Of a stretch of 64,000 nt of DNA, positions 1 through 64,000 are shown one piece after another. The stretch is from Branchiostoma lanceolatum (lineage: Eukaryota; Chordata; Leptocardii; Amphioxiformes; Branchiostomatidae). A program made the translations under genes and the position numbers. The notes beneath the pieces are model-generated. The model was not told the origin of the DNA and did no database searches. It saw only the letters and a program-made list of their open reading frames with translations. The stretch's first letter is position 1, and every line of letters starts with the position of its first letter. The stretch covers positions 6,325,383-6,389,382 of the forward strand of contig NC_089732.1 in assembly GCF_035083965.1 (NCBI RefSeq), written 5' to 3'.

Positions 1-236
1 GTGGACTGAAGTCAGGGTTTTCCTTTCCAAGGGTGGACTGAAGACAGGGTTTTCCTTTCCAAGGGTGGACTGAAGTCAGGGTTTTCCTTTCCCAAGGTGA
101 ACTGAAGACAGGGTTTTCCTTTCTCAAGGTGGACTAAAGACAGGGTTATCCTTTCCAAGGGTGGACTGAAGTCAGGGTTTTCCTTTCTCAAGGTTGACTG
201 AAGACATGGTTTTCCTTTCCAAGGGTGGACTGCCTC
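1..236. repeat. 32-bp minisatellite
   Basis: About seven tandem copies of a 32-bp unit beginning GTGGACTGAAGTCAGGGTTT and ending CCTTTCCAAGG, with a few substitutions between copies. The array reaches the left window edge, so its full length is unknown. It probably lies in an intron of the receptor gene that continues upstream. Confidence 0.9.
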
Positions 237-481
237 CCCAAGCTGTCAATCTCTGTTTACCTGGGTGCTATTTGCTATTAACTAGTGGTCAGGTCAGGTA
301 TCAGATATTTCACACTGTTCGTCCCTGTGTACAGTTTCCAGGTACTGCATGTGGCTTGTGGAGGGACTACATGTTTCTAATGTAGCTATACTAAAGCAGG
401 AGAGACTCTTGCACTAACTAGCGAGTGGTGAGGCTGAAAGCGTGAGATGGTGAGGGTACAGACTGTAGTGTAAGCACACAC

Positions 482-722
482 CAGGGCTGTCTCCAGCTTG
501 ACTTTTTTGTCCCACTCAGTATTTCTATGTTTTTCTGGTTGGGCATCATCATTATCATTCAGGGAAGTGAGTGTCAAAGGCATGCAATTTTGGCAAAAAA
601 GGTATTTTCGTGTCATGAATGCTCTTTGTCTCTTTACAGGGATGAACAGGGTGAAATATCTGTATAAGAATTTCTGTCCTGTGATCTCATGATGGAGAAA
701 TGGGTCCTGGAGACAACCCCAC
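482..722. mobile_element. Short TIR element, family A copy 1
   Basis: The left end reads CAGGGCTGTCTCCAGCTT and the right end contains GTCCTGGAGACA, an imperfect inverted match. The same ends bound a similar segment at 8876-9094. This fits a non-autonomous DNA transposon (MITE) in the intron before the first visible receptor exon. No coding capacity is seen. Confidence 0.6.
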
Positions 723-792
723 TGAATACATCTCACTGTGTGAAATTCCTCCTGTATTTGACCTATTCTGATCCTCTTGTTTCCCTTCACAG

Positions 793-3700
793 CCAAACCT
801 GATCCTCCTGAAGAGCTGACCGTACACACAAACAGCAGCACACAGATGACAGTGGGGTGGAAGATGCCAGAGTGTACAGATATGATATTTAACAGCTACA
901 CTTGTCAGGTTGAATATACTTCACAACAGAACATCACCAGGGTTAGTAAACATTTTGTGGTTAGGCCACACCCATTAATTTCTTGGTTTACGGATTTTTA
1001 TTTTGCCCAGCCTTCTGTTTTCATGATTTTTTTTTTTCTGAAATTTTTTTTTGGGAAAATAAAAATCCGTTCACCAAGAAATTAAATTGGTATGGCCTAA
1101 CCACAAAATAAACCTTATATCGATGAAGGCATTTCTGCAATTTTTAACAGTTTCTTTTTTTATGTTCGATGTAGTTGTATCAATCGTAAATTTTTCCACA
1201 ATTGTTGAATTGTCTAGAAATAGAAATAATATTATATGACGTTAATTTATGATATACCAAGTCAACATAAACGTATTGGCAAATTTCTCATCATTACCTT
1301 ATTGTGTGAAATTGTCTTCTGTGCAGACATCAGAGACTTCAGTTGACTTTAACCCAGAAGCTTCCAAGGAGTTGCAAAACCTGACTCCGTACACGCTGTA
1401 TAGGGTCCGTGTCAGGTGCAAGCCTGTATTAGGAGCTCTCGATGGTTGGGGGGAGTTTACAAACACAGTGGAAGCACAAACTCATGCTGCAGGTAAGAAC
1501 ACTGACTTGTTTATTTTTGCACACAGTTATTGTTGTTGCCCCCGTGTACAGAGATATTGCTTAGGTGTGTTCGGATGTCTTTGTTCTTATGTGGTTGTAG
1601 ATATTTGAATACTGTAAATGCAGAAATGTTCACTGTGGTTTTATGTTCGCGTTTTTTGCGGTAAGCTCTCTTTGCCGCAAACTTAAAACCATCGCAAATT
1701 TTTTGCTCTCCTACCTGTAACCATCTTGTCTATTTATTATTTCAAACGCGAACTTAAAACTGCCGCAAACACTCCATTTTCTCCCTACGGCAAAATTAGA
1801 ACCACGCAAACTTGAATGCATTTTCAGGACACTGTCAGTTAATTTATTAATTGTCTTCTCACTTTTGCCTCAGCACCATCTCGTGGTCCTACTATACTAA
1901 CACCAGAAGACGTGTGGTTAGACTACAGAAAAGGGCTGCGAAACGTCTCCATCCAGTGGCAGGTAACTGCTCAAACCTCAAGTTATTACACTTCTTCTAT
2001 CTGCACCACTCCAAAGAAAAGGTGCCTTCTTTTTGCTTGAGTCCTTAGATTTTGGAATATTCTGGAACTAACAGCTTTTTCCAAAATCTTGTAGGAAATC
2101 TTGGATCGATTTATATTAACAGTCCAATCAGGTTGCTAATCTGACTAGACATTTTATTACATATGTATTGCTCTTATGTTACTTTTATGGGTAGCATTCT
2201 TTTGTCTTATGAATTTTGAAACTAAGTACACTTACTGGTATGTGCAAACATACAAAAATACAAATGGTATGTTTGTTAAGTGCAAACCATACATGTCATA
2301 AGCACTTAAATGTATATCCCAATGCTAGTGATGTCTAAATAGTTTTGTTTAAAAAAAAAAGTTGTTCAAGACATCTATAATCTTTGATTCTGCATACATG
2401 TACATGTATGCTACTTATATAATGTTTAACGAGGATTTTTTTCCTCAGGCTTTATCAACGACAGATTATAACGGAGTTCTTCTGGGCTACCATATCAGAG
2501 TCCGAGACCTGAGAACAGATGAGGTGACGGAGTTAACTGTGAATAACAGCGGTGCTCAGTCCTACACTCACACACTGGGTAACCTGAAACTGTCAGGTTA
2601 CCAAGTGAACATCACAGCGTACAACGCGGAGGGACAGTCTCCCCCAAGAACCCGATTCATCAACGACATAGCGAGAAGTGAGTCGGCTAGTAGTGTCTCT
2701 GATAAGTTAGAAAAGGTATTAAGTCATTGACAATCAACTAAAGCCATGCATGTTTCACTTCTAAATTTATTGGTTTGGCTGTTCAGGACATACAGCCAGG
2801 GCTTCCCAACTAAGCTGTTGCTATTAGAAAGGGCTAGCCCTGCTAACAAATACAAATGGAATCAATAACAATAAGGATATTAAGACTACCACATATATAT
2901 GTATGCAGTTTGTTCATGGTACAAAACTGCTATCCAAACTTCTTATATTTACATAGATATAGAAACATACAAATAATCATGAAATCTTGGTGTTTCTATC
3001 AATGCTTTCTTTTATGTGACAAAACCTTTAATTTTGTTGTCATAACTTATGTTTTAGGCCTCATATAAATTTTTTGGGGTGACAAAAAACATTTTCTGTC
3101 CGTTCTATTGCAGAACCTGATCCTCCAAGAGACCTTGCTGCCATGGCAACAAGTGACAACAACCTCCAGTTGTCATGGCAACCCCCAGCTGACGTAGGAG
3201 GCATTGAAACCTACGTCGTCCTGTGGTGTGAGCTGGAAACAGATGTAACCTGCGTAGGGCCTGAGAAGAACAGGACTGTTGCTGGGAGCGAGCTGTCAAT
3301 CAAAGTGATTGACAGTTGGCGACCTCTGACCCGCTACAGATTTGCGGTGAAGGCAGTGAACTCAGCAGGGCAGAGTGAGACATCAAACACTGCAGCTGGT
3401 TATACTGTGCAGGGAGGTAAGAAGGCATCCAAACCTGTCTGACAATATTGAGAATTCTTTACACTCACACTCACTCTGTCTAGCTCTCTCGGAATCATCT
3501 CATAACCAGTATTCTCTCCACTTATACTGTTTTATATGTACTAACAGACTAATACTACATATAGTTGGGATCGTCATTGTTTAAAACTGTCCATTTGTAT
3601 CCCCAGTGCCGTCCTCCCCACCCCAGAATGTGACAGTCGAAGCTGAAACGCCCACGTCTCTCCTGGTGAGCTGGAAGCCACCACCTCTACAGGACAGGAG

Positions 3701-6700
3701 GGGGATCATCACCAAGTACAGGGTGTACTACTATGTTACACCTTCTGTCAGTGGACAACGGATGGCTGCAGGTATGTGTCAGTTTTCTATATCTGTATCA
3801 GTGAACCAGTATAACTACCCTGCTCATTTGAGCCCTAACCATTGAGAAAGCCACACACAAGGCGAAACTAGTCTGGGTGTGGGCTTGAATAAAGTTCTAA
3901 ACGGGAACTATGCAGCTACAGCGTCTTTTCTGAAGATGTGGTGTAAGTTGACTTGAGGTTTTCCACTACTATTTGCCAGTATAACCACCCTTTTGCGAAA
4001 CACATTGGCTTGTTAGACTTTGTTATACACTGTAAGGTGTAAGTAACAAGATACATGTAGACTAAAGATCTGTGCTTCAGATATTGTGAATAGGCCAAAC
4101 TTGAGTTCCTAAAGATTGTCAGGTATAGGTGTAGGTGCAGACCTATACCTAGATCTATGCCTAAAGATTTTTAGGTACAAAGCTGTAGTTACTAGCAGTT
4201 CAATAACAATTTTTTTCGAAGGAAAGCTCATCTGTGTTGGTAGAATACATAATTGTGTGATTTGAGCTTTGATCGGAAACAAAAGGAAGAACTCACCATG
4301 AATTTTCAGTAACAATTTCTTTTGCTGCAACAGTTGAACAGAGTGTGGCAGTAAACATCACAGATGACTCCCAGCCTGTACAGTTCTCCCTGTCGGGGCT
4401 GGAGCCATTCACATCGTACAGGGTCAGACTGTCAGCAGTTACATCACAAGGGAAGGGGAACAAAACTCAACCTACAGGGGCACAGACTAGTCAAGCAGGT
4501 GGGTTAGGGCTGCTTCAACCTGTTTTGTTTTTCCCTCCAGTATATAAAAGCTGCCATTATGATTTATGGCATCATGGCTTGGCCATCTTGGATCTTACTG
4601 TAAATGCAGAAATGTTCGCAGTGGTTTTATGTTTGCAGTGTTCGCGGCGACGTTTCACCGCAAACTTAAAACCACCGCGAACATTTTTGTCCAATACTGT
4701 AACAGTATGTGACTATAGCGCTGCCGCAAACATAAAACCACCACGAACACTCCATTTTCGCCTTTAATAGCGTGAAATAAAAACCATGCGAACTTAAATG
4801 CATTTACAGTATTAGCTGGCTAATTATAGCATGACTTAGCCTAACCAATCACAAGTCAAATTGGAAAGTCATCCTGGATTATTCACTGTATTTACCACAA
4901 AAATAACGTCTTAAGTTGCCAAGCATCTGTTACTGTAATTCTTGTTTCTTTCACCTGACTGTAACTTTATGTAACTCTGTACTGTGAACTTATCAACACT
5001 GTGAAAAAAACTGTTGTTATCATATATGATTCCTTTATACATCCATTCTGTAAATCACTTGATGTTAAAGTTCAGGAAAATGTCCATTTTCATTTTCCTT
5101 ACACCGTGAAATTTTGCTACCGTGAAGATAAAGTGAATTACAGTATGTTATTTCTAGAATGTAAATGTATAAAAAAAGTCCAGGAGAATTCTTTACTCAG
5201 TAACTGTGGTGTCATCTGATTGTAATTTGTGAATGGTGCATGCAATGATGCTGAAGTAAAGACATTTTGTTGTGCCGTTGTCTCTGTTTCTAGCTCCAAG
5301 CGACCCCCCTACTGATGTGCAGATCTCTGATGTCACTGTGAACACTGTGGCTTTGTCCTGGACACCCCCATCTCGGCCAAATGGCATCATCCGTTATTAC
5401 ATCATCAAACATGAACATGGAAATGACACCACATCAGAGGGAAACCACACGACGTTTGTTTTAGAGGGTCTTGAAGGGGACACTGACTACGCCATTCAAG
5501 TCCAAGGTTGTACTGCAGCAGATGTGGACCCCTGCGGGCCCCCGTCGCCTGAGGAGCATGTTCAAACTAAAGTTGGAGGTTTGTACAAGCTATTTTTGTT
5601 TTTGCAAGTCATTTTAACAGTACAATCTCTTAACTTAACGCTTAGATGTAAAAATGGAAACAAGAAACAGTATAGAAAATAGAATTCTTAGAAAATCTTA
5701 CCTTCAAATTGAAAATGCATTGTGTTCTTTGCAACCATATGTACATGTATTGCCCCTTCCCTTAGTCCTACCTACATCTGCAAAAATTTAGAAATGTAAA
5801 GCAAAAATAAAATATGAAGGATTTTCAAACACTGTCTTATTGGTTGAACTGCTTACTTTTTGATTGACTGGATTGGTTTATTGCACACTACGCATTTCCA
5901 TATGCAATACGTACATTGATGATGCTTTGTTTTTTCAGCACCTGGAAATGTGCAAGATCTACAGGCACAGTTTGACCCCACAGACGGTGACGTTAGTGTC
6001 TCTTGGAATCCACCTGCGCTGAAAAATGGGCGCGACATCAGTTACATCGTTTCATACAGACGGAAAGACCTCCGAAACGACGACACCACTGTCACCTCCA
6101 CAACATACTGGACCGATGACAAGCTGGATGACACTTGCTCAGATGGACTGGAGCTTTTGTTCACGGTATATGCTCGGACAAGGGACCCAGAAACGGGACA
6201 GTTGTTCGATGGACCAGATTCTACAGAACGCCTGTCATGTAATGATAGACCAGGGGTATCTCCCTCATCCAGGGGTAAGGACTGTTTCTGTTTTTACTTT
6301 AAAATATATACCATCTCGCCAGGTATTTGGTAACAGAAATACATCAATTATTTCCCCTCCACACCAAGAAATGGTCTTGTTGAATACTGAAGAACAGTCT
6401 TTTGTTTGCTAAAGGTCTCATGTACAGTCAAGTCAAGTCAAAGGATCTATATTAGCATTTAGCAGACATTCAAAAAACAGTCTGAATTACAGCTAATTTA
6501 CTCAACATTAATTTGATAAGATTTATATTTTGGCATTTGTAATTGTATTGCTGATCTCTTTGATTTTTAATGAGTCACTGTATAAGTCATTAAAATACGT
6601 AGATAATAAGAGTGCCTGTAATCAATATGCTTAAAGAGATTTGTTGTGGAGCAGCAACGCTTGGTACAGAAAAGGTCTCTCAGTTCTCGACAGGAAATTA

Positions 6701-8812
6701 GCCCTGAACAAAACTTATAAACTGTACATGTTATCAACAGGCAAAACAAAACTGCTGCTGCAGTATACATACATGTACAAGTATGTAAAAAAGCTCACTA
6801 TTGTACCAACACTTTTACAATGTCACATGGCTTATGTTGTAATCATGAACACCTCAGTTCATGAGGTGTTCATGAACACCTCAGTTGTAGCGCATATACG
6901 AAAGCTTCCTCAGCAAAATACAGCGTTGTTTTGTTTGTTCTGAACTGCTTCTAACCTATAACCTCTTTAATCTGTTTCAGACATTCAGAAAGACAGACTG
7001 ACTTTGGAAGCTAAAGTAGGGATCATACTTGCTGTGCTTGTAGCATGTATAGTGGGTCTTGCTGCACTGGTCCCCACATGCAGGAAGATGTAAGTCAATG
7101 AAGATTGTGATTTAAGTTTCATTCCTATAACACCAGGGGTGCTATGGGTATTCGCACAAATTTTATGAGATCCGCACAAATTTTATGAAAATGCAGAAAT
7201 CACTATGTGAATACGCACGGATCTTATGGAAAACGCACAAATCTTATGGAAACACGTAGTCTATTTATTGATAAGTATGGATATGGATAAAAAGACTGTG
7301 TGTCACATAAGATTCGTGATTTGTACGTTTTTCATAACGTTCGTACGTTTTTGCATACATGTATATAATGATTCAAGTTTTTTCATAAAATTCATGTTTT
7401 TTCCTGAAATTCATACGAATTTCATAAAATTTGTGCAAATGCTTTGGCACCCCTGAACACTGCCTTTAAGTTTTAAACCAGTGGTTTGTTGTGTTGAATT
7501 TTCCTGTTAGTAACAGTGTCACTGCACCTGGATTTAGCATACTCTATTGCAATGAACTATTAATTAAACTTTTAGATCTGTTAGGCTTGGCATTGCAAAA
7601 GATTCAAAAGTCAAGACTTTTGATACACCTGTGTCCTTATAGGTATAAGAAGACCAAGAATGATGTGCCTGGCCCTGCAGACTTCATAACTGACTCTAAC
7701 CAGGTAAGAAAAACACATCCATTCTCAGTACCTGTATTATGTGTATTTGAATCACTACGTACTCCCTATCATTGTATACTTGAATATTTGTTTGAGGCTC
7801 AGGGGCTAATGACATGTGGCAGTCTAGTTCAGGAGACCAAAAGTTATTTTTATAGAATATGATGAGCACAAATCAAAGTCGATTTATTACATATGCCACT
7901 TAATGCTTTGAGCGTGCATAGTCTTAACCTTTTGTGTCTTGTTACTTCCTTTGAATTTTGGCTTACAAGATGATCAGACAAAGATGATACACTTTTCAGT
8001 CTTGTACTTTCTTGATGGCCCTTGCCATCATAGCATCTATGTTATATGATACAGCAACCAAATCATAAATGCAAAATGTATAAAAAAGAAAAGTAAATTT
8101 TCATTTTTTAACTTCTCAGGGCATATACTCCTACATTCCTGATCTGCCCCGGACCCTGAATAACCTGCACATAGTCAGCGAACAGACGGGAAAAACACCT
8201 GAAATCATGGACGACTTCAGCAAGCTGCGGGTGGAGCGCCAATGGTCGCACGACTCCGCCTTTGGCTCCGACTACGGGAACAATAACGTAGACTTCAACG
8301 TAGCGGAGCAAAAGGCACTCTACTCTGTTGGTGGTAGTAGCAGCGGCTACAGTGATTTATCTGACGAGAATGCAACCCTCCAATCAGACACAAACAAGGC
8401 TGAAAATTTGGTGTCAAACAATCAACAAAGTGACGTTGCCGACTACTCAAAACTTGATGTAGATGGCAATTTCAAGGACTTGAAAGTCAACTATGTCACC
8501 AAGCAGGATTCGAACACGATAACCCCAGAAGGCTCAAAGAACCGCCACAGTACACACTCATCTACCGATAATCTAGAAACTATAACGGACTACTCCAAGG
8601 TGGCTGCTGAAAAGGACCATAAAAAGGATTTGGATGTCAGCTATGTTCGTAATACAGGAACAAAAGAGAACAAGTATGGAGGAGTCCAAAGAAGTGAACC
8701 AAGTAGCCCCAAACATGCAGATATTCCTTATACTAGTTATAGAGAAAGTCCAGGTCCTGTTAAGTGTAAGATAGTTTGTCCAGAGAAGGTACCCTATGTT
8801 ACATATAACTGA
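793..8812 (+). CDS. gp130/Domeless-like class I cytokine receptor, paralogue 1 (5' end outside window)
   Basis: Twelve exons: 793-941, 1327-1492, 1874-1962, 2449-2677, 3114-3416, 3607-3771, 4334-4498, 5294-5578, 5939-6274, 6981-7089, 7643-7703, 8120-8812. Together they are open for 916 codons; the first exon starts in phase 1, so the start and signal peptide lie upstream. Exons 1-2 form an FN3 domain with YRVRVRCKP then DGWGEFT, where a class I receptor has its WSXWS box. Five more FN3 domains follow (exons 3-4, 5, 6-7, 8, 9). Exon 10 encodes the membrane helix. Exon 11 carries NDVPGPADF, like the Box 1 JAK-binding motif of gp130. The last exon is a roughly 230-residue tail with SGYSDL, DYSKL, DYSKV and a DGNFKDL segment like the Box 2 region of gp130. 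VLWCELETDVTC in exon 5 recalls gp130 domain 5. FN3 boundaries are phase-1 introns. The family call rests on remembered gp130 sequence; FN3-receptor identity is secure. Confidence 0.85.
953..1108. mobile_element. Fold-back element in receptor 1 intron
   Basis: Two inverted arms of about 50 bp (TTGTGGTTAGGCCACACC at the left, GGTATGGCCTAACCACAA at the right) with a T-rich spacer. This is a hairpin-forming non-autonomous element just after the first visible exon. It has no coding content. Confidence 0.75.
1611..1828. mobile_element. MITE family B copy 1
   Basis: Begins ACTGTAAATGCAGAAATGTT and ends GAATGCATTTTCAG, with internal sub-repeats such as CCGCAAACTTAAAACC. A second copy with the same ends and interior lies at 4597-4810. 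Both are intronic and lack reading frames. Confidence 0.75.
4597..4810. mobile_element. MITE family B copy 2
   Basis: Begins ACTGTAAATGCAGAAATGTT and ends ATGCATTTACAGT, a near-perfect terminal inverted repeat. The interior repeats GCAAACTTAAAACCACCGCG in both orientations. It is the better preserved of the two copies in this gene. Confidence 0.8.
4931..5145. mobile_element. MITE family C copy 1
   Basis: Ends are TACTGTAATTCTTGTTTCTT and AAAGTGAATTACAGTA, an inverted pair. The same ends bound a shorter copy at 32396-32521 in a tyrosinase intron. Confidence 0.75.
6842..6890. repeat. Small palindromic repeat
   Basis: GAACACCTCAGTTCATGAGG is followed by its near complement and a further direct copy. 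It could form a hairpin in the intron before the transmembrane exon. No function is visible. Confidence 0.6.
7133..7455. mobile_element. MITE-like element, family D
   Basis: The left end CAGGGGTGCTATGGG followed by TTCGCACAAATTTTATGA is mirrored at the right by TCATAAAATTTGTGCAAATG and GGCACCCCTG. The interior has several short copies of GCACAAATTTTATG. It lies in the intron between the membrane exon and the Box 1 exon of receptor 1. Confidence 0.75.
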
Positions 8813-8875
8813 AGCACAGTCTTCACTCTAAAGGGTCAGCCCAATTTTATGCATGTAAAAAGTAAATGTTTGTAT

Positions 8876-9094
8876 CAGGGCTGTCTCCAGCTTTAATTCT
8901 TTTCCATCCTACTCATTCTTTGGGAGTCCATGTTGCAGATTTTCCCTGTCATTTTAAGCTTACGAAAATACAGTTTCATCAATTTTACGTCATGAAGTTC
9001 AGATTTTGGGATGGATGGGGTAAATGTTTTTCTGTTTCAACAACTAAATTTCTTTCCTGGGACGGAAAAACAGGTCCTGGAGACAGCAGCCCTG
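8876..9094. mobile_element. Short TIR element, family A copy 2
   Basis: The left end CAGGGCTGTCTCCAGCTT pairs with CCTGGAGACAGCAGCCCTG at the right, a better terminal inverted repeat than the copy at 482. It lies 63 bases after the stop codon of receptor 1, so it probably falls within the 3' untranslated region. Confidence 0.75.
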
Positions 9095-10943
9095 GTTTGT
9101 GTGTTGCATCCTGGTTAAAGGAAACCCAAGAAAGTCAGTTTTTGCTGAAACGTTGATAGAGAAGAAAAATAAGGTTACTGTTGAATTGAGGCTCTGTGGA
9201 AAAAGAATTCTAACACTTCAATTTTGAATAACGGAAACTGCTGCAGTACCTGGGTTTGTACATGTGACAACAGGCAGCTCAACAGACAAACATTATCTGA
9301 AATCCTTTTTTCCTCTTTTGTAGCCAGAACCAAGAAGTGTGTTAGATGTCTATCCCGTAGAACCTTTGTCTGTAAGGGACAAATAGATTGCATTTTATAA
9401 AATTCTGACTGCAGGACCATTCCATTTAGATACATACTGTATCTATGAAATGTCTGGAAATATTGAATTCTACACCAGAGAAACAATGTGCAGGGATACC
9501 ATATTTTCTCCAGTTGCAGCTCCCCACACCTGTGGGGCTGAATTCAGGGTATGCCAGTATATATGCCACTATGCATGTACATGTAGTAGTTTCTTAGGCC
9601 AGTTGAAGCCTTTAAGGCTATTATTACAATAGTTAAGAACATATGGTTATGATGTTGTAAGCATGCACATGTCTTTATTAGACATGATATGAAGTAGCAT
9701 TGTCCTCAGCAGGGTAAACTAAAGGAACGGCTGTCTAAGGTTTAAAAGAAGAAGTAAGTTTTTTGGCAAGGCTGGAAGTGATTGCATAAGAGTGGTGTGA
9801 ATTATTGTTTTTAACAATGCATGTAAGATGTTTATTGTGTATATATGATATAATCATATTGGTTAAGCCAAGTTGGAGGTACCTGCAACAGAATCTGATC
9901 TTTACGCACACGTAAAGCACACGTTAAGTATACGTAAATCAAACTTTCATGTAAGAATGCAACCCTTGGCTTTAGGCATTGCCTCAATGTAATATTTGAT
10001 TTCGTGCAGTGTTTGTTTTTGTGAAACCTTTGTTAAATTTTCTCTTTTTGTTACAAAATTTTCCCCGTTTTCAGACCTCAAATCCTTTCTGGCTTAACCT
10101 CAAGTTGTAAGAGATGATCAAACTGACAATAGATATGTATTAATATGCATGAACTGAAATACAAATGTTTTAACATATATAAACTATAGCAAATTGCCTT
10201 ATAACAATCATGGTTACAAACAATTGTCAACTCCATTTCAAGGGCTATTTCTCATGAAATATAATCAATTTTTGTGATACTAAACAATGTTTGGAAGATT
10301 AATTGTACATACTAAAAGTTCTATATATATTTTTGTGACCATTTCGTGTTTTGTGTGAAACATACTGTTGATAGCCACGTGTGTCATGTTGTGATGTACA
10401 AATTTGTGTCACACAATTTGTGCAATTTTAGTAAGGTGTATTGAAGTGATTACATGCATATATCTTACCAACAAAGATGTAAAACTACATCATGCAAAAC
10501 GTAACCTACTCTGTGGATTTTTCTGGGGAAAAATAAGACTGAAAATTAAAATTTTGGAAAGGTAAACATATCCTTATTGTCTGAGTTATTAAGTTTGATG
10601 TTTTCATAAAAGGTCGGTACGGAAATACAAATGTAATTTTTAAAAGATGAAGCTGTAAAGGAATGAAGAGAGTATTCTTTGGAAAAATCCATGGAAAAAG
10701 TTGTGAAAGTTATAAACCATGTCTATGTATCTGTGGCAATGTCCTTACAAACTATAGTCTCTGTCCTAGAGACTTAAACATGTGTAAATCCACCATTGAC
10801 AGGGTGTTTTCTGACAGTTAACATTTACATATACTCCATGCAACTTGTACATACTGTCTGAGTAAGACTTTTGTCTCTGTTCTGTTCTGCTTGCTTGGTC
10901 ATTCCATCCATGATATAATACTAAATGCTTGTTTGTGGAAAAC

Positions 10944-10949
10944 AATAAA
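10944..10949 (+). promoter_or_regulatory. Candidate polyadenylation signal of receptor 1
   Basis: A consensus AATAAA about 2.1 kb after the stop codon at 8812. It is followed by AGGTCC and then TG-rich sequence (TGTGACATGTGTCTTGTTGTGG), as expected of a downstream element. Transcript data would be needed to confirm it. Confidence 0.4.
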
Positions 10950-11110
10950 ATGTCCTTCAGGTCCTAAAATACATTGTGACATGTGTCTTGTTGTGGTTGA
11001 CAATATACAGGTTCTGCTGTTATGGAAATGTAAAGTTTTGTGAACAATTGTCCCATCTGCAGTACATGTACATGTATTATGTCAATATCCTATGTAACTA
11101 AGTATAAGTA

Positions 11111-11190
11111 GTGAGTGTGTGTGTATAAGTGAGTATGTGTGTGTGTGTGTGTGTGTGTGCGTGCTTGTGTGTGTGTGTGTGTGTGTGTGT
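11111..11190. repeat. TG microsatellite
   Basis: About 80 bases of mostly TG dinucleotides with interruptions. The short open frames through it (poly Cys-Val and poly His-Thr) are artefacts. Confidence 0.9.
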
Positions 11191-11819
11191 ACTTCAAAGA
11201 TTGTCTTGTTCAGCTTTAGGCCCACAGGTATACAAACAAGTGTTATTAGGTTTTGTTGCTGATGTGTATGCACATCTAATGAAAACTCCCCACCCTATAC
11301 AGAACGTACAGTTCACAGGGACACCGTCCTCGTAACTGACGTTTTAGACGTTCAACCTTCTGGACAAATATGTCGATCTTTATTCCAATCGCTACGAATA
11401 GATCGTGTGTGAATGCTTCTGAGAAAGCCAGTTTTTTTTTCTAATAGATTGAAAGAAATCGAAGCGTGACGCGTTTAAAAGTATCAATTTTTACCTTGAA
11501 AAGACGGTGACTGTATAATCAACCGCCTTGCGTTATATAATTCGTCCAATAAAACAGAAGTAGTGGGCGTGTTTTATGTTGACTGCTCTAGCTTCAAGTT
11601 GAAAAAGAGGAATTATGAGCTGATGCGTAATAAACCTGATTATTTTATGATGTGTAATTCTGTCACTGATACGCCGCGGTCTAGAATGAAAGACAAACAC
11701 CTGTCTTTGTCGTCTGTGCATCGCTGTTGTTTGCAACTGGGGGACAAGGGTCACTCTTATCGGGGTGGCAAAACGCCAACACATGAAACTCAGACAACTT
11801 CCCTATCCGGACGGTCAGA

Positions 11820-14800
11820 ATGGCGCTGTTGATCGCTGTCTTCGGTTTTCCCGTCGTATTCACTGTCAGTTGCGGTAAGATAACTTCTTCACGTTCACAG
11901 CTTCATCTGAGTCGTAGTAGGCTGAATAGAGCATGCAGGGTTTCGTCATGTCAAGGATCGAACTAGATTGTCTTCGTGGCTGAAGTTCCGCAATTTCAAA
12001 ACGTTGATTCAAACAATTTCAGCTGAGTCGTAGTCAGCTCAATAGAGCATGTAGGGTTTCGTCAAGTCAAAGGGTAAGGATCGAACTAGCCGAATTCGTG
12101 GCTGAAGTTCCTCAATTTCAAAACATTTGCTTGAATGACCTTGTATGAAACTCGTGGCACTATCTAGACTTAGACTGTCTATAGGGGTGTTTCAAAGTAT
12201 GTGTTTACATTGTAACAAGGACGAAGTACTGGTTACGACATCAGTAGCATTAGGTTGTGAAAAGGAAGGTAGATTTTGCTGAGGCAAGTTTACTCGTACT
12301 GGTATGCATTTAATGCCCTTAATATGTATATATCGATCGTAAAACAAAGTCTACGTCTCACTATTGATTTGATCAATACTGCATATATCGTGACGATATC
12401 AGATCATAACAGAAACAGATCATAACTTTGTCTTAACGTTATCTTGGTTGTTCAGTGATAGCGGACAGCCAACAGGCCATCTGCCCGGACCCTGAAACCT
12501 GCACTTCTCAAAGTTGCCTCGATACCGGTAAGATCTTGTACAACAATCTCTAGAAAACGATCTAGCCACACGCTCGTCCCATGACTTTATTTGCACGTCA
12601 AATAGGGGCATCGAATGTAATGTAAACAGAGACTACATCACATGCATAAGTATTCAAAGTGCACAAAGGTCATCACCATTGTTTTGTGCCTTATGTCGAT
12701 CATTGTGTGACATATCGTTTCTTCTCAACGTAAAACATTTGAACAATTGATATAACGGTTATGCGTTATCATTGTGAGTAACGTTACACCAAGGAGGTTA
12801 TGGTTACACCAACATTTCGTCTTGTACCAATATATATGGATATACCGGCATGCTCTGGAATTTGTCGTGAGAATTTCCTCACATAAGCAATGAACAGCCT
12901 CTAAATCCATACAAGCCAAGAGGACCGATGAAGCTAGTACTCAAACCTGCCGGGCGACCACCTCTTCAACCCGACCACCTGGCCATGGCGACCACCTTTT
13001 CTCGGTCCCGAAAATTTTCCTCATAGGATCAAGAATTAAGCGGCCTGCTCAAGACGACCATCTGTCTAACGCGGCTGCGACCGCCGCGGGCACAGGTTCA
13101 GACCGCACAAAGCCCAAACCCTGCCCATTACGACCGCCTCATTTTCAAGCATGCGGTCAACGGATTTTTGCTGCCTATGACGAAAAACTGTTCTTGTCAC
13201 AAACGTTACCTTATGTGAATAACTTTCTCCGTGTTATTTCCTTACACCAGTTCCTCCGACCACCCCAGAGTTGCTGACAGTTTGGACGGTCAGCAGCACA
13301 CAGCTCACTGCTACATGGAACATAACGCAGTGTGGTTTCAAACCATTCACTGCCTACACATGCTCCGTTCAGTATTTCTCTCAGTGGGATAACATCACCA
13401 GGGTTAGTGGATAGCGTTCTAACTATACATCCTATATAATGTCCTTGAACTATCATAGTTGTGGTATCTAGCGTATGGCTCAGAATGCAGGCGAGTATGT
13501 GTGTCGTTGGCCTTTATATTTGCATAATGCTCTGTCCCCAGAGAAGTTCATGTCTCTTCCTTGTCAAGACTTTCAGGAAGCGAAGCGGGGAATGACATAT
13601 TTGCATGACAACGATGTTCATCTTGAACCATGTAAAATGAGTTCGCAGTTTCCATGGTTCAAAAGAGATGCCTTGCGGCTAACGTTAGTTCAAATAGTGC
13701 AGTGTGCTACTGGTTTCAAGGGATTGATTGTACCCTGATTGACTAGGGCCTGATATCTTAGTAGCGGGTTCCAGCTTGTATCCACTTCCAAACGGTCGTT
13801 ACCTTACAGGAAGATGTTCTGAACCGGTCAAAATGTGATCTTTTTTGCTAAGCGGGGCATGACATTTTGGTATGACAAGTTGACAACAATGTTCATCTTC
13901 AACCATGTAAAATGAGTTCGTAGTTTCCACGGTTCAAAAGAGACGTCTTGCGGCTAGTTGAAATAGTGCAGTGCGCTACTGGTTTCACGGGTTTGTACCC
14001 AGATTGGCTACTGATTGGCTAGAGTCTCCGTATGGCCTGATATCTATCCGGTTACAGATTGTATGTGTCACTAGTACTGCTTTTTTTGGCGCATTAACCA
14101 TATATTCCACGTATCTGCAGATGAGAGAAGTGACGGTTCGAAGGCCACATCATGGCTCTGTGTCCTTGGACGACCTTGTACCGTTCACGTTCTACAGACT
14201 GCGGGTGAGGTGTAAGAAAATCATCAGTCTGGACGACAGGTGGAGCGGCTACACACCATACGCGCAGGCGCGGACCAACGCCACGGGTGAGCAACTTTAC
14301 TGTTAGCGACGACAAAAACGTTAAACGTTGGTTAACGTTATTACTTGGGAGTACGTCCCCCGGGTGGCCGCCTTGGGCAGGTTTGACTGTATATAGTATA
14401 TGGAGTTATGTTGATGAAGGTTAGACATCCAGGTAATAAGATACGCCAAAAATAATTACTCAAGCAACTGGATAAGATTTTGAAACAGTCAGACGTTTCA
14501 GATAGCATCCGCTATCTTTCGTCAGTGACGTTTAGTATATGTTCAAATTTTGACCCAGAACTTTGGAAAAGTGTGTGATTCGTCATCTTATTATATATTT
14601 CAGGGGTTGTTAAATATAAGCAACAAGAGGAATTACAAAGAAACAAATCATTCATTCATTCATTCATTTATCCATTCATCCATGCAGTATGACAAACTCG
14701 TAAGTCTCTTAGTGGTACCTGAATATATCGTTCATGAATGTTTCCAGCACCTGAGTATGCTGTTCGTGTCCGGACGCCCGTCAGCACTTCTATAGACTAC

Positions 14801-17800
14801 AGGACAGGGCGACGTAACGTGACACTCACATGGGAGGTATTGTACTATTGTACTAGCAATATTTCTACTCTGTGACATGGCAGAAATGTTTCATTCTTGG
14901 AGTTTGTTAGCAATGTGTGTGTTGACAGCCACTCGAAAATATGTTGCAGTACAACTGAACATCTAGGTGAATACTGCATGTTAGGAACAGGTGGTAAAAT
15001 ATGGATTATAAATACATAGATATAGATACCCGATTTTTTTTCTTTAGCATGCATTACCGCGGCCGCTATTGATAAATGGGTTCTATTCCTTTAAGAGACA
15101 CGTATTACGCTGTGTTAACGCATACTTGTAATGTAACATATCATTCCTCTTTACAATGCTGAACGAAATGAAGGCTCCCTTTGTTTCCTTTCAGCCCCTT
15201 CCACCTGTCAAACACTACGGCATCCTCCTGGGGTATGTGATCAGAGTAACGGACTTGAGAGAGCAGAGCAGGGTGACTGTACTACACACAGCCGTGAACG
15301 ACACCACTTGTACGTTAGAGAAGCTGAAACTGTCCGGATACAGGATTAACGTGACGTCATATAACACTGAGGGAGCGTCACCTCCGGCAACTATGGAGAT
15401 ACTTGACATCGCGAGGGGTAAGGAAGAACAGTGTTATCGTTCAGAGACTCTTTTTACACAACCAAGTGATTCATTCAACCGACGTTTCGGTGACCATCTG
15501 TCACCTTCTTCAATGCAATTCTGACTGGTTCACATTGCACTGCAGCACAGGTGTCGCTGCTTATAGGTGCGTTCCCAAACGCAAAGTATTTACACATATA
15601 CAGTCACAGGGAACGGCATCACAATGCAGTCCCAAACGTACAGAAGTGTAACACATACACAACACTTTTTATTCAGTGACTTACCAACATGATGAAACTA
15701 TTCACGGAAGTGCTATCGTTCCCTGTGAAAACTGAAACGGACGTTTTGCGAGATTTGATGTTTCCCTGGCATGGTACTTTCAACTACGAAAAGCTCTGGC
15801 GAAACAATTAGATTATTGCATTATGGATTGTTTGTGTTTATAATTTGCGTTTCAGTTCCTGATAAGCCACTAGATCTGAAAGCAGAAAAAATACCAGACG
15901 GAAACATCACGTTGGCATGGCAACGGCCGGCAGAAATCGGAGGCATTGAACAATATTCCGTTTTCTGGTGCGAACTCGAAACGGACACTACCTGTCGTGG
16001 GAACGAGAATGCAGTCTCCGTCCCAGGGACCTCCATGACGACGACGTTGATTGACAGTTGGTTGCCCTTTCGTCGTTATCGATTCAACGTGAGGGCGTTG
16101 ACCTCTGCTGGTCAGGGTCCACCCTCGGACAACACATACAAGTACACAGTTGAAGGAGGTAGACCTTGCCCTCTGTTGAATTGATATCATATGACTAACA
16201 TGTACACTTAAGTTTTTATTGGCTATCACTAAAATGTCACAAGCATTATATCTCACGGCATCAGAAACGATATTCTATTGTATCAAAGCAGACAAATTAT
16301 GTGGTCCATAATCGTGCTTGGTAATACCCCCCAATATGTCAATTGTCAAACATTAACAATTGAAATGTTTATTTTTCTTTGTTGTTATTGTAGTGCCTTC
16401 TACCCCGCCTACTAACGTGACAGTAAGAGCAGAAAATGCTATTGTCCTGTTGGCATCATGGCTTCCTCCTCCACTCGTCAACAGGAGAGGATTACTAACT
16501 GCCTACAACGTGTACTATAGTATGTATTCTTTCTTACGTAACTTTAAACTATTACTGAAGACCATTTTCTTAACACTATCAGAGTGCTCCCGCATCCGTT
16601 ATAATGTTGCTGTCTTTTATTGCTGTATTCGTCTTGTTTAACGCGCCGTAGAGCTAGGCCCTCCTTGACAATGATTTTTCCACCATCCTTTATTTTGCTT
16701 GGTCACGAACTACAAGCACCAATGATTAATGTTTCAACACCGATGGCAAAGGTTTAAATGTGGGAGTCTGATAGATAGCGCTCCTAGCAATCCTCCACTG
16801 CCTAATTTTTGTGTTGCAACGACTAGGCCTCTATTGATCGAATTTATTAATTGTATTTGTAATGACAAAGATAACCAAATTGTAGACATTGCAATGAAGC
16901 TGAATAAAAATGGAAGGAATGACAAGAATCTAGGAAATCTAAGTGTACCTGACCGCCCTTCAATTTGTCATGAGAAACAGTTGCATTATGCCTTTATTTT
17001 ACTGTAATTCTAAATGTATTTCAGACACCAAGACGATCACCGTAAATGTAGCGGACGATTCACGGCCGGTACATTGTCTGCTGACAGCCCTGAAGCCCTT
17101 CACACGGTACAGTGTGCGAATATCGGCCCGTACTGCAGTGGGAGAGGGGAGCACAAGCGAACCTTACGTCATCATGACAGAGCAGGCAGGTAAGCGAAAC
17201 GGTTATGGAACAAAGAGTCGCAAGAACAAGCTTAAGATTGTTTAACTGCCCGTACGAGAAGTGTATGTTTGATACCGGGTATTGCATGATAACTAAATGC
17301 TAGGATTCCCAAACAAGTGTGGAGTGTGGGCGATTTAAGAGTAGTGCGTGCCATGGGCAGAATAATGGATTTGTTGGTGTGCAACGGTATTCACTTTGAA
17401 AACTTTACGAGAAAAACTAACGCATTTTGTTCCAATGGATAGCGCCGGGCGATCCTCCTGCAAGCGTCACCATTACCAACATCACGACAACGTCATTTAC
17501 CATCAGTTGGTCACCCCCTAACCACTCAAATGGCATCATCCTGCGTTACAACGTCAGATACGGGAGCAAGGTCACAAGTTTTGCGAGCCAAACACGAGAG
17601 GAGGTTATAGGGGGTTTAAAGGATGGTACAAACTACAGTGTGTTAGTGCAGGCGTGTACAGGAGCCGTGGAGTCCCCATGCGGACCCTTCTCTCCTGTAA
17701 AGCACGTGCTGACTCTTAAAAGTGAGTAAATTTCCTTATCATAATCCTTCTCTTTTTCTGCTTAGTGAGATGGGGTGGGTTCGTTTCCGCCGTTTATTAA

Positions 17801-19892
17801 GTACAGTTTTACTTGACAGTTTTGAAATATTCTCTCGTCTTGTCTACAATAATTTCAAATCAACATGTTGGTGTTTTTAGACCTATCGTTACAGCCCACA
17901 GTGGTTACAGGCAGTAAGATGATATATCTCTCAGCCCCTCGGCCTGTTCATCTGTTCACTTACTCATTCATTCATTCATTCGCTCATTCACTCATTCTTT
18001 CCACAAGGTACCGACATGGGACCAAATACAGTAGAACATGGAGGTGAGATTTTGAAAACTTGATTATATATACCGTGGCGTCAGAGGAATTGTGAATGAT
18101 CTAGACGTAGTTTTATTTATGCATATCAATAAGATTCAGGCGTAAGCTTCAAGCGTCAAACCTCTGCACGTAAAAGAACCCAACGCACTTAAAGTGCGCA
18201 CTTTAAGTGCGTTGGGTTCTTTTACGTGCTGAGGTTTGACGCTTGAGGCTTACGAGTACCGAGAAGAGTAGGGTTGACCCCTTGTGCATCGCCAAAACTG
18301 CGAGCCGTGGCAAAGCTGCATTGCACTACCACTAGCTGCTAGACAAAGCACCATGCTTCACCTCAATTGAGGATGACTGTTTATATCAATAAGAAACTTT
18401 AGTTATATAATATACGGTTTTGAAGGTCCTTGATATCAGTCACCTTAGATAAAAGGAATAACACTCACATTAAACATATACTTTAGTTTTATGTCATATG
18501 TATCATTGATATTTCAAGCTGATGAAATATTCAAATTTTGTCACGTTTTTGTGATTTGCTCATTTTTTTTACAGCCAGTACCGCAGTGATCGCTGGATCA
18601 GTCACTGCCTGTGTCTTCGTTGTAGTTCTGGTGATTACCGCATGGGGAGTTGTGTCTGCTTCCAAACTACGCCAATTGTAAGTCGCAATAGAACGATGTC
18701 TTCTTCTCCATGAAAGTTTTAGTCACAGAAGGTAGTTTATCATTGGAAATACAGAATGACGTTTTCAATATTAATGAAACATAACGATGATTTGAATGCA
18801 ACGTTTTGCCTGATACGTTCAAACAACATGAAACAAGAGATATAACATTACTACTGAACTTCTTGCGACACTGATAATCACACTGCCAACTGCTAGACGT
18901 GGAGAGTCTGCAAAACATGGCATACTGTATTAAAATCACAAAAAAGACGTAACGTCAATTTCATGTTGAAACGGAACTTACAGTGTGATTGTTCTTTTCT
19001 CAATACAGGTGCGAAAGTTTATCGTACGTTCCTAAACCGAAAGACTTCATCACGGAAGAGGTAACAGCAGCATCTTATACTTAAGAAAACAAATATGTTT
19101 ATTTATGAATATCACTGTAAGAAATGAGACATCATAAAGTTGTCATAATCTAATCTGTACAGTTTTTCGATTATCAGCAGGCAAAAAGAGAGCTAAGAAA
19201 TGCCTCACACCACAGTAATGATATTTGAAACTATATACCGAACTTTGGACCCCTACCGGACTTTTTTTTTAATTAAAAAAAAAAACTTTATTCAGCAGAA
19301 TAAAAGAACATATACAAAGACAACTGTATTACATGATAACATTAGAGTTCACACACACACACACACATGCTAGTATTTGAATACATTTTGAAGTTCGCCC
19401 CATTTTCTATAGTGACTACTTAATGTTTCTTTTTCCTGCAATGGTTTCTACCGGACTTTGGATCACTCCCGTTTGTCAGACTTTACCACAACTTACTACG
19501 CTCACAAAATGTCAATTTTTACGAGCAATTTGTCATGGATGAACGTTCTTTAACTATTGTTTTCCCCTGTTGTATTTCTAAAGCTTCCAACGACCAATGG
19601 GATATCGAGAACCTCTCTGGACGAAGTGTACTTAGTCTGTGACAGATCCAAGATGGCGCCGGAGATAGTGGACAACGTCACGGACTTCAGAACCTGTGAA
19701 CTTGGATCACGTGATCCAGCTAGCCAATCAGAAGTAGATACGACAAATGTTGAAATCAGAGAGGACTGTACCTTAGGGTCAGATGAAGTAGACTACTTGA
19801 AAGTGGTTGAGGTAAAAGACAGATTTCAGGATTTGACGGTCATCTATGTTCCAAAAACTGGATTAAAAGAAAGCAGAGAAGGCGTTTCATAA
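11820..19892 (+). CDS. gp130/Domeless-like class I cytokine receptor, paralogue 2
   Basis: Thirteen exons: 11820-11874, 12456-12527, 13251-13402, 14121-14286, 14748-14836, 15195-15417, 15856-16158, 16394-16519, 17025-17189, 17443-17721, 18575-18677, 19009-19060, 19584-19892; sum 2094 nt, 697 aa. Exon 1 encodes a hydrophobic signal peptide (MALLIAVFGFPVVFTVSC). Exon 2 is a short Cys-rich linker (ICPDPETCTSQSC). Exons 3-4 form an FN3 domain with LRVRCKK and WSGYT (residues 134-138), a WSXWS-like box. Four FN3 domains follow; FWCELETDTTC in exon 7 matches paralogue 1. The membrane helix is about residues 546-571, Box 1-like YVPKPKDF 584-591. The tail is only about 100 residues and has VDYLKV (664-669), then QDLTVIYV. 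Exon phases equal those of paralogue 1 throughout, which supports both models. It lacks the last FN3 domain of paralogue 1. Codon and intron style match its neighbour. Confidence 0.87.
11896..12128. repeat. Tandem duplication of about 120 bp in intron 1 of receptor 2
   Basis: Two diverged direct copies share GAGTCGTAGT, AATAGAGCATG and GGATCGAACTAG, each ending near GGCTGAAGTTCC and CAATTTCAAAAC. This is an ordinary intronic duplication with no coding content. Confidence 0.8.
13570..14050. repeat. Tandem duplication of about 270 bp in intron 3 of receptor 2
   Basis: Two direct copies each contain ACCATGTAAAATGAGTTCG, GTTTCCA, GGTTCAAAAGAGA, TTGCGGCTA and GGCCTGATATCT. They are diverged by substitutions and small indels. 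The open frame across the first copy (13475-13738) is not a plausible exon. Confidence 0.8.
14644..14682. repeat. CATT microsatellite
   Basis: Short tandem CATT units with late variation. A similar run occurs at about 17963-18000 in another intron of the same gene. Confidence 0.8.
18141..18254. repeat. Near-perfect 114-bp palindrome in intron 10 of receptor 2
   Basis: The left arm runs from CGTAAGCTTCAAGCGTCAAA to AACGCACTTAAAG and is mirrored almost base for base by the right arm to GACGCTTGAGGCTTACG. Almost no loop is present. The arm contains ACGTAAAAGAACCCAACGCA, which resembles the GTAAAAGGACCCACCACGC string in the SINE-like relic at 32945, so it may be an inverted pair of SINE tails. 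Confidence 0.85.
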
Positions 19893-20205
19893 CTCATAAT
19901 AATTATGTTCAGTCATATATTTCTAGCAATTGTACAGATGACATTTGGATCGAACAGTCGTTTCGTAGTCTTCTAGTGGACAGTAAAATTATTTTTTTAT
20001 CTATACTTATCAGGACAATAGGTGCTGTGACTAGTTTCATTGTGTTAAGTATCTATTTCTGAGTATGATATACTCATATATGTATACATACATACAGAGC
20101 CTCTGTAGGAAAAATGTATTTGAGGATGTTTTGTTGGCTCGAAGCAAACGTTATTACATAATTAGATATAAAATTGAATACTAGTTGACTATATGAGCGG
20201 ATAAA

Positions 20206-23150
20206 CAGTTAAAGTAACGACAAAAGTTGCGGTAGGAAAGTGGATACGGTTTCAAAGCAGATGTTTGGGTGAAAGATCGTAATGTTTTCCGAGTGACAGT
20301 CGGGCTTCTCTGGCAGTCTCTTAGCCCCTCTAAACAGATGAACAGTTGAGTAAAAGTTTAGAATTGTTAAAGAAAAACGAATGATGTCCATAGTATATCA
20401 TGGAAATACGCATTACATGCAAGAAGTGATGTGCACAAGAATGTAGGTGGCGCTTCCACCGGCGGGCACGGTGCTACATGGGTTACTTGGGCGGTGCCTA
20501 TAGATCAATTCTTTTTATGTCAAATAATGTTCAAATGTCATTTTAGATGTATGCAATGATGTCTAGATTTGTTTTGGAAAGTTTTAACTGGCTTATAGCC
20601 TACAACCGTGCACATGTTAACCTTAAAAAGGTCAGTACTTCAAACCCTATGGGAGCCCAATCTGCAGTACCGCTCCAGGCCGCGTCAAGAAAAGTATCTA
20701 AAACGACCGTCAAATTACCGAATTTCCGTCTCTTCGGGAATGGGGAAACGGTGAAAGGCTCGCAAAGGGTTTGAATTTTAAGGCTTATCTTAGTTTGTTT
20801 TTGGATATGTGACCATTTGAAATCAAGGATAACAATCTCTAACACATTTCACAAACAAAATAATGGGATGATAGATCAGAAATGACACGTTTCCAATACA
20901 ATGTTACATGTCCTGTAAATTGTCACGTTCTGAAGTACTATCATTTTCAATCTTCATTCATATCTATGTAACAAGAAGACGGTGAACAAATGCAATGGTG
21001 TTTCTGTCTGTTTTTCTGTCATATGATCCAATTCTCTTCTTTCTGTAAGCTGTATGCTGTCATATTTGTAGACTACGTGGATGCAATATAGTCATCAAGC
21101 CCAGGGGGAGCCGTTAAGCTGAAAGAACAAGACGTAGAAGTCGTCTTCTAAAACAATACAACCTACCTCCAGATGAAGGAACAATGACAACGGATTTAGT
21201 GTCCGTTATACTAATTTCCTAAATTTCGTGGATATCTTTTTTGCAACTGTTCACATTTAGTTTGGGCGGGTATCCATGGGATTCATTAAACCAAGTCAGA
21301 ATATAATAGCCTTCTGTGCTACTGAAATTGCAATGATGAAGGTGGAACGAATAATTTGAAAATACTCCAAGAGAGCTTTTTTCGAAACAGGCGTTCTGAA
21401 TAAAGTAACACAAAAAGTTGACATGAAAGTTTTCAGATATCAAACAAGTGTTGACTTTGGCTGATGGTAATATTCTGTTTTCGAAGCCAAATGATGGATA
21501 ACGATTATGTAATGTTATGTGACAGAAAGTAGTACCTGGGGTGAAAATCGAGTACAATATTAGTCAGATTATCATAATACATCCATGTAAATTTTGCGTT
21601 CTGCTTATGGATGCCAACTTTGATGAAATAATGTTAAATGTATTTCCTGTAAGGTACATTTATGTATGTTATGATATGTTGTTCAATTCTGTACAATTGA
21701 TTGGATGTTGCTATCATGATGTCAACTTTCCGTTGTTCAGGCAGTGTGATAAACCACAAGTGAAACTCTATGGGTCCCACTATATTTCATAACCGCGAAT
21801 CCATTCAATACGTTGTGTCTTCCTTTCGAACAACAGTTTCTCCTGCGATATATATTTGACATATTACCTGACTGATAACATATCGTCTTGTATAGGGTTG
21901 TCCATTTATTTATTTATCTATTTAATGAACAAACATTTCAGAAAGGTAGGAGTTAGAGGAAAGATGGGGTTTGAAATGACGGTATGACAAGTAAAGTCCT
22001 TGATCTTTATAGAAACATGTATGATGTAGTTTGTTGTTATGCCATCCTATGGTCATTCCATCTGTAGGGGTCCAAAATCTTCACAACGTTATGACCTTTC
22101 GTTCCAACATGAAGAAGCTAGAGCACTTCAAGCTTTCTTCATGAAAAGTAGTCAGCCTATAAGGCTAGCAATATGTCGTTATCTCCATCAGGGGGTAGGT
22201 TGTATGTTTTAGAAGACGGGGTAATATGCTAGCTTCTCCACTTCTTATCCCAGGGCCCATCAAACGGCTCCCCTGGCGTTCAAGGCTATATGGCATCCAC
22301 AAATAATCTACACATCATGTATCATATTGACAGGAAATTATATCTATTGAAAGACAAACAACATTTTCTTGTTTCACAAACCAGGGTTAGAATCGTGATG
22401 TTGTAGAGCTCCAGAAATCGACAATTTGCAAGACATGTACACTCGACCACTTCTATTCATAAAATGTGAAGGAAACATATCGTTTATGACCCAATATCCG
22501 AATGGTTGGTTTGGCAAATGTCTTAAATATCGTTATTTCTGATTATAAATGGTAACATTTTCGAGAAAAAGAGGAAAATAAGTCTTAAAAATTCAAACCC
22601 TTTGCGAGACTTTCACCATTTCCCCATTCCCGAAAAGACGGAAATTTGGCCATTTGGCGGTCGTTTTGGCCATTTTTCAGGACGCGACCGTCAGCGGTAC
22701 TGCAGATTAGGCTCTCATGGGGTTTGTAGTCCCGACTTGTAAAATAGAAATATAAACAAAACATTGGGCTTGAAGCCAGTCAACACTTTTCCAAACATCT
22801 TCTACTAGACATAGAATTGCACCTAAGTATTTCAATAACGCAGGTTGACATGAAAAGGATCGATTTTTAGGCGCTGCGCGAGGCGTCCATGCAACGCTGA
22901 CGCCGTCCGTCGAAGCGCCCCCTATATTCATGCACACAACACTTCTTGTGCGTAGTGAGTATTTTAAGGATTATGTGGACTTCATTCGTTTTCCTCTAAC
23001 AACACTATCCTTTTACCCAACTGTTCATCTGCTTAGATGGAATAAGGAACTGTCAGAGAAGCCGAATCGTCACTCAGAACACATTACGATATTCATCCAA
23101 ACATCTGCTTGGAGACCTTATCCACTTTCCTACAACTTTGGTCTTTAACT
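20206..23150. mobile_element. Large fold-back element, about 2.9 kb, arms of about 1 kb
   Basis: Three separate blocks pair in inverted, collinear order: 20209-20480 with 22900-23145, 20610-20775 with 22590-22740, and 21085-21180 with 22190-22280. Examples are TTCCGTCTCTTCGGGAATGG against its complement near 22630, and CAACTGTTCATCTG at 23018 against CAGATGAACAGTTG at 20335. The arms have diverged noticeably. The central kilobase (about 21190-22190) has only small unremarkable reading frames. It looks like an old fold-back or long-TIR DNA transposon without a visible transposase. It fills the space between receptor 2 and the first tyrosinase. Confidence 0.75.
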
Positions 23151-23989
23151 TAATTGTTCATCTGCTTACATAATAAGAATCTGGACATCAGGCGACAAAA
23201 TGATACCAAAAGGACATGAGTATACGTGACAAATATATATCAGAGCTGAGCAATAAATAATATCATAGCAGTTTATTAAGAACGTTAACACTGCTAATAT
23301 ATTTTTTACAACAATATTTGTACCCAAAGTAATAACGGAAGAAAAGAAGTCGAACATGAAAATAGCACGTTTGATTTATTCTGAGGAGGGGATGCTGCTA
23401 GCGACAAGGTAATTAATAAAATAGAAACACTTCCGTAATAAATAATCAGAGTATCAGTTGTCATTAGTATCCCATTCATTCTTTAAACCATATGAAGATG
23501 TAATGCGATGCAATATTGCATAAAGGGAAAACGTATATGATACATATTCAGTTTTCAATTATGCATTCTAACTTTTACCCTGTGACAAACATCCAGTGCA
23601 ATGCAATGCATATGAAAAATACAATTGCAAGTTTCCGTCTGAAAGCAAACAAACGGCACCCATAATAACATAACATTCTAACCTTACTAGATGTACATTG
23701 ATATTAGCAATTATATCACAATCAATAGTATCACAACTATCTTATGTTTCATAATCTTTGTCAACGAGAGATCAAGCCGACCATAAGTTAAGTAGGTATG
23801 CTTCTCTTGGATATTTGAAATTACAATTCTGTTTAACATAAAATGCATAAAGTGAAGTGCTAAGTATCTAAGACCCCTTTTGATACAAAGAACGTTGTCA
23901 TCCTTAGAGAACAGAAGCCTCCAGTAAGAACAGCAATATTCAACATGAAGGTCTGACAATATGTACAAAGCAATTGTTCATTCCAGATT
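23151..23989. other. 3' flank of tyrosinase 1
   Basis: AT-rich, with no convincing exon. On the minus strand AATAAA strings lie near 23272 and 23374 and could be polyadenylation signals for tyrosinase 1, giving a 3' untranslated region of about 0.6 kb. Nothing else stands out. Confidence 0.35.
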
Positions 23990-26900
23990 CTAGTTCCCCT
24001 CGTATTTGACCTGGTCGTCCGAGTACACCACGGACCCTTCTCCAGTGTACTGTCTCCCCGTCCTCGCATCGTCACCAACGAGCGGCTCGTACACGCCCCT
24101 CCCGTCGCGTCCGCGCCGACGCCGACACGACAGCACCCGAACCGACACGGAAACTACCGACACCACCACGACGGCGAGGAAGACCGCCCCGACTGTGATG
24201 CCGAAGATCTCGATACCAGACAAAGGCTGGTTGGACGGGATCCCTTGAAGAAAAGAAGGAAAACAAAACCATCAATATTGTTATAATTTTCAGAATTCTG
24301 ACAGGGCTGCATTGATTGTACCTTAGAGGCTATTGATGGGGAAGAACGGTACAAGAAAGAGAGAGGTAGAGAGATAGAGGGAAAGAAAAATGACAAGGAA
24401 TGAAAATAAAACAAAAAAGAAAAGAAAGAAACAGGAAAGAAAATAAAAGAAAGAAAGGAAGAAAGAAAGAAGGAAGGAAGGAATGAAAAGAAAAGAAAGA
24501 AAGGAAGAGAGAAAGAAAGTACTTACTTTGAGGTAAGACGTCGTAGGCATATCCCAAGTCTTCAGACAGTTGGAAGACGTCAGCATTGCGAATCACGGGC
24601 ATGAAGGGCACCATGGTGTTGTTCTGGTTGTGACCGATAGGGGCGCCCTCCTCTGGGTAGCCAATCAGTGACGAGCTGTTCTGCAGACGCAACCATGCAT
24701 CAAAAATTGCGTCGCTGTAGGAAAAAAATACAAATTAGAGTTGATAGCCAATAATTGGTCAATTGCCTGGGGTCTTGGGTAATTGTCATTAATCAGCATC
24801 AATTACATGTGGATTAATCCGGGCTGACCTCTCGGTCGTCTGCTAAGTTTGGTCGCCGATGGCTACGTCACTGCAGTTCGCCGATGGCTATAGCCTGGAA
24901 TCCAAACCTATCATAGCTCCCGAGTCTCTCCCCTATTTGCTATTCCTGGCTACGATGGCTACGTCACTGCAGTTCGGCGATGAAGCCACCAAAATGGTGA
25001 CAAAAGACAATGCTGTTACGCACCATATAAGGCATGACTAAAGCAGTGCATTTTCAAAACTATTTCAGAGCTGTTCAAATGTTGGCTGAAAAGTGGCTGC
25101 GAGTGGGACTAATGTCTAAGGTCTGAATCACTGATTGCACTAGGTACCAGTTTCACTGTTACAACCGTATATGCATAGCTGATTGTACCTCTGAAGTGTC
25201 GCCAAAAAAAGCCAAAGGAGCCACAGTCCGTTCAAAAATGTAACCAACCTGTAAGAGTGAAGGAGCACGAAGATGGGGTCGTTGGCTGACGCATGCGTAA
25301 TTCCGCCAGTCCCGTTGAGAAACAGGTGAGCGAGGTTGTGCAGACTGCGGATGTCGGGGTTGTACTGTCCCTCAGGGTCGCTGTACCCCTCCAGACTGTT
25401 CCTGAAACTCCCCCGGGTGGCTTTGGTCCAGTTGAAGCGGTCGTACTCAGGGATGTCGAGGCAGCGCCCTAGAAGAAATTGACAAACTCTTGTGAGAAAT
25501 TCAAAAGGGTAGAACATGAACTATGATCTACTATGCAAATGCAGCATTACGTACGTGGAAATGAGGAACGATGCTACGAGTGACCTTATTGGCTAAAGGT
25601 GTGTGCAGAGAATTTTGTCGCAAGTTCTAAAACCAGATTCACATATATTGCTAGTAACTTCCATAACCTCGTTTCAACTGTACTGCCATATTTTGTTTGA
25701 AGGCCAATTTATTCAGATTGTACGGTATGCAACAGGGAAGACTATGTTAAAGGTGCCCTAAGCAATTTCAGGGGGGAAAACTGGAAGTATTCTGGATAAG
25801 GCAGTCGGTATGAAATTGACATTTACGTCCCCATATTTGCACATTTGCATCATTATTTCATGATTTTGGCGTTAAGAAAGAGTGCAGAAACAAGCCACAA
25901 AAGGTGTATTTATTGGTATCCCCCAAAAATCAGCCCAGAATTCAGCCACCACTCAAGCAACTTTCCTGAGAGATGACGCGAAAAAAGTCAAACTTGTCTT
26001 ACCGACGTCTTCGCGTTGAGGCAGGACCGTGACAGCTGGACGGTCCACGTTCCCGCCAGGGTTGCGGAAGATCTGCCCCTCGTCCGTCCCGTTACACAGC
26101 GTCACCAGCCGGTTGTAGTCGTCCAGACTCATACAGACGGACTGCCAGCGGGAGAAGGGCGAGCCGGGACTCAGGGCAGTCGGGTTCAGGGGGTGGCGGC
26201 CTCCCATCATGTCGTCTGTGCACACGTCACACTCTGAACCTAGGAAATCAAACACGATTTGTCGTTAGATGCTCTCCCCAACATAGTATTCAGCAGACGT
26301 GATCCTTCTCTTTTTCTGTCTATTGAAAAGGTTACAGTGTTTAGAAAAGGCATGAGGACAAATATATATATATATACGCACCTCCTACCGCCCAGTCCCA
26401 GTAGTGCAGCGCGAAGGTCTCGTCTCCCAACATCTTCTGCATCTCCCGTTCCAGCCACAACAGGTGCATCCGGTGCCAGGTGTTGTAGGCCGGACCTGTC
26501 AATACGAACAGGTATCAATTAGCAGGTTTTTTGTAACTGTTAACAAGCCGTCAAGACATATGGGTTGGTTGTTTAAAACCTTTCAAAATTGTCCCGGTTC
26601 AAATATTTCCATAGCCCTCTAGCCCTCGCCCCTCCCCTCTTCTTCCCTTTTCCTTGTCCTCTTTCTGACCACAGCACAAAACGGTTGTACCAATATGCAC
26701 GTACCCATGTTAAGCATTTTTGTCTGATTGGAAGAAGTTAGCCTCCACCAAGCCTTCACAAGTGATCGTGACAAGGTATGGATCGTAGAATATATTCGGC
26801 CAAAAAAGGGAATAATTGGCCAGTTGAGTCAGTCCACGGTAAGGTATGTATTTCCCCCCGCTTGCAAATGAAACCCCCTGGTGGCCGAACTTCCCTGTCA

Positions 26901-27995
26901 AACATTCTCCATATAGTTGGCGTCGTTAGTCTGATAGAGACTAGCTATAGGTACTGACCTTCGTGTGCGAAGTCTATAGCCCGGAATGGTTGACCGGGCC
27001 CTAGGAGTGTGTCCCTCACGGCGTAGTAGTGCATCCACACGAACAGGTTATAGATCGTCACGTTTGTCTGAAATAGAAACACCATGATCACTACTGCACT
27101 AGAACAGGTTCGCAGGCTGCAAGTATCAAATTGCACTATCGTTATACCCGAGAAAAAAGTGCTCCCATGAATTTATGGGATTGGCGAATGACTGTACTGA
27201 ATGATATTTCAATGGAATGCCTATGTCCCAAGGCTTTGACCCCATTTACCGGCGATTAAAAGGTATTAGCGAGAAATGCCCCCCATTATGGCATACATAA
27301 CCATCAAGTCAACCATCACAAACTAGCAAAACTGATGATCTTATAGTGAAAGCTACCAATCTCTCTCTCTCTCTTTTTTTATCAAACTAATAGAGGTTAA
27401 ATGGATAGAAATGTAGAGAGGTTCGACAGCACATGATAATAAGATAGGACATGTTCCTCACCACTTGCGGCTCCGTGCCGTTTGGTCCCAGCAAACCCAG
27501 CCAGTGTTCCTTACAGATGATGTAGTCGGGATGGACGGTTCTCTTGGCCTGGTCCAAGGCGTCCACGAACCGACGCCTTTCCTCCGCCGTGCAGTTCTTA
27601 ATGTTCTTCCGTAAGACGGGCGAGGCCGGCTGGTCGCAGCTCTCTCCCGTCCAGCCGTACCGACACTCGCCGCAGTTGTAGCCCCAGAAGTTGCCCTCAC
27701 ACACACAGGTCCGGTTGAAGAACTTGTTGGGCCATCGTTCTCGGTCGTCCACGTTGGTGAAGGGATATTCCGGGTTGTGGGGGATGTCGGGGACGGTCAG
27801 GTCCTGACAGGAGCCCCGGCTGGCGGTCTGTCCGCACACGCCGAGGGTCAAGCCGTCCGGAGAGATCAACTCGGGACAGCACTCTTTGGACAGGATTCCG
27901 TCTACAGTCATACAGGCCCGCGGGAACTGGCCGGACACGGGGGAAACCTGAAGGCAAGCCGCCAACACCGCCGCTGAAACGTACACCAGAAACAT
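23990..27995 (-). CDS. TYR: Tyrosinase family copper oxidase 1
   Basis: Seven exons on the minus strand: 27462-27995, 26959-27067, 26382-26495, 26003-26239, 25249-25468, 24527-24714, 23990-24243; 1656 nt, 551 aa. Tyrosinases oxidise tyrosine and dopa to dopaquinone in melanin synthesis inside melanosome-like organelles. The protein has a signal peptide, a Cys-rich EGF-like segment ([18 protein letters not shown]), CuA histidines H191, H213 and H222 (FVWMHYY, DFAHEG, WHRMH), CuB histidines H375, H379 and H402 ([14 protein letters not shown]), then one transmembrane helix near residues 480-503 and a basic tail ending with VYEPLVGDD. The length is close to that of vertebrate tyrosinases. All splice sites are GT-AG and phases match the copy at 30001-35144. 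The start is the ATG directly before a hydrophobic leader. Which vertebrate member (TYR, TYRP1, DCT) is closest cannot be settled by eye. Confidence 0.93.
24417..24520. repeat. GAAA/GGAA purine repeat in intron 6 of tyrosinase 1
   Basis: An imperfect run of GAAA and GGAA units directly beside the exon 6 donor; CTTT/CCTT in the transcript sense. Tyrosinase 2 carries a longer CCTT run at the same intron position. The Ser-Phe-Leu-rich frames through it are artefacts. Confidence 0.85.
24850..24978. repeat. Short direct repeats in intron 5 of tyrosinase 1
   Basis: GATGGCTACGTCACTGCAGT occurs at about 24858 and again at about 24955, with flanking CGCCGATGGCTA variants. It is a local duplication of no evident function. 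Confidence 0.7.
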
Positions 27996-30000
27996 CTCAC
28001 AACTTTCACGACTGCCTCCTGTCCGGAACGTTACGAATTCCCTTCTGGTGTCTGTCTGTGAACTGGTTCAGTCCACCGTCGCCTACGTGTTGTCTGTCCT
28101 GTCTTCCTCGGATCCACCCAACCGCGACAGCTAAAGAGGACAACAACAGATAATAGAGGTTATCAGAAGCACGTGATTGGCGTACAGAACTAAGAATGAT
28201 CGATGGTCTTTTTTAAAGACTTGTAATTAAGAAGAAGACTTTGCGAAGAAGTCATTAGTTCTCATTTTCTACCTAAACGTGTTTAAACGAAATATCACCA
28301 ATGAAAATTAATTTTTACATTTTGTAACAAGAAAAAAAGTGGAGAAACCACACTATAAGTTTATGTACATGACACAAGCGTGTTTACACAAGACAAGACT
28401 GAGTTGTCGCATGACTGTCATGTGATAACGCCCGAGGCGGGAAGATGCACCCTACCGTTAGAGTAATACCTTATGACAAGCAGCCTCTCGCCTGACAACT
28501 TCCCTGGCTGACTGGAGCTTCTCTGGCTAGCTGGTACGATTTTAGCACCGTGCTTGGAGATTAGCCTCTCACCATAAGACTTCTGACTTTTATCTTGTCT
28601 CTGCCAGGTGTTGAACAAAAACGTGTCAGGCATCTGCAGACAACATTTCTCAGGATAACACATTGCATACAATGCGTGTACTGGACAATTACATACGGGT
28701 ATAAGTGCATAAGACAAGTAGTAACTATTAAGACAAGTACAAAGTGCCGATGGAGGTGGAAAGGGGTGCGCTCAAAGGCGTAATTACGTAAGACAATTGC
28801 TAAGACAAGTACAAAGCGCCGATGCAGGTCGAAAAGGGCGCCATCAAACTTCTTCACGACTGTCGCAAAGACAAGAAATTGCACGTCATATTCAGATTTT
28901 AACCCGTGGCGTATCTATAGTTATCATGGGGGTACATCTTGGATTTTTCTACCTCCTTTAATACGTACACAGACAACTTACATGGAGAACAAAGCGTTTT
29001 GTATTGTTGGAGAAATCTGCAACGTAACTTTTCATGTCAGGTCAATCATTTAACCCAGTTTCAATGCCTTTCTTTCAACCAGTAATGATTATTATTGCTA
29101 TTATAGGCTTACTCAACTCATTGTGCTTTTGAGCAAAATTGTTTACATAAATACCACAATTAGTAGTTGGTATTTTTAGCATTCCCCCCAGTCACAAGGT
29201 AGTCACGAGGTGGTCTGTCTTGCTTGAATGACTACACATTGTGTTTTTCTTGCCCAAATACACTTAGACACAAAGCCCACTGTAGGGGCACAGACATTAC
29301 AATATACTACTTGAAGGACAAATATACAAAACCCCATCGTACATTTTTTTGCCTCAAACTGACTTTGAGGTTGGCTTTTGTCGAACCTTGACTATCGTAG
29401 AGGTCTTGTCATGTTTGTTACGGGGCAGTTTCCGAGCACTTTTGTATAGCTTTTATTCCATGTGACGTTACCTGGATTCAAACCCAGGTAAGAACAGATT
29501 CTTCGGTATGTGTGACAGGTCGTTCAGTGTGAAATAACCAGCTGCTACCGCGCCGCGTGCCTGCGAAGCTGGTGTGTATTACTGTTGCACTGGATGGCTA
29601 GTCTCTACCAGACTAACTACGCCGGCTATAGGGAGGATATTTGCAAGGGTTTCATTTGCAGGCTCCGTCCGACACGGGCGAAATGTGATCTTCACCGTGG
29701 ACTGACTCTACTGGCTAATCAATCCCCTTTCTGCCGAATTCTATGATCCATACGCCCGTAGGAGGGTCTGATGGAGGCTAGGTTATACCGGCGACACGTA
29801 TACAGAACACCTAGGTAAATCCTGCCCAGTGATTGGTCCACTGGCGGGTGACAGGAAGGCGTGTTCCGTGATGACCCCTCGTCGGACCGTCCGGTCACTC
29901 TGAGCACCTGTTCTCCGCAGGTGGTCGCATCTGTCTTGAGACAGGATTTAAGACAAGACGCTTTACTAAATATCATCGTATGCATATATCTAGAATTACA
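27996..30000. promoter_or_regulatory. Shared intergenic region of the divergent tyrosinase pair
   Basis: About 2 kb between two head-to-head genes, so it should hold both promoters. The sequence shows CACGTG at 28170-28175, about 175 bases upstream of the ATG of tyrosinase 1. It also shows GTCATGTG at 28417-28424, which matches the core of the vertebrate M-box bound by MITF. Another CATGTG lies at 29459-29464. A roughly 73-bp direct repeat (AGACAAGTACAAAG units) lies at 28732-28870. No exon is convincing. Regulatory use is inference. Confidence 0.45.
28732..28870. repeat. Two diverged copies of a 73-bp unit
   Basis: Each begins AGACAAGTACAAAG, followed by GCCGATG and AGGTGGAAAGG or AGGTCGAAAAGG. 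They lie in the space between the two tyrosinases. Confidence 0.7.
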
Positions 30001-33000
30001 ATGTACACTTTAGTGGTGACTTTGGTGGCCATTTTCCTGTCTTCCCCCGTGTCGGGGCAGTTCCCGCGGGCCTGTATGACTGTAGACGGGATCCTGTCCA
30101 AAGAGTGCTGTCCCGAGTTGATCTCTCCGGACGGCTTGACCCTCGGCGTGTGCGGACAGACCGCCAGCCGGGGCTCCTGTCAGGACCTGGCCGTCCCCGA
30201 CATCCCCCACAACCCGGAATATCCCTTCACCAACGTGGACGACCGAGAACGATGGCCCAACAAGTTCTTCAACCGGACCTGTGTGTGCGAGGGCAACTTC
30301 TGGGGCTACAACTGCGGCGAGTGTCGGTACGGCTGGACGGGAGAGAGCTGTGATCAGCCGGCCTCGCCCGTCTTACGGAAGAACATTAAGAACTGTACGG
30401 CGGAGGAAAGGCGTCGGTTCGTGGACGCCTTGGACCAGGCCAAGAGAACCGTCCATCCCGACTACATCATCTGTAAGGAACACTGGCTCGGTTTGCTGGG
30501 ACCAAACGGCACGGAGCCGCAAGTGGTGAGGAACATGTCCTGTCTTATAATCATCTGCTGTCCAACCTCCTCTGTACATTTCTATCCATGAGTTAAAAGA
30601 GAGGGAGAGAGAGAATGATTGGTATACGTAGCTTTGACTGTAATTACAAGTTATTATCAATCAATTGCAGATTATACAGATTATTAATGAGCATGTACAT
30701 ATTTATATCACACTGAATGTTATATATCTTAACAAGGAAATTATCCGCATACCAAATGCAAATTAACTTTCTTTCTTTCAGTCATTCCGCTTTTCATTAT
30801 AGCAAAAGAAATAGGCGTACTACGTGCAACAAAAATTGCAAGAAACCACATTTACTAGTAGTCTACAAGACATTCAAAACAATTGTTCGATGATCCAAAT
30901 GTAAAGCATTGGCCCCGATTACTTTACCTCAAGAGTAGACATTCTTAGCTACATTTTACTATAACATATCTATATCCTTAAACAGATTCGATTGCAAAGA
31001 ATTGGGTAGAAATAAAAAAAAAGTACTAGTAGTCTACAAGACATTCAAAACAGTTTTTGGATGATCCAAATGTAAAGCATTGGCCCCGATTACTTTACCT
31101 CCAGAGTAGACATTCTTAGCTACATCTCACTATAATGTATCTATATCCTTAAACAGACTCGACTGCAAAGAATTGGGTAGAAATAAAGAAAGAAATATTC
31201 TATAAACTAGCGGAGCCATAACAGACACAAACGCCGGGGGCGGGGTATGAATGTCTTGTGATCTCAATTAAGGAAGATAATTACTGTCACGAGTGTGACA
31301 CACAGCTACAGACAGCGCCTTGGGAACAAAACATGGGAACAGATCCTTTACAACGATTGTTTAAGGAAGCGTGAAAAATGCGTTGACATTTCGTACATCT
31401 TGCTAAACAGGACTTTTTCGTCGACATTCTTGAGCGAACCACATCTAGTGCTTGTTAAAATCTTGATACAATTTGTTTCTTTTTTTCTCCTTTTCTCACC
31501 CCTACAATACGTGACTTGGCCTCTATAGCAGACAATGTCCATCTGCCGCATCTATAGATATATGGCGGGATGTAGCTAAACTTTTGTTATCGACCTTTAT
31601 TTAACCTTGAAAGTTTACAATCTTTGGTTAATCCTTTTAACATATCATCGGAAAATATAATAAAACAATTCTTTACAAAAAACGCTATATTGGATATTCC
31701 ATAGTCATATTCGGTATATGAAAATAGGTCGACGACATAATATCATTCAAACTGGTAGCCTCACAGCAAATTTAAAGCTCATGGTTTCAATTAGCTGGTA
31801 ACTGGGATACCCCGGTTCAATCCTGGGAAGGGCATCTCGGTTGGGGCTGCACCATTATTTCGGAGGGGACGTAAAATGGAGGTCCGTGTCCGCGGAGGTG
31901 CCTCGAGCACGTTAAATGGCATAGCTAGCAACCCCGCCTGTAAGAAATGTCATATATCCTACAACTGAATCAGCAAGAGAACTTGCTGTCCTTTGTGCCA
32001 CTAGGCACTACAAGGGTCTGAACGAACGATACGAATATGTATTGTATGGTATTGTTGTTATCCTTACACTCTTACGTATTTGCAGGAGAATGTGACTATC
32101 TATAACCTGTTTGTATGGATGCACTACTACGCCGTGAGGGACACACTACTGGGCCCAAACCAGCCGTGGAGGGAGATAGACTTCGCACATGAAGGTATCG
32201 CCTACATTCAGACTTTCCTCTTTTCAGATTCCTTCCCATCTTTGCTATTTAATCCCTGCATGTAGTTCACACTCGTGACAGCAATTATCTTCCTTGTGAT
32301 TAAGATCGCATGGAATGCATGGCCCACCCACAAGTGTTTGTGTCTTCCGAGTTTGGAAAGTCTCTATCTTTACTTCTGAAATTTCGAAAAAGAAATACTG
32401 TAATTCTTGTTTCTTTCACTGTACCTTTATGTTCACTGTTTTCATGGGCGCCTCTGTGCCGTGAACATAACATCATAGTGAAGATATATATATATATATA
32501 TATATAAAGTGAATTACAGTACCACGGTAGTTCGTAGGGGGCGTTGCTTCTCTTTTTCACCCCTGTGTTTCTGTGCGACAGGTCCGGCCTACAACACCTG
32601 GCACCGGATGCACCTGTTGTGGCTGGAACGGGAGATGCAGAAGATGTTGGGAGATGAGACCTTCGCGCTGCACTACTGGGACTGGGCGGTAGGAGGTGCG
32701 TGTATATATGTACATGTATATTCTCATGTCTGACAGAAAAATACTGGGCTTGACAGAAAATACAAAGGTTAGAGACAACTGTGTTCAAATCCTGATATGC
32801 CCCTTTGATGTTGATAACGTTGTGCCCTGCTAATTGGGAAATGCACTTTGCACGAATGACCTCGCTTCACTCAGGTGAAAAATGACTACTTAGGAACGTC
32901 ACTCGGATAAGATGTTCAATGAGGAGAGTCACACCTTGATCATGTAAAAGGACCCACCACGCTTATCTAAAAGAGTAGGGGTCCTTTCCGGTGTGAGTGG

Positions 33001-35144
33001 ATCAAATAAATCTATCCGGATATGCAGCTTGTACTGTTCAGTACAAACCTGTGTGTTAGGTCATGATGTGGTTTACCGGGTATGCAATACAAAAAAAATA
33101 CAAAAAAAAAAACTCCTTATCAGGTCTTGCTATGTTGAAGAGACCATCTAACGACGATTTTTTTTCTGATTTCCCAGGAACGGAGTGTGACGTGTGCACA
33201 GACGACATGATGGGAGGCCGCCACCCCCTGAACCCGACTGCCCTGAGTCCCGGCTCGCCCTTCTCCCGCTGGCAGTCCGTCTGTATGAGTCTGGACGACT
33301 ACAACCGGCTGGTGACGCTGTGTAACGGGACGGACGAGGGGCCGATCTTCCGCAACCCCGGCGGGAACGTGGACCGTCCCGATGTCAGGATCCTGCCCAG
33401 GGGAAGAGATGTCGGTATGTCTCATCTAATCTAAGTGTAGTTGACATACCTATTTTCAAGCAGATGTAGGGTGCGGTTGAGCGTCTTACACGTGCTTTGC
33501 GACTCTCGGAGGCCTTTTGCTTGTAGCCTTCTGTAAAGTGAGGGGTATAAAGAGGACTGCAAGCGAAAGACGCTTCCCAAGATTCGCAACGTTGTTACCT
33601 CTACAACGGTTTTCGCCTGTTCGAATCTCGTCATATGTCGTACAGACATAGACTCTACCAGGCTCCGCGGATGGTTGGAAAATAGTATACTAGTAAATTG
33701 GCCAAGTAGAGTGAATAGTATGCTAAGGGAGTCGGCTGCGGAGAGAGGGTCCAATATGCCATCTAGAGGTCGCAAACTGTAACTTCTACAACGGACCAAC
33801 TTCTCTGGCATGTTATCCGTCTATTTGGCCAATTTCTACGATTTTTCAAGCGACCCGTGGAGCCTGGTAGTGGCTAGTACGTATACAGACCTTAGATGTA
33901 TAGCGTGACGTGTCTTCTCTGGCGTTTCAGGACGCTGTCTCGACCTCCCGCTGTACGACAACCCGAACTGGACGGAAACTGCCGAACGGAGTTTTCGGAA
34001 CACCTTGGAAGGGTTCGACCATCCCGACGGAGAATACGACCCGAGTATCCGCACCCTGCACAACCTCGCACACCTGTTTCTCAACGGCACCGCCTCCGTC
34101 GCGCATGCGTCAGCCAATGACCCCATCTTTGTCCTCCTGCATTCTTACAGGTACAGTTCATGTTCTGACAAACTGAAATGAGATAAACAACGAATCATTT
34201 TATCAATATATGGACGTAGGATCAAATACCATTGAGCCCAATATTACTAATCATGTGTAGATAGCATACCAACGGTTAAAGCTATACTTGATGTAAAGTA
34301 TGACGGTATTTAGATCTAAAAAATGATAAATGATTCTGTTCCAGTGACGCCATCTTTGACGCCTGGCTTGCTATGCAAAACACATCGTCATTGGTCAGTT
34401 ACCCGGAGGAGGGCGCCCCTATCGGCCACAATCTGAACAACACCATGGTGCCGTTCTTCCCCGTGGTCCGCAACGCTGACGTCTTCCAGTTCTCACAAGA
34501 CATCGGTTACGCTTTTGATGCACTCCCCGAAAGTAAGTTTGAAGGTAGAAATTCTTCCTTCCTTCCTTCCTTTCTTTCTATTTCTAATCATATTTCATTT
34601 CTTTCATTTCATTTCATTTCATTTCCTTCCTTCCTTCCTTCCTTCCTTCCTTCCTTCCTTCCTTCCTTCCTTCCTTCCTTCCTTCCTTCCTTCCTTCCTT
34701 CCTTCCTTCCTTCCTTCCTTCCTTCCTTCCTTCCTTCCTTCCTTCCTTCCTTCCTTCCTTCCTTCCTTCCTTCCTTCCTTCCTTCCTTCCTTCCTTCCTT
34801 CCTTCCTTCCTTCCTTCTCTATATCTAATCATCTTTGATTTCTTCCCGTTACATAAATTAACGACGGTTGTGTTATTTTAGGGGTGCCAGAAGAACCATC
34901 TCAGTTCACAAGCTTCGAAATCTTCGCGATGGGAGTGGGGGCCTTCATAGGCTGTATCGTGTCCGCCTTGGCCGCGTACGGGATTGCTGGTATGCTGTCA
35001 ACCAAGCTTCGGGGAGGACCCGGCGGCAAGGGCGTCTACCAACCACTCCTGAAAGAGGAAGACGACAGGGGACGGAGATACACGGCAGAAACTGCTGTCG
35101 TTTTTATGGATAACGAAGTGAGATGTAGCGTGGACAAGGAGTAG
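30001..35144 (+). CDS. TYR: Tyrosinase family copper oxidase 2
   Basis: Seven exons: 30001-30525, 32086-32194, 32582-32695, 33178-33414, 33931-34150, 34345-34532, 34882-35144; 1656 nt, 551 aa. An in-frame ATG at 29980 would add seven residues; 30001 is preferred because [19 protein letters not shown] starts a typical signal peptide that aligns with that of the inverted copy. The EGF-like Cys segment, CuA (H188, H210, H219) and CuB (H372, H376, H399) sites, transmembrane helix and short tail are all present. The tail has [11 protein letters not shown], like the acidic di-leucine melanosome-sorting signal (QPLL) of vertebrate tyrosinase and TYRP1. After the signal peptide, exon 1 differs from the other copy by about one residue in 165. 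Exons 3 and most of 4 are also nearly identical, but exons 5-7 are clearly diverged. AATAAA strings at 35589 and 35622 may end the transcript. Confidence 0.93.
30854..31195. repeat. Tandem duplication of about 170 bp in intron 1 of tyrosinase 2
   Basis: Two direct copies begin ACTAGTAGTCTACAAGACAT and end GAATTGGGTAGAAATAAA. They share GCATTGGCCCCGATTACTTT and differ at about ten sites, so the duplication is fairly recent. Confidence 0.9.
31790..32060 (+). mobile_element. SINE-like relic
   Basis: GGTTCAATCC at 31814-31823 resembles a tRNA-type B box. It is followed by GGGCATCTCGG, a GGGGACGTAAAATGGAGGTC stretch and a CACTAGGCACTACAAGG tail. The order fits a tRNA-derived SINE, but no clean poly-A tail or target duplication was found. 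Confidence 0.4.
32396..32521. mobile_element. MITE family C copy 2
   Basis: Same ends as the element at 4931-5145 (TACTGTAATTCTTGTTTCTT and AAAGTGAATTACAGTA) but with a shorter interior and an AT dinucleotide run. It lies just before exon 3 of tyrosinase 2. Confidence 0.8.
32800..33010. mobile_element. SINE-like relic
   Basis: Contains GTTGTGCCCTGCTAATTGGG, CTTCACTCAGGTGAAAAATG and GTAAAAGGACCCACCACGC, in the order remembered for amphioxus tRNA-derived SINEs. It is degenerate and has no coding content. It lies in intron 3 of tyrosinase 2. Confidence 0.4.
33651..33876. mobile_element. MITE family E copy 1
   Basis: Left end CTCTACCAGGCTCCGCGGATG; right end GGAGCCTGGTAGTGGCTA; the interior has AATTGGCCAAGTAGAGTGAA and its inverted partner TTTGGCCAATTTCTAC. 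A second copy lies at 40626-40814. It sits in intron 4 of tyrosinase 2. Confidence 0.8.
34555..34818. repeat. CCTT microsatellite in intron 6 of tyrosinase 2
   Basis: About 200 bases of nearly pure CCTT preceded by a TTTCA run. It lies immediately after the exon 6 donor. The long PSFL and EGRK frames through it are artefacts and extend falsely from exon 6. Confidence 0.95.
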
Positions 35145-37793
35145 ATATTAACAACATGAATACATGGACGTGCACGACAATATACCGTTAGTACGAGAAG
35201 GGTTGACTGGATTATGGCTTTTATACTGGGACATTTTAGGAAAATCTTCAAGGTGTGCGATCAAGAATGCGGATAAGTCATTTTATACCAATGCTTATTG
35301 TATACTTTATTTCATATCACGTTGACATAGCGTCAACAGAGAGATGATTGTTGTGGATGCATCACTACCCGGATGGTAGCTGGGGATAAAAAAGCATTTT
35401 GATTTGATTTAGCATACACAAAGCAAACTCCTTCGTATGAACTGTAGCTTTAAACATATTGTTTTCCCGTACCTTGCCAATGTATTAATGTACATACATG
35501 TAATAACTGTAACAAGATGTATTATTGTTTGTTATTCTCGTTGAGTTTTATACACTATTGTTTTACTTCATGTCGTCACAAGATGGACAATAAAAGAATT
35601 CCCCTTCCACATGTCGATATGAAATAAAATGCCTAATCTCCAAGCAGATCTATCGGTGTGGCTAATAATACTGCTTTTGCCCTTTGGATACTGTCATTGC
35701 CACCGATAGATCTGCTTGGAGATTACAAAATGCCATCATAAGTGCGCAGAATTTCCAGACGGGACGGTAAACAAAACGCATCAATGGGCAAAAATGGTCC
35801 AAAAATAAACATGATGTAGATCTATGATAGAGAATATATAGCCATATGGAGTTGATGCGCGGCACATCACATTAAATCTTTAAATGCTGTGAAGTTTTTC
35901 ATCCTTTCTAGTAATAGTGGTAAAATGTGAAGCTGAGAGAAGGTGACAAAAGAAGAAAGAAAGAAAATAGGCAGCGTAAAAAAACAGAGCAAGCCATGCA
36001 TGTCGGTCTTGGTTCTGGCTGGTCGGAAACGAGTCGTTGACCGTGGGTTAGAACACAAAACAAGCCGTGAAATTGAGGTCGGTTGTGAATGTCATGTGAC
36101 TTTTGTGTCAACAGTAGCGAACTATGTAATCTACCGGCGACATGCCGAGAAACAAGTCCATGGCATTGGCTTATAATTCTCTTGTGTACGCTACTGTATA
36201 CGTATAAAAAAAGGCGAACCAGAGGCCATTGCTAAGCTCTAGTAGTAGTACGACTCTTGTTCTTGTACGATTCTATTGAGCGTTTTGTACACGTTTGAGT
36301 GATGTCTTTCTATCCCTGTTTGCCTCACCCTTGAGATCATCCCCGTGCCTTGGATACAAGAAATGCGGTCTATTCAGCAGGGCTCATGGCTTGTTTGGTT
36401 CTCTGTTTGAGTCAAAGTAAAAGTCGACACCAACAACAAAGCGAGGATTGAGTAGACTAAACACCCTGTATTTGTGCTGTTGGGACGTGTTAAACAGGGA
36501 ATGTGGATAGGCATGCCTGTCATTCTGCAATGTCACTGTACTGTGCATATTCTAACTGGACTAGCAACCATTTTGAATGGCGAATATATCTAAGTCTCCA
36601 GAATTTCTTGTGATGGGAGGTAGGGAATTTCTGGGAAAGGATGGATGAAGTCCAGACTCCAGGGGTTGACGATATAGAATGGGCTCTTCTCACTGCCTGT
36701 GAGCTCAGGTTACAGCTAGAGCAAATGTCACACGGGAAATTGCCTCTGTGCCTCTGTTGGCACGAGAAACTCTTTGTACGCACAGTACATTATGGATATG
36801 CTAGTTTTAATTTCCTCCACCTTTCAAAACGCTAGCAATTACTTTTAGAATGTTTTAAAAGAGTTCAGACTTACTGTAAGGATGCATTCTCTATCTAATA
36901 ACCCATGAGAGAGCGTTGCTGTAAAGAATAATGTACGAATCGACGTTGACTGGGAGAAAGTTAGACAATACAAACCAAGATTCTATTTTTTCTCGTTGAT
37001 TTTCGCTGTATAAAAAGAACGAGACAAGAACAATTCTATTGGTTTATTCCTTGTCATATTCTGATTTTTTTAATATGTCTTACTCAGATTTCTTCCAACT
37101 GTTTTTTTACATCCTCACAAAAATCTAGGAGTTGAGTTATAGCCCTTACTTGCAGCAGTGCCATATATAGAATAAATAGATATAGGTAGTCTCTGAGGGT
37201 GTTGTAACATTTTAGCTATGATTCGTATGTAATTAGAATACACTACATGACTGTATTTTTGCATGGGGACCTCCACCAACGCACACTCAGCTTTGCATTA
37301 CAGCTAGACCCCCTCCATTTGTATTACTGTGGAGCCCGTACACAATGCCTTTCTAACAATGACAAAACACACAAATACTGAGATCAGACTCAAAGGGAAG
37401 CCATTCATACAATGCGCGTTATTCGAGGAGTTAGTCAGAACAATTACCGGGCAGCCAAATTCCGTCCGACCATGAAAATTGCATGTTCAGGGAAAATACA
37501 AAAATTCACAGGAGCGGCTAAAAATCAAATTTCACAATTACTGTCATATTTAGGACCATTTATTTGATCAAAGATAAAATAAACCCTTGACAAATGATAT
37601 GTACGATCTGGCAAGCTCTGATTTGCTAAGATAGTAGGCCAAGAAAGTGCATGTAGATTTTTTGTACACCCCTGTGCGCAACAGTGGTGTAGCCCGACAA
37701 TGGTACGGCAGATGTGACTACAGTCATTCATATCAGGAACATTGTAAGGACTCGGTAGGCGCAGCGACAGAAAGTCAACATTATTATGGGATC
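35145..37793. other. Spacer between tyrosinase 2 and the LURAP1-like gene
   Basis: Contains the tyrosinase 2 3' flank with AATAAA strings at 35589 and 35622, and a hairpin at 35634-35725. The rest has no recognised gene. A 64-codon frame at 36641-36835 has no supporting splice or family evidence. The last few hundred bases should hold the promoter of the gene at 37794. Confidence 0.4.
35634..35725. repeat. 92-bp hairpin with 25-bp arms
   Basis: TAATCTCCAAGCAGATCTAT and the following CGGTG are mirrored by CACCG and ATAGATCTGCTTGGAGATTA. A short spacer lies between them. It is probably a tiny MITE. Confidence 0.85.
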
Positions 37794-40700
37794 ATGAACA
37801 AGACCGGTTCTGGCGGTGCCATGTCTTGTACTAGAGGTGAGATGTCACAGCGGCCTTGTTGCCAGGACTTCTGTGAATGCCTGTGTAAGATGGCAGACGT
37901 GGGTGAAATGTTCGGGTTGGCGGACGCCTGTCGGGGTCTGTTCTCTCGCGCCCAGTCGGTGGCTGACGGCGCGCGGAGGCAAGGCGAGGGGACCGCCGAG
38001 GGGACCGACACGACATCTACGGGGGACTCCTGTTCACAAGACGGCACGAGGCTGGACCATTTGATAGCCGAGCTACGGACGAACATGGTAGGGAATTTAT
38101 TCAAGAAAGACTGCTAGTAGTAGTACATGTATATATAGCGTACAATATATCTCCCGTTACAACCGTCTTGGTATTTGTAGGGATTCCGGAATAATGTACT
38201 TTCCAAGCAGAGGTTAGTGTGGACGCTTGAAAGACTTCTAGATGTTTTATCGACAAAAAGGAGAAAACATGACAAAGACGAAATCCCGATATCATATAAA
38301 AAACACATGAGAAAGACGTCCAAAACAAGCCAGAGCCTAACCTCTGCTTGGAAAGATGAAATAATGACTATTAGAACGTTCACACTTTGGGGCCGTTTAA
38401 GCCCTTGCCATAAAACTATCATACATGTCCAACATTTTTCTAAAAAAGACAAGATTCTCAGAATACAAATAATTGCTTTAGTTCAGACCAACACAAACCT
38501 CGTAGCGTGTACAACACAAAACGGCCCTTCAACCCAACACCAACAACTCTCTGATTAGCAAGTAAACGAAAGTGGATGTCTTACATTCTTCCCTCTTATC
38601 GAGACTTATATATAGGACGTCTTGTAAGGAGTGTGTCTGCTATCGCTGGAGGGGAATTAAGAAACGGAAAGACTCAGAATGCGAGGCGACATTCTCTAGC
38701 AGATGTTCTTGCTGGTATTGATGTAGTGGAATTAGTAACATGACAGCCATGATATAGAACCTGGGTCCGAGCGATTCGTTAAGGAATGTAACGGCAAACA
38801 CAACATTAGCTCAATGTTGCAGCTAAATTGGACATGATACAGCGTTCATAAGGTCGAGTTGTCGCTTCTTCAATATTGGAATACGGAGCAACTTTTTTCT
38901 ATAGCCCATTTCCACACGTTAAATAGTACATTTGGAAATTATCCATAATATTTACGTTTCATTTAATCTAGCACGCGGCCGATTCTTTGTTGCAGCATTA
39001 CAGGAAACTTCGTTTGGCCTACTGGGAATCCATAACGTTATCGAAATTAAATGTCCGGAAAATAAATGTTTAAATCCGCCAAGGGACCGGTAAGCCCAGC
39101 CAAGAGGCGCCATGATGTAAGTATGTTAGCCTCCGTTGCAGACTCCTTCCGGCTGTTTTCTTTTTCAAGTTACAGTTTTATCATTACTTTTTTTTTCTTA
39201 TTGCTGGCCGGGAAGGACTAAGAAAAAATGTAATAATAAACCTGTAACTTGAAAAAGATAACAGCCGGAAGGAGTCTGCAACGGAGGCTAACGTACTTAC
39301 ATCAGTATGTAGGGTATCAGAAATGTCCCCTCTGATGCGATGTGTCGGATAGAGATCTACCCATGGATCATGGCTTCGTGGAGGGGCATACCTCGCTTTA
39401 TATCTCTTCTGTTGCGAGGGTAAAACGCGAGCATATCAATGAGGAAATGCTGAACAAGCAAGAACAATGAACAATAAAGTCTTTTAGGTACTGAACTCCG
39501 CGAAAGTGGGCCAGTTCAAGAAGGCCAGACTGTGATCAAATTTGTTTTTCCTGACATTGGTCATGAAACATCTCTCGCTCTTTTCCTTGTGTATATGTGT
39601 ATATGTTTATAGAAGTATTTAGATAGAGGGTATATGTTGCTTATGTCATGTATAACACAGTAATTGTTTTCAAAACAAGAACCAGTATGTCTTCTATTTT
39701 TCCTTCACATTTTTGTGGAATGTCTCCACCTTTTTGTGTAGTACGTCTAAATTTGGGGGCAACCGTCCACTACAAGGAGAAATATGCGATCCGCAGCTCG
39801 GTTAGAAGACCTCCCGCGGTCGGGGTGTAATTTTCTTCGAGAACCCCAGCTCGCTGTCCACACACAAAGGGTCTCAAACTATTAGAAGAAGAATACAAGG
39901 CGTGACCCCGCAGTGAGGGGAGGTCAGCATGGCTTGTTGTGCCCTGATGAAACGGTTCGTGTCGCAACAGAGGAGGTTCTAAACACGTCGATGTTGGCAA
40001 ACACGTTTGCTTGTTGAAAAACATGTCGTTGAAAGAGTGCCGACATTCTGTAGGTGGTATAGACCGTTTGGTGTACTGGGGGTGGGGGGGGGGGGCTGGA
40101 GGTGTTTCGGGTTTATACTTCAAGAAGAGGTAGACAACCTCTTGTCGACTTCAACTGAGAAGATTTTTCCTACCCAGAGTTATTATACAAACTGATGTAA
40201 TGATAGTGTGTTCTTTGATTAGGCAAACGACAACCTTTGATCTATAAAGATTACCGTAGCTACTTGATTAGAGTTTAGCAAGGAGGAGTTTTGTGACCGT
40301 TCCGCAGCTGCAGGGGATTGTTTATACGTAATATGAACACATCCGTGCAGAAACGGACAGGAAAATGATATATTCAAAATTGCCATTGTTTCCAGACATA
40401 CCCGGATACAAACTACATTTACTATCTGTATAACGTTACTTATATTACGCACATGTAGCTAGGCGTTAGCCTTAAACAAGTAGCTTTTCCTTTCGTGTCA
40501 AGGAATTGGGATATATTTGCAGATTATAGTTGTTGTGTGTTTTTTTTTTTGGGGGGGGGGGGCTGTTTCAATGCCTAAATTCGAACTGTTTTTCTGACTT
40601 TCGCAGAAAAGACCACCCACACCCTTAGCCTCTACCAGGCCCCGCGGATGGCTGGGTAAATAGTAGAATTGGCCAAATAGAGTGAATAGTATGCCATCCT

Positions 40701-43700
40701 AGCTACAAACTGTGCCCCCCCCCCCCCTATAGCTGACTAACTCCTCTTGCATGTTTTCCTGTCTATTTGGCCAATTTCTACTCTTTCTCCGTCTCTGGAG
40801 CCTGGTAGAGGCTACCACACCCCACACCCAAAGCACATACAGTATACGTACCAACTCGACGCTCTCACGCCAGTGCCTGGGGGTTGGGTGCAACACACGA
40901 CAGCTCTAAGTAACATGCAGTGGCTTACATTGTAAAGAATATAGATGGGATCTGTATAATCTGTAGTATCTTACCACCTTGGTTACACACAATAGGTATT
41001 TACAAATGTATCTGCCGACGGAATAGACTTGTGAAACAGCAGGTCAGGGTCGACACAGGCCAGCGGTTCAGAATAATAGAAAAAAAATGGCGGCATTATT
41101 ATATTCAAGAACTCACAAAGACACTATAAGAAGGTACAAATTTAGTGCCATATAAGACTTTCGATAGAGTAATGTCTCTCTTGTGGCAATCACATGTATG
41201 CGGGAGCCTCAGGCGATAAACCTCTACGTGTTCAAAGGCAACCAAAGCAATATTAGGGACCAAAAAATGGAAATATAAAAATGCTGAAATCTTTATTGTA
41301 GTGACATTTACTAACACTGTCTAGCACATTTGTGTAATAGCTTCATACTTTGAGCATTTTAATACCGTACAAAAACATGCCGTACGATGATCCCTTAGTT
41401 TCGCGAGCCTACAAAAACCCCGGCGACGATTTTCAGTGACTTCTCACACAACGACGTCGTATTTTTTGCATGATGGACGTCGCTATACATTGTGGTAGTG
41501 TTGTTTGAACAAATCATGTATAGAAATGACTAAATAAATTGGGTTTCAAAATTCGAATTTCGGGCCCTAATATTGCCTGGGTTTCTTTAAAGAACACAGG
41601 TAAAACACACCTGTCAGTGAGAGTCCAAGTCGACCCGTCCTGATGTGCTTGTCAGAAAACGCTTGATGTCAGACTCTGTGGAAGGCCCACGTTTCGTGCT
41701 GGTTATACGTGTAGGGAAAGATTACAATACTGTACGTGTTGAAAAAGTAACCGCACGACTTGTTCCTATCAGAAAAAATGAAGCTGTAGAAGTTACGTAC
41801 GGTATGCAATGTCAACCCACTATTAGAGGCTTCAGAAATGATGATATTGATAATGCTGACGTAGAAATGGAAATTGAAATAGGAGAGAGCAATAGTTGAC
41901 AAGAAAAGAGACATAAGGGAAAAGAAATGGAAAGTGCTACAATTATAGAATGATCGGACCATTGAAGCGTTTAGTCGGCTAATTATTGGGACAACCAAGC
42001 AAAACTACTCTCCAAGTAGAGGTTCGGCTCTGACTGTTTTCTAGGCGTTTTTGTCGGGCTTTCTGTTTTGTCCCGTTTTCTTGATGTCGTTAAGCCAAAA
42101 TAAAGAAAACGGGACAAAATAGAAAGTCCGACAAAAACGCATAAAAAAGGGTCAAATACCAGCCATAGCCGAACCTCTGCTTGGAGAGTAAGCAAAATGG
42201 CAGATACCTTATCCGATGAGATTTGTAATTACATGATTATAGTTGAGGGAGTGGGATTTCTCACCAAAGCCCGGATTTCCTACACTAAATGTCGAGCTTG
42301 TATCCGTTTGTTGATAGCAGATTTTTCCATGATGCCACCTGGTCCCAGCGTCTGATACATTGTGCAACTGTGTTATCAATAAAAATCTAGAGATTTAATA
42401 CCTCGTCGCTACAACCAGATACTGCTTGTAGCGTAACATGCTTTTTGGCAGGCCAGAAAATGATTTTAAAAGCTGTTTACGGAAAAAAAAACAGGCATAC
42501 ACGAAAGCATGCAGGAAGAAGACTGCTGGCTAGATCGAAAACATGGTACTTAAGGTAATATTTTAGGAATGTTCATTCCTTTCAACTTCAGACTCAGAGG
42601 ACAAGTTTCAGTCGCCATATTGGAAAGGAAATCTCCTAAATATTTATTTTCTCACACAACGGTGACGACACGATACAAAATAGCTGTCTCCAACGCAAAT
42701 TTACCGTGAAAAACGTTATTATGGTTTGACAAAGGTGACATGGAGAGGTGTCTGGTCCCTTGACAACATGTCCATGGGGGCCGCCATTGTGACGCCATTT
42801 TGCATAATCGCCATTCCGCCGTGAAAACTAGGATTTCATTTTGAAATTATTCCAGCCTTTCTTCTCTTTATATTCTTGCTTTGTTGCCTTATAGAAGTAG
42901 AGCCTGATTGGAGAAGACCGTTTAGTCATCGCTTTAGTGTAGCTAGGCACGTTAAATCTGGTTCCTGCTTGTATTACTTACGGGTAATAAACTACAGAAA
43001 ATTACGTTATTGCTTGGACTAACCGGTGCTTCAGGGCATTGTTCAGGGTTACTACTACTATACTAGCACTTTGCCACCTATGTGATTCCCAGCCTACGTT
43101 ATTGACATATGACCTGTCAAACTGAGAACACGACACCCCTAATTATGGAAGACAATGACTCCCGCCCTTAAGCCGTGTCCATCATCATAGCAAGGATTCA
43201 GATCAGAAAGTACTAAGTAGATTGGGAAGCATACATCTGAACTATTATATTTGTCTGGAGCTTTATCAGGAGTAGAATGACGGACTTGATTCCGTATTGT
43301 CTCTAAATGCCATTTACTGTGCTGTTCTGTTGTTAGTGTCTTGAATGCTATGATATACGAGTCAGTCGTTTCGTCGATTTTCTTTTTCAACATCTAAACC
43401 TTAGGAAGGCCGGTGTCTGTGGGATCATTTGGGTGCTATAAAATGCTCAGGGAACTCATAAAAAACACTAAAATGTGTCAATAAAGTACTCTATGAAATG
43501 TAAAGGATAGTCAAAGGCAATATTGCGAACAGTCTAACTTTGTCTTTTTACATGGTCTTATATACCATTGTCGATTTACCTGTCCTTTCCGCTTCTGTCT
43601 TCACAGATCAACCTGATATCTTTAGACGTGGACGTTCTCCGTCAGTTTCTTCATGTTTACGAGGAAATCGAGGATCTAAAACTACAGAGGCAGTTTTCTA

Positions 43701-44725
43701 TCGACGGGTATGACTCAGCCAGCACCTACTCTTACGAGTCTGGTTCAAGTATGGAGTCTCTGCAGAGTGTGGGACGCCCCCTGTCGGGAGGATTTGACAG
43801 TGCAATGACGTATCAGTCCAGGGGGTCAAGGTTTCTTGAAGTGCCAAGAAGAGGTGGTTCATGCTCTCCTAAGCTTGGCTCTCCCAGATTAAGGCGGCCT
43901 CTTTCGAACTGTTCTGGGACGTTTTTATATTCGCCATCTACGACAAGAGGCGAACCCTCTCGAACAGAGAATGGCTTAGCAACGGTTGCCACAGAAGAAC
44001 GCCTCCTATCAGGAACGTGCAGGGTTGCAGGGAAACTGAACGGCAGTCCTCCGTTTGAGAGCAATCATTACAACCACCGTACAACAGACAACACAATAGT
44101 TCGTACCGTTTCACACGATTCGAGAATGCTTTCCTTAGCTGACGATAGAATGCAATCTTCACCAACAACAGTGCCCAGTATTGAAATAACTTCCGTACAA
44201 GACTCAAAGGATAAATCGCACGACCACAACACACACGTAGTTACAGACTCCCTTCTTACAACAAAGACGTCTTTACAAGATACTGTAGTAACTAGCGAAA
44301 GCCCCCCTCAGCTACCCAAGAAGATGAGGAGAGGAAAGACAACTGTTAACCAGAGCAACAGCGAGAGTTTTCATCAGGAACTGGACGAAGAAACCGCTAG
44401 ACTTATCCGAACATGCGAGGAATATATGTTGATCTCTGACAGAACATCACAATCCACGCCAGTGAACAACAAATTAGTACCGGATTTGCAAACCACCAAG
44501 TCATATCAAAATGGGTACAGTCAAAGTTGGGTTGGGGCTAAAGGGAACATCTCACTCAGTAAAAGAAGAGATGTTGATGTTAACGTTACAACAGAACGAA
44601 CACGTCCTGTATGTGGAATGCGGTCCGTCATTGCACCTGTACACGATCACGTGGGTAGCGCGTGTGCCCATGGGGAGGGGGACTATATGGTAATGCTTCC
44701 TATCATCAGGGTCTCAGGTCATTAG
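37794..44725 (+). CDS. LURAP1/LURAP1L-like adaptor protein (candidate)
   Basis: Two exons, 37794-38087 and 43607-44725, joined in phase 0 over a 5.5 kb intron; 1413 nt, 470 aa. The junction reads HLIAELRTNM then INLISLDVDVLRQFLHVYEE. This resembles the leucine-rich helix of human LURAP1 (IMALKMELAYLRAIDVKILQ as remembered), a scaffold that links MRCK kinase and MYO18A or acts in NF-kB signalling. The remaining 350 residues are Ser/Thr-rich and look disordered, with a repeated SIDGYDSASTYS / GGFDSAMTYQS pattern. The protein is about twice the usual family length, and the C-terminal PDZ ligand of LURAP1 is not seen. A further downstream exon is possible because GGTAATG inside codons near 44690 could be a donor. 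The exon structure is fairly secure; the family name is tentative. Confidence 0.55.
38199..38355. mobile_element. MITE family F copy 1
   Basis: CTTTCCAAGCAGAGGTTAG at the left and CTAACCTCTGCTTGGAAAG at the right form an inverted repeat. The interior arms also pair partly (GACAAAAAGGAGAAAACATG). A related copy is at 42008-42188. Confidence 0.85.
39114..39303. mobile_element. 190-bp fold-back element
   Basis: GATGTAAGTATGTTAGCCTC with about 60 following bases is mirrored almost perfectly by the sequence ending GAGGCTAACGTACTTACATC. The shared core is GACTCCTTCCGGCTGTT. It is probably a MITE with very long arms. Confidence 0.9.
40626..40814. mobile_element. MITE family E copy 2
   Basis: Ends TAGCCTCTACCAGGC and GCCTGGTAGAGGCTA are a perfect inverted pair. 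The interior shares AATTGGCCAAATAGAGTGAA with the copy at 33651. A C run interrupts the middle. Confidence 0.9.
42008..42188. mobile_element. MITE family F copy 2
   Basis: CTCTCCAAGTAGAGGTTCGG at the left pairs with CCGAACCTCTGCTTGGAGAG at the right. The interior GAAAACGGGACAAAAT also pairs with its complement. It is a strong fold-back. Confidence 0.9.
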
Positions 44726-45754
44726 CTGCTATACGAGGCTCAAAAAACATTCCTTCATCTTTTCTTTGTCGCACATTTTGTTTAAGATTTTTTTTTACAT
44801 TTAACAGCTTTCACACGAGAAGAGATTCTAAGAAACTTAAGAGAATGACGGAAATTGAAAGTAAGAGGATTGTACACTAATGGATTACTCTGTAAAATGT
44901 TACGTCTACGCCGCAAAACTATTTTGCGGTGCTGCAGAAAGTATAGATATGGAAGAATAAGAAAGTTGGACGTCTAGGAGACAAGGGCTCAAAGAATGTA
45001 TGGAGACTGATAAACAAAATGGTTTTCTGAGATAGAGGGTTAAGACAATGTTCTGATCGATGAAACTTGAATGATGATCATGGGCAGTGTGTGGAATAAA
45101 GTGGATGGCAAATACCGGATTGGCACGCATTGTGAGTGTAGATGACGGTAGGATTACTTTTTATCGCTCTCTGGTTAAAGATTAAAGGCAATTTTTATTC
45201 AAAAAGTCGTTCGTCATGGTATCATTGCTCGGGAAACCATAACTACAATGGGCAACAAGACCTCAGAGAGATTAAGACATTAACCTGAATACCCATTATG
45301 AATAGTCATCCCATTCTTAAAGACTAATGAATAACGCCTTTATTCATGTTAAGTATCTTCCATCTTGTAAAATTACTGATACGTATTGATAATGGTAGAA
45401 ATTCAGCTCACGAATATACATGTAGCTTTGCATGTGGTCTTACTCCTTAGGCCGTTAGGGATGCCAATTTTTATTGGTCAGTCTTGGAAGTACATTCTGG
45501 AAGACAGAGTCCGACAGACACCCAAACTTTCTCTCTGGAACAAAAATATTCTTGGTAGTGATTTTCTCCGTAAACATTTCAAAGCTGAAATTAACCAAGC
45601 TATCCGACCGGGATCGACCGTCGGACAATAGGGCATAGCACTCACAACGCAGAGATTGTATTTGACATGAGTAGACAACTACACCAGATCACTCGTAAGG
45701 TCTTCTACATGAATGCAAGCAAACGAATTGACCTACCAATCTAGTTCCCTGGGT
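44726..45754. other. 3' flank of the LURAP1-like gene
   Basis: No gene recognised. An AG preceded by a pyrimidine run near 44808, followed by a short frame ending at 44880, could be an extra terminal exon, but nothing proves it. The 81-codon frame at 45386-45631 has no family evidence. Confidence 0.3.
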
Positions 45755-46325
45755 TTAATGACAATGACAATGAACTTTATTGCATATTCATACCCAACAT
45801 GGGCTAAATGCATTTGGTAACATGAAGTAAAAGAAAAGGAACATTGTGCTATATTCCATCTAAATCTACAGAGTCTCTTCTCTCTTCTTGAAACATTTGT
45901 ACACAAAATAGTTTTTTAATCATATCGTAGTTTCTAGAAGATATAAAACATGTGAATACCTCGTTATTTGTAAGATGCGCATATTTCTTGTCTAGTTGTA
46001 TGGAACTTACAAGGGGTCTGCGCAGGTCTGAGTATAGTGAGCATTCTAAAATAAAATGTATTTCATCTTCTATACAATCATTGTTACAGAATGCACACAT
46101 TCTGTTATTTGGTGGAGTCTGGTTGTATCTACCATCTTCAATTTGCAGTGGATGATCGCTGATCCTTAGTTTAGTCATAGCTCGGCGATAGTTGAAATTT
46201 TGTATATCTAGATATTTTTCTTTTTTATATGTGATCTTAAATTTTTTGTAAGTTCTTAATTTGTTTCCATGCTTACCTTTTTCACCACAAGATCTAGAGT
46301 TCAGTTGTGAGTAAAATGTTGAAGA
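45755..46325 (-). mobile_element. LINE 3' end (C-terminal ORF2 fragment)
   Basis: On the minus strand an open frame from about 46320 to 45849 includes MCAFCNNDCIEDEIHFILEC, the Cys-Cys-His-Cys knuckle with IEDE that follows reverse transcriptase in many non-LTR retrotransposons. The preceding residues (NFNYRRAMTKLRISDHPL) also fit. The element ends in tandem CATTGT units beside an AATAAA (plus-strand ACAATGACAATG at 45761). Only the C-terminal part is present, so it is a 5'-truncated copy. The clade cannot be named from this fragment. Confidence 0.75.
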
Positions 46326-46339
46326 AAGTTGTATCTTTG

Positions 46340-46440
46340 TTTTAGTTTTAAAAGTTTACAAAGTAGCCTTTGTTTTAGTTTTTACAAAGTAGCCTTTGTT
46401 TTAGTTTTAAAAGTTTACAAAGTAGCCTTTGTTTTAGTTC
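46340..46440. repeat. Short tandem repeat beside the LINE
   Basis: ACAAAGTAGCCTTTGTTTTA occurs three times, separated by TTTTAAAAGTTT-type spacers. It is a local expansion at the truncated edge of the LINE copy. Confidence 0.85.
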
Positions 46441-46974
46441 AGATTGAGCGGATAGCGTGTTTCGATCTTTGTAATAAGTAAAAGGTAGGCAAAGCCTGAC
46501 TCCTCCAAGATTTTACTAATATTTGAAAGCCAGCATGGTATCTTTCTCCTATGTAGGTCCTGCTGTACTAAAAATGCTTCATACTGTAATAATTTGCATA
46601 AATCAAGGCCGCAAACGTTTACTTCTGTCCCCTCCGGCTACTATTCCGGCATTATTTCATCTCCTGTCCTGAGAAGGACATCAAAGGTGATCGGCCTGAC
46701 CAGAAACTCATAAATCACGTATCGCGCGCGGCAAAGTCCCTCCACATCCTTAAAGTTTTACACTAAAAGTGGCAATTTCGACAATCTACGGACTTTTTAA
46801 ATCTCTCACTTTGGAAATTGGTCTATCAACCAATACTTCACATCTGTGAAAGTATTACTCTCGATATATTTCATGCATCTACAGTTATACTGGTAGATTT
46901 TGCGATACCAAATAATTGTGTGTCAGTTGACGTGATTCCTTTTGAAATACTAACTCTTAGAAAGGATTGAAAAC
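46441..46974. other. 3' flank of dioxygenase A
   Basis: No gene seen. Stretches near 46850-46960 (CATGCATCTACAGTTATAC, GTGTCAGTTGACGTGATTCC) recur downstream of dioxygenase B and of the solitary exon, so this is part of the duplicated unit. Confidence 0.5.
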
Positions 46975-48115
46975 TCAGAAGTCCTCCGGATAGTCCTGGT
47001 CCTGCTTGGCCAGCGCGACGGCAAGTTTCCGTTTCCCGGTAAAGCCGAGTCTGGCGTGCTGGCAGTACATGTTGTTCAGGACCAGTAAGTCACCCTTCTG
47101 CATCTGGAAACCCATGGAAACCTGAGAACGAGAAAAAAAACGCCATACACTAGCTCGTTGAAATTTCGATTTCTATGATGCTATCGTGAATGCAAAGAAT
47201 GTGGACTTAACGTTATGATGTTGTCAGCAAGGTTCTATTAAGCATACTCTCTGCGATGGACACATGGCTAATCTGAGCCAACTGAATTGGATTTAAAGGT
47301 CGTCTGTGGTTGAGTTGTCAAATTAATCATGATCTAGTTTGGCTGTCTGTAGAGGTAAGACTATTTATGAGTTTTTGCGAGTCTGGGAAGAAAAAGTAAA
47401 TTTTGAGTTTGAGCACATGTTTCCCAATCGGAAAATGGTGGTCCAGAACGAGGAAGAGTCCACACTAACTACACGTACTGAAGTCCACAAGGACACTATT
47501 GGAAGCCACTGCCAAGAGTTTCTCAGAGGCTGCACAAAGTGTCCTTATGGGCTTTCGTACCTACGTACCTGCCAGTGGACATCGCGGATATGCTGAATTA
47601 CTTCTGCCTCAATGTCGGTGCCGTCTCCATAGTGGGTGGTGAGGGGAAAGTCATGATCGGGGAGATCCTTGTTGAACCAGAGGGGGTGGGCCTTGAAATA
47701 TGATGCGTTATTTATGTGGACGGAGCAAAACCACAGTTTCTGCCCTGGAAAATTACATTGGAACCGTTGTTAACATATACGTACATGTTTCCTAGATTGC
47801 TGCTGAGCCAATTGTTCTACCGTGCAATGTACAGCAAAAGAAAAGGCCACAAAATGGTTCTATCGTTAACAGTCTCTTGTTTTATATCCTTCGAAATGAA
47901 AAAAATAAAAAAAGCTTTCATGAACTATTTTCCGTATTTTTCGAAACCCATCCCAAACCTTAATCCCAAAGTTTTTCTCTTCACTGCATTTCAATTTTCA
48001 GAGAGACCTTGCTTTAGGTATGGTTTAGATACCAGGACAATATAAGATAAGCCCACAACTCTAGTGACCGTCCTGACAACAGAGCCCCCCCCCCCCCCAA
48101 CACACTCACGAACGT

Positions 48116-48154
<39 letters not shown>

Positions 48155-50244
48155 TGACTTTATTGAAATATGCTAACCTCTGTACTTGAACATGGGTGGC
48201 AGTGTGATGCACCATGATAGGTTGTCATCTTCCCACCTCCAGTTTGTGTTGTTCGCTATCATATACTTCTCTACAGCCGCCCTTTCCTCGGTCTGGAACG
48301 ACTGAAGATGTATACCGTATAGATACATATGAAAAATACATGTATGTTTATCTCCTTGAAAAAAGGCTTTTTCATGGAGATACTGTTTTGCGTGCGTTTG
48401 CGTGTTTGTGTGTATGTTTGTGTCACCGGATGCTTAAAGTCAGAATAACTGTAGAACATGTTGATGGATTGTAATGATATTTAATATGTGGGTAGGTGTT
48501 GGGAGGAGAAAGGTCAAGGTCGATTTTGGGCCCCCTGGTATGTGTCACTGGAACTGCAATGGCGTATTTGTAAAAATCTTCGAAGGAGAATAACTGAAGA
48601 AAGGAACGACAGATCGTCATGTTATTTGGTACGCAGGTAAGTTAGACAGAGATGTACACACTTAAGTGCAAAGTATGCAAATTCAGTGTGTTTGCGTGTG
48701 TGTTTGCATGTGTGTATGTTTGTGTCACCGGATGCGTAAAGTCAGCGTAACTGTAGAACGTGTAGATGGATTGAAATGATATTTGGTATGTGGGTAGGTG
48801 TCGAGAGGAGAAAGGTCAAGGTCGATTTTGGGCCCCCTGGTATGTGTCACTGGAACTGCAATGGCGTATTTGTCAAAATCTTTTAAGGAGAATAACTGAA
48901 GAGAGGAGCAACAGATTTTCATGTTATTTACTATGCAGATAGCTTAGACACAGATGTATACAATGAACTGCAAATTGGACTTAATTTGCATCAGTAATGA
49001 GGAAAATATATATTTGCAGTGTTGTCCATTGCATATTGTTGCACATCTGTTAGTAGCTATTCATAGCGAAAGTGGGTCACTTCTCCTGGCCCCGACAGGT
49101 GGGGTTCAAACCATTGAGGGATATAGAATGGGGGGGGAACTGGTTTAATAAAAAAACAAAGTTTCATGGAGATTTCGGGTCCTAAGACTCTTGTTGTCTA
49201 TGGAAGAGAAGGTGTAATTCTTTTCTTGGTTTGATGTTCTTCGTTTCGGTGATCTAAAGAATCAAATGATTAGCTATTAGTTGTACCTTTTGCCATGAGA
49301 GGTATGCTCCAGGAGAATGGGAGGGCAGGTGATGCCAGTACATCACTCCGAGCTTCTCAAACTTGTCCACGACGTCCTTGTCCAGACGGGGTAGAATTTC
49401 CCGCACGTCTGCGATCACAGTCTCGCCACCAGCACCAGGAGACGGAGGGTCCAGGCAGAAAAATATGACCTGAAAACCACAACCAAATCTTTTTGTTAAG
49501 TGGCATACCTAATGTCAATTTCAGAAGACATGTGGTGAATCAATAGCAAAAAAGAATCAAAAAGAAGCCTATCATACAAAAAGCGAATGAGACGTAAAAC
49601 CAAGGACACCTACGGAGACTCGGTTTGCGTTAGCTGTTCTCTAAAGCGTTGACACTTTTCGTTCTACTAACCTTTTCAGGGAAGTGCGAGGTCTGGGCCA
49701 GCTCATTGTGGGGTTCGATACAAAACTCGGGCGGCTCGTCGCTCGCTGTGTTCACTGCCTTCGCGACGTCACTCCTGACTGCAGCTCCCCCTTCATAACC
49801 AATTAACTTCAGACCCATGTTATTGACTACACGGGAGAAATCTTCGGCAGTCTGCAGAGGCAGACCACGAAACAGTACCGCCCCATTCTTGTTCTTCTCC
49901 AGCACCTCGTGTACTACTTTCCGCACGGCGACAGCACACCCTTCAGGAGAAGCGGTCGTGTCATCCTCAGGTGTGAAGACGTACGGGTAGCCGTCCTTGG
50001 GTGGCTTGAGAAACTCGGGATAGTTGGGACTAGTCGAGCCAGGTAGCCACTTCCTGCCCCTGATCCGTGCCGGGTGGAGTTTAGCTCGGCTTGCCCAGTC
50101 AACGTGGGTCTCCACGAGGGTGACGTCGGTGCCAAAAGACGTTGATGCGTGACTATTGTGCACCTTGTGGCTGATACGAGACCACACAGTTTGCACACTG
50201 CGTGACCACCCACTTCTGTAGGCTGTCGGTAGTATGACGGCCAT
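46975..50244 (-). CDS. TauD/TfdA-type Fe(II)/2-oxoglutarate dioxygenase A
   Basis: Five exons on the minus strand: 49672-50244, 49287-49469, 48178-48301, 47569-47744, 46975-47121; 1203 nt, 400 aa. Enzymes of this family hydroxylate small molecules using iron, oxygen and 2-oxoglutarate. GAVLFRGLPLQTAEDFSRVV and IEPHNELAQ match the clavaminate-synthase-like group (Arabidopsis At3g21360 type, from memory). The iron ligands are probably H179 and E181 (HNE) with H374 (CQHARLGF), and R383 would bind 2-oxoglutarate. GGETVIADVREIL follows in exon 2. The first 35 or so residues are rich in Arg and Ser with no acid, as in a mitochondrial targeting peptide. It ends QDYPEDF. The substrate is unknown. Phases and exon sizes match the copy at 51599-53973. 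Confidence 0.9.
48083..48150. repeat. C run followed by CA microsatellite
   Basis: About 14 C bases at 48086-48099, then about 30 bases of CA from 48120, in intron 3 of dioxygenase A. Confidence 0.9.
48396..48960. repeat. Two direct copies of a 300-bp unit in intron 2 of dioxygenase A
   Basis: Both copies contain TTTGTGTCACCGGATGC, AGGTCAAGGTCGATTTTGGG and GTGTCACTGGAACTGCAATG. They are about 90 percent alike by eye and separated by a TG-rich linker. Intron 2 of dioxygenase B lacks them, so they arrived after that gene duplication or were lost from B. Confidence 0.85.
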
Positions 50245-50932
50245 GGTTGTAGATTAGAACTTCTGAAGTCAAAGACCGGATGTTGTCGAACTTACCACTT
50301 TACTGCGGAAGTTTGACAGAAGCGCACTTTGTAGAATAAAGAAGCTAGGCTGGGGCCACACAGCAACAACCTGCCAGTGGATCTATCATAAAACAGAAGC
50401 AGTTTGGACGTAAATAACCCCAACAAGTTGAGTGGGTTTAATTAAGGTCACTGCTTACGTCGTCAGTAGTACAGCCTACAGGGTGCGCAGTAAGTGACCC
50501 ATCGTCTAGATCTGATGGTTACACGCGGACCAGGCGTCATAGCCAAAGTTGAGGGCGACCTCATTAGCATAATATGTAAAGATTTGTGTGACATTTTTTT
50601 GTCAATATGTGTAAATGTATCAATCTATGTTAGAACATTTGTCGTACGGCGTAACAGCCCCCAGGCAGGCATGTTACATCTTGGTAAAGACAAGGACAAA
50701 TTTGGCCACACGGTGCCCCTAAGGTTGGTCCTTGTCATCAAGGTCGGTATCAGGGCAGGGCAAACCAGGCAACATAACACAATGATGACACAAATGTCCG
50801 CAGGACACAAATGTTCAACATGGTTGTATTGACAATCCAACATATAAGTGCGGCTACCAAAGTTAAGAAGCCGGCCATTGTCTCCTCTGTAACAAACTAC
50901 GCACCAGTAAAAGAAGCACAATATTCTCATCC

Positions 50933-51365
50933 TACATACATCCTCCCCTATAGGTAGGGGAGTCGGAGAGACCACTGAGCGCCCGTCTACAGGAACACAA
51001 GAGACCCAGCTATGTGTCATCACCTGTGGTGGAACACGTTGCCAAGCAGAAACACAAGATAGACTGGGACAATGTGAAAGTGCTGGATCAGGACTCCGAC
51101 TGGTTTTCTAGGGGTGTTCGGGAGGCGATCCAAATCCGCAGTCAACGCAGTACCTTAAACAGGGACAGGGGGCGTCACTATCTCAAGCCTGTATATGACT
51201 GTCTCTTGTCACGTGATAATCAACATCAAGTCACGTGACAAGAGAACTCCAAGACGAGATCTGACTTTATTACCGGGTTGACGAAGAGACAGAGAATTCG
51301 TCTCGAAAGCTCCCCAGAGCAATCTTTTTTTATGTTGTGTGTAAGGCTTAAATGTTTGTCAAAAG
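50933..51365 (+). mobile_element. Penelope-like element fragment with GIY-YIG end
   Basis: Plus-strand translation gives PLSARLQEHKRPSYV, VVEHVAKQKHKIDWDNVKVL and STLNRDRGRHYL. This is the C-terminal endonuclease region typical of Penelope-like retroelements. ATTCTCATCC occurs at 50923-50932 and again at 51366-51375. The paralogous spacer at 54690 has one ATTCTCATCC and no insert, so this is an insertion with a 10-bp target duplication. Only the 3' part of the element is present. Confidence 0.7.
51202..51244. repeat. Hairpin with two CACGTG boxes
   Basis: TCTCTTGTCACGTGA and TCACGTGACAAGAGA form a perfect inverted pair with a 13-base loop. It lies near the 3' end of the Penelope-like fragment, just after its coding part. 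Confidence 0.85.
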
Positions 51366-51598
51366 ATTCTCATCCTTGCCCAATACCATGCATCGACACC
51401 ATTGCAAATATAATGTACCATGTTTCTACTACGGAGTCTAACTATACTTCACACCTGTCAAAGTATTACTTTTGATATATTTCATGTCTTCATCAGTTAT
51501 ACAGATAATTGTTGGTATACCGACCGACTGATTATGTGTCAGTTGACGTGATTCCAGTTGAAATACTTTAGTACTGACTATTGGAAACGATTGGAAAC

Positions 51599-53973
51599 TC
51601 AGTAATCCTCCGGATAGTCCTGGTGCTGCTTGGCCAGCGCGACGGCAAGCTTCCGTTTCCCGGTAAAGCCGAGTCTGGCGTGCTGGCAGTACATGTTGTT
51701 CAGGACCAGTAAGTCACCCTTCTGCATCTGGAAACCCATGGAGACCTGTCAACAGGAAAATGTCATACTCCCATTAATATTTCCATTTCTTTGACGCTAT
51801 CGTGTCTATACAGAATGCAGACCCTAAACGTTATGGTGATGTCCACAATGTTCTGTTCAACATGCGCTCTTCAAAACATTCATGGCTAATAGAAACCAAC
51901 TAAGGTCGTCTCAGAAGTTGAGCTATCAAATTATTCCTGACATAATCCTGATCTTTCTGGCTGTTTGCGCAGATGAGATTCTTCTTATTCTATTCTCTCA
52001 ATACCCCATGTATCGCCCCCTGTGGCCGCAAGTGCATTTATCCCCCTGGGGAATGAACATGCAATAAAGATTATTATATTGTTCATGAATTTATTGATGG
52101 GTCTTGGAAGGAAGAGAGTTTGAAGCTATATCTATGTCAGCGGGAAAATGCCGATCCAGCACAAGGAAACAATCCTGCGTACTGAAGCCCATAATGACAC
52201 TATCTGAAAAAACGTGGCTGAGAAATTGTTGTTTTGCAGAGGCTGCGGAAAAGAGATTGCAGAGCCTGTGACGAGGGCTTCGCAAAGGCTGCAAGAATGT
52301 CCTTATGGGCTCTGGTACATGTACCTACGTACCTGCCAGAGAACATCGCGGATATGCTGGAGAACGTCCGCCTCAATGTCGGTGCCGTCTCCATAGTAGG
52401 TGGTGAAAGGAAAGTGATGATCGGGAAGGTCCTTGTCGAACCAGAGGGGATGGGCCTTGAAATGTGATGCGTGATTTACAGGTCCACAAAACCACAGTTT
52501 CTGACCTGGAAAATAGATCACAATGGCACCACGGTTAGATGTGGAATTTATAAACTGAGTGTGCGTCGTGTGAACGATACAAAATTGTCCTATCATGAAT
52601 AATTGATAGATATGTCCTTCCAAAGTGTATTGTCGATTTTTCCATCTCTGTTAAACTCCATCCCAAACATCATCCCCGAAGTCTTTTTATATTGCTGGAT
52701 TTCTATATATATATTTATGTTTATACATGTACGTTGAGTGTATCCTAACCTCTGTATTTAAACATGGAGGGCAGTGTGATCCACCATGATATGTTGCCAT
52801 CTTCCCACCTCCAGCTGGTATCATTCGCCATCATATGCTTCTCTACAGCAGCTCTGTCCTCGGTCAGGAACGCCTGAAGATGTATATGGCGTTTAGATAC
52901 CTGTCCAGAATATTCACCTTGAATATTCACCTTGAAGATCAGCCAGTAGGTACCCTTAAGAGTAATGAGGCTGTGTTATGGAAAAATTCTGTCACTTTTT
53001 GATTTGATGATCATTGTGCCGGCGATTTAATAAAATCAAATAATAAACAGATTGTACCTTTTGCCATGAGTGGTATGCTCCAGGAGTATGGGAGGGCAGG
53101 TGATGCCAGTACATCACTCCGAGCTTCTCGAACTTGTCCACGACGTCCTTGTCCAGACGGGGCAGGATTTCCCGCACGTCTGCGATCACAGTCTCGCCAC
53201 CAGCACCAGGAGACGGAGGGTCCAGACAGAAAAATATGACCTGAAAATCGTGATGTGAATTTCACAAATCAAACTTTTGGTTGATACTTGACATAGGTTG
53301 CATCCATTTTAGAACACATGTAGTGAATGGGTAGGAAGCTAGTTAAGCTGTACATTAAAGTCTCCTATATGGTTATGCTTTCTTTCTACGTTTCACTAAC
53401 CTTTTCAGGGAAGTGTGAAGTGTATACCAGCTCATTGTGGAGTTCGATACAAAACTCGGGTGGCTCGTCGCTCGCTGTGTTCACATCCTTTGCGATCTCA
53501 CTCCTGACTGCACCTCCCCCTTCATAACGCATTAATTTCAGTCCCGTGTTATTGACTACACGGGAGAAATCTTCGGCAGTCTGCAGGGGCAGACCACGAA
53601 ACAGCACCGCCCCACTCTTCTTATTCTCCAGCATCTCGTGTACTACTTTCCGCACGGCGGCAGCACACCCTTCAGGAGAGGCGGTCGTGTCACCCTCGGG
53701 TGTGAAGACATACGGGTAGCCGTCCTTGGGTGGCTTGAGAAACTCGGGATAGTTGGGACTAGCCGAGCCAGGTAGCCACTTCCTTCCCCTGATCCGTGCC
53801 GGGTGGAGTTTAGCTCGGCTTGCCCAGTCAACGTGGGTCTCCACGAGGGTGACTTCGGTGCCAAATGACGTTGATGCGTGACTATTGTGCACCTTGTGGC
53901 TGATACGAGACCACTCAGTTTTCACATTGCGTGACCGCCCACACCTGTAGGCTGTCACTAGTATGGCGGCCAT
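51599..53973 (-). CDS. TauD/TfdA-type Fe(II)/2-oxoglutarate dioxygenase B
   Basis: Five exons on the minus strand: 53401-53973, 53058-53240, 52750-52873, 52333-52505, 51599-51745; 1200 nt, 399 aa. Exon sizes equal those of dioxygenase A except exon 4, which is one codon shorter. The HNE iron motif (IELHNELVYTSHF), GGETVIADV in exon 2, and CQHARLGFTGKRKL in exon 5 are kept, so it should be active. The N terminus (MAAILVTAYRCGRSRNVKTE) is again basic and probably targets mitochondria. Exon 1 is very similar to A, but the region after the RGLP motif varies (MRYEGGGAVRSEIAKDV). The protein ends QDYPEDY. The neighbours are copies of itself, and the substrate is not evident. Confidence 0.9.
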
Positions 53974-55038
53974 GGTTGGATCCCGTGACGCAGGTGAGGC
54001 AAAGTTGAAAGACCTCTCAAGTTTCTGAGTTCAAAGGCCAGAGCTCGAGGTTGTCGAACTTACCGTGACTTTACTGCGGACGCCTGACAGAAGCGCACTT
54101 TGTAGACTAATACCATCGCAAGTTAGGCGGGCCACTTAGCAACAACCTACCAGTGGATCTATTGTAAAACAAAAACATTTTACACGCAAAAAATCCCAAT
54201 GAGTTGAGTTTGGTTAAATTAAGCTAGGTTACTGCTTACGCTGTCAGCAGTACAGTGTGTGCAGTAAGTGACGTATCATCTAGATCTCATGGCGCTTCCG
54301 GGTACTCACTGTTCAGGGGTCATTACATTGCCAAAATTAAAGCATAATGTAAAGATTTATGTGACATTTTGTGTCAATATGTGTAAATTTATCAATTTCT
54401 GTTTTAACAGCGTAACAGCCCCCAGGCAGGCATGTTAGATTTTAGTAAAGATAGGACAAATCTGACACCAAAATGCCATGAAGGCAGTTACCCTAATATA
54501 TCATCACGGTCGGTATCAGTGCAGAACAAACAAGACAAAATAACACAATGATGACACAAATGTCCGCAGGACACAAATGTTCAACATGATTGTATTGACA
54601 ATCTAACATGTAAGCGCGACTACCAAACTTAGGAAACATTGTCTCCTCTGTTACAATCTACCCACCAGTGAAAGAAGTGCACTATTCTCATCCTTGTCCA
54701 ATTCCATACGTCAACACCATTGTAAATATAGTGTATCATATTTCTACTACGGAGTCTAACAGGTGTGAAGTGACTTCACACCTGTCAAGTATTACTTTTG
54801 ATATATTTTATGCCTTCATCAGTTAGGCAGGTAGATTTTGCTATACCGACTGATTGTGCGTCAGTTGACCTGATTCCTTTTGAAATACTATTAGAAATTT
54901 AAACGATTATAAACTCGGTATCACTCTCGATATATTTCATGCATCTACAGTTGTACCGGTAGATTTTGCGATGCCTATTAATTGTGTCAGTTGACTTGAT
55001 TCCAGTTGAAATACAGACTATTGGAAACGATTGGAAAC
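53974..55038. other. Upstream flank of dioxygenase B and duplicated spacer
   Basis: Bases 53974-54290 are the 5' flank of B. The complement of this flank recurs upstream of the plus-strand copy C (55550-55835), so both promoters come from one sequence. 54350-54690 matches the spacer above A. A small hairpin (ACAGGTGTGAAGTGACTTCACACCTGT) lies at about 54760. No new gene is seen. Confidence 0.55.
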
Positions 55039-55187
55039 TCAGTAGTCCTCCGGATAGTCCTGGTCCTGCATGGCCAACGCGACGGCAAGCTTCCGTTTCC
55101 CGGTAAAGCCGAGTCTGGCGTGCTAGCAGTACATATGTTGTTCAGGACCAGTAGGTCACCCTTCTGCATTTGGAAACCCATGGAGAC
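55039..55187 (-). pseudogene. Solitary last exon of a fourth dioxygenase copy
   Basis: Matches exon 5 of genes A and B (MGFQMQKGDLLVLNN on the minus strand), with the acceptor and the TGA position kept. It is 149 bases long instead of 147: two extra bases near 55133 shift the frame, and the iron-binding His codon is lost from the reading frame. No exons 1-4 for it are seen. Intron-like sequence runs on to about 55530 and then meets the inverted copy C, so this exon marks a duplication breakpoint. Confidence 0.8.
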
Positions 55188-55835
55188 CTGTCAACAGGAA
55201 AACGTCATACTCCCTTGAAGATTAGAATTTCTAGGATGCTATCGTGTCTATACAGAATGCAGACCCTGAACGTTATGGTGATGTCCACAAGGTTCTCTCG
55301 AACATACACTCTGCAAAACTTTAATTGCTAATAGAAACTAACCAAGATCGTCTCAGAAGTTGAGTTGTCAAATTATTCATTATTCAGTCTTTCTGGCAGT
55401 TTGTGTAGATGAGATAATTGACTAGTTTTATGGGTCAGGGAAAGAAGAGAGCTTGAATATATGTCACAGGGAAAATGGTGGTCCGGAACGAGGAAACAAT
55501 TCAACGTTCTGAAGTCTGTAAGAAAACTTCATGTAGCTGTGATATGTAGCTTACCGCACACCCTGTACTACTGACGACGCGAGAAGTGACCTTAATTAAA
55601 CCCCACTCAACTTGTTGGGCTTGTTTACGTCCAAAATGTTTCTGTTTTACAATAGATCCACTGGCAGGTTGTTGCTAAGTGGCCCGCCTAGCTTAGTCTT
55701 ACTCTACAAAGTGCGCTTCTGTCAAGCTCCCGCAGTTAAGTCAAGGTAAGTTTGACAACCTCGAGCTCTGGTCTTTGAACTCAGAAACTTGAGAGGTCTT
55801 TCAACTTTGCCTTACCTGCGTCACGGGATCCAACC
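55188..55835. other. Inversion junction and promoter of dioxygenase C
   Basis: Up to about 55530 the sequence resembles intron 4 of the minus-strand copies (GGAAAATGGTGGTCC shared with 47433). From about 55550 it resembles the complement of the gene B upstream flank (GTGCGCTTCTGTC, CCTGCGTCACGGGATCC). The head-to-head switch is therefore near 55540. Confidence 0.6.
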
Positions 55836-58800
55836 ATGGCCGCCATACTAGTGACAGCCTACAGGTGTGGGCGGTCACGCAGTGTGCAAACTGTGTGGTC
55901 TCGTATCAGCCACAAGGTGCACAATAGTCACGCATCAACGTCATTTGGCACCGAAGTCAACCTCGTGGAGACCCACGTTGACTGGGCAAGCCGAGCTAAA
56001 CTCCACCCGGCACGGATCAGGGGAAGGAAGTGGCTACCTGGCTCGGCTAGTCCCAACTATCCCGAGTTTCTCAAGCCACCCACACTATGCGAAAGGGGCT
56101 GATTTCCGGAAAAATTCGGAGTTGATATATTCCAAGACATGCTTGATATTTGGAATGTGTCCGGACAAGATGTCTGATATTTACCATATCCTGGAATATC
56201 CTGAGTCCGGACATGTTTTGTTGCGAATCCGGACGAATAAGACTTTCCTATATTTCAAGATACGCGCCATTGACGTATCTTGCTTCCGAATGCATAACAC
56301 GCTTTATATTCTGAACATATCCAAGGTAATTATATTCCAGGAATAAATTTTGGACATATTAGGAGTTGACACGTAGCATGATATGCCTCATTTCTGGACC
56401 ATTTTCGGACGACATTCGATATTTACTACATCCGCAAATATCATGATTCAGAAATTGTTCCGAAGCATATCCGGACGGATAAAAGCTTCCAGTTTTTTCC
56501 GAATACGTGCCATTGGCGTTTCTTGTTCCGTACTCATGTTCAATTCACGACACAGATACAAGAGCTAGAGAGCTAGAGATATACCAAGAATCAGTGACAG
56601 TGTTCGGACATATTTGGAGTAACATGACATGCTACATATTCCGACCGTTTCCGGGCATGGTTTTGGGTGTTCATTTCTGTTGCGTGTCCGGACAAATAAG
56701 ACGTCTTTTTTTTCAAGATACGCGTCATTGGCGATTCTTGCTGTGATACGGTTCATATATTGTATGTAGGTTTCATTGTAATTGATCAAGGATTATGTCG
56801 CCCTTGAGATGATATATTTTGGAAATAAATTTAGACAAATTAGGAGTTGACACGATATCATATGAAGCACATACTCCATCGAAATACTATAGATCTATAC
56901 TAGTGATAGCGGTGCATTATAAGAAAGTTACATATCCGGAAATATCATGCTCAAAATTCACTCAAAATACTCCATAGACGCGTTGCAGTATGGGAAAGCT
57001 CCATATACGGACAGTATCATGCTCCAAATTTACTCATGATACTCCATGGAAGCGTTGCAGCATGGGAAAGTCCCATTTTCGGACTAAAACAGGAGGCACT
57101 CATGGTCAGAATATGCGATGTGCTGTACTATTGTTCGCCGTACAGTGGCGCTGCAACTTTATCATGGTGGCAGCACATTCTAGGCTATTTGATGATACTG
57201 TCACCAAGGAGTATCAGGAAGCCAAATTCAACCGATAATAAAATGTATACGGGTGGTGCAGTTTCTGAAAGTCAGGTCATTCGGAACCAGATTTTTTTTA
57301 GAACGGATCGGAGCTGAGGCACATTATATATGTGTGTTGGAACATAATATCTGTGTTTTATTTTTGTGCGGATGTAAACAGTGAAGTGTGCGACAGTTTG
57401 ACCTGATGAGACCGTACCACGCGTGTTTGGAGCAGTCAAAGCCCGACAAACAACGGTCTATACCGCGCCACCACGATGTTTGCGAATGTGTGCAACATGC
57501 AAGATTTGAACTGGTAAGTACACAATGGATTTGTTTACAAAAAATAAGCTTTCTCGCATGTAACCTGACCCCGTTAGCTCAGCTGCATCTTTCATGTCTT
57601 TGATACCCAAAGGCGCTGACGGGAGATTCCCCCGAAACCTTACTACCATCTAACAAATGACATGGATCATCATTATTAATCTACCACGTGTCCCATTTCA
57701 ACGAATGATGTTTAGGGTTGTATGTTTGGGAGTCTTCAACACACATAAAATGCATTTAGTAGTTTTCCCCTTGCTGGCGGGGCGGGCATACAAGCTGAAG
57801 CAAAAGCCGGGCTGGTACTACTGGGCGGGGCCGGGAAACTCCCCAGGAGTGCTGAGCTCTATTTACCGCGGGATGACTGCTTTGGGCCGCCGAATGAACT
57901 GCTGGTCAATGGCCCGATACCAGTCTGACCAGCACAAGCCAAGACATTTTACATGATTATGTTCAATGCTATGATTGTATATTAAGGGTAAGACTAGCCT
58001 GTCAATAGCTTCTGTCTTTTAGTTATGCAAAACATGTACAAGCCTAACATCTGCGTGGAGGGTAGGGTAGCTGACACTACAGTGGATACTTAGCAGGCAA
58101 ATTGAGCAAGGAGGTTGATTTGAGGCTGTAGTGTAGTGTTCCCGGGAAAGAGCGTTTCGCGATCTTCCACCAGACATTTGGAAGTGGCTACTGAGTCAGG
58201 ACGATCCTGGTCAGCAGTAGAAAAATCTGCACTGCTGACAGGATCATCCTGTCAGCTGTAACAGATAGAATAGACGACATAATGTGTCCTGATCTTATAC
58301 AAAGGTTTCTCAGTAGCTAGGCAGTAAGCAAGCTATATTTAGGACTAAGACACGTGACCAGGCCGTATTCGGAAGCTCATCTGAATAGATTAGTGTTGAC
58401 CAATAGCGAGTGAGAACAGCTAGCACCTTAGCATAAGCCCGCCGATTTGAACTCAGAAGCTATCCTGTGACTAAGGTAAGTGATCACACGTAGATTAGCT
58501 CTCTGTATTTTGTTCGTAATAAATACTAGATGATTGTAGAATATCCTACATTTCCATCATTACACTAGTACTCAACCTCCGTAATCGTAACGCTCTAGAT
58601 CGATTACTGTGCATCTTGTACTGTAGGCCTTTATAGTAGACTTGGCTTGTATAGTACTGCATATACCACGGGATAAATAACGATCCGAACAAGAGTATTA
58701 ATCAAACCGGCTTGGCGTTCTTATCTCTATAGTAGCGTAACTTAAGATGTAAAGGTTAAGTCCACATCCTATACCCTAGACCAGAAAAGTTGCATTGATT

Positions 58801-61800
58801 CCTACACCGCTTGTTCGGACAACTGTGGTTTCTGCTTGCTTGTAATTGTGAATTTTGTGTGCTTCTTTTTGCGCTGTCGGTTCCCGTGTACTACGCGTGC
58901 GGCTTGTTTTCGGCCCGTTTCTTTGCGTAGCTAGTTAACGTTTCCCGACTGTTTGTGTGCCGTACGAGTGTTGTTGCTTTTCCTGTTCTACCAAATTCTT
59001 TGTCCTGCTGTTTTGGCTACAGTTTTCTGCATATTTTCCGTTTTCCAGCTGTGTTACTAGTGGCGTGGGTTTCGCGTCCGTTTTTTCACACTGCATAATT
59101 GATTGGACCTTGCCGACATCGCAGTCCGTCTCTAGAGTCCCGCTGTGCGCCTTTCGGGCCATTGTTTTGCCAAGAAGACCGCTCTCCCGGACGCCTTGAC
59201 TTGCAAATGGATATACCGTTGTTGTCAGTTTTCTGTGTCCTACTCCATAAATTATTCTTTCACTATCGTTTGCTCAAAATCTCGTCTGTGTTTTTAGACC
59301 TATTCTGTTTTGGCTCCCCGTTTTGTAGTACCCATTTCTGTTTGGCTTTTTTTATTTTTGTACCATCATGGCGGCCGCCAAAACTAATGCCCCGGAGATT
59401 GATTTCGGTCCTTCTTCTACGGCCCCATTCCTGCTTCGTCACCGGCGATGGCTACCCACCCCACGTCTTACTCCGAAGAGCTCCTGGCTCCCCGGTTTCT
59501 CTGCGTCTATCTAAGGCGGATGTACAGCCGCACACAGGACCCGTTCCACTACCGCAGCGACACCCAGGCTTTGCGGCAAAAGCGCAGCGAGACCCCGCAG
59601 CAATTGGAACTGAGAGTGCGCCAGGCGGTCGCTCTAGCCTTAACCTCCTTGCTCTAGCCTACCCCGGAGCCGACCAGCGCACGCGCGACGACTACGGCGT
59701 GCAGGTTTTCCTGGACAATTTAGCCATAGATGACCTTAACCTCGCAATGGATAACCTTAGTGGTAACCTCCATTAACACTAAAATTATTTCCTTCCTTCC
59801 ACGAATTCAACCACCTGCACCAACATCTGAGGGCGCAGAGCAAGCTGCTAGAGGAGGACGGAAGGCTGAGGCGGTCAAGAGAAAGAAAATGATGGTATGT
59901 GTATTAATCTATTAAAATTAACAGATTGAAGGGATGGGTTAGGCGATTGTTCAAGTGGCTTTGTGCATGGCATCCACATGTTAGGGTATCATGAAGTTCA
60001 AGAAAACCTGGTATGCAACTGACACTAAAGTAGAACTATCTGACTAGTTTCTTTTTTATAAAACCAAATTCCAAAAGAAAGCTGTAATATTTATCAGGCA
60101 TTTATGCATATTTTGCGTGTTTTCGAATTTTCTATCCAAGATCTAACATTCTATCTAAATTACAAGTGATCATTGGAAACAACGTTTATGAAAACTATTA
60201 GTCATGAAAAATGCATTTCCTACCAAGACTGGCTACATTTTGCCGGCTATATTTAGAATGGTAAAGTAATATGTATCTTGTTTTTTTAATAACGCGGCGG
60301 TTTGTGTTAAAAATCCCCCTATGATGATATTGGTTTGTGTCCTTCAAAATCGTTTATTGCAGTGTAGCCCTGCCCAGGTGCCCGCCATGCTTAATAACAA
60401 GATTTTTTCTGTACCCACTCAGCTGTTCAAGTCCCGAGTTCGGGTGGCAGGGGACGTCTTGGACAGAGAAGAATACGACTACCTGAAGTCATCAGGACAG
60501 GTTTACATGTCCGATGAAGTCAGCGATGAGGATGACAAGTCATCGGTGTGGGTCCAGCCACCCGCCTGGCGGGCGGACAAGTTAACGGACATAACGCGAA
60601 GGTGCCAGCCGGTCCTAGACCAGAATAGGAGAGACAGGCGCCTGCCCTTCTCCAACAAAGAGAGAAAGCAAGGGGAGGAGTTTACAGACAGATGTCCACC
60701 ATCCAGCGGGCTGCACAGCCACACCTCATGACTGTGGCCTCCCAGGAAGAGGAAGGCGCGGAGGGAGAGGAACGCGTAGAGGGAGAAGAACGCACAGAGG
60801 GAGAGGAAGACACGGAGGAAGAGGAAGACAGCGACTGAAGCTAGGAGTTGTGATGATGACTGATGACTGGTTTATACAACTTATAAAACAAACCACATGG
60901 CAGCCCTAGGGTTGGATTGGTACTTGGTAGGCTTGTTGACAAAAGGCTAGCTTTTTTTTACATACATTATATAAGAAGCACATACAGTGGCATACTTCAT
61001 CATTAAAACGTCACATTCCACTATTTACTATCACTGCTTAGTAAGTTGACCCTATAGTACGTAGATATGACTTTTTGTATATCTCACAGTGTTGGCTTTA
61101 AAAGTTTGTTGAAGTCGGTTTTTACTATCGTAGTTTAGCAAGTTGACCCGTAGTACGTAGATAAGCCTTTTTTGTATATCTCACAGTGTTGGCTTTAAAT
61201 GTTTGTTGTAGTCGGTTACTCGAGCGAGTCTTTCACGACACAGTGGGAACCAGTCCCTGAAGGTCGGGGATCTCAGTCGAGAGAGTGCAAAGTTTCTGCA
61301 TAGTTCCTCACGTCTTTGTGATAGTGGTGTTAGTGAGAGTTCTCCAATACAACTTGCATTTGATGATACTTCTGTTTTGCATTCGTGTATTGATTTGCCT
61401 AAATCTTTGGTGTGGTACTTCTGTTATTCTTAGTTCGTGCAGTATATTCGTCTATGTGTAAAGAGTTAGGAATTCAAAACATATTATACTGTATTAGGAT
61501 CATTTTCTCTCCCAAATAGTCTGAAAATGTAACGCCTAATAGAGTTTCTGAAAGGAGAAGTGTTACGGTCCGATTCTCGGTTCCGAATATCCTAGTTATA
61601 TGTAAACTTTCCGGAGCGTAACAGCCCGAACGCGCGGTCAGAAGTTAGGTCATTTTCTGAACGCATTTCGTCTTAAATGAGTCCGAAACTGGAAGTCCGG
61701 ATATTATGAAGAGCACTGTGGTCCCGTTCTTGACTACGGAAATAATCCGAAAACGTGAGGAAGTTGAGTTGTTTTTTTGTCCGGATATATCCGAAAACGT

Positions 61801-64000
61801 TACCAATTCGGACGTATACGTACCTAAAAATATCCGGACATCACCATCTTTCGCTTTCGGGCGTTACTATGAATCCGGATATGAGGAGTAGTGTTACGGT
61901 CCGATTCTTGGTCCCGAATATCCTTAGTATATGCAATTTCCCGGTGTGTAACAGCTCCGAACGCGGTCAGAAAATATGTCATATTCGGAACGAGTTTTGT
62001 CCCAAATGACTCAAAAAATGGCCAATTACTGGAAATCCGGATATGAGAAATAGTATTATGTTCCCATTTTGGATTCCGAATATTTTCAGCATTTGCTATC
62101 TTTCCGGAGGTTTATTCCTCCGAACTGTGTCCGAAATTATGACATATTCAGAACGTGTTTTGTCTTAAATGAGTCCGAAAATGTCCCATTACTGGAAATC
62201 CGGATATGAGAAATAGTATTATGTTCCCATTCTGGACTTGAATATTTTCAGCATTTGCTATCTTTCCGGAGGGTTATTCCTCCGAACTGGGTCCGAAATT
62301 ATGACATATTCGGAACGTGTTTTGTCTTAAATGAGTCCGAAAATGTCCCATTACTGGAAATCCGGATATGAGAAATAGTATTATGTTCCCATTCTGGACT
62401 TGAATATTTTCAGCATTTGCTATCTTTCCGGAGGGTTATTCCTCCGAACTGGGTCCGAAATTATGACATATTCGGAACGTGTTTTGTCTTAAATGAGTCC
62501 GAAAATGTCCCATTACTGGAAATCCGGATATGAGAAATAGTAAAATGTTCCCATTCTGGACTTGAATATTATCCAAACACGTAGGGGCGTATCGTCCGGA
62601 TATTGCCCGGATATGTCCGAAAACGTTCCCAGTCCGGACGTATACAAACTTTGAAATGTCCGGAAATAACCCCCTTTCGCATAGTGCCAGGCATGGCTAC
62701 CCGTACGTCTTCACACCCGAGGATGACACAACAGCCTCTCCTGAAGGGTGTGCTGTCGCCGTGCGGAAAGTAGTACGCGAGGTGCTGGAGAAGAACAAGA
62801 ATGGGGCGGTACTGTTTCGTGGTCTGCCCCTGCAGACTGCCGAAGATTTCTCCCGTGTAGTCAATAACATGGGGCTGAAGTTAATGCGTTATGAAGGGGG
62901 GGATGGAGTCAGGACTGAGATTGCGAAAGCAGTGTACACAGCGAGCGACGAGCCGCCCGAGTTTTGTATCGAACCCCACAATGAGCTGTCCTATTCTTCG
63001 CACTTCCCTGAGAAGGTAAGTAGAACGAAATGTATAAACTCTCCAGAGAACAGCTAATATAAACCAAGTCTTCGAACGTGTCCTTGTTTTAATGGTTTTA
63101 CGTCTCATTAGCTTTTTTTGTATTATAGGCTACCTTTTAAGTCTTGTTTGGTATTCATTCACAACATGTCTTCGGAAACGGACATTAGGTATGCCGCATT
63201 GAACAAAATAGATTACTTTGCGGATTTTCAGGTAATATTTTTCTGCCTGGACCCTCCGTCTCCTGGTGCTGGTGGTGAGACTGTGATCGCAGACGTGCGG
63301 GAAATCCTGCCTCGTCTGGACAAGGACGTCGTGGACACGTTTGAGAAGCTCGGAGTGATGTACTGGCATCACCTGCCCACCCATTCTCCTGGAGCATACC
63401 TCTCATGGCAAAAGGTACAACCTTTTTATTATTTGATTTCATTAAATCACTTGCACTAAACATCAAATCAACAAGAGAATCACATTTTCCCTTCAGTATG
63501 TTTGACCTTTCTGTATTTCTACGATATACATCTTCAGGCGTTCCTGACGGAGGACAGGGCTGCTGTAGATAAGCATATGATAGAGAATGATACCAGCTGG
63601 AGGTGGGAAGATGGCAACATATCATGGTGGATCACACTGCCCTCCATGTTTAGATACAGAGGTTAGGATACATTCAATATATAAAAGTGTGGGCGGAGAG
63701 GTCTGTTGTTCGTGATGTAAAAATCTTGTGACGTTTGATTCTGCTGTACATCACATGAGACTCAGTTTGTAACAGCCATCCGAGAAACGTAGGCAATGCA
63801 TCCTAACATCCGGCGTCATCTATTTTCCAGGACAGAAACTGTGGTTTTGCTGCGTCCATGGAAATAACGCATCATTCTTAAAGGCCCACCCCCTGTGGTT
63901 CGACAAGGATCTCCCCAACCACCACTTTCCCTTCACCACCTACTACGGAGACGGCACCGACATTGAGGCAGAAGTTCTCCAGCATATCCGCGATGTTCAC
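55836..64000 (+). CDS. TauD/TfdA-type dioxygenase C, exon 1 split by a transposon and 3' end outside window
   Basis: A plus-strand copy of the A/B genes: exon 1 in two parts, 55836-56082 and 62687-63015, then exons 63232-63414, 63538-63661 and 63831 to beyond 64000. The left part runs from MAAILVTAYRCG to NYPEFLKPP. A 6.6 kb CACTA element follows, and then the frame resumes at GYPYVFTPEDD. If the element and one CCA are left out, the codons read KPPRHGYP, where A has KPPKDGYP, so the frame is kept. The HNE motif (IEPHNELSYSSHF), GGETVIADV and all visible splice sites are intact. The allele in this sequence probably makes no full enzyme, because the frame stops a few codons into the element (LCERG), but the otherwise clean state points to a recent insertion. 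Confidence 0.85.
57388..57510 (+). other. Possible exon inside the CACTA element
   Basis: A short frame (MRQFDLMRPYHACLEQSKPD start) reaches a good donor, GAACTG/GTAAGT, near 57514. A second frame at 57657-57956 has KLKQKPGWYYWAGPGNSPGV. I recognise neither. They may be remnants of an element gene or chance frames. Confidence 0.25.
58190..58262. repeat. Small inverted repeat inside the CACTA element
   Basis: GACGATCCTGGTCAGCAGT, a short spacer, ACTGCTGACAGGATCATCC and a further CTGTCAGC form overlapping inverted copies. No function is evident. Confidence 0.6.
59500..59750 (+). other. Possible gag-like fossil fragment (Ty3-type LTR kin)
   Basis: Short stretches such as YPGADQRTRDDYGVQVFL recall the capsid-region consensus of Ty3-type gag proteins. 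It is a broken fragment of a few hundred bases inside the CACTA element. No long terminal repeats or other parts are seen nearby. The resemblance is weak. Confidence 0.25.
59730..60731 (+). CDS. Accessory reading frame of the CACTA element
   Basis: A frame ending at donor ATG/GTATGT (59894) can join in phase 0 to an exon from 60363 (acceptor TTATTGCAG). The joined product has a Lys/Arg-rich stretch (RGGRKAEAVKRKKMM), then VLDREEYDYLKSSGQVYMSD, EVSDEDDKSSVW and PPAWRADKLTDITRRC. The acidic patch followed by WR and a basic helix recalls small uncharacterised proteins carried by DNA transposons of marine animals; this is from memory. It is followed by a Glu-rich segment. It is not a transposase. 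The upstream start is not resolved. Confidence 0.4.
62039..62545. repeat. 162-bp subterminal tandem repeats of the CACTA element
   Basis: CGGATATGAGAAATAGTA recurs at about 62039, 62201, 62362 and 62524, a spacing of 161-162 bases. Each unit has TCCGGAGG, TCCGAACT and GTCCGAAA. More diverged units precede them from about 61690. Such repeats are the usual binding sites for CACTA-encoded proteins. Confidence 0.85.

Follow-up and report, generated by a model that had tools for sequence, protein, structure and literature searches.

The maize En/Spm elements possess CACTA ends, a 3-bp target duplication and repeated subterminal motifs, and in Spm these motifs are bound by TNPA. Among animals, the DNA transposon SmTRC1 of Schistosoma is CACTA-related and has inverted ends; according to the available part of its description, it starts with CCC, has a 54-bp inverted repeat and contains a Transposase_21 domain, and 7 of 14 copies show direct repeats of 2 bp (PMC1636069). 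In fungi, elements with CAC..GTG termini and 3-bp duplications were, beside a weak protein similarity, called consistent with EnSpm in the sections accessible to us (PMC12730594). Non-autonomous EnSpm-N families are described in zebrafish, most of them lacking detectable coding sequence in the available text (PMC9341512). In the accessible part of one survey, CMC-EnSpm elements make up 4.69% of the zebrafish genome, with 382,820 copies. Given this abundance, an EnSpm-type element in a chordate is not new, and the novelty implied by an earlier note on the locus studied here is not supported.

In lancelets, the available portion of the ProtoRAG study indicates that these elements carry RAG1-like and RAG2-like genes, produce 5-bp duplications and have a 5'-CACTATG-3' heptamer that is identical in all aligned terminal inverted repeats, with a conserved 9-bp block, TR5, located 27-31 bp after it (PMC8289069). 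For the diploid assembly of the Chinese lancelet, 36,859 large polymorphic indels were reported, ranging in size from 300 to 10,000 bp; about 65-77% of them were attributed to transposable elements (TEs), and at least 40 TE superfamilies are recorded in the sections available (PMC4284660). On the basis of these sections, TE insertions are among the usual sources of variation in lancelet. The terms 'EnSpm' and 'CACTA' are absent from the main text of that article. The open literature, whose incomplete coverage makes this no proof of absence, gave no match for an amphioxus CACTA/EnSpm transposon, and the accessible parts of two sampled papers mentioning both Branchiostoma floridae and EnSpm contain no such insertion.

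Within a 64-kb stretch of lancelet DNA (the window, meaning the whole of the DNA analysed), we propose, with a probability of about 0.88, that a non-autonomous CACTA/EnSpm-type DNA transposon has inserted into a TauD/TfdA-like dioxygenase gene, one of three or more paralogs at the locus, within its first coding exon. The element extends from 56083 to 62686 (6,604 bp). Its left terminal inverted repeat (56083..56110, plus strand) begins CACTATGCGAAAGGGG and is imperfect beyond; the right one (62659..62686) lies on the minus strand. The two 28-bp ends match at 26 positions, the first 16 being perfect and the mismatches falling at positions 17 and 19, so that the earlier description of the ends as perfect-looking holds for the outer part but not over the whole repeat. 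Both start with CACTATG, which gives the CACTA..TAGTG (CAC..GTG) termini expected of CACTA/EnSpm. The element is flanked by CCA at 56080..56082 and at 62687..62689. When duplication lengths of 2-9 bp were tried, 3 bp alone fitted, whereas 2 bp and 4-9 bp failed. The clean CCA duplication that had been claimed is therefore sustained, as is the interval 56080..62689, which runs exactly from CCA to CCA. Taken alone, a 3-bp flank match has a chance of about 1 in 64. Moreover, a chance control found that the window has 1,169 inverted pairs with an exact match over 16 bases at a distance of 0.5-10 kb, mostly due to large inverted duplications. An inverted repeat by itself is therefore not rare here, and the case is carried by the duplication, the reading frame and the paralogs.

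The window contains at least three dioxygenase paralogs, A and B on the minus strand and C on the plus strand. Compared with PDB chains, exon 1 of paralog A resembles the clavaminate synthase-like protein At3g21360 (E 3e-14) and a TauD/TfdA-like protein (E 4e-08). Pfam TauD matches stay under the curated cut-off of 27 bits, both for the ORF 62566-63054 of copy C, right of the element (E 2.6e-05, 24.7 bits), and for exon 1 of paralog B (21.2 bits). Searched against prokaryote genomes, the latter exon gave 55 pattern matches, of which one was confirmed as a relative; it comes from a gammaproteobacterial MAG and shows 48% identity. Paralogs A (approximately 47500..50300) and B (approximately 52300..54300) are uninterrupted, and self-BLAST of the window shows at their positions equivalent to the insertion (about 49998 and 53727, respectively) an empty site where CCACCCA occurs once and the total length is unchanged. 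In copy C, the first coding exon is divided into a 5' part of 247 nt (55836..56082) and a 3' part (62690..63015) ending at a GTAAGT donor; exon 2 (63232..63414), exon 3 (63538..63661) and exon 4 (63831..64000, cut off by the window end) follow on the same strand. Removal in silico of the element and one CCA makes copy C gapless relative to A and B at the site and restores the frame, which then stays open across the four exons for 350 codons, up to the last position of the window. When the element is kept, translation starting with the ATG at 55836 meets a stop at 56100-56102, after 88 residues; at most, copy C would yield this stub, without the rest of the dioxygenase. The proposal of a split first exon with open coding sequence on both sides is thereby borne out, with the precision that this is the first coding exon: upstream, all three copies share a GTAAGT (at 55746 in copy C), so that a preceding exon would be possible. 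In the same window, tyrosinase-like genes occur at 24-34 kb, in keeping with a chordate; their nearest PDB chains are those of 5,6-dihydroxyindole-2-carboxylic acid oxidase (E 4e-46), also known as TYRP1. An Rfam search of the whole window gave 0 matches.

A point against the proposal is that the right junction departs from the site of the paralogs: three changes unique to copy C are located 0, 2 and 4 bases right of the duplication (P about 4e-4 at the background rate of this copy). It is possible that these changes represent an excision footprint. Triplets of C-unique changes within 6 bp are, however, also found at two other places of the coding sequence. Precise splicing of the element as an intron was considered and rejected. 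The right terminus resembles an acceptor (a pyrimidine tract followed by AG/TG), but no GT occurs within the 26 outermost bases of the left terminus. With a donor scoring matrix, the best donor (56326, score 4.5) leads to ten stops once joined, and the second-best (55865, score 4.4) leaves the frame open but retains no more than 29 nt from the 5' part of this exon. Removal by precise splicing is thus not possible at these sites.

How long ago the element arrived is less firmly constrained. Copy C has no stop and no coding indel. Its branch carries nonsynonymous and synonymous changes in an 18:16 ratio, as compared to 28:20 for A and 23:16 for B, four three-state sites and two gapped codons being set aside; the corresponding crude omega-like values are 0.40, 0.50 and 0.51. 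As judged from these counts, nothing suggests that constraint on copy C has been relaxed, in agreement with an insertion that is young compared with the split of the paralogs. It is therefore plausible that the event is young on that scale. The absence of stops among the 34 C-unique changes is weak evidence, because only about 3.6% of random point changes create one. The earlier note had called the insertion very recent; the lack of disabling changes and a nonsynonymous-to-synonymous ratio similar to those of the sister copies point the same way, but they indicate at most an event that is young with respect to the divergence of the copies.

Among the alternatives, the one that survives best accepts the transposon insertion and disputes its age rather than its kind, and it overlaps with the preferred explanation. 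The insertion would be older and fixed, and the pseudogene would either have escaped decay or have been refreshed by conversion from a neighbour. Divergence between B and C is indeed uneven: to the left of the insertion 4 of 247 sites differ, and in the final portion of exon 1 the figure is 33 of 320. This unevenness suggests gene conversion between copies, a process that can keep a dead copy fresh; the low stop rate given above also means that a stop-free copy C says little against an old event. On the other hand, the C branch has neither an excess of nonsynonymous changes nor a coding indel, and the B-C change-point, located at +180 (permutation p 0.007), has a range from -22 to +216 and is thus not tied to the place of the insertion. 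We consider an older, fixed insertion unlikely, while regarding it as the most serious of the competing views. The other change-points lie at -210 (A-C, p 0.04) and -188 (A-B, p 0.03). A divergence break at the insertion itself, such as ectopic recombination or a block to conversion might leave, was also considered; it was rejected, because the A-C and A-B breaks lie elsewhere and the B-C range is too wide to tie the break to the insertion. C-unique changes are rarer left (1 of 247) than right of the insertion (29 of 797, six junction bases left out; Fisher p 0.004).

Repeated motifs are found by both ends of the element. On the plus strand, TCCGRA occurs 40 times in the 1,851 subterminal positions (left region 56083..56802, right region 61557..62686), 3 times in the 4,754-bp middle and 16 times in the 57,397 positions outside the element; its reverse complement, TYCGGA, occurs 28, 5 and 17 times, respectively. 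As the bounds of the subterminal regions were set after a first count of the motif, no formal P is claimed for this enrichment. The right region includes a 162-bp tandem array of 3.8 copies (61955-62570). A degenerate internal copy of the right terminus is also present on the minus strand (61777..61854; 81% over 78 nt, the final 6 bases missing). No second copy of the element was seen within the 64-kb window, and its terminal repeat pattern had 0 matches in viral contigs.

The coding content of the element is poor. A Pfam search of 19 open stretches (17 within the element, one straddling its right end and one from paralog B) and a six-frame search with stops as X yielded no transposase-like family; the best chance match of the six-frame search had E 0.0018 and 18.6 bits, against a cut-off of 28.4. 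In view of this negative result, the copy is apparently non-autonomous, and the idea of a live element, in the sense of autonomous activity, finds no support in Pfam, in the ORFs or in the six frames. The middle of the element looks, by eye, like an apparently broken, spliced gene. Its putative last exon (60363..60731, plus strand) is preceded by TTGCAG and followed by an open frame, the splice site being likewise assigned by eye, and it belongs to an inner ORF covering 60270-60731. Searched as 60270-60728 or 60369-60728, this ORF has no relative above the Pfam cut-off and none in the PDB or in viral contigs: DUF4616 is the best Pfam match (E 0.042 and 0.025, 13-14 bits against a cut-off of 27), and 6 pattern matches in viral contigs gave 0 confirmed ones. 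A single-sequence fold was not informative (mean pLDDT 42.6). The stretch at 59.4-59.8 kb has what we take to be a gag-like look; Pfam and PDB searches with pieces of it gave nothing. One could imagine that the inner gene encodes a degenerate, lineage-specific helper protein of animal CACTA elements, a counterpart of TNPA binding the TCCGRA arrays. This idea is improbable at present; if true, the inner gene would not be a random passenger.

With no transposase found in the element, the family assignment is based on the ends, the duplication and the subterminal motifs. By these features, the element is like maize En/Spm, with CACTA ends, a 3-bp duplication and repeated subterminal motifs; it differs in that no transposase is found, the motif is TCCGRA and the host is an animal. 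It resembles the non-autonomous zebrafish families by structure, being apparently non-autonomous with EnSpm-kind ends and a 3-bp duplication, whereas most of those families have no detectable coding sequence in the available text and the lancelet element carries a putative gene (PMC9341512). It shares with SmTRC1 the character of an animal CACTA-related transposon with inverted ends, but the CCC start, longer inverted repeat, 2-bp direct repeats and Transposase_21 domain reported in the accessible description of SmTRC1 set the latter apart (PMC1636069).

The same lack of a transposase to fix the lineage leaves room for another superfamily that combines 3-bp duplications with CAC..GTG-like ends, such as a Chapaev-like or undescribed CMC lineage that is not EnSpm proper. 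Members of the CMC/Transib group mostly have CA..TG ends and 2-5 bp duplications, according to the sections available (PMC12730594). Yet CACTA ends, taken together with a 3-bp duplication and subterminal arrays, are most typical of EnSpm, and membership of another superfamily seems to us quite improbable. Still weaker is the case for a non-autonomous relative of RAG-like/Transib elements. Its attraction is that the first seven bases of the element, CACTATG, are identical to TR1 of lancelet ProtoRAG, a likeness that was compared over the heptamer alone. The accessible ProtoRAG text reports 5-bp duplications together with RAG genes (PMC8289069), while the 5-bp flanks here are unlike (ACCCA and CCAGG), only 3 bp match, the spacing of the paralogs at the site agrees with a 3-bp duplication and no transposase-like Pfam match is present. 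Since the 5-bp duplication is unmatched and the 3-bp CCA fits, the element was filed as EnSpm-type by structure, and RAG-like kinship appears very improbable. Finally, an assembly artefact joining unrelated pieces is extremely improbable, as a mis-join would scarcely place matching inverted ends exactly at the two joins, create a 3-bp duplication and restore the frame.

The non-autonomous CACTA/EnSpm-type insertion that we favor can be pictured as follows. The element would have entered a CCA by a cut-and-paste event duplicating these three bases, moved by a transposase encoded elsewhere in the genome. The TCCGRA motifs may serve as binding sites for a transposition protein, by analogy with TNPA in Spm. 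The insertion would leave copy C with the stub at most, and it would be young on the scale of paralog divergence.

Altogether, the locus presents a clean CACTA-type insertion that breaks one gene of a small local family; two paralogs that have the empty site and lie within a few kilobases act as internal controls. The event is of an ordinary kind, and this example of it is clean and probably young; it would be useful for the measurement of TE polymorphism, and it leaves the general view unchanged.

The heptamer CACTATG, described as TR1 of the lancelet RAG-like transposon ProtoRAG in PMC8289069, also forms the first seven bases at both ends of the CACTA/EnSpm-type element (56083-56089 and 62680-62686). 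However, the element is flanked by a 3-bp duplication, whereas the same text gives 5 bp for ProtoRAG. Within the element, inspection by eye places a shift of the open frame at 59631-59660, at a 10-bp direct repeat, GCTCTAGCCT, whose copies are spaced 20 bp apart. The putative gene carried by the element looks broken at this repeat.

Elsewhere in the window, two tyrosinase-like ORFs (PDB match, E 4e-46) lie in opposite orientation within a large inverted duplication (24300-34500), of which 27401-27945 and 30589-30042 are 97% identical over 548 bp. A perfect TTCC microsatellite (48.8 copies, 100% match) occupies 34623-34817.

At the right junction in copy C, the dioxygenase paralog split by the element, three changes unique to this copy are found 0, 2, and 4 bases beyond the duplication (62690-62695). 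They may be older than the insertion or represent a scar of repair. Divergence from copy B, an uninterrupted paralog, is uneven. Only 4 of 247 sites differ between 55836-56082 of copy C and 53727-53970 of copy B, as compared with 33/320 and 38/474 in later coding parts; this distribution suggests that gene conversion has occurred between these inverted neighbours.
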